64,000 nt of DNA. It comes from Theocolax elegans. Lineage: Eukaryota; Arthropoda; Insecta; Hymenoptera; Cerocephalidae. The notes under the pieces were generated by a model, which did not search any database, had not been told where the DNA came from, and was given only the letters and a program-made list of their open reading frames with translations. The stretch is taken from assembly GCA_026168455.1 (NCBI GenBank), contig CM047430.1, positions 1,999,473-2,063,472 on the forward strand, in the 5' to 3' direction. Made by a program: the position numbers and the translations under genes. Shown piece after piece: positions 1 to 64,000 of the stretch (within the stretch, counting starts at the first letter, position 1; each line of letters starts with the position of its first letter).

Positions 1-899
1 AATAAATTAGAACTTTTGGGTAAAAATGCCATAATAATGAATTAACCCAATCGGATTCAGTACTGTCGAGAATTTATGGATTATCGAAAGTACATAAAAA
101 AGAATTTCGACTTAGGCCTATTGTTTCCTGTATTGGCAGTCCCACATACAAGCTATCTAAAATAATAGACAACATGATTTCAAACTGCATAAAGAGACCT
201 AAATCTTATGCTAAAAATAATGTAGATTTAATAAATAAAATTAGCAACTGTGATATTCCTGATAATTATGTTTTGATTTCTTTAGGTGTAGTGTCCTTAT
301 TTACCAACGTATCCGAAAATTTAGTGATTGAGAGTATTGAAAAACGGTATCACCTTATAAGAAAATTTTACAAAATATCACATTAAATGATCTACTAGAA
401 GATGTAACATTTTTGCTACGTGATACGTATTTTTCTTGTGATAAAAATATTATAGACAAATTTCTGGCTCTCCCATGGGCAGTCTGATAAGCCCAATTTT
501 TGCAGATCTGGTAGTGACAGATTTAGAACAGGAATGCTTAAATAGTCTAGATTTTGTACCGGTGTTTTACTAAAGATACATAGATGATTCAATAATGTGC
601 ATTCCTGAAAATAAGATAACTAAAGTATTACATGTATTCAATAATTATAACGCACGACTACAACTTACTCATGAAAAGGAAAAAAATTGTGCTACAGACT
701 TTTTAGAGTTATCTTTAATTAGAAATAAGCATAGTAAAAAAATGATCACGAACTGGTACAGGAAAGAAACATTTTCAGGTAGATTTTTACATTTTTTATC
801 CAGTCACCCTATTGAACAAAAACGAGCTATGATATATAGGTTGGTAGATAAGGCAATCTTATTGTCTAACCAGAAGCTTCATTACACCAACTTAAAAAT
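1..899 (+). pseudogene. Penelope-like element reverse transcriptase fragment (broken)
   Basis: This is the palm part of a Penelope-like (PLE) reverse transcriptase, cut at its 5' side by the window edge. Around 70-170 it reads as the PLE block YGLSKVHKK...LRPIVS, followed by VSLFTNV near 290-310, PMGSLISPIFADL near 472-510 and the catalytic YIDDSIM near 577-597. The stretch from 595 continues with the PLE-typical FTxGRFLxFLSSHP-like segment. The reading frame moves at least twice, and a TAA at 571-573 lies two codons before YIDD, so the copy is dead. It is continued after the LTR insertion by the GIY-YIG part at 1729-2352. PLEs normally encode one protein with an RT and a GIY-YIG endonuclease, and that order is what is seen here. 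Confidence 0.85.
896..899. repeat. Target site duplication AAAT of the solo LTR, left copy
   Basis: AAAT immediately precedes the LTR start TGTGACG; the matching copy is at 1725-1728. Confidence 0.8.
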
Positions 900-1724
900 T
901 GTGACGTTGTAAAATGTACAACACACAAGTACATGCACATGGCTTGTATTTACAAGTCATGTGCATGCATTAATTTACATTAGGTTAACTCGCGATCGCG
1001 TCGCGGGTAGCGAATCCCTCGCTGGCGGACCGAAGTGCACCGATGCACTTGTAAATAAATAATAATACCCACGGTACGGGTATGTTCTAGCGACGGAGCC
1101 GAGGAAAGACGCGGCCGATACTCGGAGTAGCCATTTTTGTCGAGTAGAGTAGAGTAGAGTAGAGTTGAGTTAGAGTTGTTAGTCGAGGTGTGAGTCGAGT
1201 TGGTTGGAGTTGAAGATTAATTAGGCGAGTAAATTTACGGTTAGCCCGACGGGCGGCCGAAATATTATTAATATTTTAAACATTTATATATTTATTTATA
1301 CCGCCGGACGATTAAGATGAGTGAGTGTGAGCACGTGTGTGAGCCGGTCGCGAGTCGCGTTAAATATTGTGTCGGTGCCGGAAATTGTAATATCTTGTTT
1401 TATTTAAATTTCAATAAATTAAGTTGAGGTTGATTATTGAATCGCGAGTGTGTTATTTGATTATTTCCTTTACTCTAAAAGCCGCCGTTTCCGAGGTGGT
1501 CAGCCGTCGGGATTCCCTCTGTGACGAGGAGTCGAGGTGAGGATTTGCCGGGTTGCCCAGTAGTTTGTTAGAGTATTTATTCTTTTATTTTAAATATCGC
1601 CAGGCGCCCAAATAAATTATAAATCGGTGATATTTTAGCCATTTTGAACGTCGCTACGACGGAACCTCCGTCGGCTTATAATCTAATTTAATTGTATTTT
1701 CTGCCGACGAAAAGTAGCGACGCA
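900..1724 (+). mobile_element. Solo LTR (Gypsy-type) inserted in the Penelope-like element
   Basis: The 825-bp segment starts TGTGACGTTG and ends GCGACGCA, giving TG...CA termini. It is flanked by the same four bases, AAAT, at 896-899 and 1725-1728. Removing the insert plus one AAAT rejoins the Penelope reading frame without a stop at the junction, which fixes both ends. It has no internal coding region. A possible polyadenylation signal AATAAA lies at 1413-1418, which supports the + orientation. A (GAGTA)n stretch lies near 1140-1170. A 4-bp duplication with TG/CA ends is usual for Ty3/Gypsy LTRs; the family itself is not identified. Confidence 0.85.
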
Positions 1725-1728
1725 AAAT

Positions 1729-2352
1729 AGTTAAAGAGTTTTTAGTTAATAATGAGTATTCAATTAAATTGATTAATCATAATATAAGAAAAAGAATGGA
1801 GAAAATAAAATATAGAACTAATAGCAATAATATTCAAAAAATAAACAAAATAGATACTTTGCAACAGTAAGCGTTGCTTATTTCCCAAATTTTTACAATA
1901 ATGTGTGTGGTTTTATGAAACAGATGGGTATTAGGGTTGTTCTTAAAATTTGTAATGGATTAAGTGATGTTATTCTTAGAGGCAAGGAAAAATTAGACCA
2001 ACTTTGTGAAACAAATATAGTATACAGAATTAAGTGTAATGATTATGACGCAGCATATATAGGAAAGACAAAAAGGCAATTAAATTGTAGAATAAAAGAG
2101 CACGAATCTAATAGTAAAAAGTCGGGTGTGCAATATGTTATAAATGACCATATAACAAAATATGACCATACATTTAATTTTAAGGATGTAGACGTGTTAG
2201 ATAGAGAAAAAATTTGGGGAAAAAGACTGATATCAGGGATGAGCTATATTAAATTAAAGAAGAATGCTATTAACGTAAAAGATGACACAAAAAATCTTAG
2301 CCAATTTTACAATAACATTGTTAATCAACTTAAATTGCGGTCCAAATTGTAA
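1729..2352 (+). pseudogene. Penelope-like element GIY-YIG endonuclease domain (broken)
   Basis: This is the downstream half of the Penelope-like protein. From 1729 an open frame continues the RT connector until TAA at 1868-1870. The frame then shifts by one, and 1870-2352 reads SVAYFPNF, a Cys-rich linker, then IVYRIKC...AAYIGKTKRQL...RIKEH. The last part is the GIY-YIG nuclease core of PLEs, with the Arg and Glu-His region intact. The C-terminal tail is Asn/Lys-rich and ends at TAA 2350-2352. The endonuclease would nick target DNA to prime reverse transcription; this copy cannot make the fusion protein because of the upstream stops. The orientation and gap agree with one element running from before base 1 to about 2.4 kb. 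Confidence 0.88.
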
Positions 2353-2518
2353 TGATTTCCTTTCTTTCTTGAACGTAATTCAAAAACAATGCTGGTTATC
2401 TACGGATGGTAGTTAAATTAGTTAAAATTTAATTATAAATATTATAATCGGCGCTGTAATCGATTACTGATTAATACGCGCATAAATTTGCAATCGGGAA
2501 AAAATCAAAATTTAATTT
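2353..2518. other. Short AT-rich spacer after the Penelope-like element
   Basis: Probably the 3' UTR of the element; no motif was recognised. Confidence 0.4.
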
Positions 2519-3610
2519 TTATTTGTGATTGGTGAATATAATTGAACAAAGTGCAATAAATATAGACTGAATTATTATTAATTTATAAGGAAAAAACTTT
2601 TGTATGTTTTTAATAGTAATTGTCAATAATGAATGAGTCAACTGCGAGTGGTGCATATTTGCTCTATGTGCACCGCTGGAGAGGTTCCCCCCCTCCCAGG
2701 CATTGCCCATACTTCCAAACGGTGGTATCGAATTGCAGGTGCAACTGGCGCAGTGTGAGCGCTGCAATCTAGTTGCATTTTGTGCAGAAAGGGTATGGTT
2801 GTTGCAGGGTTGTTGCGTGTGATCCCACGATTCACGTAACGGTGAGGCTTGGCTTTGATGGTGATCTGAGTTCGTTGTTTGTGACAAAATCAGTCTGCTC
2901 TGGTCGTAGTAATTCCATGTGAATGTATCTTGTATATTCACTTGTTGTCTCTGGCGTCTATCGTGGTGTTGGATCTCTAGGTCGGGCCCAATATGTGCAC
3001 TCTCTGTTGCGTTATCGATGCGGGTGCATGACGCAATGCCTTGCCTATTAGTAAGTGAGCTACTCCGTAGCTCAGCCATCTTGGTTGACAGAGTCTTAAT
3101 TTGCTTGTGTAAGCTTTGCAAATAACTTACGAAGCTTCCTGGCAGGTTGAATCGTTCGCCTTCTAGACCGTCCAGCGACATAGTCTCGCCTGTTGGGCCG
3201 TCATTGTGTAAGCCAATTTTCGGCGATTCTGTTTCGCTGTCGGTCGCCGACCTCGTGTTTCGGTTGGCTCATTGGTAAGGGGTTTCTTTGGGTATTGGCG
3301 CTGGCGCTAGTGCCAGCTTGCGGTATTATATAACCGTGGTCCCTACCGGCTTCACCTAGTAAGATGCTGAACGGGTGTGTTCTATTGGGATCGTAATCTT
3401 GTCCCAGGATAGTCGAACTGGACCGTGCTTGACTAGTTTGCTCGATCAAATCTTGTCTTAAATACACGCGATGTGTATAAACTTCGTTCTCGTCTTCCGC
3501 CTCTATAGGCTCAATGCGGCTACCCGATGTGCTAAGCTAGTCATCATGTCTGTCCTAGTGTCGTTGTCTAGGTACATGAGCCATTCTTCGATATATCGGT
3601 GTCTAGACAT
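2519..3610 (-). pseudogene. Degenerate unrecognised coding frame (gag-like or endogenous viral candidate)
   Basis: Read on the minus strand, a protein-like frame begins at ATG 3610-3608 (MSRHRYIEEW) and continues through three frame blocks. 3610-3500 is an acidic helical start. 3470-3250 contains TILGQDYDPNRTHPF and a Ser/Thr-rich stretch. 3235-2640 contains the block ending in ESPKIGLHNDGPTGE that runs into MSLDGLEGERF, a predicted helix SYLQSLHKQIKTLSTKMAEL, and a Gln/His-rich tail with a small Cys cluster. Each shift needs only a small indel, so this is one decayed gene. I do not recognise the family. Size, a helical N-terminus and a polar tail would fit a retroelement Gag or a structural or phosphoprotein-like viral relic, but no diagnostic motif such as a CCHC knuckle is visible. 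The last part before 2640 is probably not coding. Confidence 0.4.
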
Positions 3611-5642
3611 GATAGTGCGCGTGTACAAATTTTTCGGTCAGTGTGTGTGCCCACAGGAGACGAAAATATATACTATGGGATACTAAAGAGCGAACACGCT
3701 GGAATGTTCCTGTAACTAGATGTTCCGTAATTGAAAAGAAACGTCGAAATGCAAATATCCTATGTATATCAGGAAATCCACGGAACCTTTGAATTTTCTG
3801 TCACTCGACTTTTTATCTTGGAAAATATTTTTTCTAGTAAATATAAAGTATGTAGTTCTTTAGTTTTGATGCTGTACTATGTTATTTTAATGATATTTGA
3901 CCATCAAAAAATCATCTGTCGTGTCTGGAAGACTTTAGAAGATAAAATAATTGAGAAACCGCATTGTTTTCAAGCGTCACTTTATACTTTTTTTTTTGTC
4001 TTTTGTGTATAACTTTGTGATACCGGCATGAATCAATATGAAAATTTGAGGAAATGTTCCTTTTATTAAGGCCTTTGAAGTATCTACACTCGTATTCGTG
4101 TGCCATTCGCCATCTTGCCGTCAACTACGTTTAAATGCGCGTCACTCTGTTTGGGTCATTAACCTTTTTTTGACATTTTGACGTATAACTTTTTGATGCC
4201 TTTAATATTTACAACTTCGATTTAACGAAAATGAAGCTTTTGAAAAAACGAAACAAACGGTGCCTTCAAAAGTTATGTGCCATTTAAATTCATGAAGCTA
4301 GAAAGAAAAGTATATAAAAATATACTTGCGTAACTTTTTTTCGGAAACATGTTTTTTCGTTGGCACATCGATAATTTTATTTTTAACACGTCAGAACCTT
4401 TTGTAATCTATTATCGGTTACCTCGATAATTTATCATCAAAAGCATCACTCCAGATTTTCAGTTCTACTAAAGGTGAAAACTTTTGTTTATTGAACAAAT
4501 TTTTTTAACCCACTAACACTACATGTAAAAATTTCCTGATAAACATTGACAATTTATGCACCGATGTTTGATTAATACTCCATATATTCATGCGTTCTAT
4601 GCCTTAAAAAAATCATAAACTTTAAAAATGACATTTTTTGTTATTTTTTGCAAAAAACGCCATATTTAATTTTGCGGGCATAATTTTTAGATTTTCAGTC
4701 CGAATTTTGCACACCGAAAAACATAAGCAATCACATTTCAGACCTCGTTGCTACTTTGTTAAATTCCTGAAATTCAGTTACAAAAGCATGGTCTAAAATT
4801 AACCGTTTTGGTCGTTAATGATAATGGTTATATGTCATATTATAAAAAATATTGAAACATGAAATTTTTTCACGAATATGTATCGTAAATGAATAAAAAA
4901 AAATCGAAGTAAAAAAAATGATTGTTTATTAAGTGTTTTCTATTCTAAATCATACTAACTACAACCTTTACAATTGTTAATTTTTATAGAATTTTTTTAC
5001 ACTAGGTTCATAAGAAATTATTGGATTATACGCTAATAATGTTACGTTTTAATTATTGGAATTTCAGTACAATGTAACAAATATTAAACTATCTACTATT
5101 ATCGCTTTTTAGTTTTCTATGATAGCGACGTGAAGACTTAACATAAATCAGTTACGCGAGTAAATTTGTTACCTTTAGTCATCTACAATCATGTCTAAAT
5201 ACGTTAAAAAAGTGTGCTTCAAAATAAAAAATTTAATTACAATTTGCCGAAAATTTAAAGCTTCCGTGGATTTCCTCATATATGAGGAAATAAGGGAAAA
5301 ATATATTATTGTTTTTTTTCGAGGTATTTGTGCTAATTAAGTAATAATTACGGCCAAATATGTAAGAGAAAAAAACTTGTACTAGACGGGAACCAGGATT
5401 GTCACTTTTTATTTGTACAATAAAAAAATAAAGTAAAAATTAACAATTAATTATAACAACAACAAAAATTTAAGATTATTTTGTCAATTGTTTAATTACA
5501 ATTAAATTTGTATAATTCACAGTTACTAGAAAAATAGATTATTCGATTTATGCGTTTATTACACGTTATTTGTGTTTTAAACGTGAGTGGAATAGCGTTA
5601 AATTGAATAGAGGTGTAACTATTTCTATTTATATGTATATAT
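3611..5642. other. AT-rich region without recognised genes
   Basis: No credible coding frame on either strand. Degenerate phrases of the type TATAACTTTxTGAT recur near 4005, 4183 and 4330, which suggests an old decayed repeat. The rest is plain AT-rich sequence. Confidence 0.5.
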
Positions 5643-6734
5643 TGTAACGGTAAACGGTTCACGCGAGACGAAAATCGTACCGATCGCGTGAGTCTACCGT
5701 TGAAGACGCGTAAGGCGCATGCGCGAGCGCGTCGGAGAGCCGGTGTGCACGATACACCGGCAGTATCGTCTCGACTACGAGAGAGGCTAGGAGAATCGCG
5801 CGCGGAGACGAGAGGAAAATACGGATTCCCGCGCGAATGAGACACGCAGCAGAACACGGGTACGAGAGAGGAAGAGAGAGAGTACGAGATCGAAGGACGC
5901 GAGACACGCGCCGTCCCCCAGGATCATCTTCAGAGATAAAGTAAGTCCTGGCCAGGCAATACCGTGTTTGTCACCACCGAAACGCGAGCGAAATCGGCGA
6001 CGGGATACGCGCGGTATCCCGACGCGTAAACCATACGAGAGGTTAGCCGCTCTCGTCGCGACACTCTCTCTCTCGCCCCGTAAATCACGCTTACGGCAAA
6101 CCGGAGTGCTTCACACTCCGGCGCGGTCGCAACTCGGCGATAATTACTGCGAAGCCAGGTAACCGGTATCTGGCGAACTTAACCTCCTCCCGAGTAGATC
6201 GAGACCGCGAGTCTCGACGCGTATATTGCGGCGGGCGCACACACACACACACGTTACCGTGTATTTTACATTTTTAGAGGTTACGCGAATAACCTTATTT
6301 GCTTTGAGCCAAGGTTCGACCTTGCCTTGGCTCACCATATTGTAATATTTCTTTTACTTTATTTTCTTTTAATAAATTAATTAACTATCTTTAATTCCGA
6401 GTAATTATTAATTAACCGGCGATTACTCCCTGTCCCCGAAGGCGAATACCGCGCGGGTGTCGTGCATTGCACTTCGCACGACACATAGCTGAGTAGCCAA
6501 GTACGAGCATCGACGGAGGATAAGTGTACACTAGGTAAGTGCACACATTGTACACAGGGAAGACGTCGTCGTGCGGAGCTTGAGGCTAGCTCGCACCACT
6601 TCAAGGACGGTTCGGACGATCGGTTAGCTGTCTGGTAAAACAGCTGATCGGTACACGGAGAATATTTCCTGTGCATTAAGGATATGCACAGGACAATTAA
6701 AACCCTCCTGACGTACGAGAATAACCCTGTTACA
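5643..6734 (+). mobile_element. Solo LTR (Gypsy-type), 1.1 kb
   Basis: The segment begins TGTAACGGTAAACGG and ends CCTGTTACA, so the ends TGTAAC/GTTACA form short inverted termini. ATAT directly precedes it (5639-5642) and directly follows it (6735-6738), consistent with a 4-bp target duplication, although the flank is TA-rich and up to six bases match. The body is GC- and CpG-rich compared with its surroundings, with an AATAAA near 6372. Open frames of 60-120 codons inside are incidental to the GC-rich composition. No internal retrotransposon body remains, so this is a recombination-derived solo LTR. Confidence 0.8.
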
Positions 6735-7353
6735 ATATATACATCCATATACTCGCTTATTTGTAGATAACGATCTGATATTGTTAAAATTCTTTTTAAA
6801 TCATTTACAATAATTAGATAATAAAATATTCAAATAGAAGGTAATATCGAATAATCAAAAAAGGAAAATAATAACTGCAAATTTCAGAATCGTTTTCTTC
6901 GACCTCGATTTACCAAATATCAAAAATTCAGCCATTTCTGTGACAAGTCGATTTCAGACCTATTTTCACTGGACTATAAGGACGAGTTAGTATCTTAAAA
7001 CTGCGCTAGGGGTTCTTAAAAACATTCTTACAATTATAAATAATGTACTCAATTACATAATATATTTTACCTTTCTATCTGTTTCCCTCATATATCCTAC
7101 TTTAAAATAGTTTCTGTTAGAATTCATGTCGACTTCATTTGCTGTCGCATTAACCTGATGTTGTATTGCTATAAAAAATAAATTTTATTACAGCTGTAGT
7201 GTGATTAGTAAATGAAATTTTTTTTTGAAAATATATAAAAATATAGAAAAAGAAGGAATGGCGGTGCAAATGTTCTAAATGCATAATATATATTATTAGT
7301 GTAGTGAATTTATTGTTCGTCCAGTTGTTAATTTAAAAAAAAATGGAAATTTA
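6735..7353. other. AT-rich spacer, nothing recognised
   Basis: Neither strand shows a supported gene or repeat boundary here. Confidence 0.5.
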
Positions 7354-7682
7354 ATTGATCACCACGAACTATTTTATATAATGACAAAATTAACAAATTT
7401 GCCGACGTTTCGGATGTATTTAATAGGAAACATCCCTTTTCAAGGCAAAAATTGCGTTATTTTAATTAAATACTGTGGTGCAACATAAAAATATCTGTGT
7501 TACACATAAAATAAAATACATTTATTTTATGTAAAACAGAGAGATTGTTATGTTGCAACACAGTATTTAATTAAATTAACGCAATTTTTGCCTTGAAAAG
7601 GGATGTTTCCTATTTAATACATCCGAAACGTCGGCAAATTTGTTAATTTTGTCATTATGCAAAATTGTTCGTGGTGATCAAT
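7354..7682. repeat. Palindromic element with hammerhead-like motif in each arm
   Basis: About 329 bp that read nearly the same on both strands. The outer ends are ATTGATCACCACGAAC and its complement GTTCGTGGTGATCAAT. Each arm carries GCC-TTGAAAA-GGATG...CATCC-GAAA-CGTCGGC (clear on the plus strand at 7590-7635, mirrored near 7405-7450). The order box / hairpin / GAAA resembles the hammerhead ribozyme core found in Penelope-like termini, but the first box is TTGAAAA instead of CTGANGA, so activity is doubtful. The structure could be a MITE-like palindrome or two retroelement termini joined head to head. No coding capacity. Confidence 0.6.
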
Positions 7683-9099
7683 AAAATTAATAAATAGATT
7701 AATAAAATAATATATATACTAATATAGTAATATATTTTGTATGAATAAAATTTATTTATTTAAGAAATTGATCAATGTTTATTAAATAATGTATTATATT
7801 ATTGAATAAATCTCTATTTAAAAAATATTTGTCAATTATTGTTAAGTATTTCATGATCTACAACGTTGCACGATTTAATAAAACATAAATAGTAAACGTT
7901 ATTTATTATTAAACATTTAATAATATAGTATGCACTGAAGCTAAATTCATACTTTAATGCAAATGTGCCTCGACAGGAGAGAATTTAGTAGGATTAAGTC
8001 TAATAGTATAAAACATTTTATAAAAATGTTATATTATTTTTACATATGAATGTTATTGTGGACTTTATGTTCCTGAATGGCTACAAATGATGTACACTAA
8101 TATAAGTGATGAAAGTTAACATGCAGCAAAGCAAAGCTTTGAAATTTTAAATTAGATGGTTATACTTTTAAATATTATTATGCAGTGGAAATGATATTAC
8201 AAATAAAAAGCATCTGTTTCAAACTTGTTATTACTTGGTATAAAAAATAATTAAAAGTTATTAATATTAATTAAAAGATAAAATATTTTAATTGATTTTT
8301 ATACACAGTTGCATAAAATACTTTATTTGGTACATTCTTGCATTAACCCCCTTTAAATTAGATTTAAAGCACAAGCCCATGTTATAAACACACATAATAG
8401 CAAACATATATTTTAAATCTATATACCGTCACATACCCAATTCTTCATCAGTTAAGGCAAATCAGTCTTTTGGTTTGATAATTTTATGTTAATAGAGACT
8501 AATAATTCTAAATATTTTGATATATGCGGTAAATATAAGTAATAAACTTCTTATTTAATAATGTAAAAAAATAAAATGAAATAATTGCTGTTTAAAAATT
8601 AAGCAATAATATAAAAAAAAGTGAATTACCAATTTCTTATCAATAAAATTCGGTTTTTACTAATTCCTGATCAATCTATTAACCAATTGTTGATCATTAT
8701 ATCGATTAAATTATTTATAGGTTAGGTATACAATCAGATGTATATATCAATATAGGTAGGTAAACAATTTGCGTGTTTTTAAAAAGCATTTATTGAATGA
8801 AATACAATAAACAATTTATTATAATAATAACAAGCTAAAATATGTTTTCTTCTCATTTATTAAATTTTCTTTTCTTATATTTTTTCTAAGTAAAAAATCT
8901 TTTTTTATCTTATAACTTTTTTCTCATTTGTTGACTTCATTTATTTTAATCTTAAATTATTAATTTAATATCAATCAACTTATTAATTATAACTTATTTT
9001 AGATTATCTATATAGGAACTATAAATATATTTATATATTAATCTTTATCATTTTAATACATTTTAGCAATAAAAATTTATTAATTTATAATTTGCTAAT
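7683..9099. other. AT-rich intergenic stretch
   Basis: Very AT-rich with many short homopolymer runs. No coding frame, hairpin or tandem repeat of note was found. Confidence 0.5.
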
Positions 9100-9137
9100 T
9101 TGAATTCTTCTTTGATCTTGAGGAACGTACTTTTGTC

Positions 9138-9500
9138 TCAGTTGTTTTCTCTTGTTTTTACCTTTACTTTTCCTGATCTTAATTTCTTCTTTTCATTTTT
9201 CTTTTCTTCCAGGATTTCCTGTTTTATTCTAATCTTTTCAATCTTTTCTAATCTTAATTTCTTGTTTTCATTTTTCTTTTCTTCTATTAGTTTCTTTTTT
9301 TCTAGTCTTAAAGCTGCTCTTTTTTCTTTTTCTTCTATCATTTTATTTTTTTCTTCTATGCGATATTTATGATACCTTCTCCAAGCATCTGACGTAGCCA
9401 CTGATGGAATTTTTACTTTCTTTCGTTTTGGTACATCTTTTTTTTTTCTCTGGCCAAAAGAGGCACCTTTTAAAAGGCGACGGAACTCGATCATTTTTGT
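9138..9500 (-). pseudogene. Pogo/jerky-like transposase, C-terminal exon (frameshifted)
   Basis: Last exon of a pogo-type (CENP-B/jerky-like) gene on the minus strand. The exon opens after TTGTTTCAG at 9501-9509. In the phase set by the preceding exon it reads VPSPFKRCLFWPE, a block common near the C-terminus of insect pogo-like transposases. A run of ten A's (minus strand, near 9440) then shifts the frame. The remainder reads KIPSVATSDAWRRYHKYRIEEK followed by a long Lys/Glu-rich helix of about 60 residues. The helix is typical of the charged tail in this family. One base less in the A run would keep a single frame, so the lesion is either a real indel or a homopolymer sequencing error. Confidence 0.65.
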
Positions 9501-9572
9501 CTGAAACAATAAATTATTTATTTTTATATATAAGAATTTCATTAAGTTATCTATATAAATAGTAGTATTTAC

Positions 9573-10289
9573 CTCTTCCGTTGGAAAGTTTGTTATTTAT
9601 GTCTTGCAAGGGCAATCTTGCAGTTGAAGATAATGTTTCTTCATTAACATTGCTGACTATAAATCCAGTAGCCTTTATGTCTATACATGGATAATATAAT
9701 TCATTTTCTTTGTCATTAGAAGTCATGTCTATTAAATTATTATTTTCTTTCATTGCAAGATCTATTGGATGTTCTGTTGGATTTTGAGCATTGTTTTTAT
9801 CTGATGTATCCGTTGTTAATTGATTATTTTTAATAGGTGAAACAACTAAATCATGTTCACGTTTACTAGATAAACATAATCCACCCTTATTTAACATTGT
9901 ATTGTCCCTTAAAACGTCGTCTATATTTTCTCCATTTTCTAATGTTTCTGATGGCACTATTTTCAAAAATTCATCCATCGATGATTCTTCTAATGTACCA
10001 TGCTCGTTGACGATCCAAATCGTTCCACTGTTGACTGTCATGACACTATCTTCTTGTGAAATAAAAGCTAAATCTAAATTACCCTGAAAATTATATTCTA
10101 CCGCACTTTGTTCATTGACACCTTCTACATTTTCATTTAAATTATTATTTACGATCGCACCTCGCACACACACACACCTACATTTTTCTTAATATTATTA
10201 TTAGCTGTCACACCTTGACCACACATAAAATCTACATTTTTCTTAAAATTATTATTTCTATTCGCACCTTCTTCACACACAGTTTCATC
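9573..10289 (-). pseudogene. Pogo/jerky-like gene, internal exon with an in-exon repeat
   Basis: The exon is bounded by an acceptor (TTTTTATCAG, ends at 10290) and a donor (GGAAGAG|GTAAAT, intron 9572-9501, 72 bp). The downstream part is open (from 10173 to 9573) and encodes an acidic, Asn/Asp-rich segment with no recognised fold, ending LQDINNKLSNGR. Between 10289 and 10110 three degenerate repeats encode NNNxKKNV-like peptides; a GT-dinucleotide run beside the third repeat breaks the frame. A DDE domain would be expected between the helix-turn-helix and the C-terminal exon in an autonomous element, and it is not here. This is either a domesticated or deleted derivative, or a decayed copy. 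Confidence 0.5.
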
Positions 10290-10604
10290 CTGATAAAAAT
10301 TAAAAACTTTATATTAATAAATTGTAGTATTATGATACAGTAGTTGATAATAATAAAATTACAATCTTATATATGTGCATATAGATACTGATTTCAAACT
10401 TACGTATAATTAAAATATCTCTAAATATAACATTAAAGAATAGTAATTAATTAATAAATACTGTTAACTAATAATAATTTTACAAAATAATTGTTTTAAT
10501 TATACTTATATAAACATATTTACTATCGGGTGAAGATTAAGAAATTTAAATTTACACTACCGGAGTATTAATATCTACCTGAGCCTCTTTATTTTCTTTT
10601 AAAA

Positions 10605-11061
10605 TTCACGTATGCTTTCTTCAGATATTGCACCTCTTCTTAAAGATAAATATTGTGCTATTTTTGTAACAATTTCTGGGTGTCGGTGTAGGAAACACCT
10701 GGTACCATTTATCTGCAGGCCTGCCGTTAGCAAATGGGGTATCTTTCTTCATGACTTTTACTAACTTTTGTACACTATTTAGCAAATGTTGCTTATCAAT
10801 CCAAAAACCAGAAGAACTAAGATGCAAAATCCAGTTCACCAATAACATTTCCTCTTCTTTAGTCAATATGGTACTAGGGCCTTGTCTCGCACCAAGCGTT
10901 GATTTGTCTTTCAATATATTCCACAAAGTAGAAAATGGTACTTTATGTACTTTGCTTGCTGCCCTAATAGACATTTTCTCATTCTGGACATCTTCTAATG
11001 CTTTTTCCATATCATTAGCATGGTAATTTTTAGTACCTCTCACATTCAACTTTGGTGGCAT
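10605..11061 (-). pseudogene. Pogo/jerky-like transposase, N-terminal helix-turn-helix exon
   Basis: Begins at ATG 11061 (MPPKLNVRGTKNYH). Residues about 10-60 form a psq/pogo-type helix-turn-helix (MEKALEDV...KMSIRAASKVHKVPFSTLWN), followed by GARQGPSTILTKEEEMLLVNWI, the start of a CENP-B-type DNA-binding segment, and NGRPADKWYQ. After WYQ an extra base shifts the frame. The shifted frame continues FLHRHPEIVTKIAQYLSLRRG, the expected family sequence, until TAA near 10607. The protein would bind DNA, but the catalytic DDE region is missing. The downstream exons at 9138-10289 match the C-terminal half of the same family on the same strand. Confidence 0.75.
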
Positions 11062-11390
11062 TGTAACTTATATCTACATCAAAATCTATGAAAAAACAAT
11101 ATATTCAATAATTAAAAATAATACTTAAATCATAATTAGAACGATTTCAAGCATTTTGTTTCACTTTAATTTAACTTGTTAATGTTTTTTTTGTTAACAG
11201 TAGAAAACCTAACCTTCAAAATCCATATAATATAGCAACTTATATATATTTTTATTTTTAACATAAGTTACTGATCACAAATTGGTAAATAAGTTACATT
11301 TCTTTTAATTATTATAACTATATATATACACCATAAATTAAATATTTTAATATAACTAAAAACAATCCCTGGCGAAAATAATCATATGAT
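11062..11390. other. AT-rich spacer upstream of the pogo-like gene
   Basis: Would contain the promoter of the minus-strand pogo-like gene, but no core promoter element can be assigned. Confidence 0.35.
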
Positions 11391-11398
11391 TATTCACG

Positions 11399-11525
11399 CG
11401 AATTATCGAGTGATTTATCAAGTGATTTATCGGGTGATTTATCGGGTGATTTATTGAGTGATATATCACTTGACGATTTGGCGCTATTTATCACTTGATA
11501 AATCACTTGATATATCACTAAACCA
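11399..11525. repeat. Short tandem repeat GTGATTTATCRR with an inverted half
   Basis: Units of about 12 bp with the core GTGATTTATC repeat five times on the plus strand (to about 11465). They are followed by GATAAATCAC-type inverted units to about 11525, so the array can fold into a hairpin. The peptide seen in translation (SPDKSLDK repeats) is a by-product. Confidence 0.7.
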
Positions 11526-11690
11526 AAATATTTAATAATGTGCAAATGACTATTTCTAGATTCAAAATTCGATAATAAATAGTTCAAAAATTATGTCAAA
11601 AAATATAAAATAAATAAAAAAAAGTATTACACATTTTTCTGTTTATTTTGGAAATAAGGTTATAAATAAATAATAACACGCTATTTGTTT

Positions 11691-11947
11691 TGTAAAATAA
11701 AAACTCTTTAATAACAAAACACACTCTTTATTGTATTACACACAAGTATAATACGAACTCTATACAATTAACTCTATATGCATACGTTCAGGACGAAGCG
11801 CAGCTATACACTAAAACTCTTGACCTGTGAGTAAAGGCCCAAGACCTCCGAGGAGGTCCTAAACATCCTTTGGCACTCAATGTGTTAAAAGTCTTTATTA
11901 GGAGATGGCGACACATATATATAAATCGACAAAGCGTATTTCTAACA
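11691..11947 (-). mobile_element. Copia 3' LTR
   Basis: On the minus strand the LTR begins TGTTAGAAATACGC directly after a purine-rich tract. It carries AATAAA motifs near its end and finishes around TTTTACA. The start is well defined by the polypurine tract; the end (about 11691) is less certain. It lies in the expected place downstream of the Copia pol fragment. No 5' LTR is visible because the element is truncated at 13270. Confidence 0.6.
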
Positions 11948-11959
11948 CTCCCTCCCTTT
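11948..11959 (-). promoter_or_regulatory. Copia polypurine tract
   Basis: AAAGGGAGGGAG on the minus strand directly before the LTR start TGTTAGAA. This is the usual primer site for plus-strand synthesis in LTR retrotransposons. Confidence 0.7.
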
Positions 11960-12221
11960 GTCGTTTTATAAAATAAATATAATACATTCATATATAAAAA
12001 TTTTATTTCTCAAAATATGTTGATAACTTTCTTATTATAATTATTATAATATATATAGATAAAGTATTGGCATTTTGCATAACGTCCAATCGTATATATC
12101 CTTTCTATTGATCTTTACGTTTATTATCTGTAAACATAAAATAAAGTGCATGATGTTAATTTTACATTACATTAAACGAATGTTAATATAGATTATCGTG
12201 TTTTGATTCTCATTTTATTAA

Positions 12222-13270
12222 TTAAGTTATCATTTTATCCTTCAAATGTTTATGTCCGTCTAGTGGCAAAGGTTTTATCATAATATCTGCTAAGTTCTCT
12301 TTAGTATTGATCCATTTAACTATAATTTTCTTTTCATCCACGCATTGTTTAATAAAGTCTCCATGAGTGTTTGCCATGTGTTTTCTTGTTCCATTTTCTT
12401 CTCTTTCACTTAGATATTTAATTATATCTAACAAACTATCATCAAATGTTTTTAATTTATGGTAACCATCCTTTTTAGTACAATCTCCAGCTGGTTTGTT
12501 ATCACACCATATTGTTACAGGATAAAAGGTTTTTCCAGTAACATATCTCAATGATTTGTCCAGTGATATTATTTCTTGACATGCTTCGCTCATGGCCAAA
12601 TATTCTGCTTGACATGTTGACAATGACGTATATGTTTGCTTGTGGCTTCTCCATGCAATGACATCTCCAAATAATTTAATGACATATCCTGATGTTGAAG
12701 TTGAATCTTGATGATCTCTGAAACTTGCGTCTGTCAATGCTTCCAAATATTCAGACTCAGCTTTATAAGTAAGTCCCATACTAGTAGTGCCTCTCAAATA
12801 TCGTAGTACTCTTTTTACATCCATCCAGTCATTTTCAGTTGGAGTTAATTGCTTTCTGGATAAATAATTAACTGCGAAAGTTATATCTGGACGTGTAGCA
12901 TTTGATAAATACATTAAACTACCAATAACTTCTCTGAAAGGTACTTTCTTCATTTCTGTTTCTGTGATCTTTACACTGTTCTCATTTTCATTAATTTTTC
13001 TTATATTTCTGTTATTAACTTGTCGAGTAACCATTGGTGTACTTTGAGGTTTGCAGTCTCTCATATTAAACTTTTCAAGTATAGTTTCAGTGTACATTGA
13101 TTGATGTATATGCATGGTCTTTTCTTCTTTATTTCTTTCTATGGTTATACCTAGAAAACTTTTTGGTTCTCCAAGATCTTTCATCTCAAATACTTCGCTT
13201 AGACAATTTTTGATCTTATTTAATTTGTTCAAATCGTTACTAGCAATAATCATATCATCTACGTAAGTAG
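12222..13270 (-). pseudogene. Ty1/Copia pol, RT end and RNase H (5' truncated)
   Basis: About 350 codons open on the minus strand. They start at the RT catalytic box YVDDMIIAS, followed by KDLGEPKSFLGI, RPDITFAVNYLSR and LRYLRGT of the connection region. Then comes the Copia RNase H with LEALTDASF (first catalytic Asp), STSGYVIKLFGDVIAWRSHKQ and AEYLAMSEACQEI, and finally the ENLADIMIKPL tail. This order is the canonical end of Copia Pol. Everything upstream (gag, protease, integrase and the first RT motifs) is missing because the sequence switches to satellite at about 13270. The reading frame happens to stay open through the satellite to 14108; that Arg/Glu-rich extension is not part of the protein. 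Stop at 12222-12224, 3' LTR about 270 bp further on. Confidence 0.9.
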
Positions 13271-13388
13271 ATATGGGGTGGTATAGCGAGACTGTCTGTT
13301 CCCCCTCTCCCCTCCCCCCTCCCCTACCCCCACTCTTCCCCCAGCTACTCGTGGCGTTGGGGTAGTATAGCGAGACTGATCTATTTTT

Positions 13389-13433
<45 letters not shown>

Positions 13434-14136
13434 TCGCTCCCCCCCCCCCACCCCGCACCTCTGAACATTGGGTCTGCTCTCTGGGGCGGTATAGCGTGTT
13501 CTCGGACCTCTCTCTCGCACTAGTGGGGTATACGTCATCTCTCGGATCTCTCTCTCGCACGCACACGCTCTACGTAACCGCTCGGACCTCTCTCTCGCAC
13601 TCACACAGTTTACACTACCTCTCGGAGCATTAGGCCCGCTCATTGGGCTGGTATAGCGTGATTCTCGGACCTCTCTCTCGCACTTACGGGTCACGCGTCT
13701 ACCACTCTGACCTCTCTCTCGCACTCGTGCAGTATACGTCACCGCTCGGACCTCTCTCTCGGACTCACGTTGTCTACGCCACCGCTCGGACCTCTCTCTC
13801 GCACTCGCACAGTTTACACTACCTCTCGGAGCATTAGGCCCGCTCATAGGGCTGGTATAGCGTGATTCTCGGACCTCTCTCTCGCACATACGGGTCACGC
13901 GTCTACCACTCTGACCTCTCTCTCGCACTCGTGCAGTATACGTCACCGCTCGGACCTCTCTCTCGCACTTACACAGTATACGTAACCGCTCGGACCTCTC
14001 TCTCGCACCCGTGTAGTATACGTCACCGCTCGGACCTCTCTCTCGCACCCGTGCAGTATACGTCACCGCTCGGCCCTCTCTCTCTCGCACCCGTGCAGTA
14101 TACGTCACCGCTCGGACCTCTCTCTCGCACCCGTGC
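13271..14136. repeat. CT-rich satellite with about 40-bp units and a longer period
   Basis: Tandem units around CGGACCTCTCTCTCGCAC, spaced about 40 bp near the distal end (13987, 14027, 14067). A longer block containing GGAGCATTAGGCCCGCTCAT recurs at about 13626 and 13845, giving a higher-order period near 219 bp. A pure (CT)n run lies at 13390-13431. The array abuts the truncated Copia element on one side and the assembly gap on the other, so its true length is unknown. Confidence 0.85.
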
Positions 14137-14236
14137 NNNNNNNNNNNNNNNNNNNNNNNNNNNNNNNNNNNNNNNNNNNNNNNNNNNNNNNNNNNNNNNN
14201 NNNNNNNNNNNNNNNNNNNNNNNNNNNNNNNNNNNN
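14137..14236. other. Assembly gap (100 N)
   Basis: Exactly 100 N's, probably a placeholder of unknown true size, at the distal end of the CT-rich satellite. Confidence 0.98.
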
Positions 14237-15370
14237 GGAAATTAGTTACAGTTATATATAAAATAACTGGTTAATTAACTAAAAATATCTAAAAAAATTT
14301 AATTATTATTAAAACATTAAATCTTTCATTATTGTATGACTAAACTTTACAATTTTCAAATGTTTAAATGAGATTAATTCTAACACATTGTGCAAAAAGT
14401 TAAGTATTCGCAAGAGAAACCCTAGCTTATTATTGGCTTTAATTAACAGGTGTATTCGGGTCATTGGACGACGTTCTGAAATTTAATTTTTCGTAAATGC
14501 GCATTTCAACACTGGTTAAATACCATCGAAAATTGATTTGCCAAAGAATACTAATATTTCATCTCCCAATTATTACATCTCTTCGAAATCAGTCAAGTTG
14601 CATAACAACGAGGATATGATATAAATATACCAAAACAAAGATAACGACGGAAGTTGTTATAGGTACTTCGTAAATGAAATGTTCTAATTTCAAATATTAT
14701 ATAATTCTGCAAATGAATTTTTGTTCGCAGGCTTAATTTTGTTTGTTTATTTATTTCCGATGGGAAAGTCGAGGACTGTGTTTCCGGAAAATCGGTGTTT
14801 TGCCTTAAATTATCCTAAGATGAAACTTTTATACTTGGAACGAGAAGTTTTATAATCAATACAAATATGTAACAACATTTCTATTATATATCTATTCAAA
14901 ATTTAGTTCTTATTAGTTTATAATTATTTAGAAGCAATTTATTAAATCATAAAATGCATGTTTAATATTAGTATTCCTCATTCTGATAAATTAGTGCATA
15001 TGTAAGTTTTATTAGAGCACTAATATAAAGTTTTGATGCCCATTGCATCCCTTACGGGTAGCGAAATTCCAAGCGATAAAATGAAAAAATGAGGTAAACA
15101 AATTTATAAATTATATTATTTATTGGATTCGGATCTTGGCTTTCTAGGATCCGGATCTCGGATTCGTAAGAATCGGATCTTAGATCTGTAAGATCCGGGT
15201 ACTCAAGAGTATCCGGGTCTACGAATCTGAGATTCGAATCTATTCGAATCTCGGGTATTCGGATCTACGAATCTCATGATCATCTGCAGCCCTAGTATGT
15301 ATGTGCACTTTACTATTTTTGGTAAGTTAATGTTTATTTATAATTATTAAAATATAAATTTAAGCTTTAA
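14237..15370. other. AT-rich region with a cryptic GGATC/GAATC patch
   Basis: No gene recognised. Between about 15125 and 15290 the sequence is dense in overlapping GGATC, GAATC and GATTC words on both strands. This gives a scrambled, partly palindromic simple-sequence patch. Confidence 0.5.
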
Positions 15371-15375
15371 AGAAT

Positions 15376-15660
15376 TCATCTATCTATATTATTAAAAAAA
15401 TTTCGCCGCCGCCGCCGCCGCTGTTTCAGAAATTTCTGAAGGATTTCTGGTATAACAAGATACGTCCCTGTGGCCTCACGCACATATAACATGACGTGTA
15501 ATCACGTGTTTATTACAGGTGGTCGCGAAATAGAGAGTATGTTCCATTAGACTCTACAACTATCTATATTATTAAAATCTATATAAGACTTATTAAAAAA
15601 AATCTATTCTATCTACATTTTTCAAACAGCTGCAGCGGTGGCCGCTGGACGTAAAATTGA
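15376..15660. mobile_element. Helitron-like 5' end candidates with a GCC microsatellite
   Basis: TCTATATTATTAAAA-type sequences occur at about 15381 and 15563. The first is followed by AAATTTCGCCGCC and a short (GCC)n run. A start of TC plus an AT-rich stretch is typical of Helitron 5' ends in insects. A comparable TTTCGCC(GCC)n block recurs at 25389 and, inverted, within the duplicated unit near 23300. No Rep/Hel coding region is present, so these would be non-autonomous pieces at best. Confidence 0.3.
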
Positions 15661-16489
15661 AATATACAGGGTGGTCTTTTTCAATCGTATATTTTACAGC
15701 TTGCAGGCGTAATGGGACTGATGTATCAGTGTACGTTGGACTCGTATTGTAGGCTATTAAACATTTGAATTCTAAATTTTAACCCGAGTGTGGGTATCTA
15801 TGGGTTGATGTGTCTATAATACATGATACATGAGTGTGTGAGATACTGAGTGATTCAAAAGTGCCCCCTAAAGACAAAATTTTAATAAACAGGGTGATCT
15901 TTTTGAATCATGTTTAAGCCACCCTTTATGTATACATGGGAGTTATGCGTGGGTGGATGGACATGTAAAACGTGAAACTTGAGTGTGTGAGGATGGATAG
16001 GTGCATGTATGTGTATCTGGAAGTATATGTGGTGCGTGAGGGTGGATGTGGGCAGGTAGAAGTGAGTATGTATTTGTTGATGTGGATGTATGCGAGTAAG
16101 TGTGGATGGTTGGATATGGGTGTGTGAGCATGTGTATGAGATACAGAGTTCAAATATACCCATCTTTTTGAATCATGTTTGTGCCATCCGGTATATATAC
16201 GTTACGGGATTCCTTTATACAGGGGATAACGGACCCAAAATGCAGGCTTCTACACATTTGAATTCTAAATGTTAAAATTAGCATGTGCGTGTGGGTGGAT
16301 ATGCATGCGAAACGTGAAATGTGAGTGCATGACGATCGGTGGGTAGTGGCGAGTGTGGGTGGTGGGTGTGTATGGAAAGGTGTGAATGGTTGGATATGGA
16401 TCTGTGAGATGCAGCATTATTCAAACATACCTGCTATAGACAAAATTGGAATATAAAGGGTAATCATTTTGAATCATATGTTTGTTACC
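15661..16489. repeat. Long-unit satellite, left part
   Basis: Roughly 290-bp units recur. Each includes GGGTGATCTTTTTGAATCAT-like and TACACATTTGAATTCTAAA phrases and a GT-rich stretch such as GTGGGTGGATG. Two to three units are recognisable before a retrotransposon interrupts the array at about 16490. The same array resumes at about 21990. His/Thr-rich peptides in translation come from the GT-rich part. Confidence 0.65.
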
Positions 16490-17136
16490 CTGGATGCCTC
16501 TCCTAGGGGTTGTGGGACCTTGACGAAGTTCGGGTCAGGGAGGCTAGGACCCTATTAGGAGCAATCCCTTAGGGAACTTAAATCCCTGGTCCCGAGCGGG
16601 TGGAGAGGCTTAATTTCCGGGATTTTGGGGCTAAAGGCCCTGACTCTCCCGGCTGTCACGGATCGGGTATGGGTCCCGATGACTTGCCTGGATCTCCCTA
16701 ATAGGAGCTCTCCTGGGCCAGCGCTGGGACTCTCACTCTGCCCTGGAAGGATGCGGAGGATGGGGGGCGGAGGTCCGCTGTTACCCCAGCCTGACCTTGG
16801 CCTACCCCTTCTCTGGGTCCGATGAAGGGGGGGGGAGCCCGATGAAGGACGGACGGGGGTTCAGGGCTGACTTGTCCCCTTTATTTGAGGGGTCCAAGGA
16901 AGCTCAACGATTCCGGAGAGAACCAAAGAACAACCCCCTATCTGGACGTGGTGGACCTGGATAGGTAGATACACCCCCCCCAATCTGAGTGTGGTAAGCA
17001 ACTAGGGGTCGTTAACGGAGCCTTGGGGATACCGTGCGCCCTCCCCAAGTAATTAGCCTTACCCGTCGAAAGACATAATACGGCATGAGGCTCTGCCGGG
17101 GTTGACGATATTTCCTCCATACTCGTGGGACCAAAA
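16490..17136 (+). mobile_element. 5' UTR of an I/LOA-like non-LTR retrotransposon
   Basis: Abruptly GC-rich sequence starting near GGATGCCTCTCCTAGG, inside the long-unit satellite and directly upstream of ORF1. It contains a run of nine G's near 16828. The exact start cannot be fixed without another copy. No promoter element was identified. Confidence 0.6.
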
Positions 17137-18312
17137 ATGGAGAAATTTTTAAAAAAACAAAACAAAAACAACAAAAGGGAGGTGGATCCGCCCCCGAAGG
17201 AAGCCGAGGCTCACGCCAACGCGACCCAAAGGGAGGCGACCCAAACCCCCGTAACCAATCCTCTGTCTCTGTCTCTAGAGGCTGGGAACCCTGGTGCTTC
17301 GGCGCTAAGCGGTCCACTAGCCCATGAGATTGGAGATACGACAGCCAAGGAGGGACCTCAAATCCCCCAGATGGACTACTCGGCTCCTGAGACTGTGACC
17401 TCTGGCTCTACAGAGCCAGAGGGTCTACGTGCCCCCGAACCTGGTAGTTCACACAGCCTTCCGGTGTTTGGTCCACATCTACCGACCAAGAGGTGTGGGG
17501 CCTACCGGAAGAAATTGAAAAAACTGAAGGCGGAGGCCAAAGATGGCCCACCAAATACAGTGTCGAACCAAACCCTGGCGATTACGAAGAGAAGGAAAGA
17601 GGCTAGAGACTCGCCCCTCGGATCGCCGGGCAACAAAAGACACTGTGGCCCGCCGAGTTCACAGAAGGGACCAGGGGCTAGTGCTGAGCCCAAAGCCCCT
17701 CACAAGGGAGGACTTACGGCCGCACAAAGGTCCAACCCTCTCATGGTGGTCCTGACCGCTGAGAACTATCCTGAGGTGCCTCTCACCCAGGAGGATCTCG
17801 GCAAAGTCAGGGCCGCCTTTAGAGAGGTCTTGAGGACCACCCCACCGGCGCAATACCCAAGATTTGAATCATCGAGCTGCGTCGAGGGAGCTCTGGTCTT
17901 CGAGGCCTCGAACCAAATATCCAGGGAATGGCTGCTCTCCAAAGCGGCCTCCCTGATGCCCGAGGGGGTAGCTTTCAAGGCAGGAGGGACTGAGCTCCTC
18001 CAGAAAATGCTGAAGGCAGTGGTCTGACTCCCTAAGCCAATAGAGGAGTCGGCCGTAGTGCTGCGGCGCCTGGAGGAGTTCAACCCCTCCCTTAAAACAT
18101 CATGCTGGAGAGCTATCAACCTCTCGGATGAATCAGGAAGGCAAGAGAGGGAGGACTTCTACCTCCGAATCTTTTTGTTGCCTGAGTCCCAAGTCAGGGC
18201 CCTTAAGGCCCTAGATTTTAGACCCTGGCTGGACCTGGGACGAGTTACATTTAAAGTGACTCAGAAAGGTCCGCCGGGGGAGGTGGTTGAGATGGAGGTG
18301 GAGAGCACATAA
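17137..18312 (+). pseudogene. Non-LTR retrotransposon ORF1 (DUF4780-like), one nonsense codon
   Basis: ORF1 of the retrotransposon, probably an RNA-binding chaperone. The first ATG is at 17137 (MEKFLKKQNK); the frame stays open from 17125. The N-terminal half is Pro/Ser/Lys-rich and disordered, with a basic patch YRKKLKKLKAE. The C-terminal part (from about 17700) has the pattern of the DUF4780 domain seen in insect element ORF1 proteins: LMVVLTAENYPEVPLTQEDL, then FEASNQISREWL, LRRLEEFNPSL, LDLGRVTFKV. No CCHC zinc knuckle is visible. A TGA at 18025-18027 interrupts the frame at a position where Trp is plausible (VV-stop-LPKP). The frame continues beyond it to TAA 18310-18312, where ORF2 starts. 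Confidence 0.75.
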
Positions 18313-21300
18313 TTGGCTCCTCCAACTCTGTCAATAACCCAAATTAACTTGCACCATAGCAAAGGCGCCTCTGCAATATTGCAGAGAAGCATGGTTACGG
18401 TGCACACAGGTCTCTCGCTAATCCAAGAGCCTTGGATTGTGAAGGGGTCCATCAAAGGACTAGATAGCCTACAATGCTACAGAGACCCGACAGCAGACAG
18501 ACCAAGGGCAGGCATTGTCTGCAAGGGACTAAATAGTGTCCCCCTTTGGGATTTCTGTACAAAAGATTTAATGGTGGTTTCCATTAACGTAAAGGAGATG
18601 GGTAGGCTTATCATTGCCTCAGCCTACTTTCCCTATGAAGACACCGATGTTCCGCCGAAGGAGGTTGTCAGGCTGATTAGCCACTGTCAGGAACATAACT
18701 GGCCAATCCTAATAGGATGTGATGCAAATGCGCATCATGAACTATGGGGTAGCTCACATGTGAATAAGAGGGGATCCGCACTGGTGGACTATCTCGTCAC
18801 CACGGAACTGGACATTCTTAATACCGGAAGTAAACCTACTTTCCAAAATGCTGTAAGGGCGGAGGTCATTGATATTTCACTATGCTCCTCGGCCCTTTCT
18901 GACAGAATTAAAAGCTGGATGGTCACGGACGAGCCGACGCTGTCGGATCATGCTCAGATCGCCATGGAATTGGTGGGGGAGTGTGGTCCGCTGGAAGAGC
19001 TTCGGTTCCTCAGGACGGGACTTGGAAAGGATCCTTGAGGACCTTCCAGGTGCTATAAGAGACATTCCCATGCTGGAGAAGGCAGCGCGGAAGCTGACTG
19101 AAGCACTCCGCCAAGCCTTCGAGAATAACTGTCCGCTAAGTAGGAGGATGCCTAAAGGCCAAATCCGCTGGTGGTCAGGTAAACTAGAACTATTGAGAGG
19201 ATCCATACGGAACCTTCTCAAAAAGGCCAGACAAGGGAAAATTCCTTGGAACACTTATAAAAAGGAAAGAGATCGGTACAGATCCGAAATTAGAAGAGCA
19301 CAGAAGGAAAGCTGGGCCGCTTTCTGCGAGGAGGTTGAGGGCGGAAACGAGGCTTCAAGACTGGACAAGATTCTGTCCAAGAACCCGGAAGCTGCCCTTG
19401 GCTCGCTCAAGCTTCCAGATAATAAGTTCTCAACTTCTGACGAGGTTACCCTAGTGTACCTGATCAGTAGCCACTTCCCAGGCTTCTCGGAGCTAGGAAC
19501 TGATAACAGGAAAATAATCGATTTCAGGAACAGATGGAAGGCGTCGCAGTGGCGCTGCCATTAAGACCTGGCAAAGGTTATTATCACTGAAGATAGGGTG
19601 AAATGGGCTATACGCTCCTTTCGACCCTACAAATCCCCTGGTACAGATGAAATTTTTGTGGTTCTTCTTCAGAGGGCAGAGGATTGTATCCTAGAGCCGC
19701 TGATAAAGATCTTCAGAGCCAGCCTCGTTCTTGGTCACGTGCCTGTAGCGTGGCAGGGAGTGAGGGTGGTTTTCATCCCGAAAGCGGGAAGACAAAGTTA
19801 CACCACACCGAAGGATTTTCGGCCTATCAGTCTGACCTCATTCATACTAAAGAGTTTGGAAAGGCTGGTAGATAGATTCTTAAGGGACGGGGTCTTGAAA
19901 AACAAGCCTCTGAACAAGGATCAACATGCCTACAGAGCAGGACACTCAACGGAGACCGCTCTATATAGGGCTAAGCAGCTCATCCATAAACAACTTGAAT
20001 GTGGAGAATTCGCAGTGGCGGTTGCAATGGACATAGAGGGGGCCTTCAACAATACGTCTCGGGGGGTCATCAAGTCAGCAATGATTGATCACGGAATTCC
20101 CGAGATGCTTGTTGAATGGACATGCCACATGCTAGGCAACCGCCTGCTGGAAACTACCAAAGGGGACACCACGATCAGAGGCAATGTTAACTCAGGTTGC
20201 CCACAAGTAGGGGTGATATCACCCCTCCTATGGTGTCTTGTAGTAGATAACTTATTAGATACGCTATCAAGTAATGGTCACCAAGCAGTGGGCTATGCTG
20301 ATGACATTTTAATCATCGGTCGTGGACCCTTCCTGCAAACCGTCTTGGAGCGTCTTCAACAGGCCATAAACCTTGTTGCAAAATGGTGCAAAGATAAAGG
20401 ACTTAATGTCAACCCGGATAAAACTGAGGTAGTGGTCTTCACCAAGAAATACAAATGGGCCACTAACTTTGCCCTAAAACTTAATGGTCAGTCTCTTAAT
20501 ATATCAAAAGAGATGAAATACCTCGGAGTCATCTTTGACAGCAAACTGTCATGGAAGAGGCATCTTGAGGATAAAAGCCGAAAATTTATCAATGGACTCT
20601 GGCAGCTCAGAAGAGCCATTGGTAGAAATTGGGGACTAAAACCAGCCACAACTAAATGATTGTACAATGCAGTTCTCAAACCCAGACTGTTGTATGCAGC
20701 TACAATATGGGGGGAGAAAACAGCACTCAGATCTGCAATCTCTCAATTAGAGAGGCTGAGAGGCCTTGTGCTGAGATGCGCCCTGGGAACGGCTAAGGCT
20801 TCGCCAACGGCTGCCCTAGGGGCTCTTCTGGGCATAGAGCCCTTGGCCCTCACGATTGAAGCAGAGGCAGCCAAAGGACTCCTCAGAGTTGAAGGAGGGG
20901 CGGAGGAAAGGGGAAGACATTGGGAGCCAACTTCTATGGAGGCCTGCAAGACATGCCCATGGACAAGGCGACTACTGTCTACCTCTTTGACAAGAAATAC
21001 AGGATCAGTCTTCCTTCAAAAGAAGACTGGACATCTCAAAAGGCTCAACTTCTCGCATCTGGAGAGGTCTGGTATACAGACGGCTCAAAGAATGCGGGAG
21101 GCTCAGGAGCCGGTGTCTACAGAAGAAGGGATGGAAAAGGACAGACCATACCGCTCGGAGCGTACACGACTGTGCACCAAGCGGAGCTGCTGGCCATTAT
21201 CTACTGTACACACTGGGCGGCCTCCTACAAATCCAACGAGCATCTGTATATTTGCTCGGACAGTAGGAGTGCTTTAGAAGCCCTGGACGCACCTGTCAAC

Positions 21301-21891
21301 AGATCCCAACTGGTGACGGAGTGCCACCATGCTCTGATTGAACTGGCTGGCTTCCGCTCTGTGACCTTACTATGGGTGCCAAGTCACATTGGCATCAGGG
21401 GAAACGAAGTGGCATACATACTTGCTAAACAAGCAAGCAGGGAACGGTTCATTGGACCGGAGCCAATTGTTGGCATCTGCAAGTCGGAATTCGTAAAGAT
21501 AACCCGAGAGTGGATAGCCAAGAAACACGAAGAGGCCTGGAATAATGGGCCGGGCTGTTGTGTAGCAAAAAGCTTTATTAAACCCCAAACGCTAGGAGAC
21601 TGGGCTTCCCAAATCCCCAAGTTAAGCAAGAGGAACGCAAGATTAGTAGTAGCTGTGATAACTGGCCACGGCGCGTTACTTAAATACAGACATATGATAG
21701 GACGAAGCGAAAGTCCAACATGTATATTCTGTAAATTAGAGGATGAGACAACATTGCATATCATCTGCAAGTGCCCAGTCCTCATGGAGAGAAGGAGAAC
21801 CCATCTTGGGGAATTCCTTCTGCAGTGTATAGACTTTACGGCAGAGGACATTCCAAGAATAATTTCCTTCTGGAATAATATCTTTGAATGA
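18313..21891 (+). pseudogene. Non-LTR retrotransposon ORF2: APE endonuclease, RT, RNase H (I/LOA-like)
   Basis: A near full-length ORF2. The endonuclease begins LAPPTLSITQINLHH; one base less would give an overlapping TAATG start. It has LIQEPW, LIGCDANAHHELWG and TLSDHAQI. The RT (19598-20659) shows FRPYKSPGTDEI, FRPISLTSFILKSLERLVD, AMDIEGAFNNTS, SGCPQVGVISPLLW and the catalytic GYADDILI. RNase H (from about 21060) has VWYTDGSK, AELLAI and VPSHIGIRGNEVAY, and a CX2CX8HX4C zinc finger lies near 21720-21777. RNase H after the RT points to the I/LOA/Nimb side of the Jockey superfamily. Lesions: a frameshift between about 18990 and 19040, TAA at 19562-19564, TGA at 20657-20659, and a frameshift near 20915. 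The element is dead but young enough to read throughout. Confidence 0.88.
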
Positions 21892-21984
21892 GCCCACCGT
21901 ATCAGAGGGACGCCAAGGGACTACCCATGCGCTCGGAGGCCTTATAGGCCCGACTCAATCAATAATAATAATAATACATACTAG
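21892..21984 (+). mobile_element. 3' UTR and (AAT)n tail of the non-LTR retrotransposon
   Basis: A short GC-rich 3' UTR after the ORF2 stop, ending at CAATC followed by an AAT microsatellite at about 21957-21975. Such a short simple-repeat tail is common for I-type elements. The following ATACTAGTATAATATACTAGT sequence is itself palindromic. Confidence 0.65.
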
Positions 21985-22400
21985 TATAATATACTAGTAT
22001 AATAATACTAATATAATACAGCGGATGACTGACCCGAATTGCAGGCAAATACAGAAATAAAATCTAAATTTTGACACGTGCGTGGGTGGATGTGAATGTG
22101 AAACGTGAAACTTGAGTGCATGAGGATGGATAGGTATATGTATGTGCATTTGAAAGTGGATGCAGGTATGTGAGGGTGGGTGCAGGTAGGTGTAAGTGTG
22201 TGTATGGGTTGATGTGAGTGTGCGAGGGTAGGTGTGGATGGTTGGATGTGGGCGTGTGTGGGTAGATGTTAGTGTGGGTGGGTAGATGGGGACGAGTATG
22301 GGAAGATGTTGGGGTGTGAGAGTTGGTCTGGGTGAGTGAATGTGGATATGTCAGCATATGTGTGATGATACAGAATGATTCAAAACTACCATCCAGTTTG
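21985..22400. repeat. Long-unit satellite, right part
   Basis: The array interrupted by the retrotransposon resumes with GGATGACTGACCCGAATTGCAGGC. This corresponds to ATAACGGACCCAAAATGCAGGC at about 16226 of the left part. It is followed by another GT-rich stretch and ends in GATACAGAATGATTCAAAA. Confidence 0.6.
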
Positions 22401-22416
22401 CATATATTTTTACATT

Positions 22417-23323
22417 ACTATTACATATAAACAGAAGTTATATAATTTATTTTCTATACAGTGTGTGATATCGATTAATATCGTTCGACACACTTGTGAG
22501 AGAATATTTTCTATTTTCACACCTGTACCGAAAACAACAATTTTCAACCTTTTGAAGCAAGTTTATTTTTAAAATAAAATTTATAATACTATAAATTATA
22601 ACAAATGCACAATTTTCAAGCCGCAATCGGGGGTTGACGAGCGAAGCGAGTAGGGGGTACCCCCCTAGTATAGTTTAAAATTTACAGTTAACATTTAATA
22701 TGTCTTTATTTTTTTTATTATTTTTATTCTGATTTCATTACACTAAATTTGGTAAACTTTTATTTATAAATTCTAATAACTATAGCAATACCTCCAAGGT
22801 GTTGTGTGAATCTGTTCAATTTTTAAGGTGTCCATGGTAGTGAAAAAATAATACAATTTAAAACATTATTTTAGATAAATTTATTTCGAAAAACCTTTTT
22901 GAAATTAAAAATAGGGGGTTGGCGATCGAAGAGCGCAGGGGGGCGAAACCCACCTAGTATATATGGGCTATTTCACGTAAAGGGGTACGATGAAAATTTT
23001 AAATCGCTCCAAAATTTGAAAACAGGCTGGAAATATCTTTCAGAAGATAGAAAAAAATTTTTAGGTGTTAAAAATAATTTGCCTAAGAGTTATTCCACCA
23101 TGAAAAATGGAAATTTTCAATTTTTTAGAAAAATTTATATTTTTAAAGCCATTTATCTCAAAATCTATTGATTTTTTTGAAAAAACATTAAAAACAACTT
23201 TGTTCAAAATAATCTTTAGAACTTATCTACCTGGGTTACAATTCACACATATATATGTATGTGTATGTGTGTATATATATATTGAATCCTGAAATCTTAG
23301 ACACGGCGGCGTCTAAATACTTA

Positions 23324-23375
<52 letters not shown>

Positions 23376-23380
23376 TATAA
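22417..23380. repeat. Tandem duplication, unit A (964 bp)
   Basis: Begins ACTATTACATATAAACAG and is repeated almost base for base from 23381, with differences mostly in homopolymer lengths. It contains two Helitron-like 3' ends (CTAG at 22665-22668 and 22954-22957), a motif TTAGACACGGCGGCGTCTAA near 23297, and ends in a (TA)n run. The 90-107-codon open frames inside are identical between units only because the DNA is; they have no recognisable domain. Confidence 0.85.
22629..22668 (+). mobile_element. Helitron-like 3' end with GC hairpin and CTAG
   Basis: GGGGGTTGACGAGCGAAGCG is followed by the hairpin GGGGGTACCCCC and CTAG, then T. A GC hairpin just before CTRR, next to a T, is the signature of Helitron 3' ends. 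Matching versions lie at about 22918-22957 and, in unit B, near 23593-23632 and 23882-23921. Confidence 0.5.
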
Positions 23381-24291
23381 ACTATTACATATAAACAGAA
23401 GTTATATAATTTATTTTCTATACAGTGTGTGATATCGATTAATATCGTTCGACACACTTGTGAGAGAATATTTTCTATTTTCACACCTGTACCGAAAACA
23501 ACAATTTTCAACCTTTTGAAGCAAGTTTATTTTTAAAATAAAATTTATAATACTATAAATTATAACAAATGCACAATTTTCAAGCCGCAATCGGGGGTTG
23601 ACGAGCGAAGCGAGTAGGGGGTACCCCCCTAGTATAGTTTAAAATTTACAGTTAACATTTAATATGTCTTTATTTTTTTTATTATTTTATTCTGATTTCA
23701 TTACACTAAATTTGGTAAACTTTTATTTATAAATTCTAATAACTATAGCAATACCTCCAAGGTGTTGTGTGAATCTGTTCAATTTTTAAGGTGTCCATGG
23801 TAGTGAAAAATAATACAATTTAAAACATTATTTTAGATAAATTTATTTCGAAAAACCTTTTTTGAAATTAAAAATAGGGGGTTGGCGATCGAAGAGCGCA
23901 GGGGGGCGAAACCCACCTAGTATATATGGGCTATTTCACGTAAAGGGGTACGATGAAAATTTTAAATCGCTCCAAAATTTGAAAACAGGCTGGAAATATC
24001 TTTCAGAAGATAGAAAAAAATTTTTAGGTGTTAAAAATAATTTGCCTAAGAGTTATTCCACCATGAAAAATGGAAATTTTTCAATTTTTTTAGAAAAATT
24101 TATATTTTTAAAGCCATTTATCTCAAAATCTATTGATTTTTTTGAAAAAACATTAAAAACAACTTTTGTTCAAAATAATCTTTAGAACTTATCTACCTGG
24201 GTTACAATTCACACATATATATGTATGTGTATGTGTGTATATATATATATTGAATCCTGAAATCTTAGACACGGCGGCGTCTAAATACTTA

Positions 24292-24350
<59 letters not shown>
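23381..24350. repeat. Tandem duplication, unit B
   Basis: Second copy of the 964-bp unit in the same orientation, with the same two Helitron-like 3' ends and the terminal (TA)n run (about 24293-24349). The near-identity suggests a recent duplication or a collapsed/expanded assembly. Confidence 0.85.
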
Positions 24351-24354
<4 letters not shown>

Positions 24355-25385
24355 CACGTTCACTGGGGATCAGGGTGAACGGCTCCCATATCATAAAATA
24401 ACAACACTTTTATTTGTAGCTAGATAATCTAATATTCATAAAATAATAATAATACAATAAATAAACGAATAAACTAGTCACGGTCGCCAGCCGCGTTCAC
24501 GCGGCAAAATTTATATATTTAGCACACGCGATTACCGCACACACACGCACAATCACAGCTTACACGGGAAGCTGGAAACAGGGAGTTTAGACAGGAACTC
24601 TCACCTGAAGATGCTCGAAATTAAACAATTACTAAAAATATAACCACTCTCGTAATAACTAAGTAAAATCTATGTTTAACGTCTCGTTCGACGGCCCGAC
24701 TCGGAATCACCGAGTTTGTCGTGTTGAGCCGAGCAGCGAGTCCGCGCGCATGCGCTTGACACAACAGTCCCATCTCGTCCGCTTGACTCGGCCGATCCGA
24801 CGTGCGTATACTGTGTGTATAGCGCGACTTCTCTCTTTCTCTCTCTCTCCTTCTCGCACCTTACAATCAACATGCCATTCTGCAAGCTCGACATTAATAA
24901 CGTATACAGGAACAGCTTGTAAACCAAACAAGCGATAATTGTTCCTTATATTAAACTCAAATTAATGTCGAATTTGTCCTTGTTTTTAATATCTATTTTA
25001 AGTGCGGTTTACTGGTAGAAGCTCGAGTACAATAACATACGGACTTGGTACAGCTCGGCGTTATTCATAGCTGGTCATCATCTTCAAAGCTAGACTTTCA
25101 AAGAGCTAGAAGGACTACCAAGGTGCTAAAAGGATTTTTAAGGAGCTGCAAGGTTTTCAAAGGAATTAGAAAATTTGCTGTAATAGCGTTTGTGTGTGTG
25201 CGCATGTCAATAACTAAAAGTCCGAGTTCTTTCTTCACGGTCTGGCTTAGCTAGATTCCGAGTGAACGCTTCTTTATTCCTTATAAGGGACTTTGGAATG
25301 CTTTCTTACAACCAACGAATATAGTCTATAAGTGACATGCATTACAAACTGCCATGTCACAATATATATCTTTATTGTATATAAA
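24351..25385. other. Mixed-composition region without recognised genes
   Basis: A CpG-rich block (about 24480-24870, with CT-rich runs near 24830) between AT-rich flanks. The composition recalls an LTR, but no paired TG/CA ends or target duplication were found. Open frames on both strands are compositional. Confidence 0.4.
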
Positions 25386-25475
25386 TATTTCGCCGCCGCC
25401 GCCGCCGCCGTGTCTAAGAATTCAGTATTCAACATATATATATATATATGTCATATATATATGTTATATATATGT

Positions 25476-25547
<72 letters not shown>
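25386..25547. repeat. GCC microsatellite followed by long (TA)n
   Basis: TTTCGCC(GCC)n then GTGTCTAAG at 25389-25419, then TA-rich sequence from 25431 to the CAGGGTGATCC end at 25548. The TA run with the interruption TACATATATATATA is the left flank of the large transposon and recurs at 41015-41028. Confidence 0.8.
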
Positions 25548-25570
25548 CAGGGTGATCCAGAAACATAGGT

Positions 25571-25619
<49 letters not shown>

Positions 25620-26278
25620 CGATTCAGAAAATTAATTCGAGCATAACCCCGTCGGAATTTTTAAAAAATATTAATTAGGCGAGGCGTAATTAAATTTTGA
25701 AATGGGCCAATCAGAGGCCGGATTAGGGAAGAAAGGTGAGCGGCGTTGCCGCGCGAGACAAATGCAACAGGTCAACGAGCGAAGCGGCCGAGGCGCCTGA
25801 ACATAGCTAATGCGTATAGCAGAAGCGAAGATCGCGAAAGCGAATGAATCGCAAAATATATTTTACGAGATTGATTGTATGAATAAAATGTACAATCACG
25901 GAAATGATTTTTATTTAAGTTTGAATTAGACCGCAGACTAATAAATTCATTACTACTATTATTAATTTACTTACTAAATCTATGATACGCGTGCGTTATA
26001 AATATGAGATTATTACAGTTTTTAATCTCATCGTATTTACATTAATTTATTGAAACCTTTATGACAAATTTTAAGACAATAAAGTTTTGAATTTAATTAA
26101 GTTTTGTGTACAATATAGCCAATAAATACGTTTACCATAAAGATATATCGCTACATATTGGAAATATATTAATTAATTTTGCAAGTATATTGGCAATAAT
26201 ATTGCTAGGTAAATAATTCCTAGTCCGTGTAAAATGAAATTTAGCTCAAGCCTCAATTCTCCGTTTAAAAAAACATAA

Positions 26279-26432
26279 TGCTACCGCGAGCGCTCTCCGA
26301 TGTTCGCGCACATCAAATTTTGTGTTCGCGGAGTAAGCCCGCCGCGGGCGCTCTCCGACGTTCGCGCTCATCAAATTTTGTACTCGCGGAGTAAGCCCGT
26401 CGCGGACGCTCTCCGACGTCCGCACTGCAAGA
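26279..26432. repeat. GC-rich three-unit repeat (copy 1 left arm)
   Basis: Three units of about 58 bp built on GCTCTCCGACGTTCGCGC, ATCAAATTTTGT and GCGGAGTAAGCCCG, rich in CpG within AT-rich DNA. Equivalents lie at about 40111-40263, 41757-41909 and 49403-49557. The 83-codon frame crossing it (MRTSESVRDGL...) is a repeat translation. Confidence 0.8.
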
Positions 26433-26998
26433 GCAAACGTGCTCGAAAAAAGTTACTTCGTTAAAATTACAATTCATTGTGTTTCAGACTTAATAAATAT
26501 TTTGGAAAACTCGTTCCAAATGTTTAGGATAATAATTGCAATAGTCTGGCTGTTGAATTGAATTGAATATTCAATATACAAAATGCCAATGAATAACTAC
26601 CATAAATTCGCAATATATTGGTAGTATATTAGCAATAATATTGCTAGTAAGTTAATTCCGAGTCCGTGTAAAATAAAATCTAGCTGAACCCTCGATTAAG
26701 TTTTATAATAGCCTGGGAATCATCTAGCTATAGTATATCTATAATATGTTTACGCTTACCAAATATTTTTAAACTGATTTTTTATAATATATTAGTATAT
26801 GCTGAACAAATCGATATCATTACAATTAATTGGATCATATCTTTGCTAAAAATCGGTATTATGAGAAATCGTGGATTTATGTCACGCATCTTAGTAATTA
26901 TTCGGATGACCAAAGACAGACGTTCATTCCCGTTTTCATTCACTTGAGGTAATAAAAGATCATCAATTCGACGGTAGTATTGACAATTTGGAAGACAC

Positions 26999-27272
26999 GA
27001 AACATATTGGCGATATATTGATAATACTTTGGCAATATGTTGGCAACATATTGGCAACATATTGGCAATATATTGGCAACATATTGGCAACATATTGGCA
27101 ATATATTGACAATACTTTGGCAACATATTGGCAATATATTGACAATACTTTGGCAACATATTGGCAATATATTGACAATACTTTGGCAACATATTGGCAA
27201 TATATTCACAATACTTTGGTAACATATTGGCAATATATTGACTACTTTGGCAACATATTGGCAATATATTGA
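26999..27272. repeat. 33-bp tandem array (copy 1 left arm)
   Basis: Unit TTGGCAATATATTGACAATA plus CTTTGGCAACATA, 33 bp, with variant half units (TTGGCAACATA). There are three full GACAATACT units plus one CACAATACT variant. The dyads CAATATATTG and ATATTGGCAA suggest protein-binding sites. Peptides such as NILPICCQSIV are translations of the repeat. Confidence 0.85.
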
Positions 27273-27501
27273 TAATACAAATAATAAATACCCGCGTAAA
27301 AAAATTAAAGTTTATATGAACTTTATATAAACTTTAGGTTTGGCTAAACTTGATATGGGGTTGGCCAACAAGACTGAGCCGAACTTGTGCATTGACTCTT
27401 CAAGTTTGGCGAAAGTATATCAAATGTTCAGCTGAAATTCATATAAAGTTTTTATAAAGTTTTTTTACAATTACTGACAAATAAAATATAGTTTATACTA
27501 A

Positions 27502-27892
27502 GTTTAGCTGAACTCAATATTAACGTGATAGCAAGTTCAGGTTTATAAAGTCATATAATGTTGATATCAACATACCCAAAGAAAAATTTTAGAAATCTTC
27601 TTTAACTGACATCAGTAAGAATACATCGGTTAGAAAAACGGAGATATATTCCAAAAAATTCGAATCCGTCTCTGAAAAGTGTTGTCCATTTCCTTAGTTT
27701 TGAAGACATACCTGAAAGAAGATATTTAAAAAACCACAAATTATCTATTTTACCATTTTTCTAACCGATGTATTCTTACTGATGTCAGTTAAAGAAGATT
27801 TCTAAAATTTTTCTTTGGGTATGTTGATATCAACATTATATGACTTTATAAACCTGAACTTGCTATCACGTTAATATTGAGTTCAGCTAAAC
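27502..27892. mobile_element. MITE, 391 bp, in the copy 1 left arm
   Basis: GTTTAGCTGAACTCAATATT at one end and its complement at the other, with terminal inverted repeats of roughly 145 bp. The flanks are TAA on the left and TTA on the right. The empty site in copy 3 (near 39078) reads TTA, so a 3-bp TWA duplication fits a PIF/Harbinger-type MITE. It is also present in copy 2 at 42979-43369. Confidence 0.7.
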
Positions 27893-29155
27893 TTACAAGG
27901 AGAGTGTTTGTACTCCGGAGAACAGATCTTATCCAGATTGAACACACTATTAGAAAAATAAAAAAGATGAAATAATTAGGATCTATTTTACCTATAAATT
28001 AGTTTGCAAATTATAAATTATTTACAATAAACTCAAAGATTAATAAAAAATAGCGCCAATGCGTCAATACTCAAAATAAGTAAGGAATTATTCACTTACA
28101 TAACTTTAGATTTTGTAACCGTTTCAAGCAGTCCATCTTATATTTCGAGCAGCGTTCCTTTTCATCTAGGTCCTGAAGAAGCACAAAAATAAATAATAAT
28201 AAATGGGCATTGGCTGACCATTAATCCTCCTTGTAGCTGCTGTTGTAGAAATCTGAAATTGATGTCTCGGATCCTGCTTTGTGTTGGTTTTATGGAGCAT
28301 CCCCACGTATAATCACACAGATTAAATCATTTTAAACATTTACAATACTTAAATTAGTCCACAAAATCATGAAGTCCATAAGAGCTCCCAGCAATTTAAT
28401 GCACATAACCTAGAAAATAATAAAAAAAATCACACAAAATATCAATTCATCAAAAACATTAATTTTTTTATTTAATAATTAATAATGTGCAATACTTATC
28501 TGACGTGCTTGTTGCCTGATAAATTCTTCTTCTCGTGCTAGCGATCCATCAAATAAATTGAATCAAAACAATGCTGAAGTGTCACAGGTGAGATGGTGAC
28601 CGGTCCTATAATTTACAAATTGCGCGATTGTTGGACTCTGCGTTTAGCAAAACCCTTTACGCTTGCTCGATACGCTCGTTCTTGACAGATCCTCTGTAAA
28701 AATAATCTATTTAATTATTATTTATTTTATATCTTTTTCACCGATAGTACGATTAAACTTTTATATAATTAATTTTATTTTTGAAAATTTAAACAATATT
28801 GGAAACTAGAACCAGTGTTTTTTTCATACAATATTGTTAATGCATAGCGTATTACGGTCTCAACCAATCAGACGAGGTTTATAGAGAGCTAATAAGAAAG
28901 AGAAAGAAACAAAGAGTAAGATGGATGCAACGTATTTTTGGCGAATTTTTTTAAAATTATCCGTGTTTGACTATTAGTCAATGTTTAAATGATAAAGTTA
29001 CCGCTCTAATTATTATTTGTTTGCAATTCTTTATTTGTATTTCTTTATTATTTATCGTTTATTATAGATTTATTTCTTTAAATTTTAATTAATTATTTGT
29101 AATTAATTCTCGTAAATAATTTAAATACTGAATTATTTATAAAATTCAAGCAAAA

Positions 29156-31013
29156 ATGGATGAAGTCGATGAAAATTGTTTATTTATTAATAAATCTGCA
29201 AAAGATTTTTCAAATGAATTTTTTACTGGTTGTTTTAATGTATGTGTAGAATATTTAAAACAAAGAGATTTCATAATTGAAAATAGAATGCCAAAAATTC
29301 CTGATCTTTATATTGAATCAACTGGAAAGGAAATGGCAAATTGTTAATTAATTATTTTAGTAATTTAGTTCCTGTTGAGGAGGAGTATTTATTTATCAAC
29401 AGTGAATTTGAGAAAAATTCAGGTGAAAATTCAGAAGGCAAATTTGAGGAAAATTTAGGTGAAAATTTAGAAGGCAAATTTTCACAAAGTTCAAATTCAA
29501 TGGTGGAAACATCTGATGAATCTGGTAGCTTTTTTAAATTTTGTATTCAATTTATTTAATTGTAATCTTTTCAAAATTTTAAAACAGTAGCTTCAAAATT
29601 CTTTAAATTGTAGAACTTGAAAGTCAATCAAATTTAAATGAGTATGAACCGGAAAAGAAAAGAAAATGTATATATTATATTCCAATCGATACCAAAATTA
29701 AAATATTGAACCTTGCAAGAGAGCATCCAAACTGGAAATTACCATCGACACAAAAAGCTGGTGGATCAGCTCTGACTCGCATGGATGAACTGACTAGATG
29801 GAGATCAGAGGTTGAAAAAGGTGGTACAAGAATTGAAAAGCAACGTTTCATAAATAATTGGGTGTATGATAGATTTGTTGAAGCAAGAGAGGTTAAAACA
29901 CCAGTTACGACCCGTAATTTACAAGAATGGGGATTACAGGCAGCTGGTCAATTCCAGAGCGAACATTTTATTTTCTGCGCTTCAAGTTCCTGGTCCAATA
30001 AACTAAAAAAAGAATACAAAATAAGTCAAAGAAAAATTACTAGATATATCAAGCCTACCGAGAGTAAATCCCTGGAAAAAATTCTGGAAGCTTCAACAAA
30101 TTTTGCAAATGAATGTTCGATGCAAATAAGGAATTACAACCAAGATTATGTGCTTAACACAGACCAAATTGGATGCGAATACAGAATGAACGTATTACGA
30201 ACCTTGGAACATAAGGGCACTAAATCTGTTGAAGTGGATATAGGCGATATGAATAAAGTGACCCACAGCTATACTGCACAGTACACAATCACAGCCTCTG
30301 GGAAATTGTTGCCTCTTGTATTTATATGTTTGCAAGAACAGAAGGGTGAATTCGGACCTGTAATTGCAGCAAAAGTATCGGCTCTCTCCGAAGAGTTTAA
30401 AAATGTCACAGTTGTTTGTTCAAAATCTGGAAAGTTGTCCTCTGCACTGTTCGGCATGTATGTAAGAAATACATTAGCTTCTTACATAAAAAAAGAAAAA
30501 TTTATACTTTTATTGGATAGTTGGAGCGGGCAAAAGGATACTAAATTCTTTGAAAATTTTAAGAATAATAATAATGAACCCACCTGGACAGTAAAAACGA
30601 TTCCACCTGGATGTACCAGTTTCAACCAACCGCTAGATGTTTATTTCCATAGGCAGGTGAAAATATTTATAAAAGAATTACAGAATTGTACCTTTTTAAT
30701 AGAACAAAAGCGGCAAATCAATTCTAGAGAAGATTGTGTTAAAATTCATTCGTTAGTGCAAAACCAATTATCTGCTCCAATTTTCACTGAAATGGTACGA
30801 TATGCTTGGTACGCATCAAGGCTCATTGATAAAAAAGATGTCTTTATGAACGTGAAGCAAGTCTGCTTTTCCAAGATTGTACGCCCAGCAAAATGTGTTT
30901 GTAACCAGAGAATTTCATTTATAAAATGTTCTTGGTGTCGTAAAAATTTATGTTTCAGTTGTTTTTATGATCAATATCACCCCAGAACCTGTGCAACATT
31001 TTCTGGAAAATAA
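29156..31013 (+). pseudogene. Pogo-like DDD transposase, copy 1 (one frameshift)
   Basis: Two exons: 29156-29524, intron 29525-29613 (GTAGCT...TTGTAG, 89 bp), 29614-31013. The intact form would have 589 residues. Exon 1 is acidic (MDEVDENCLF), with repeats of EGKFEENLGE. Exon 2 has a basic patch KKRK, a helix-turn-helix (KIKILNLAREHPNW), a CENP-B/Tc5-like DNA-binding segment (about 190-265), catalytic Asp 307 (NTDQIG), Asp 425 (LLLDSWSGQ) and Asp 465 (QPLDVYFHRQ) with 39 residues between the last two, and a Cys-rich C-terminus (about 551-583). It belongs to the IS630/Tc1/mariner superfamily, pogo side, and would cut and join the CAGGGTG ends. The only lesion is one missing T near 29338, which gives a stop directly after MANC; exon 2 is fully open. 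Confidence 0.88.
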
Positions 31014-31516
31014 CATTTTAATAAACTAACAATAAATTTCAAACATTATCATTATTAATATTTATTTATTATATTTTCACTTACATACCTTCACTTGACA
31101 AATTGAAAACAAAACTAAAATTCTGCTTTTATTTATTAAAATATGCAATATTAAAACACTTGATTTATTGTACCTGTAAAACAAAATCAATCACAAAGTA
31201 AAAATAATTATAATTTAAATGATAAATATGCACTATGTATATTAAATTAAAGTATACATATCTAATATTTACTGCTACACTCTCATAGAATTTGCACTCT
31301 CGTAGAATTACTTTTTAGTTTCTAGAATAAATAAACCCATTGGAAAATTGATTAAATAAAATAATCTGCCTAATCTGCAATAATTGCAAGTTTTTATGTT
31401 TCCTTTCCAATATACTACATAATCTATGCTATCTCTTTCCATCCATCAATTTAAAAAATATCGACCTCGTTGAGTGTGTGATTAGTTGTGAAGAGGTTAA
31501 GAAGTTATGTGTATAT

Positions 31517-33693
31517 AATTCTCCAAAAATACGTTGCATCCAATCCAGGGATGGGTAAGTAGAAAACTGTATGTCGAAAATACAGTTCTCTACGTTGTAG
31601 AAAACTATGTAAAATACGTCGAAAACTTTTCGAGGTCATACATTTATAGACTTGAGTTTTCTACATGTATGCAATCTCACACTTTGTTTCTTTCTCTTTC
31701 TTATTAGCTCTCTATAAACCTCGTCTGATTGGTTGAGACCGTAATACGCTATGCATTAACAATATTGTATGAAAAAAAACACTGGTTCTAGTTTCCAATA
31801 TTGTTTAAATTTTCAAAAATAAAATTAATTATATAAAAGTTTAATCGTACTATCGGTGAAAAAGATATAAAATAAATAATAATTAAATAGATTATTTTTA
31901 CAGAGGATCTGTCAAGAACGAGCGTATCGAGCGAGCGTAAAAGGGTTTTGCTAAACGCAGAGTCCAACAATCGCGCAATTTGTAAATTGTAGGACCGGTC
32001 ACCATCTCACCTGTGACACTTCAGCATTGTTTTAATTCAATTTATTTGATGGATCGCTAGCACGAGAAGAAGAATTTATCAGGCAACAAGCACGTCAGAT
32101 AAGTATTGCACATTATTAATTATTAAATAAAAAAATTAATGTTTTTGATGAATTGATATTTTGTGTGATTTTTTTTATTATTTTCTAGGTTATGTACATT
32201 AAATTGCTGGGAGCTCTTATGGACTTCATGATTTTGTGGACTAATTTAAGTATTGTAAATGTTTAAAATGATTTAATCTGTGTGATTATACGTGGGGATG
32301 CTCCATAAAACCAACACAAAGCAGGATCCGAGACATCAATTTCAGATTTCTACAACAGCAGCTACAAGGAGGATTAATGGTCAGCCAATGCCCATTTATT
32401 ATTATTATTTTTGTGCTTCTTCAGGACCTAGATGAAAAGGAACGCTGCTCAAAATATAAGATGGACTGCTTGAAACGGTTACAAAATCTAAAGTTATGTA
32501 AGTGAATAATTCCTTACTTATTTTGAGTATTGACGCATTGGCGCTATTTTTTATTAATCTTTGAGTTTATTGTAAATAATTTATAATTTGCAAACTAATT
32601 TATAGGTAAAATAGATCCTAATTATGGCAACATTCACACATTATGATTCAGTCGCTGGGGTAAGTAATAATTGACACTTCTAAAATAATGAAGAAGCCAG
32701 GATGCGACACTTATATCATATATTTAATTTATTAATATTAATTAATTTAAAATGGCTGCAGAATTACTTAGAAGTCCCATCGGACAAAACAAAAAAACAG
32801 GTATTTCATCTTTTTTATTTTTCTAATAGTGTGTTCAATCTGGATAAGATCTGTTCTCCGGAGTACAAACACTCTCCTTGTTAGTATAAACTATATTTTA
32901 TTTGTCAGTAATTGTAAAAAAACTTTATAAAAACTTTATATGAATTTCAGCTGAACATTTGATATACTTTCGCCAAACTTGAAGAGTCAATGCACAAGTT
33001 CGGCTCAGTCTTGTTGGCCAACCCATATCAAGTTTAGCCAAACCTAAAGTTTATATAAAGTTCATATAAACTTTAATTTTTTTACGCGGGTATTTATTAT
33101 TTGTATTATCAATATATTGCCAATATGTTGCCAAAGTAGTCAATATATTGCCAATATGTTACCAAAGTATTGTGAATATATTGCCAATATGTTGCCAAAG
33201 TATTGTCAATATATTGCCAATATGTTGCCAAAGTATTGTCAATATATTGCCAATATGTTGCCAATATGTTGCCAATATATTGCCAATATGTTGCCAATAT
33301 GTTGCCAACATATTGCCAAAGTATTATCAATATATCGCCAATATGTTTCGTGTCTTCCAAATTGTCATACTACCGTCGAATTGATGATCTTTTATTACCT
33401 CAAGTGAATGAAAACGGGAATGAACGTCTGTCTTTGGTCATCCGAATAATTACTAAGATGCGTGACATAAATCCACGATTTCTCATAATACCGATTTTAG
33501 CAAAGATATGATCCAATTAATTGTAATGATATCGATTTGTTCAGCATATACTAATATATTATAAAAAATCAGTTTAAAAATATTTGGTAAGCGTAAACAT
33601 ATTATAGATATACTATAGCTAGATGATTCCCAGGCTATTATAAAACTTAATCGAGGGTTCAGCTAGATTTTATTTTACACGGACTCGGAATTA
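31517..33693 (-). repeat. Copy 1 right inverted arm (truncated)
   Basis: Reverse complement of the left arm from AATTCTCCAAAAATACGTTG outward. It has a 140-bp insert with CCAGGGATGGGTAAG (about 31541-31682), the splice-flanked segment at 32626-32804, and a 33-bp array (about 33108-33345). It stops at ACTCGGAATTAAC (33693), where the complete arm of copy 2 continues for about another 1.1 kb to CACCCTG. Confidence 0.78.
33108..33345. repeat. 33-bp tandem array (copy 1 right arm)
   Basis: Inverted version of the array, with two full ATTGTCAAT units plus one ATTGTGAAT variant. It is one unit shorter than the left array of the same copy. Confidence 0.85.
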
Positions 33694-35466
33694 ACATATT
33701 GGCAATATATTGGCAACATATTGGCAACATATTGGCAATATATTGACAATACTTTGGCAACATATTGGCAATATATTGACAATACTTTGGCAACATATTG
33801 GCAATATATTCACAATACTTTGGTAACATATTGGCAATATATTGACTACTTTGGCAACATATTGGCAATATATTGATAATACAAATAATAAATACCCGCG
33901 TAAAAAAATTAAAGTTTATATGAACTTTATATAAACTTTAGGTTTGGCTAAACTTGATATGGGGTTGGCCAACAAGACTGAGCCGAACTTGTGCATTGAC
34001 TCTTCAAGTTTGGCGAAAGTATATCAAATGTTCAGCTGAAATTCATATAAAGTTTTTATAAAGTTTTTTTACAATTACTGACAAATAAATATAGTTTATA
34101 CTAACAAGGAGAGTGTTTGTACTCCGGAGAACAGATCTTATCCAGATTGAACACACTATTAGAAAAATAAAAAAGATGAAATACCTGTTTTTTTGTTTTG
34201 TCCGATGGGACTTCTAAGTAATTCTGCAGCCATTTTAAATTAATTAATATTAATAAATTAAATATATGATATAAGTGTCGCATCCTGGCTTCTTCATTAT
34301 TTTAGAAGTGTCAATTATTACTTACCCCAGCGACTGAATCATAATGTGTGAATGTTGCCATAATTAGGATCTATTTTACCTATAAATTAGTTTGCAAATT
34401 ATAAATTATTTACAATAAACTCAAAGATTAATAAAAAATAGCGCCAATGCGTCAATACTCAAAATAAGTAAGGAATTATTCACTTACATAACTTTAGATT
34501 TTGTAACCGTTTCAAGCAGTCCATCTTATATTTTGAGCAGCGTTCCTTTTCATCTAGGTCCTGAAGAAGCACAAAATAAATAATAATAAATGGGCATTGG
34601 CTGACCATTAATCCTCCTTGTAGCTGCTGTTGTAGAAATCTGAAATTGATGTCTCGGATCCTGCTTTGTGTTGGTTTTATGGAGCATCCCCACGTATAAT
34701 CACACAGATTAAATCATTTTAAACATTTACAATACTTAAATTAGTCCACAAAATCATGAAGTCCATAAGAGCTCCCAGCAATTTAATGTACATAACCTAG
34801 AAAATAATAAAAAAAATCACACAAATATCAATTCATCAAAAACATTAATTTTTTTATTTAATAATTAATAATGTGCAATACTTATCTGACGTGCTTGTTG
34901 CCTGATAAATTCTTCTTCTCGTGCTAGCGATCCATCAAATAAATTGAATTAAAACAATGCTGAAGTGTCACAGGTGAGATGGTGACCGGTCCTACAATTT
35001 ACAAATTGCGCGATTGTTGGACTCTGCGTTTAGCAAAACCCTTTTACGCTCGCTCGATACGCTCGTTCTTGACAGATCCTCTGTAAAAATAATCTATTTA
35101 ATTATTATTTATTTTATATCTTTTTCACCGATAGTACGATTAAACTTTTATATAATTAATTTTATTTTTGAAAATTTAAACAATATTGGAAACTAGAACC
35201 AGTGTTTTTTTTCATACAATATTGTTAATGCATAGCGTATTACGGTCTCAACCAATCAGACGAGGTTTATAGAGAGCTAATAAGAAAGAGAAGAAACAAA
35301 GTGTGAGATTGCATACATGTAGAAAACTCAAGTCTATAAATGTATGACCTCGAAAAGTTTTCGACGTATTTTACATAGTTTTCTACAACGTAGAGAACTG
35401 TATTTTCGACATACAGTTTTCTACTTACCCATCCCTGGATTGGATGCAACGTATTTTTGGAGAATT
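33694..35466 (+). repeat. Copy 3 right inverted arm (truncated), starting in the 33-bp array
   Basis: Begins inside the array (33694-33882, two full units plus variant) instead of at a CAGGGTG end. It then runs inward with the right-arm marks: the extra splice-flanked segment (about 34178-34360) and the CCAGGGATGGG insert (about 35300-35442, inverted). This identifies it as the right arm of the minus-strand copy. Confidence 0.78.
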
Positions 35467-35969
35467 ATATACACATAACTTCTTAACCTCTTCACAACTA
35501 ATCACACACTCAACGAGGTCGATATTTTTTAAATTGATGGATGGAAAGAGATAGCATAGATTATGTAGTATATTGGAAAGGAAACATAAAAACTTGCAAT
35601 TATTGCAGATTAGGCAGATTATTTTATTTAATCAATTTTCCAATGGGTTTATTTATTCTAGAAACTAAAAAGTAATTCTACGAGAGTGCAAATTCTATGA
35701 GAGTGTAGCAGTAAATATTAGATATGTATACTTTAATTTAATATACATAGTGCATATTTATCATTTAAATTATAATTATTTTTACTTTGTGATTGATTTT
35801 GTTTTACAGGTACAAATAAATCAAGTGTTTTAAATTGCATATTTTAATAAATAAAAGCAGAATTTTAGTTTTGTTTTCAATTTGTCAAGTGAAGGTATGT
35901 AAGTGAAAATATAATAAATAAATATTAATAATGATAATGTTTGAAATTTATTGTTAGTTTATTAAAATG

Positions 35970-37822
35970 TTATTTTCCAGAAAATGTTGCACAGGTTCTG
36001 GGGTGATATTGATCATAAAAACAACTGAAACATAAATTTTTACGACACCAAGAACATTTTATAAATGAAATTCTCTGGTTACAAACACATTTTGCTGGGC
36101 GTACAATCTTGGAAAAGCAGACTTGCTTCACGTTCATAAAGACATCTTTTTTATCAATGAGCCTTGATGCGTACCAAGCATATCGTACCATTTCAGTGAA
36201 AATTGGAGCAGATAATTGGTTTTGCACTAACGAATGAATTTTAACACAATCTTCTCTAGAATTGATTTGCCGCTTTTGTTCTATTAAAAAGGTACAATTC
36301 TGTAATTCTTTTATAAATATTTTCACCTGCCTATGGAAATAAACATCTAGCGGTTGGTTGAAACTGGTACATCCAGGTGGAATCGTTTTTACTGTCCAGG
36401 TGGGTTCATTATTATTCTTAAAATTTTCAAAGAATTTAGTATCCTTTTGCCCGCTCCAACTATCCAATAAAAGTATAAATTTTTTTTTTTATGTAAGAAG
36501 CTAATGTATTTCTTACATACATGCCGAACAGTGCAGAGGACAACTTTCCAGATTTTGAACAAACAACTGTGACATTTTTAAACTCTTCGGAGAGAGCCGA
36601 TACTTTTGCTGCAATTACAGGTCCGAATTCACCCTTCTGTTCTTGCAAACATATAAATACAAGAGGCAACAATTTCCCAGAGGCTGTGATTGTGTACTGT
36701 GCAGTATAGCTGTGGGTCACTTTATTCATATCGCCTATATCCACTTCAACAGATTTAGTGCCCTTATGTTCCAAGGTTCGTAATACGTTCATTCTGTATT
36801 CGCATCCAATTTGGTCTGTGTTAAGCACATAATCTTGGTTGTAATTCCTTATTTGCATCGAACATTCATTTGCAAAATTTGTTGAAGCTTCCAGAATTTT
36901 TTCCAGGGATTTACTCTCGGTAGGCTTGATATATCTAGTAATTTTTCTTTGACTTATTTTGTATTCTTTTTTTAGTTTATTGGACCAGGAACTTGAAGCG
37001 CAGAAAATAAAATGTTCGCTCTGGAATTGACCAGCTGCCTGTAATCCCCATTCTTGTAAATTACGGGTCGTAACTGGTGTTTTAACCTCTCTTGCTTCAA
37101 CAAATCTATCATACACCCAATTATTTATGAAACGTTGCTTTTCAATTCTTGTACCACCTTTTTCAACCTCTGATCTCCATCTAGTCAGTTCATCCATGCG
37201 AGTCAGAGCTGATCCACCAGCTTTTGTGTCGATGGTAATTTCCAGTTTGGATGCTCTCTTGCAAGGTTCAATATTTTAATTTTGGTATCGATTGGAATAT
37301 AATATATACATTTTCTTTTCTTTTCCGGTTCATACTCATTTAAATTTGATTGACTTTCAAGTTCTACAATTTAAAGAATTTTGAAGCTACTGTTTTAAAA
37401 TTTTGAAAAGATTACAATTAAATAAATTGAATACAAAATTTAAAAAAGCTACCAGATTCATCAGATGTTTCCACCATTGAATTTGAACTTTGTGAAAATT
37501 TGCCTTCTAAATTTTCACCTAAATTTTCCTCAAATTTGCCTTCTGAATTTTCACCTGAATTTTTCTCAAATTCACTGTTGATAAATAAATACTCCTCCTC
37601 AACAGGAACTAAATTACTAAAATAATTAATTAACAAATTTGCCATTTCCTTTCCAGTTGATTCAATATAAAGATCAGGAATTTTTGGCATTCTATTTTCA
37701 ATTATGAAATCTCTTTGTTTTAAATATTCTACACATACATTAAAACAACCAGTAAAAAATTCATTTGAAAAATCTTTTGCAGATTTATTAATAAATAAAC
37801 AATTTTCATCGACTTCATCCAT
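35970..37822 (-). pseudogene. Pogo-like DDD transposase, copy 3 (two frameshifts)
   Basis: Minus-strand copy: exon 1 37822-37453 (intact, 134-codon frame with MANLLINYF), intron 37452-37364, exon 2 37363-35970. The same catalytic residues and zinc-like tail are present. Exon 2 differs from copies 1 and 2 in three places. One A is missing from the five-A run near 37230. Two bases, with the interrupting G, are lost from the A-rich KKEK region at 36480-36491. One AAT codon is lost from the Asn run near 36412. The first two break the frame, so no full protein is encoded. All lesions lie in low-complexity runs. Confidence 0.88.
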
Positions 37823-38029
37823 TTTTGCTTGAATTTTATAAATAATTCAGTATTTAAATTATTTACGAGAATTAATTACAAATAATTAATTAAAATTTAA
37901 AGAAATAAATCTATAATAAACGATAAATAATAAAGAAATACAAATAAAGAATTGCAAACAAATAATAATTAGAGCGGTAACTTTATCATTTAAACATTGA
38001 CTAATAGTCAAACACGGATAATTTTAAAA

Positions 38030-40968
38030 AATTCGCCAAAAATACGTTGCATCCATCTTACTCTTTGTTTCTTTCTCTTTCTTATTAGCTCTCTATAAAC
38101 CTCGTCTGATTGGTTGAGACCGTAATACGCTATGCATTAACAATATTGTATGAAAAAACACTGGTTCTAGTTTCCAATATTGTTTAAATTTTCAAAAATA
38201 AAATTAATTATATAAAAGTTTAATCGTACTATCGGTGAAAAAGATATAAATAAATAATAATTAAATAGATTTTTACAGAGGATCTGTCAAGAACGAGCGT
38301 ATCGAGCAAGCGTAAAAGGGTTTTGCTAAACGCAGAGTCCAACAATCGCGCAATTTGTAAATTATAGGACCGGTCACCATCTCACCTGTGACACTTCAGC
38401 ATTGTTTTGATTCAATTTATTTGATGGATCGCTAGCACGAGAAGAAGAATTTATCAGGCAACAAGCACGTCAGATAAGTATTGCACATTATTAATTATTA
38501 AATAAAAAAATTAATGTTTTTGATGAATTGATATTTTGTGTGATTTTTTTTATTATTTTCTAGGTTATGTGCATTAAATTGCTGGGAGCTCTTATGGACT
38601 TCATGATTTTGTGGACTAATTTAAGTATTGTAAATGTTTAAAATGATTTAATCTGTGTGATTATACGTGGGGATGCTCCATAAAACCAACACAAAGCAGG
38701 ATCCGAGACATCAATTTCAGATTTCTACAACAGCAGCTACAAGGAGGATTAATGGTCAGCCAATGCCCATTTATTATTATTTATTTTTGTGCTTCTTCAG
38801 GACCTAGATGAAAAGGAACGCTGCTCGAAATATAAGATGGACTGCTTGAAACGGTTACAAAATCTAAAGTTATGTAAGTGAATAATTCCTTACTTATTTG
38901 AGTATTGACGCATTGGCGCTATTTTTATTAATCTTTGAGTTTATTGTAAATAATTTATAATTTGCAAACTAATTTATAGGTAAAATAGATCCTAATTATT
39001 TCATCTTTTTTATTTTTCTAATAGTGTGTTCAATCTGGATAAGATCTGTTCTCCGGAGTACAAACACTCTCCTTGTTAGTATAAACTATATTTATTTGTC
39101 AGTAATTGTAAAAAAACTTTATAAAAACTTTATATGAATTTCAGCTGAACATTTGATATACTTTCGCCAAACTTGAAGAGTCAATGCACAAGTTCGGCTC
39201 AGTCTTGTTGGCCAACCCCATATCAAGTTTAGCCAAACCTAAAGTTTATATAAAGTTCATATAAACTTTAATTTTTTTACGCGGGTATTTATTATTTGTA
39301 TTATCAATATATTGCCAATATGTTGCCAAAGTAGTCAATATATTGCCAATATGTTACCAAAGTATTGTGAATATATTGCCAATATGTTGCCAAAGTATTG
39401 TCAATATATGCCAATATGTTGCCAAAGTATTGTCAATATATTGCCAATATGTTGCCAATATGTTGCCAATATATTGCCAATATGTTGCCAATATGTTGCC
39501 AACATATTGCCAAAGTATTATCAATATATCGCCAATATGTTTCGTGTCTTCCAAATTGTCAATACTACCGTCGAATTGATGATCTTTTATTACCTCAAGT
39601 GAATGAAAACGGGAATGAACGTCTGTCTTTGGTCATCCGAATAATTACTAAGATGCGTGACATAAATCCACGATTTCTCATAATACCGATTTTAGCAAAG
39701 ATATGATCCAATTAATTGTAATGATATCGATTTGTTCAGCATATACTAATATATTATAAAAAATCAGTTTAAAAATATTTGGTAAGCGTAAACATATTAT
39801 AGATATACTATAGCTAGATGATTCCCAGGCTATTATAAAACTTAATCGAGGGTTCAGCTAGATTTTATTTTACACGGACTCGGAATTAACTTACTAGCAA
39901 TATTATTGCTAATATACTACCAATATATTGCGAATTTATGGTAGTTATTCATTGGCATTTTGTATATTGAATATTCAATTCAATTCAACAGCCAGACTAT
40001 TGCAATTATTATCCTAAACATTTGGAACGAGTTTTCCAAAATATTTATTAAGTCTGAAACACAATGAATTGTAATTTTAACGAAGTAACTTTTTTCGAGC
40101 ACGTTTGCTCTTGCAGTGCGGACGTCGGAGAGCGTCCGCGACGGGCTTACTCCGCGAGTACAAAATTTGATGAGCGCGAACGTCGGAGAGCGCCCGCGGC
40201 GGGCTTACTCCGCGAACACAAAATTTGATGTGCGCGAACATCGGAGAGCGCTCGCGGTAGCATTATGTTTTTTAAACGGAGAATTGAGGCTTGAGCTAAA
40301 TTTCATTTTACACGGACTAGGAATTATTTACCTAGCAATATTATTGCCAATATACTTGCAAAATTAATTAATATATTTCCAATATGTAGCGATATATCTT
40401 TATGGTAAACGTATTTATTGGCTATATTGTACACAAAACTTAATTAAATTCAAAACTTTATTGTCTTAAAATTTGTCATAAAGGTTTCAATAAATTAATG
40501 TAAATACGATGAGATTAAAAACTGTAATAATCTCATATTTATAACGCACGCGTATCATAGATTTAGTAAGTAAATTAATAATAGTAGTAATGAATTTATT
40601 AGTCTGCGGTCTAATTCAAACTTAAATAAAAATCATTTCCGTGATTGTACATTTTATTCATACAATCAATCTCGTAAAATATATTTTGCGATTCATTCGC
40701 TTTCGCGATCTTCGCTTCTGCTATACGCATTAGCTATGTTCAGGCGCCTCGGCCGCTTCGCTCGTTGACCTGTTGCATTTGTCTCGCGCGGCAACGCCGC
40801 TCACCTTTCTTCCCTAATCCGGCCTCTGATTGGCCCATTTCAAAATTTAATTACGCCTCGCCTAATTAATATTTTTTAAAAATTCCGACGGGGTTATGCT
40901 CGAATTAATTTTCTGAATCGGAATATATATATATATATATATGTTACCTATGTTTCTGGATCACCCTG
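38030..40968 (-). repeat. Copy 3 left inverted arm (complete, MITE-free)
   Basis: Runs outward from ATTCGCCAAAAATACGTTG to the CACCCTG end. It carries a 33-bp array (about 39303-39535) and the GC-rich triple repeat (about 40111-40263). It lacks both the MITE and the right-arm-specific inserts, so it supplies empty sites for each (TTAGTATAAAC near 39077; CCTAATTATTTCATC near 38991). Confidence 0.8.
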
Positions 40969-40974
40969 TATATA

Positions 40975-41022
<48 letters not shown>

Positions 41023-41028
41023 TATATA
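40969..41028. repeat. (TA)n palindromic spacer between copies 3 and 2
   Basis: Sixty bases, TA repeats with TATATATGTATATA on one side and TATACATATATATA on the other, so it is its own reverse complement. It joins two CAGGGTG ends head to head and equals the left flank at 25532-25547 in each direction. Confidence 0.85.
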
Positions 41029-41051
41029 CAGGGTGATCCAGAAACATAGGT

Positions 41052-41098
<47 letters not shown>

Positions 41099-44000
41099 CG
41101 ATTCAGAAAATTAATTCGAGCATAACCCCGTCGGAATTTTTAAAAAATATTAATTAGGCGAGGCGTAATTAAATTTTGAAATGGGCCAATCAGAGGCCGG
41201 ATTAGGGAAGAAAGGTGAGCGGCGTTGCCGCGCGAGACAAATGCAACAGGTCAACGAGCGAAGCGGCCGAGGCGCCTGAACATAGCTAATGCGTATAGCA
41301 GAAGCGAAGATCGCGAAAGCGAATGAATCGCAAAATATATTTTACGAGATTGATTGTATGAATAAAATGTACAATCACGGAAATGATTTTTATTTAAGTT
41401 TGAATTAGACCGCAGACTAATAAATTCATTACTACTATTATTAATTTACTTACTAAATCTATGATACGCGTGCGTTATAAATATGAGATTATTACAGTTT
41501 TTAATCTCATCGTATTTACATTAATTTATTGAAACCTTTATGACAAATTTTAAGACAATAAAGTTTTGAATTTAATTAAGTTTTGTGTACAATATAGCCA
41601 ATAAATACGTTTACCATAAAGATATATCGCTACATATTGGAAATATATTAATTAATTTTGCAAGTATATTGGCAATAATATTGCTAGGTAAATAATTCCT
41701 AGTCCGTGTAAAATGAAATTTAGCTCAAGCCTCAATTCTCCGTTTAAAAAACATAATGCTACCGCGAGCGCTCTCCGATGTTCGCGCACATCAAATTTTG
41801 TGTTCGCGGAGTAAGCCCGCCGCGGGCGCTCTCCGACGTTCGCGCTCATCAAATTTTGTACTCGCGGAGTAAGCCCGTCGCGGACGCTCTCCGACGTCCG
41901 CACTGCAAGAGCAAACGTGCTCGAAAAAAGTTACTTCGTTAAAATTACAATTCATTGTGTTTCAGACTTAATAAATATTTTGGAAAACTCGTTCCAAATG
42001 TTTAGGATAATAATTGCAATAGTCTGGCTGTTGAATTGAATTGAATATTCAATATACAAAATGCCAATGAATAACTACCATAAATTCGCAATATATTGGT
42101 AGTATATTAGCAATAATATTGCTAGTAAGTTAATTCCGAGTCCGTGTAAAATAAAATCTAGCTGAACCCTCGATTAAGTTTTATAATAGCCTGGGAATCA
42201 TCTAGCTATAGTATATCTATAATATGTTTACGCTTACCAAATATTTTTAAACTGATTTTTTATAATATATTAGTATATGCTGAACAAATCGATATCATTA
42301 CAATTAATTGGATCATATCTTTGCTAAAAATCGGTATTATGAGAAATCGTGGATTTATGTCACGCATCTTAGTAATTATTCGGATGACCAAAGACAGACG
42401 TTCATTCCCGTTTTCATTCACTTGAGGTAATAAAAGATCATCAATTCGACGGTAGTATTGACAATTTGGAAGACACGAAACATATTGGCGATATATTGAT
42501 AATACTTTGGCAATATGTTGGCAACATATTGGCAACATATTGGCAATATATTGGCAACATATTGGCAACATATTGGCAATATATTGACAATACTTTGGCA
42601 ACATATTGGCAATATATTGACAATACTTTGGCAACATATTGGCAATATATTGACAATACTTTGGCAACATATTGGCAATATATTCACAATACTTTGGTAA
42701 CATATTGGCAATATATTGACTACTTTGGCAACATATTGGCAATATATTGATAATACAAATAATAAATACCCGCGTAAAAAAATTAAAGTTTATATGAACT
42801 TTATATAAACTTTAGGTTTGGCTAAACTTGATATGGGGTTGGCCAACAAGACTGAGCCGAACTTGTGCATTGACTCTTCAAGTTTGGCGAAAGTATATCA
42901 AATGTTCAGCTGAAATTCATATAAAGTTTTTATAAAGTTTTTTTACAATTACTGACAAATAAAATATAGTTTATACTAAGTTTAGCTGAACTCAATATTA
43001 ACGTGATAGCAAGTTCAGGTTTATAAAGTCATATAATGTTGATATCAACATACCCAAAGAAAAATTTTAGAAATCTTCTTTAACTGACATCAGTAAGAAT
43101 ACATCGGTTAGAAAAACGGAGATATATTCCAAAAAATTCGAATCCGTCTCTGAAAAGTGTTGTCCATTTCCTTAGTTTTGAAGACATACCTGAAAGAAGA
43201 TATTTAAAAACCACAAATTATCTATTTTACCATTTTTCTAACCGATGTATTCTTACTGATGTCAGTTAAAGAAGATTTCTAAAATTTTTCTTTGGGTATG
43301 TTGATATCAACATTATATGACTTTATAAACCTGAACTTGCTATCACGTTAATATTGAGTTCAGCTAAACTTACAAGGAGAGTGTTTGTACTCCGGAGAAC
43401 AGATCTTATCCAGATTGAACACACTATTAGAAAAATAAAAAAGATGAAATAATTAGGATCTATTTTACCTATAAATTAGTTTGCAAATTATAAATTATTT
43501 ACAATAAACTCAAGATTAATAAAAAATAGCGCCAATGCGTCAATACTCAAAATAAGTAAGGAATTATTCACTTACATAACTTTAGATTTTGTAACCGTTT
43601 CAAGCAGTCCATCTTATATTTCGAGCAGCGTTCCTTTTCATCTAGGTCCTGAAGAAGCACAAAAATAAATAATATAAATGGGCATTGGCTGACCATTAAT
43701 CCTCCTTGTAGCTGCTGTTGTAGAAATCTGAAATTGATGTCTCGGATCCTGCTTTGTGTTGGTTTTATGGAGCATCCCCACGTATAATCACACAGATTAA
43801 ATCATTTTAAACATTTACAATACTTAAATTAGTCCACAAAATCATGAAGTCCATAAGAGCTCCCAGCAATTTAATGCACATAACCTAGAAAATAATAAAA
43901 AAAATCACACAAAATATCAATTCATCAAAAACATTAATTTTTTTATTTAATAATTAATAATGTGCAATACTTATCTGACGTGCTTGTTGCCTGATAAATT

Positions 44001-44424
44001 CTTCTTCTCGTGCTAGCGATCCATCAAATAAATTGAATCAAAACAATGCTGAAGTGTCACAGGTGAGATGGTGACCGGTCCTATAATTTACAAATTGCGC
44101 GATTGTTGGACTCTGCGTTTAGCAAAACCCTTTTACGCTTGCTCGATACGCTCGTTCTTGACAGATCCTCTGTAAAAATAATCTATTTAATTATTATTTA
44201 TTTTATATCTTTTTCACCGATAGTACGATTAAACTTTTATATAATTAATTTTATTTTTGAAAATTTAAACAATATTGGAAACTAGAACCAGTGTTTTTTT
44301 TCATACAATATTGTTAATGCATAGCGTATTACGGTCTCAACCAATCAGACGAGGTTTATAGAGAGCTAATAAGAAAGAGAAAGAAACAAAGAGTAAGATG
44401 GATGCAACGTATTTTTGGCGAATT
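41029..44424 (+). repeat. Copy 2 left terminal inverted arm
   Basis: Same order as the copy 1 left arm: terminus, (TA)n, GC-rich segment, GC-rich triple repeat (about 41757-41909), 33-bp array (about 42478-42750, three full units plus variant), MITE (42979-43369). It ends at ACGTATTTTTGGCGAATT. Confidence 0.8.
42979..43369. mobile_element. MITE, second copy, in the copy 2 left arm
   Basis: The same 391-bp element at the same position as in copy 1, GTTTAGC...GCTAAAC, nearly identical in sequence. Confidence 0.7.
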
Positions 44425-44631
44425 TTTTAAAATTATCCGTGTTTGACTATTAGTCAATGTTTAAATGATAAAGTTACCGCTCTAATTATTATTTGTTTGC
44501 AATTCTTTATTTGTATTTCTTTATTATTTATCGTTTATTATAGATTTATTTCTTTAAATTTTAATTAATTATTTGTAATTAATTCTCGTAAATAATTTAA
44601 ATACTGAATTATTTATAAAATTCAAGCAAAA

Positions 44632-46489
44632 ATGGATGAAGTCGATGAAAATTGTTTATTTATTAATAAATCTGCAAAAGATTTTTCAAATGAATTTTTT
44701 ACTGGTTGTTTTAATGTATGTGTAGAATATTTAAAACAAAGAGATTTCATAATTGAAAATAGAATGCCAAAAATTCCTGATCTTTATATTGAATCAACTG
44801 GAAAGGAAATGGCAAATTTGTTAATTAATTATTTTAGTAATTTAGTTCCTGTTGAGGAGGAGTATTTATTTATCAACAGTGAATTTGAGAAAAATTCAGG
44901 TGAAAATTCAGAAGGCAAATTTGAGGAAAATTTAGGTGAAAATTTAGAAGGCAAATTTTCACAAAGTTCAAATTCAATGGTGGAAACATCTGATGAATCT
45001 GGTAGCTTTTTTAAATTTTGTATTCAATTTATTTAATTGTAATCTTTTCAAAATTTTAAAACAGTAGCTTCAAAATTCTTTAAATTGTAGAACTTGAAAG
45101 TCAATCAAATTTAAATGAGTATGAACCGGAAAAGAAAAGAAAATGTATATATTATATTCCAATCGATACCAAAATTAAAATATTGAACCTTGCAAGAGAG
45201 CATCCAAACTGGAAATTACCATCGACACAAAAAGCTGGTGGATCAGCTCTGACTCGCATGGATGAACTGACTAGATGGAGATCAGAGGTTGAAAAAGGTG
45301 GTACAAGAATTGAAAAGCAACGTTTCATAAATAATTGGGTGTATGATAGATTTGTTGAAGCAAGAGAGGTTAAAACACCAGTTACGACCCGTAATTTACA
45401 AGAATGGGGATTACAGGCAGCTGGTCAATTCCAGAGCGAACATTTTATTTCTGCGCTTCAAGTTCCTGGTCCAATAAACTAAAAAAAGAATACAAAATAA
45501 GTCAAAGAAAAATTACTAGATATATCAAGCCTACCGAGAGTAAATCCCTGGAAAAAATTCTGGAAGCTTCAACAAATTTTGCAAATGAATGTTCGATGCA
45601 AATAAGGAATTACAACCAAGATTATGTGCTTAACACAGACCAAATTGGATGCGAATACAGAATGAACGTATTACGAACCTTGGAACATAAGGGCACTAAA
45701 TCTGTTGAAGTGGATATAGGCGATATGAATAAAGTGACCCACAGCTATACTGCACAGTACACAATCACAGCCTCTGGGAAATTGTTGCCTCTTGTATTTA
45801 TATGTTTGCAAGAACAGAAGGGTGAATTCGGACCTGTAATTGCAGCAAAAGTATCGGCTCTCTCCGAAGAGTTTAAAAATGTCACAGTTGTTTGTTCAAA
45901 ATCTGGAAAGTTGTCCTCTGCACTGTTCGGCATGTATGTAAGAAATACATTAGCTTCTTACATAAAAAAAGAAAAATTTATACTTTTATTGGATAGTTGG
46001 AGCGGGCAAAAGGATACTAAATTCTTTGAAAATTTTAAGAATAATAATAATGAACCCACCTGGACAGTAAAAACGATTCCACCTGGATGTACCAGTTTCA
46101 ACCAACCGCTAGATGTTTATTTCCATAGGCAGGTGAAAATATTTATAAAAGAATTACAGAATTGTACCTTTTTAATAGAACAAAAGCGGCAAATCAATTC
46201 TAGAGAAGATTGTGTTAAAATTCATTCGTTAGTGCAAAACCAATTATCTGCTCCAATTTTCACTGAAATGGTACGATATGCTTGGTACGCATCAAGGCTC
46301 ATTGATAAAAAAGATGTCTTTATGAACGTGAAGCAAGTCTGCTTTTCCAAGATTGTACGCCCAGCAAAATGTGTTTGTAACCAGAGAATTTCATTTATAA
46401 AATGTTCTTGGTGTCGTAAAAATTTATGTTTCAGTTGTTTTTATGATCAATATCACCCCAGAACCTGTGCAACATTTTCTGGAAAATAA
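44632..46489 (+). pseudogene. Pogo-like DDD transposase, copy 2 (one frameshift)
   Basis: Exon 1 44632-45001 (intact), intron 45002-45090 (GTAGCT...TTGTAG), exon 2 45091-46489. Splicing joins an acidic exon-1 end to ELESQSNLNEYEPEKKRK in frame. The only lesion is a missing T in a TTTT run near 45448, just before FCASSSW. The frame is open before it (to 45482) and after it (from 45404). Domain order and the catalytic Asp residues are as in copy 1. Because copies 1 and 2 are broken at different single bases, their consensus is an open 589-codon gene. The spliced structure implies expression in a nucleus that removes the 89-bp intron. Promoter elements upstream of 44632 could not be assigned. 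Confidence 0.9.
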
Positions 46490-47902
46490 CATTTTAATAA
46501 ACTAACAATAAATTTCAAACATTATCATTATTAATATTTATTTATTATATTTTCACTTACATACCTTCACTTGACAAATTGAAAACAAAACTAAAATTCT
46601 GCTTTTATTTATTAAAATATGCAATATTAAAACACTTGATTTATTTGTACCTGTAAAACAAAATCAATCACAAAGTAAAAATAATTATAATTTAAATGAT
46701 AAATATGCACTATGTATATTAAATTAAAGTATACATATCTAATATTTACTGCTACACTCTCATAGAATTTGCACTCTCGTAGAATTACTTTTTAGTTTCT
46801 AGAATAAATAAACCCATTGGAAAATTGATTAAATAAAATAATCTGCCTAATCTGCAATAATTGCAAGTTTTTATGTTTCCTTTCCAATATACTACATAAT
46901 CTATGCTATCTCTTTCCATCCATCAATTTAAAAAATATCGACCTCGTTGAGTGTGTGATTAGTTGTGAAGAGGTTAAGAAGTTATGTGTATATAATTCTC
47001 CAAAAATACGTTGCATCCAATCCAGGGATGGGTAAGTAGAAAACTGTATGTCGAAAATACAGTTCTCTACGTTGTAGAAAACTATGTAAAATACGTCGAA
47101 AACTTTTCGAGGTCATACATTTATAGACTTGAGTTTTCTACATGTATGCAATCTCACACTTTGTTTCTTTCTCTTTCTTATTAGCTCTCTATAAACCTCG
47201 TCTGATTGGTTGAGACCGTAATACGCTATGCATTAACAATATTGTATGAAAAAAAACACTGGTTCTAGTTTCCAATATTGTTTAAATTTTCAAAAATAAA
47301 ATTAATTATATAAAAGTTTAATCGTACTATCGGTGAAAAAGATATAAAATAAATAATAATTAAATAGATTATTTTTACAGAGGATCTGTCAAGAACGAGC
47401 GTATCGAGCGAGCGTAAAAGGGTTTTGCTAAACGCAGAGTCCAACAATCGCGCAATTTGTAAATTGTAGGACCGGTCACCATCTCACCTGTGACACTTCA
47501 GCATTGTTTTAATTCAATTTATTTGATGGATCGCTAGCACGAGAAGAAGAATTTATCAGGCAACAAGCACGTCAGATAAGTATTGCACATTATTAATTAT
47601 TAAATAAAAAAATTAATGTTTTTGATGAATTGATATTTTGTGTGATTTTTTTTATTATTTTCTAGGTTATGTACATTAAATTGCTGGGAGCTCTTATGGA
47701 CTTCATGATTTTGTGGACTAATTTAAGTATTGTAAATGTTTAAAATGATTTAATCTGTGTGATTATACGTGGGGATGCTCCATAAAACCAACACAAAGCA
47801 GGATCCGAGACATCAATTTCAGATTTCTACAACAGCAGCTACAAGGAGGATTAATGGTCAGCCAATGCCCATTTATTATTATTTATTTTTGTGCTTCTTC
47901 AG

Positions 47903-47975
47903 GACCTAGATGAAAAGGAACGCTGCTCAAAATATAAGATGGACTGCTTGAAACGGTTACAAAATCTAAAGTTAT
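47903..47975 (+). other. Candidate internal exon in the right arm
   Basis: A 73-base segment preceded by a strong acceptor (TTTTTGTGCTTCTTCAG) and followed by GTAAGT. One frame reads DLDEKERCSKYKM then DCLKRLQNLKL, which has a coding look. It is present in all arms (inverted in left arms). The continuing segment after the next AG (48084) reads CKIDPNYGNIHTL then stops. The function is unknown; it may be the relic of a second gene of the element. Confidence 0.35.
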
Positions 47976-48101
47976 GTAAGTGAATAATTCCTTACTTATT
48001 TTGAGTATTGACGCATTGGCGCTATTTTTTATTAATCTTTGAGTTTATTGTAAATAATTTATAATTTGCAAACTAATTTATAGGTAAAATAGATCCTAAT
48101 T

Positions 48102-48278
48102 ATGGCAACATTCACACATTATGATTCAGTCGCTGGGGTAAGTAATAATTGACACTTCTAAAATAATGAAGAAGCCAGGATGCGACACTTATATCATATA
48201 TTTAATTTATTAATATTAATTAATTTAAAATGGCTGCAGAATTACTTAGAAGTCCCATCGGACAAAACAAAAAAACAG
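48102..48278 (+). other. Right-arm-specific exon-intron-exon segment
   Basis: ATG at 48102 opens MATFTHYDSVAG, followed at 48138 by a consensus donor GTAAGT. An acceptor TGGCTGCAG ends at 48239, and the next 39 bases read NYLEVPSDKTKKQ in the joined frame, followed by another donor-like GTATTT. The segment is absent from left arms, where only one TAT remains in place of TAT...TAT. It also occurs in copies 1 (32626-32804) and 3 (about 34178-34360). It could be a captured gene fragment. The joined frame meets a stop soon after the last donor if read into the next acceptor (CTAATAG). Confidence 0.35.
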
Positions 48279-50263
48279 GTATTTCATCTTTTTTATTTTT
48301 CTAATAGTGTGTTCAATCTGGATAAGATCTGTTCTCCGGAGTACAAACACTCTCCTTGTTAGTATAAACTATATTTTATTTGTCAGTAATTGTAAAAAAA
48401 CTTTATAAAAACTTTATATGAATTTCAGCTGAACATTTGATATACTTTCGCCAAACTTGAAGAGTCAATGCACAAGTTCGGCTCAGTCTTGTTGGCCAAC
48501 CCCATATCAAGTTTAGCCAAACCTAAAGTTTATATAAAGTTCATATAAACTTTAATTTTTTTACGCGGGTATTTATTATTTGTATTATCAATATATTGCC
48601 AATATGTTGCCAAAGTAGTCAATATATTGCCAATATGTTACCAAAGTATTGTGAATATATTGCCAATATGTTGCCAAAGTATTGTCAATATATTGCCAAT
48701 ATGTTGCCAAAGTATTGTCAATATATTGCCAATATGTTGCCAATATGTTGCCAATATATTGCCAATATGTTGCCAATATGTTGCCAACATATTGCCAAAG
48801 TATTATCAATATATCGCCAATATGTTTCGTGTCTTCCAAATTGTCAATACTACCGTCGAATTGATGATCTTTTATTACCTCAAGTGAATGAAAACGGGAA
48901 TGAACGTCTGTCTTTGGTCATCCGAATAATTACTAAGATGCGTGACATAAATCCACGATTTCTCATAATACCGATTTTTAGCAAAGATATGATCCAATTA
49001 ATTGTAATGATATCGATTTGTTCAGCATATACTAATATATTATAAAAAATCAGTTTAAAAATATTTGGTAAGCGTAAACATATTATAGATATACTATAGC
49101 TAGATGATTCCCAGGCTATTATAAAACTTAATCGAGGGTTCAGCTAGATTTTATTTTACACGGACTCGGAATTAACTTACAAGCAATATTACTGCTAATA
49201 TACTACCAATATATTGCGAATTTATGGTAGTTATTCATTGGCATTTTGTATATTGAATATTCAATTCAATTCAACAGCCAGACTATTGCAATTATTATCC
49301 TAAACATTTGGAACGAGTTTTCCAAAATATTTATTAAGTCTGAAACACAATGAATTGTAATTTTAACGAAGTAACTTTTTTCGAGCACGTTTGCTCTTGC
49401 AGTGCGGACGTCGGAGAGCGTCCGCGACGGGCTTACTCCGCGAGTACAAAATTTGATGAGCGCGAACGTCGGAGAGCGCCCGCGGCGGGCTTACTCCGCG
49501 AACACAAAATTTGATGTGCGCGAACATCGGAGAGCGCTCGCGGTAGCATTATGTTTTTTAAACGGAGAATTGAGGCTTGAGCTAAATTTCATTTTACACG
49601 GACTAGGAATTATTTACCTAGCAATATTATTGCCAATATACTTGCAAAATTAATTAATATATTTCCAATATGTAGCGATATATCTTTATGGTAAACGTAT
49701 TTATTGGCTATATTGTACACAAAACTTAATTAAATTCAAAACTTTATTGTCTTAAAATTTGTCATAAAGGTTTCAATAAATTAATGTAAATACGATGAGA
49801 TTAAAAACTGTAATAATCTCATATTTATAACGCACGCGTATCATAGATTTAGTAAGTAAATTAATAATAGTAGTAATGAATTTATTAGTCTGCGGTCTAA
49901 TTCAAACTTAAATAAAAATCATTTCCGTGATTGTACATTTTATTCATACAATCAATCTCGTAAAATATATTTTGCGATTCATTCGCTTTCGCGATCTTCG
50001 CTTCTGCTATACGCATTAGCTATGTTCAGGCGCCTCGGCCGCTTCGCTCGTTGACCTGTTGCATTTGTCTCGCGCGGCAACGCCGCTCACCTTTCTTCCC
50101 TAATCCGGCCTCTGATTGGCCCATTTCAAAATTTAATTACGCCTCGCCTAATTAATATTTTTTAAAAATTCCGACGGGGTTATGCTCGAATTAATTTTCT
50201 GAATCGGAATATATATATATATATATATATATGTTACCTATGTTTCTGGATCACCCTGTATAT

Positions 50264-51500
50264 TGTGACGTTGTAGTTATACTACATGTCACTTAGAAAA
50301 TAAAACAGCGAGACATGGTATAGTATAGCACCTGTTAAGCTTACTATGCGAAGTAAGCGTGCTATACATACCAATTAAGTCCTAATAGACACACATATGC
50401 GAATGTGTGAAACCGATATAGGCTTACACTGCGTAGTACGCAGGAGAACCCGAAGCAAAGGAGATGCGACTCCTGACTGCGCACAATTGCACACACACAC
50501 ACACTGCTCCGTTGATCCAGCATCCTAATGCCTTCTCCAGCACCAGGAATGACCCGTACCATATCCCCAGGTCCCATCCAGCCTTGAATGCCCTCTCCAG
50601 CACCCAAGAGAAGCTTCCGATGTTGAGCAACCCAGGTGAAGACTCCAGGCCTTGGAATGAGTGTAGCGCCCTTGCGCTCAAGCAACGGTGTACTGCCAAC
50701 CAGAGTACCTGAAACGGTAATTAATTACCAAGTTGGTCGACTACTAAGGAACGAGGATGGAGAACAAACAACTATATAGAGCCCGAGGAAAGTAGATAAA
50801 TTACCTCGGCGGCACTCCAAAGGACGACGACGATTCACCGACACCTGGCTCCGCTCACTGAGGGCGTTATGTGGCGCCGACGTGCTCCAGCTGTCCGGAC
50901 ACTCCGAACCGAAGATCCCGTATTGACAATATACGGCACCTGCAATGAAGAAACTCAAGGGGCTCGATTTAGCTTAAAATCGAGGTAAAAAGGAACGATT
51001 TCCGTCGAGGCAGCGAAATCACGGCCCGATCGGCCAGTACGAACCCAGCCGAGCGCGCACGACTCGAGACGCGAGAGTAGGCGCGCATGCGCAATACGCA
51101 TAGGAGAAACTCTCTCGCTTCGTGCGTGCCGATAATCGACAGACTGCGACCGACCACCGATCTTGTAAGACGCAATATCGCAATTTTTAAAGGCTACGTG
51201 TGTGTCCGAGAGATCCAGGAGACGAGCGTCCAGGTGAGCCGTGCTCCTTCCTCCCAAATCCAGCTTCCTTAAAGTGTGTGTGCGCGACGCGTAGTTAGGT
51301 GCGAGACGGCCCGCAATCGCGCGAACGCGAGCGACCGCGGCCAACGTGACTGGCATTTTTGAACAGCAAAGCCGCTGCTTTGCCGTGTAATACTCGAGAG
51401 CACATAAGTGCAATAAACCTGCAATCTCTTTTTTTTAACCAAGTTGTTTGATTTGTGTTTTAATCGTGACTCCACCCTAATCCCCAGTGGACACGTTACA
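50264..51500 (+). mobile_element. Solo LTR (Gypsy-type), 1.2 kb
   Basis: Begins TGTGACGTTGTAG and ends GACACGTTACA, flanked by ATAT at 50260-50263 and 51501-51504. It sits six bases outside the end of transposon copy 2, so it landed in its TA-rich flank. AATAAA near 51411 supports the + orientation. The inside is CpG-rich with no retained body. The start resembles the LTR at 900 (TGTGACGTTGTA), which suggests related families. Confidence 0.82.
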
Positions 51501-51589
51501 ATATATAAAATAAAAATAAAAGATAATAATATATAATAACGCAGCGCAAGGTTTCTGTAAGATAAATACAAATAAATAAAATACTGAAA

Positions 51590-52258
51590 CTAAATAACAG
51601 ATAAAGTAAAAATAAAAATAAAAATAATTGGAGATAAAACAAAAAGGTTCTTTTTCACGTTCAAATTTAATCCGTTCGACGTCGCCCAGTTATCCACCGC
51701 ATTTGCATCATCCGCAATTTTCTGGACACCCTTGATGAGATCGGCAGGATAGAAAAAGTGATAGATCTGGGTGTCATCCGCAAAGATCATGTGATCAGAA
51801 TGTTTAAAGACACGCGATAGGTCATTAATAAGCATGGGAAACAACAGTGGGCCCAGGACACTGCCCTGCGGATCCCTCCTAGATGTGCCGAGCCAGGCCA
51901 AGCCTGCCCCCGGTTCATCCACCACCGCCTGAGTGCGGCCTACTAGGTAATGGTAGAACCAGGTGATAACCGTATCAGAACATCCTAAAGAGCGCAGTTT
52001 AAGAAGTAATATACCTTTTGAGAAATCGAACAGGATGAGGATGGCGATCATGCGTTTATCTACGGCTTTCCTAATATCATCTAAGACACCTATTAGAGCC
52101 GTATAAGTACTATGCCCCCGGCAAAAGACCGCTTGTCTATCAATAATTAAATTATTATTATTTAGATACTCTGTGAGTTGCTCATGTATTAACTTTTCCA
52201 GAATTTTGGAGATTTTGCAGAGCTTTGCAATTGGCCCAATGTCAGACGGCGAGATCAC
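51590..52258 (-). pseudogene. CR1-like non-LTR reverse transcriptase fragment
   Basis: The minus-strand frame covers the RT from KLCKISKILEKLIHEQL through FCRGHSTYTAL, ILILFDFSKG (motif A), PQGSVLGPLLFPMLINDL and the catalytic FADDTQIYH, to ADDANAVDNWATSNGLNLNVKK. The motif spelling fits the CR1/Kiri/Jockey region of non-LTR elements, which lack RNase H. After NVKK the frame runs into AT-rich sequence, so thumb and 3' UTR are missing; 3' truncation is unusual and suggests a later deletion. Upstream ORF2 sequence (52259-53828) is heavily decayed. Confidence 0.82.
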
Positions 52259-53828
52259 CCTGCTCGACTTGGCCAGAGGAAAAAGAAGAGACTTAGTTTA
52301 GGGCTCTGGAAAGGATCCAGTTGAGAGAGATAGGTTAAACAGTTCAGCTAGGTGGGGTGCGATTTGGGAAGCTATAAACTTTAGCATTGGAATGGAAATT
52401 CCATCGTGGCCCGTGGCTTCTGAAGTGGCTATGGATATGGTAGAATATCAGGGGATGAAATGAGAGACTGAAGTTGAGTATATGTGAAAGGAGAGGCTAA
52501 ATAAGATACAGTCGCATAATGATTGTTGAGCTGATCTAGTGAGAAAATGTTGAGAGGTGATTGAGCTGGTTTAGACGCGAGACCCATGTTCCTGAGCTCC
52601 TTCCAGAGATTTGACGAGTTAGATGTAGATTTGATGGGGGGGGGGGGCTAGTTAGCTGTATATAATGGCTCTCGCGCCTATACTTGCGTCAGGCGCTATC
52701 GCGCCTTTTGATTTTGTTATTAAAGTACGTAAATTTGCTCGAGTCTATAGCGTTTCTAACAAGATTACGAAGATCCTTGTAAATCTGATAGTCCGAGCTC
52801 AGGCCAGTGGCCAAGTACCTTTTATATGCCATGTTGCGAGCCTTAATATTGTGTTTTATGTGTGGGGTGAACCAAAATTTGCTGAAGTTTTTGATGGTGA
52901 TGAGTTTTGCGGGAGCGAGTGAAACAAATGTATGTAATATACCTTAAACAAGGTTTGAAAGGAGAATGTTGATAGGAATGGGGGACGGAGAGGACGGCAT
53001 CCAAGTAAAAAGTAAAGGAGAGTGTGAACGGCCAGGCGAAGTAGATAAAGGATGAGATGCTGATGAAAGAGACGACACGATGGTAGTACAAGAGTGAGAT
53101 GAAAGACGATCAAATGTATTGGAAAATAGAGCAGCAACAGTCGGCGGATTAATTCGAGCAAGGTGGCGCGACCAAATCCTCTTTACAGCCGGCAATGGTT
53201 TTATAAGATCTAATGCGAGTATAAGGATGTCGTGTCCTGCCGCAAAGAGCACGAGTGACTTGGAATATTTGTAGACTGGCGGGAGATTACGTACAATAAA
53301 TAAGTCAGGCCATGTATGAGATGAATAGGTAGACGAATGAGTATGATGAATAGGATTTAACAAGAAAAAGATTTAGTGATTTTAAGTAGGATTACAAAAT
53401 GGCGGATGCTCCATCTTTATTGCACATGTTAATATTGAAATCTCCGGTGATAACAATCTGGTCGCAAGTATATAAAAAATTTATCAATGAATCAAAAAAT
53501 TTTCATGGGTAGGCCGCTGTGGGCCTCCTATAAACTACACAGAAAAGCAGCGAACTAGTTTCATTGTAAATTTGGAAGATCATAAACTCTAGGGAGTTGG
53601 AAAAAACGGAGTCAGAATGAGCCACATGATATCGTGATTAAGAGGAAGAACTAATGCTTCGATGGATGAAAAATGAGTTTTTAGGCGGCTTATGTTTACA
53701 TGAAAAATGGAGAATGGAGTGTTAGTAGATGATGAAGCCTGGCCAGACAACCCTCATTGCGAAGAAGAAGAATTAGGAATTGAAAGGTTAAAAATGTCCG
53801 ATTTGAAATGTATCGGAAGGAGCTGCCC
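52259..53828 (-). pseudogene. Decayed ORF2 endonuclease region of the CR1-like element
   Basis: Continues the element between RT and ORF1. Fragments such as IGGPQRPTHEN, an ITGDFNIN-like string near 53440-53420 and HTHSSTYSSHTWPDLFIV (about 53345-53290) match the layout of an APE-type endonuclease, but stops and frame changes are frequent. A run of ten G's lies near 52637-52646. No frame longer than about 140 codons is reliable. Confidence 0.55.
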
Positions 53829-55055
53829 TCACTTAGTTTTACGCATAAAAACCGTGTAGTTCTTAACTATGGGTCTCGCGAAACCCAAATCAGTAGAACG
53901 AAGTGCTTTACTTAAAAGATCATGCAGCTGCTTGGGCCATAACGCACGCAAAAAAATTGACGAACCTCCACCCGCACCAAAGAGAGAATCCGCCGAAATA
54001 CTCTTGAAAAGGCGTACCCTCTTTAAGATAAGATCTCTGGTTGAGGAAGAGGAAACCCGGAATACGAGCCCTTTGTTGTTGGTAACAGCTGAAGTCGAGG
54101 TCGCCGGTCTTGAGTCTTGATCCCCTGGCTTTATCCGGACAAGGCAGGGACGAATATCAACGATTTGCGAGCTAACCCGGGGGAGATTGATGGCGGACAA
54201 TATTTTCTGGATAGCGTCCCCATCCGATATGGCCAGGTTAGCAGGGACACCGAGCAGTAACACCTCGCAAGTGTCTTTAATGGGAGATACTGAAAACATC
54301 GACTGGTTACCCCGGACCACACTAATCATACCGCGAATATATTCATTTGCGCTTTCGAACGCTCCCAGTCGGTCTGAGACACTGGCAAATCTCTCTTCAG
54401 TCGTTGCCTCAATTTATAAAACTCAGGAATTAAGATCCCGAATTTCGCTGGACAGCCCTTGAACCGATGATTCAATCCGCGAGACCGTGCGTTTGAGATT
54501 TGCCTCTAACCGGCTCGCGAAGTCCGAGAAGAGAGCGGCCATATCAACGGTACCGGTCGGTTGTGCGGGTAGGCCGGAGCAACTCTCATTGGGCGCGGCG
54601 CCGCGAGGTTGCTTAGCAACCTGCGCACATGGCGGCAAAGTGGGCGAGGCGACGCGCTTGGCTGTCCCCGTTGTGGGGATCGCTATAGAATGAGCGAGGA
54701 CTGGAGCGAGCTCGTTCTGAATTGAAGTAGTCCCGGGAGGTGCTGCCTCCTCACGCGACACGCTCAAGGTAGAATTCTTCGCAAGTCGGCAGCAGCTCGG
54801 TTTGTTGGAGTCCGAAATTAACGCGAAGCAATTCGCATGAATATAACTGCCGCATCGTGAACATACCTCTGCATGGTCTTTTTTTACGATTCTCCGACTA
54901 CACACGAAGCACGTGGTATGCGTAGCTGGCTGCATTTCCCAAGGATGCAGATGATGTGAGAGATGATGAGAGAGAGAGAGAGAAAGGCCATCAGGAAGCA
55001 CTAAATAGAAATTATTCTTTGGTTGCAGTTTTAAGAGGTGAATGAGACAGTGCAC
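53829..55055 (-). pseudogene. CR1-like ORF1: PHD-like finger and FP-like domain, two stops
   Basis: One minus-strand frame from 55055 to 53829, about 409 codons. The N-terminal part has a Cys/His finger CFVCSRRIVKKDHAEVCSRC followed by HANCF, which is PHD/zinc-finger-like and usual in this ORF1 type. Then come a Pro/Ala-rich linker, a coiled coil LEANLKRTVSRIESSVQGLS continuing after two in-frame stops (TGA and TAA, about 54412-54425), and finally LVFRVSSSSTRDLIL...IFLRALWPKQLHDLLSKAL...ARPIVKNYTVFMRK. The last block resembles the baculovirus FP-like domain of insect CR1-type ORF1. The role is RNA binding and chaperoning of the retrotransposition complex. ORF2 lies downstream on the same strand. 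Confidence 0.8.
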
Positions 55056-56330
55056 TTTTCCCTGTTGTTTTTGGACAAGATTTTCCGGTCCGTCCGCGTG
55101 TGTGTGTGCGTGTATTTCCTTTCCGTCATTTTAGTGTTTTTGGTTTTCTTCCGCGTTTCTCCTCTTCCCCTGCGTTATACTAGTAGATTGTATCATATTA
55201 TTTAATTATTCGTCGCGTTAATGAGCGTCCGACGCCCAAATGTAAATGTACCTTTTTTTGTGTACGAATAAATACTACCGTTAGTCTTTAGGCATGACCG
55301 CTGCATGGGAGAGCTACATATTTTCATTATCGCAAAATGTGTGATGCATCAAAAAATGCTAGATAATGGGTTGTAAGAGAAACTTATGCGTATTAGAACT
55401 TATTTAAGGCCCTCTCTAAAATGTTACCTTGGAGTAGTAGAAAAGCATTACCAGTTTTTTCAGTATCTTTCTATTCTCCTGTATGTTGTTAAAAATACAA
55501 GTGGAGATACTTTTCTGCCACTCCTAGGTAAGTGCATAAATTTTTTTGCAATGGTCATGCTAATAGATTCATCGTTATAAGGCAACAAATATACATTTCT
55601 ATTAATATTTCAGGTACTTTTCCCAGATATATTGACCATAAGTGATCTTAATGATTTAGACCCACTCTGGAAATTTATAGGCAGTTTCTGACATCATTAC
55701 ATTAGGTTTCCAGATTCCGGAGCAGAATTGCTAATTTTCACTATTTAAGGTTGAAATGGCTTACGAGAGCGTGACAGCATCAAGGGGCGCGTGTCGCGCA
55801 CCCGAGGCAAGTATGGGTGCGCGGCACTAGCCCTATATACAGCTAAAACAAACCTTTAATTTTTACTTTCTTAATTTTTTAATGTACATCTTTTTTTATA
55901 CGTATCAACATTAACCCCCAATAATTCTTAGTCATATTTTATAGTTTCGACAAAATTTTGGATTCATTCATTATCGCATTTTTACAATAAAACGATATCA
56001 AGATTTCGGATGTCGAATTCTTTACTTTCGGAATGAGAGAAAAATTTTTCTTTTTCTTCGTGTTCTCCAACATTATATATATAGATATACTCATAATAAA
56101 TAATAGGCGATGAGAGACTAGAGACTATATAGAGATGTTGAAGCAGCGCCGCCTACCGGTCGAAATTCTTTACTTTCGGAATAAGAGGAAAATTTTTCTG
56201 TTTCTTCGTGTTCTCCAACACTATATATTTATATTTTATATAGACAGCTAATTTAACTCTTAAATTTAACTGTTATTTTAAATTTTCAAATCTAAAATTA
56301 ATCGGGGGGCCTTTGGATATATATATATAT
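55056..56330. other. Non-coding region with a direct repeat
   Basis: Probable 5' UTR of the CR1-like element to about 55200 (GT-rich), then unremarkable sequence. A phrase of about 70 bp (TTCTTTACTTTCGGAATxAGAG...TTCTTCGTGTTCTCCAACA) occurs twice, at about 56015-56075 and 56165-56222. Confidence 0.55.
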
Positions 56331-56608
56331 ATAATATTATGACATTCCCGTATCTTCATCAAAAATGTCACCTAACCTAACACATAGGTGCAGGGGATCA
56401 GATTTACTTACACGGGAGAGAAAGAGAGATAGAGTGAAGTGAGAGATAATCAAGTCAAACGTCAACCTGCGTGTACATTACAGCGTGCAAAAAGTGTTAC
56501 AGATAAAACAAGTATTTCTGTGTAAAGAAAAATAGCATCTCACTAATAAGATGAGTAAATAAACGATAAAAAGGAAAAAGTCCGAAGAGAGATAGAATAT
56601 TTAATGAA

Positions 56609-58137
56609 ATGGAACTTAATTACAATGAACAAATGAAACAAATAAAAACTAGCGAACAAAACTCAGATGTTAAGAAACGTAATAATGGAATTCATTGCAT
56701 TAAGTTTAATAAGGATGAATGTATTTTTCAGTTTGCAATATATGATGATGACGAACATATAAAAACATATACTGTTCAAGTTTTTTAATGAAAATAATAA
56801 GGGAACATTTGGAGTTTTGGATATTCCATTGGCCATAGATTTGCATCAAGTAATTAAAGAAACACCTTTTTGGATAATATTGTAAATACTCCAATATTTG
56901 TAAGAAATCTTAAGTTGCACTTAGACACGTATCACAAACGAAAAAAACAATATTATGATTTGAAATCTTATTTGGAAGATGTTTGTAATTGTTCTGTGGA
57001 TGTGCATTATTCTTATACTTTTGTTTTATAACGTTTCTGAAATGCAAAGATTTTGAAACTAATATCTACTTTAACATAATTGTTTATGTATTTTATGACT
57101 TAACAAAAGAAAATCCTATTAAAGTAAAATTTGACTTAAATAGCTTTGATGATATTGACAATACTAATATGAAGCAGCATTTAGAATCTTTTTCGAATGT
57201 TTTAAAACTTTAACATTAAAAAAAGCATTTATTCAAATAATTGAACAAGATAATGCACCTATGGAATGGAAGTTGGAAAAATATGATACAATATTAAATT
57301 TAAGTGTAAGTATTTTTAAACTAAAGACTTTAAAACTGAAAAAACATTATTCATTTACTTCTCTTTTAGGATTTATCAGATTTTGAAAGCTCAGATGATG
57401 ATATTAGCCAGATGAGCACTCCAAAAAAGAAACAAACAAAACAAGCGGTGAAGAAGCTTTCATATACTAAAATTAAAAAAACAACTGTTAATAAATTACA
57501 AACTAACAAAAAGTCACAAGGTAAAAATGATGGCTCGACTGAACAGTATAGTCAAGGAAATTCTCAAACAAATTGAATGTTAAACAAACACAGAAAACTA
57601 ACAAGAAAAAGAAAAAAAAAACTTCAAGATACAATAAGACAAACAAAACTAAACTTTACATTAGAGAAGAATGCAAATGAAAAAAATGTTACTGGTGATA
57701 ATAGTGCAATAAGCGCTGCTATTCATATTGTGAATAAAAAAAGGGTAGAACAATTAAAGCAAGTCAACACATCCAAAGGAGAATCAAATAGTGAAATGGA
57801 TAAAACAGATAAAATTAATAAAGTTAATTCAAAAGGTAAACCACAAAAACAGCAATTAGCTAGCAAGCTAGTTAATTTAAATAAGACTATTGACATGAAA
57901 AGGAAATCAATAACAAAAATAAATACCTTTAGAAGACCACATAGTATAATTAACAAACGAATCAAGCAACCTATCATAACAAGTACACCACTTCATGTGC
58001 AAACTAATAAATTATTTCAACCAACTACAAATGATAATTTGGACATCAGTGAAATAAGTAGAAGAGAATCTGTAAATACCAATAATCATAATAGCAGTAG
58101 TAGTAGTACCAGAAACCTAAGACTTTCTCGTAATTAA
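56609..58137 (+). pseudogene. Unrecognised spliced gene-like locus with several frameshifts
   Basis: I do not recognise this gene. From ATG 56609 (MELNYNEQMKQIK) the sequence reads as protein in successive frames: HIKTYTVQVF; then GTFGVLDIPLAIDLHQVIKE; FVRNLKLHLDTYHKRKKQYY and SYLEDVCNCSVDVHYSYTFV; FLKCKDFETNIYFNIIVYVF and DDIDNTNMKQHLESFSNVLK; LKKAFIQIIEQDNAPMEWKL. Then come an intron with GTAAGT and TTTTAG ends (57306-57369), an acidic DLSDFESSDDDISQMSTPKKK, a Lys-rich stretch, a TGA (57574), and a Lys/Asn/Thr-rich tail of 186 codons with Ser-rich end. Most frame changes sit at T or A homopolymers. A retained intron argues against a retrocopy. Either a decayed host gene or a real gene with sequencing indels; a compact domain followed by a basic tail would suit a chromatin or kinetochore protein, but that is only an impression. 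Confidence 0.4.
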
Positions 58138-58876
58138 AAAAATTGTATAAATTTAAAATTGTTAATATTATTTAATTATGGTTGCAAAACACCAATATAT
58201 TAAGTATATGATGGAATGTGCATCCAATAATTAAACACGCACATTATTTTTGTACAATATACAATAACATTCTAATATTTTTCATCCAAAATAATTGAAT
58301 AAACAATAATTTTATTCATAATAACATTGTAATATTTTTCATCCAAAATAATTGAATAAACAATTATTTATTAACTTCTAAGAAAGGAAATAAGGATATT
58401 TATTTACAAAATGTTTCGTATTAGAAATAATAAATTATATTTTTTAATGTCTTTACACTTTCTTAACAAATATATTATACTAAAATTGTTCATCAACATT
58501 CTTCAATGAACTAATAATGCACAGTCTATTTTGTTTTTAACTTGTCGGAAGCACTTCATCTCTGAAGGCAAGAGCAGAAACTACTTTTTGGTGTCCTTAA
58601 TATTAGGGTTTCACTTTCAATAATTTATTTATTTGTTATTATTACATGTTTAATGTTCAATTTGTGTCTCTAAATAGTAATTTATAAAACACCTTCCACG
58701 AAGGTGTCAACATTCGCAAGTATGGTTTCTACAGTTTAAAAAATCAAAATGCAATAATTGTCAAGTATGGTGTATATTTTAATCACACTTTTAAAATTGC
58801 TATGTAAATATAATAGTTAAACATTTCTAATTTTTAAGCAAATTTTGTTGCACCACAATAAAAACAAAATTTTTTT
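58138..58876. other. AT-rich region with a short direct repeat and a hairpin motif
   Basis: TTTTTCATCCAAAATAATTGAATAAACAAT occurs twice (about 58277 and 58336; broken here into one phrase of the family TTTCATCCAAAATAATTG). A hairpin ACACCTTCCACGAAGGTGT lies at about 58690-58708, followed by CGCAAGTATGG. It is related to motifs in the inverted repeat that follows. Confidence 0.5.
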
Positions 58877-60471
58877 ATTAAGAAATTAACTACGTACATA
58901 ATTCCTAAATAGTTTCTGCAATAGAAAGTACTGAAATCAAAATGAAATTGACAAGTATTTTTATAAATATTTATTACTATAAAACTTTACGTTTAATGTT
59001 GTAAAACACCTTCAAGAAGGTGTACATTTTGGCAAGTATGGGTTCGGTCCGATCACAATTTTCCAATATTTTTATTTTAACTAAACCTATATTACATAAT
59101 AACTTATTTATCAATAGAATAATACTAATGAAGTTATTACATTAGAAAGTACTGAAATCAAAATGCAATTGTCAAGTATGGTGTATATTTTAATCACACT
59201 TTTAAAATTGTTGTACATAATTCGTAAAAAGTTTCCGCAATAGAAAGTACTGAAATCAAAATGGAATCGGCAAGTATTGCTTTTCAAAAATAAATATATT
59301 TTTCGAACTGAATGTACTAATATTTTCTGAAATATTCTATCTTACTCATTTATTTTTTTTTAGTTACAGCAGAAAATACACAATTTTATAATAATATTCA
59401 TTTGTGCAAAATTAATTTATGGAAAAGTAATAAAACAGAAATTTTTCTCATTTTTATTCTTTTTAAATGAAATAATACTTGCACCACGCGTTGGTTTGCC
59501 TTATTACTTTTAATAAGTTATAATTAGCAATGCATAATATATTATATATGCACATATCAAGTTATTATAAATATTTTAAGGTAAGTTAATAGGTACAACA
59601 TATCTAAATGATTTTTAGTGACTCTCATAAGCCCTATATATATCATTACTGCAGATAATATTAATTTGTCAAACCGAGTACAAGCACTTCATAATCATTA
59701 TATAGTAAAAAAAATGAATAGATACGATCCATTCCAAATAGAAATTCGTTTTATAGTTTAAAACATTAGAAATCTTTATTTTAACATTTTTTTAATCGTT
59801 AATCTACTTTCTTAAGTTAGTAAGAGAATATTCAAAATTACCTCGTGATACACCCAACGGTGGTGCAAGTATTATTTCATTTAAAAAGAATAAAAATGAG
59901 AAAAATTTCTGTTTTATTACTTTTCCATAAATTAATTTTGCACAAATGAATATTATTATAAAATTGTGTATTTTCTGCTGTAACTAAAAAAAAAAATAAA
60001 TGAGTAAGATAGAATTTTTCAGAAAATATTAGTACATTCAGTTCGAAAAATATATTTATTTTTGAAAAGCAATACTTGCCGATTCCATTTTGATTTCAGT
60101 ACTTTCTATTGCGGAAACTTTCTACGAATTATGTACAACAATTTTAAAAGTGTGATTAAAATATACACCATACTTGACAATTGCATTTTGATTTCAGTAC
60201 TTTCTAATGTAATAACTTCATTAGTATTATTCTATTGATAAATAAGTTATTATGTAATATAGGTTTAGTTAAAATAAAAATATTGGAAAATTGTGATCGG
60301 ACCGAATCCATACTTGCCAAAATGTACATCTTCTTGAAGGTGTTTTACAACATTAAACGTAAAGTTTTATAGTAATAAATATTTATAAAAATACTTGTCA
60401 ATTTCATTTTGATTTCAGTACTTTCTATTGCAGAAACTATTTAGGAATTATGTACGTAGTTAATTTCTTAA
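58877..60471. repeat. Inverted repeat with 618-bp arms and 359-bp spacer
   Basis: Left arm 58877-59494, right arm 59854-60471, near-perfect reverse complements. Inside each arm the phrase AGAAAGTACTGAAATCAAAA, followed by a CAAGTAT word, occurs three times, and one hairpin ACACCTTCAAGAAGGTGT precedes GGCAAGTATGG. No coding frame. It looks like a non-autonomous foldback-type element or a hairpin-RNA-producing locus. Confidence 0.8.
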
Positions 60472-60839
60472 TATAGTATTTACATCAGCATGTAAATGTG
60501 ATTCTTCAAAACAACATCAGGAAATGTTTCCACATTACAGAGTCACTTGTGCGGTTGGACTCACTTGCCCTGCAAGACTAAACAACATCGAGAAAATTAT
60601 TTTTGCAAGAAACAGAAATGCGACAACAGAAACGTTCACAACTGCTAGAGCCATGTTAACAAGATTTTGGTGAAAAATAAGGAAAAAATGTTTAAACAAG
60701 TAATAATATTAAACAATAATATGAGCATTTAAATTTAAAGTGTTTAAAAAAAAATGTAAAAGAGTGATGCACTAAACAGTATACTAGTTATATTGATTTA
60801 GTTGCAAAACTCTTATTTAAATATAGTATTAGGTTAATT

Positions 60840-60970
60840 TAGTATTAGGATATAGTGTTAAGTTCTCCGGCTCCTATGTACAGGTGCAGTGTGCACCTCT
60901 ATAGGATACATTTTTTATTGTAAAATATTGTAATGTCTGGAGTTAATAAATAAATAAATAAATAAATAAA
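60840..60970 (+). mobile_element. Possible retrotransposon 3' tail
   Basis: GTTAAGTTCTCCGGCTCC and a small hairpin around GGTGCAGTGTGCACC precede TGTCTGGAGTTAATAAATA, which runs into an (AATA)n tail. This is how a short non-LTR or SINE remnant ends. The body is not identifiable. Confidence 0.35.
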
Positions 60971-61089
60971 TATATATGTTTTATATATATATGTCATATA
61001 TATGTTATATATATGTTATATATGTTATATATATATGTTATATATATATATATGTTATATATATGTCATGTATATGATATATATATGTC

Positions 61090-61121
<32 letters not shown>

Positions 61122-61370
61122 CTGTGTGCGTGCGTGAGTGTGTGTGTGAGTGTGTGTGTGTGAACATACACTTTTCCAAATATCCATATGTGATATATAC
61201 AATGGGTTAAAAATTAAATACATTAATTATTGCATTTTTAAGATAATTCATAACTTTTTACAGAACTGAAGGCCATAAAAATGCTACAGACTATTTGAAA
61301 GTGTGTGTGTGTGTATGTGTGTGCGTATGTGTGTGTACGTGTTATTTGTTTTTTCAAGAATAGATAATAT
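60971..61370. repeat. (TA)n and (GT)n microsatellites
   Basis: ATATATGT-type repeats to about 61111, (GT)n to 61162, and another GT-rich run at about 61300-61340. Confidence 0.85.
61163..61250. repeat. Direct repeat of about 86 bp, first copy
   Basis: AACATACACTTTTCCAAATA through TTTTTAAGATAATTC. The second copy is at about 61543-61628, separated by about 290 bp, with a few mismatches. Confidence 0.7.
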
Positions 61371-62250
61371 ATGTATTTTTTCCGTGCGCAAAAAAAAAGT
61401 TGTGAATTTAACTTGAAAGAATGTGTATTAGTTTACTTATTCCTGATAAAACTCATAAAATAAAAACGGACCTAAAATTTAATGTAATGTTTTTAAAAAT
61501 ATACACAATTTTACGAAGATAAAATAAATATTAATCAAGTACAACATACACTTTTTCAAATATCTATATGTGAAATATACAATAAATTAAAAATTAATAC
61601 ATTAATTATTGCATTTTTAAGATAATTCTATTATAAACAGTAATGGCAAAAAAAAATTCAAATTTTAACAGAGGCAATATAAAATACGAATTACATTTCA
61701 AAAATTTTTCGAAAATTATTATTTTAGTAGTATTTAATTTAAATATTATTCAAATCAAAATTTAAAAATTGTATGGATATATAAGTAAGTAGATTACGTA
61801 TATTTAAATAAAACAATATTTTATATATCAAGTATGTATTTATTAGAAACAAAAGGTTATTTAAGGAATGCCTTTGTTTATAATAATTAAAATAAATATA
61901 TAGGCTCTGTAACTAAAGGGAAAAATAAATTGGATATAATTATGGATTAAAACGCAAATTTTGAAAGAGGGTGCAAATTACGAATTACGGGAGAAATGGA
62001 AGAAACAGGTTTTTATTTATATACCGCTAAAATATTATCAATAATTCTTTAAAGCTAATACAAAAATTAATTTAATTAAGAAGAAGTTTTATTACTCTTA
62101 AAGTACAAAATATTAATGACATATAGAACTCTTGGCGAGGGTCATGGACATTTCTCCCAGAGGACAAATCTCCCACCAATCACAAGCGAGCATTTTAAAA
62201 AATTCCCACCAATCAGAAGGCGTTCGAAATAAACAATTGAACATCTCTGA
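61371..62250. other. AT-rich region
   Basis: Holds the second copy of the 86-bp direct repeat. No gene was recognised. Confidence 0.5.
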
Positions 62251-62254
62251 TGCT

Positions 62255-62720
62255 TTTAGTAATAACTTAAGTATTTACTTTAGTCAACACTTAAGAAGTT
62301 ACTTAAGAATTAACCAAATTTTTTATATTTTGTATTTGGACTTGCTGCTCAAGTTCTTCTTAAGTTGAATCTTAAATAATTAATTGGAAATTTTTTAATT
62401 TTTTTTTAGGCATTCCACTCGAACTTAAGTAAATGCTTAAGTACATGCTTAAGTAAATGCTTAAGTCAATACTTAAGTCAATACTTAAGTCAATACTTAA
62501 GTCAAAACTTAAGTCAAAACTTAAGTCTAAACTTAATTCAAAACTTCAGTCAATACTTAAGTCAATACTTAAGTCAAAACTTAAGTCAAAATTTCAGTCA
62601 ATACTTAAGTCAAAACTTAAGTCAAAACTTAAGTCTAAACTTAATTCAAAACTTCAGTCAATACTTATTTCAATACGTAAGTCAATACTTAAGATAGTAC
62701 TTAAGTAAATACTTAAGTAA
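62255..62720. repeat. ACTTAAGT tandem array
   Basis: Degenerate from 62255, regular from about 62425: 12-bp units ACTTAAGTCAAA / ACTTAAGTCAAT, with a longer pattern that repeats (including AATTCAAAACTTCAGTCAAT near 62535 and 62640). ACTTAAGT is its own reverse complement, so the array can pair with itself. LKSKLKS peptides are translations of the repeat. Confidence 0.85.
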
Positions 62721-63955
62721 ATGTATAATTGAAATTCTACAAGGAAAAGAAAGCATTCTGATTAGAAATGTTGCACATGAGGAATGACTAAGTAGAGAGG
62801 GCATGTTTAGGCTTCCCTATGTAGCCATTACTCGATAGACAACGGCGCGCATTTCGGGTCCAAGTTAGATAATCAGATTTCCTTATTCGCCCATGACAAA
62901 CTTCTAACGACGAAGCAGACAAATAAATAATACTACAATTTTTGTATTATATTAATTTGAATTAGTTCATCTATCCTAGTTATAACCTACAAAATAGATG
63001 TTCTTAACCTCAAACCATTATACTATGAAAATAACGTCGATAATCTCAACATTTCAAAATTAATAAAACACCTTATTTTTAATATTTAGCACATATACTT
63101 CTAACACCAAATCACTAAAATGATAAAAATACCCGCAACATCATCAAAATTAATAGAAACATACTTGTTGTAACGTTTAAAATATTAATAAAAAACTAGA
63201 TAAAACCAATAAAATAAATACTCTTAACCTCAAATCTTTAAAATCATTGATATACCGTAAAAAATATTACAGAATTAACAGAAACATATTAGGTACTACC
63301 AATAAAATAGATATGTCTAACCTCAAATGGTTAAAATTATTAAAACAACCTTAACTTGGAGAAACACTCTTATCATAACCTATAAAATAAATATTCGTAA
63401 CCTCAAATATATAAAATAATTGAAATAACGTAAAAAAATTTAACATTAGAGAATTAAGAGAATCATTTTAGTTTCAACCAATGGTACTAACCTCAAATCT
63501 TTCAAATTACTAAACAACCTCAAAAAATATCGAAATTAGAAAATTAATAGAAACACTCTTATTATAACCTGTAAAATTACTAAAAACGGTCTGATTATAA
63601 CCTATAAAATATATACTCATAACCTCAAATTTATAAATAATTGAAATACCGTAAAAAAATACCAACATTAGAGAATTAACAGAACCATTTTAGTGTCAAC
63701 CAATGGTTCTAACCTCAAATCGTTAAAATTACTAAACAACCTCAAAAAATATCGAAATTAGAAAATTAGTAGAAACACTCTTATTATAATCTATAAAATA
63801 AATATTAGTAACGGCTATCAAGTAATGGCTACATAGGGAAGCCTAAACATGCCCTCTCTACTTAGTCATTCCTCATGTGCAACATTTCTAATCAGAATGC
63901 TTTCTTTTCCTTGTAGAATTTCAATTATACATTTACTTAAGTATTTACTTAGTAA
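62701..63955. mobile_element. Foldback-like element with inverted arms around tandem repeats
   Basis: The left arm 62701-62838 (TTAAGTAAATACTTAAGT...TAGCCATTACTCGATAG) is the reverse complement of 63815-63950. The left arm is extended outward by the ACTTAAGT array. The right arm is followed by ACTTAAGT-like words and by GAATTAACCAAATTTTTTAT, a phrase also found at 62308, so the outer parts match too. The element may extend past the window end. The interior is AT-rich tandem repeats with no coding frame. Confidence 0.7.
62940..63812. repeat. Tandem repeats of about 222 bp (AACCTCAAAT family)
   Basis: Two clear units start at about 63377 and 63599 with AACCTATAAAATA and share CCAATGGT, AACCTCAAATC and CTCAAAAAATATCGAAATTAG. 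More degenerate units precede them from about 62940. Confidence 0.7.
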
Positions 63956-64000
63956 TTATCTTAAGTATAAGAATTAACCAAATTTTTTATATTTTGTATT

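Follow-up and report, generated by a model that had tools for sequence, protein, structure and literature searches.

A nested foldback-like transposon insertion present three times in alternating orientation in the genome assembly of Theocolax elegans

The window analyzed here is a 64,000-nucleotide stretch of the genome of the hymenopteran Theocolax elegans (contig CM047430.1, hereafter C6, positions 1,999,473 to 2,063,472), and the searches that place it in context covered the whole genome (658 Mb, 1277 contigs). Self-alignment and searches with element ends revealed one repeated unit at three adjoining positions, and the large transposon that it carries, T, is oriented + in copy 1 (25548-33692), - in copy 3 (33693-40968) and + in copy 2 (41029-50258). 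This confirms the +/-/+ order of near-identical copies that had originally been predicted. Polarity was read from T and from a central miniature element (MITE) because the arms of the outer element, O, are themselves near-palindromic. Chance is no concern for kilobase repeats at >99% identity. The features are as follows.

25434-25547, no strand: TA-rich left flank of copy 1, an ATG-(TA)n-CAT tract
25548-27501, +: copy 1, left arm of O
27502-27895, +: copy 1, MITE (393-394 bp) in the middle of O
27896-32880, +: copy 1, T, a Tc5/pogo-like transposon
29706-31013, +: copy 1, transposase ORF of T, 435 aa, with DDE_1; Tc5 C-terminal domain below cut-off
32881-33692, +: copy 1, right arm of O, truncated, last ~1.08 kb missing
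33693-33695, no strand: inverted junction J_R, where AAC fits both sides
33693-34104, -: copy 3, truncated right-type O arm without its outer ~1.49 kb, starting inside the 33-bp array
34105-39075, -: copy 3, T, inverted, with flanks TAA...TTA
39076-40968, -: copy 3, complete O arm whose part near T is of right type, without MITE or extra 33-bp unit
40923-41074, no strand: J_L, a perfect 152-bp palindrome centred on a 60-bp spacer (40969-41028)
41029-42979, +: copy 2, left arm of O
42980-43372, +: copy 2, MITE
43373-48358, +: copy 2, T
48359-50258, +: copy 2, right arm of O, complete, followed by the right flank

The original prediction took the repeated unit for one large transposon. The unit stands, but matches elsewhere in the genome divide it into three nested elements. 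O has inverted arms of ~1.95 kb with CAGGGTG ends and one 33-bp array per arm, and its target site is TA or TATA in most copies with visible ends. With its very long inverted arms, internal repeats and lack of a coding core it is foldback-like, "non-coding" being judged only from the absence of ORFs of at least 200 aa in the arms. At its centre lies the MITE, 393 bp long and internally palindromic, which is also widespread outside O (best 40 of 600 candidates scored). T is ~5 kb long, has terminal repeats of ~1.2 kb and is inserted at TTA, a motif that flanks it on either side at C6:45.24 Mb, a site outside O, as well as in copies 1 and 2. Cores of T at 98% identity or more occur at five places in three loci (three times here, at C6:45.24 Mb and, cut on one side, at C1:43.50 Mb); the next-best match genome-wide is at 73%. 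Genome-wide matches to T and O place T within O at this locus only.

The transposase of T carries DDE_1 (PF03184, 24.3 bits against a cut-off of 22). It scores 23.8 bits (E 5.8e-5) against the Tc5 C-terminal domain PF04236, below the cut-off of 27.4, and that domain is annotated on many of its relatives. Named relatives, at ~45-50% identity, come mainly from ants, other Hymenoptera and spiders; a search of the ORF against solved structures gave nothing useful (best E 0.047). Judged by its sequence, T is a Tc5/pogo-like transposon that looks autonomous. It shares with that group the DDE_1 transposase and the TTA duplication, and differs in its ~1.2 kb terminal repeats and in the Tc5 C-terminal match below the Pfam cut-off.

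Near identity of the three copies holds up. Only copy 2 is full length (9230 bp), and both of its ends are identical: CAGGGTGATCCAG. Copy 1 lacks the last ~1.08 kb of the right arm and copy 3 its outer ~1.49 kb; in element coordinates, copy 1 ends at ~8148, while copy 3 extends from 7743 back as far as the left end. The left flank is found at copy 1 only and the right flank at copy 2 only. The locus therefore has the layout of an inverted triplication: three copies of the same lineage, the middle one inverted, with the outer two keeping the flanks. A nearby ~964-bp abutting direct repeat has two halves that differ by gaps only.

Both junctions lie in self-pairing DNA, as predicted: a TA palindrome at J_L and the 33-bp array at J_R. 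The 60-bp spacer that separates copy 3 from copy 2 is identical to its reverse complement and shares the ATG-(TA)n-CAT layout of the tract left of copy 1, in a shorter form. At J_R (33692/33693) the right arm departs just before a solitary array-like motif and resumes, inverted, in the 33-bp array, with 3 bp of microhomology (AAC). The predicted tail-to-tail junction near 33694 is indeed an inverted join, but not a symmetric turn, since the two sides are offset by ~0.4 kb. Folded as DNA, the J_R region gives a z of -31.75 against 20 shuffles, which reflects the large inverted repeat itself. Short inverted repeats 40-80 bp apart at both junctions, the spacing preferred in origin-dependent inverted-repeat amplification (ODIRA), are not seen, given the offset at J_R, although a secondary deletion could hide the first J_R site.

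In an alignment of 5404 columns the three copies show 22 indels and two adjacent mismatch columns, and the latter become indels once realigned with an outside copy; T has no clear substitution in ~5 kb, whereas the local copies differ from the C6:45.24 Mb copy at 40 of 4924 shared sites. Deletions confined to a single copy number 11 in copy 3, four in copy 1 and three in copy 2. The three T copies are thus either very young, or homogenized, or one sequence. In T's terminal repeats copy 3 has the pattern of a true inversion, with a right-only insert of ~177 bp and five point differences on the expected sides.

Beyond T, copy 3 has two right-type arms: the MITE, which is present in copies 1 and 2, is missing, there is one 33-bp unit fewer, and the flanks of T are mirrored (TAA...TTA) and do not form a target duplication. 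An inversion of T alone, from one of its ends to the other, is insufficient to account for this, as the MITE would stay on one side and neither side has one. Excision of the MITE from copy 3 is not favoured either: after a clean loss with one TA the site would be one base shorter than it is, and its sequence in copy 3 is exactly that of the right arm. Both copy 3 arms share an AAA run where the other four arms in the window have AAAA, the latter also being the form in 62 of 64 matches outside the window (AAA in two); this variant fits conversion of one arm by the other. The TA run measures 20 bp in the outer arm of copy 3, 24 in the right arm of copy 2, and 42 and 44 in the left arms. Being nearer the right type, it leaves no marker that shows the outer part of that arm as left type. 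Two point differences near arm position 1090 were dropped as left/right diagnostics, as they are private to the right arm of copy 2 and uninformative.

We also examined 29 O loci that could be distinguished among the best matches listed, which are not a random sample. One of them besides the window, C5:16.57 Mb, has centres in +/-/+ order: three MITE centres share a single O, whose ends occur at the outer edges only. These centres differ from each other by 1, 3 and 4 substitutions per 393 bp and from those of most other loci by 6-20, and as they are closer to one another than to most loci they represent one lineage, and not fresh copies. The first junction there has an offset of 469 bp and a 6-bp overlap, and the second lies inside the array. 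Two centres in ++ order occur at L017 and L029; at C6:8.7 Mb the ++ centres belong to two separate O elements, flank plus O being duplicated in tandem. A MITE fragment accompanies a full centre in the same orientation at L020, L026 and L037, L025 has mirrored MITE fragments, L028 has no centre, and the remaining 19 of the 29 loci, the window apart, have a single centre. A search with the J_R sequence matched at least 250 of 271 bp at seven further places, of which four were inspected: the passage from motif to array is inverted in L043 and L044 and direct in L045 and at C6:8.7 Mb. These junctions may share descent and need not be independent events. Arms diverge less within loci (median 0.51%, 29 pairs) than between them (2.41%, 674 pairs), as arm-to-arm conversion would give, and recent transposition of O elements with matched arms could contribute.

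The nested insertion, held three times in +/-/+ order, may well have arisen from one insertion through two template switches at self-complementary DNA, a reading to which we give a probability of about one in two. The split of the flanks between copies 1 and 2, together with the truncated right arms, makes the locus read as one copied in the order A-B / b / B-C. The starting point would be a single insertion of O carrying the MITE and T. A strand under replication or repair would have switched template twice at self-complementary DNA, first from the right-arm motif back into the 33-bp array (J_R) and then forward again in the TA palindrome next to the left end (J_L); at J_R, a symmetric switch followed by deletion could have given the same result. 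Later arm-to-arm gene conversion in copy 3 would have replaced the stretch with the MITE and the extra 33-bp unit by right-arm sequence. Of the accounts in which every step has a precedent this is the simplest, but it requires two events, which counts against it. The copy 3 TA run moreover lies beyond the reach of the truncated donor, and so needs either a separate contraction or a different history. The predicted triplication of a single locus is supported by evidence beyond the copy order, namely the mirrored T flanks of copy 3 and the diverged +/-/+ O at C5:16.57 Mb, and the existence of that second example makes strand switching within self-pairing arms likelier than ordinary jumping.

That different history begins with a direct tandem of two complete O elements, at 25548-40968 and 41029-50258, of which the first gained an inverted T by fold-back of its right arm, with a return through homology between T's terminal repeats. 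It ranks close behind the double template switch, though we consider it unlikely. The outer arm of copy 3 is of right type in its TA run, 33-bp unit and missing MITE, and on the + strand resembles a normal right end, while the tandem duplication of flank plus O at C6:8.7 Mb offers a parallel. It needs, however, a breakpoint exactly at the end of O and a spacer that is palindromic by chance, and the AAA variant common to the two arms of copy 3 is absent from the right arm of copy 1. It is improbable that the composite inserted several times, with alternating orientation, at a single TA tract and that the middle of the resulting tail-to-tail palindrome was then deleted. The TA/TATA target of O would suit such insertions, and the model paper (PMC10766186) describes palindromes as lacking stability and readily undergoing further rearrangement, yet a similar interrupted tract lies left of both copies 1 and 2, T is found within O here only, and the sequences flanking T in copy 3 do not amount to a target duplication. 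As the whole story, head-to-head insertions were not retained, in view of the similar interrupted TA tracts and the mirrored flanks.

The +/-/+ order could also be spurious, produced from a single composite when reads were chimeric or missed an adapter, or when palindromic arms were wrongly joined. A local assembly error is possible, and we rate an artefact of assembly or library as slightly less probable than the direct tandem. Indel-only differences are typical of uncorrected long-read errors, and the lack of clear substitutions among small indels that are mostly deletions, most of these in copy 3, fits such an origin, as does the gaps-only difference between the halves of the nearby direct repeat. 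The excess of deletions in copy 3 favours an artefact, and a weakly supported middle copy would also fit it. Against a simple artefact stand the differences in the MITE, the 33-bp unit and the T flanks, all of which a second pass over one molecule would retain and copy 3 does not. After a missed adapter the middle pass should be its neighbour's complement with one turning point; instead these three features differ and the turn is offset by ~0.4 kb, making J_R asymmetric. The MITE difference had been anticipated, and it is real (27502-27895 and 42980-43372, none in copy 3) and argues against a pure read artefact. A diverged +/-/+ O at another locus also speaks against one.

Returning to the double template switch, the part of the predicted mechanism that is favoured is template switching at self-pairing DNA; ODIRA specifically is not supported in the form predicted, as the ~0.4-kb offset at J_R falls outside the preferred 40-80 bp unless a secondary deletion is assumed. 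In the parts consulted of the yeast reports, ODIRA triplications share the +/-/+ order and junctions at short inverted repeats (PMC11790251, PMC10766183), junctions prefer 40-80 bp spacing with wide ones attributed to secondary deletion (PMC10766183), and arm deletions of this kind are reported for some junctions, like J_R if it was deleted (PMC11790251, PMC10766183). The model paper, as far as consulted, similarly has palindromes from inverted triplication becoming unstable and acquiring longer spacers (PMC10766186). On that view J_L would be the unaltered junction and J_R the one that lost part of an arm. The present locus differs from the yeast cases in lying inside a transposon with kilobase arms, and we do not file it as ODIRA, because the J_R spacing lies outside the preferred range and dependence on an origin would be conjectural here.

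Judging from the portions consulted, DUP-TRP/INV-DUP rearrangements and the palindrome model (PMC10766186, PMC4352052) have in common with this locus an inverted middle copy, few-base junction homology and an inverted-repeat substrate; here, however, no duplicated single-copy flanks are seen beyond the TA tract, and the locus was found in an assembly and not as a new mutation. The small inverted triplications of PMC13334657, in the sections consulted, share the DUP/INV/DUP order, a spacer and short junction homology, but have units of about 150 bp against 7-9 kb here. Among transposons, Drosophila Galileo and Foldback have, like O, long inverted arms with internal repeats, which are variable and undergo recombination, and exchanged target duplications are a sign of such recombination; Galileo, unlike O, belongs to the P superfamily and makes 7-8 bp duplications, and no inverted triplication appears in the parts covered of these sources (PMC4168063, PMC2775673). 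Within one open library and a limited set of search terms, no publication describing a transposon triplicated in inverted order came to light.

Most known inverted triplications are new mutations, seen in yeast, in human disease and in cancer. The present one lies within a transposon of a natural genome, and the same family holds a second, more diverged example. Tentatively, O elements may triplicate themselves, their kilobase inverted arms and self-complementary 33-bp arrays acting as built-in strand-switch points, so that the element and any passenger, here T, would multiply by inverted triplication as DNA is synthesized, with no transposase involved, and arm conversion would then blur the tracks. 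Should this be confirmed, the many copies of O would serve as natural hot spots from which to learn the sequence rules of strand switching, and would reveal a way for transposons to multiply without transposing.

Upstream of the inverted triplication, self-alignment of the window detected two adjoining direct copies of ~964 bp (22417-24348), which show 8 gap openings and 0 mismatches between them. This repeat is either a tandem duplication of recent origin or an error in the assembly at this spot. The same alignment identified a MITE-like near-palindrome of 341 bp that is self-complementary at 91.5% (7348-7688), and an element-like inverted repeat with arms of ~620 bp at 98.9% identity (58876-60473). 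The run of 100 Ns at 14137-14236, which adjoins a short tandem array, is an assembly gap.

Two of the other loci of the foldback-like element O in the genome were also noted. At L013, the O array has grown to ~2 kb (L013:2428-4393) and, besides this expanded array, flank and O are repeated together. At L025, mirrored fragments of the MITE and pieces of the array flank the centre of O on both sides, making this element a lengthened palindrome.
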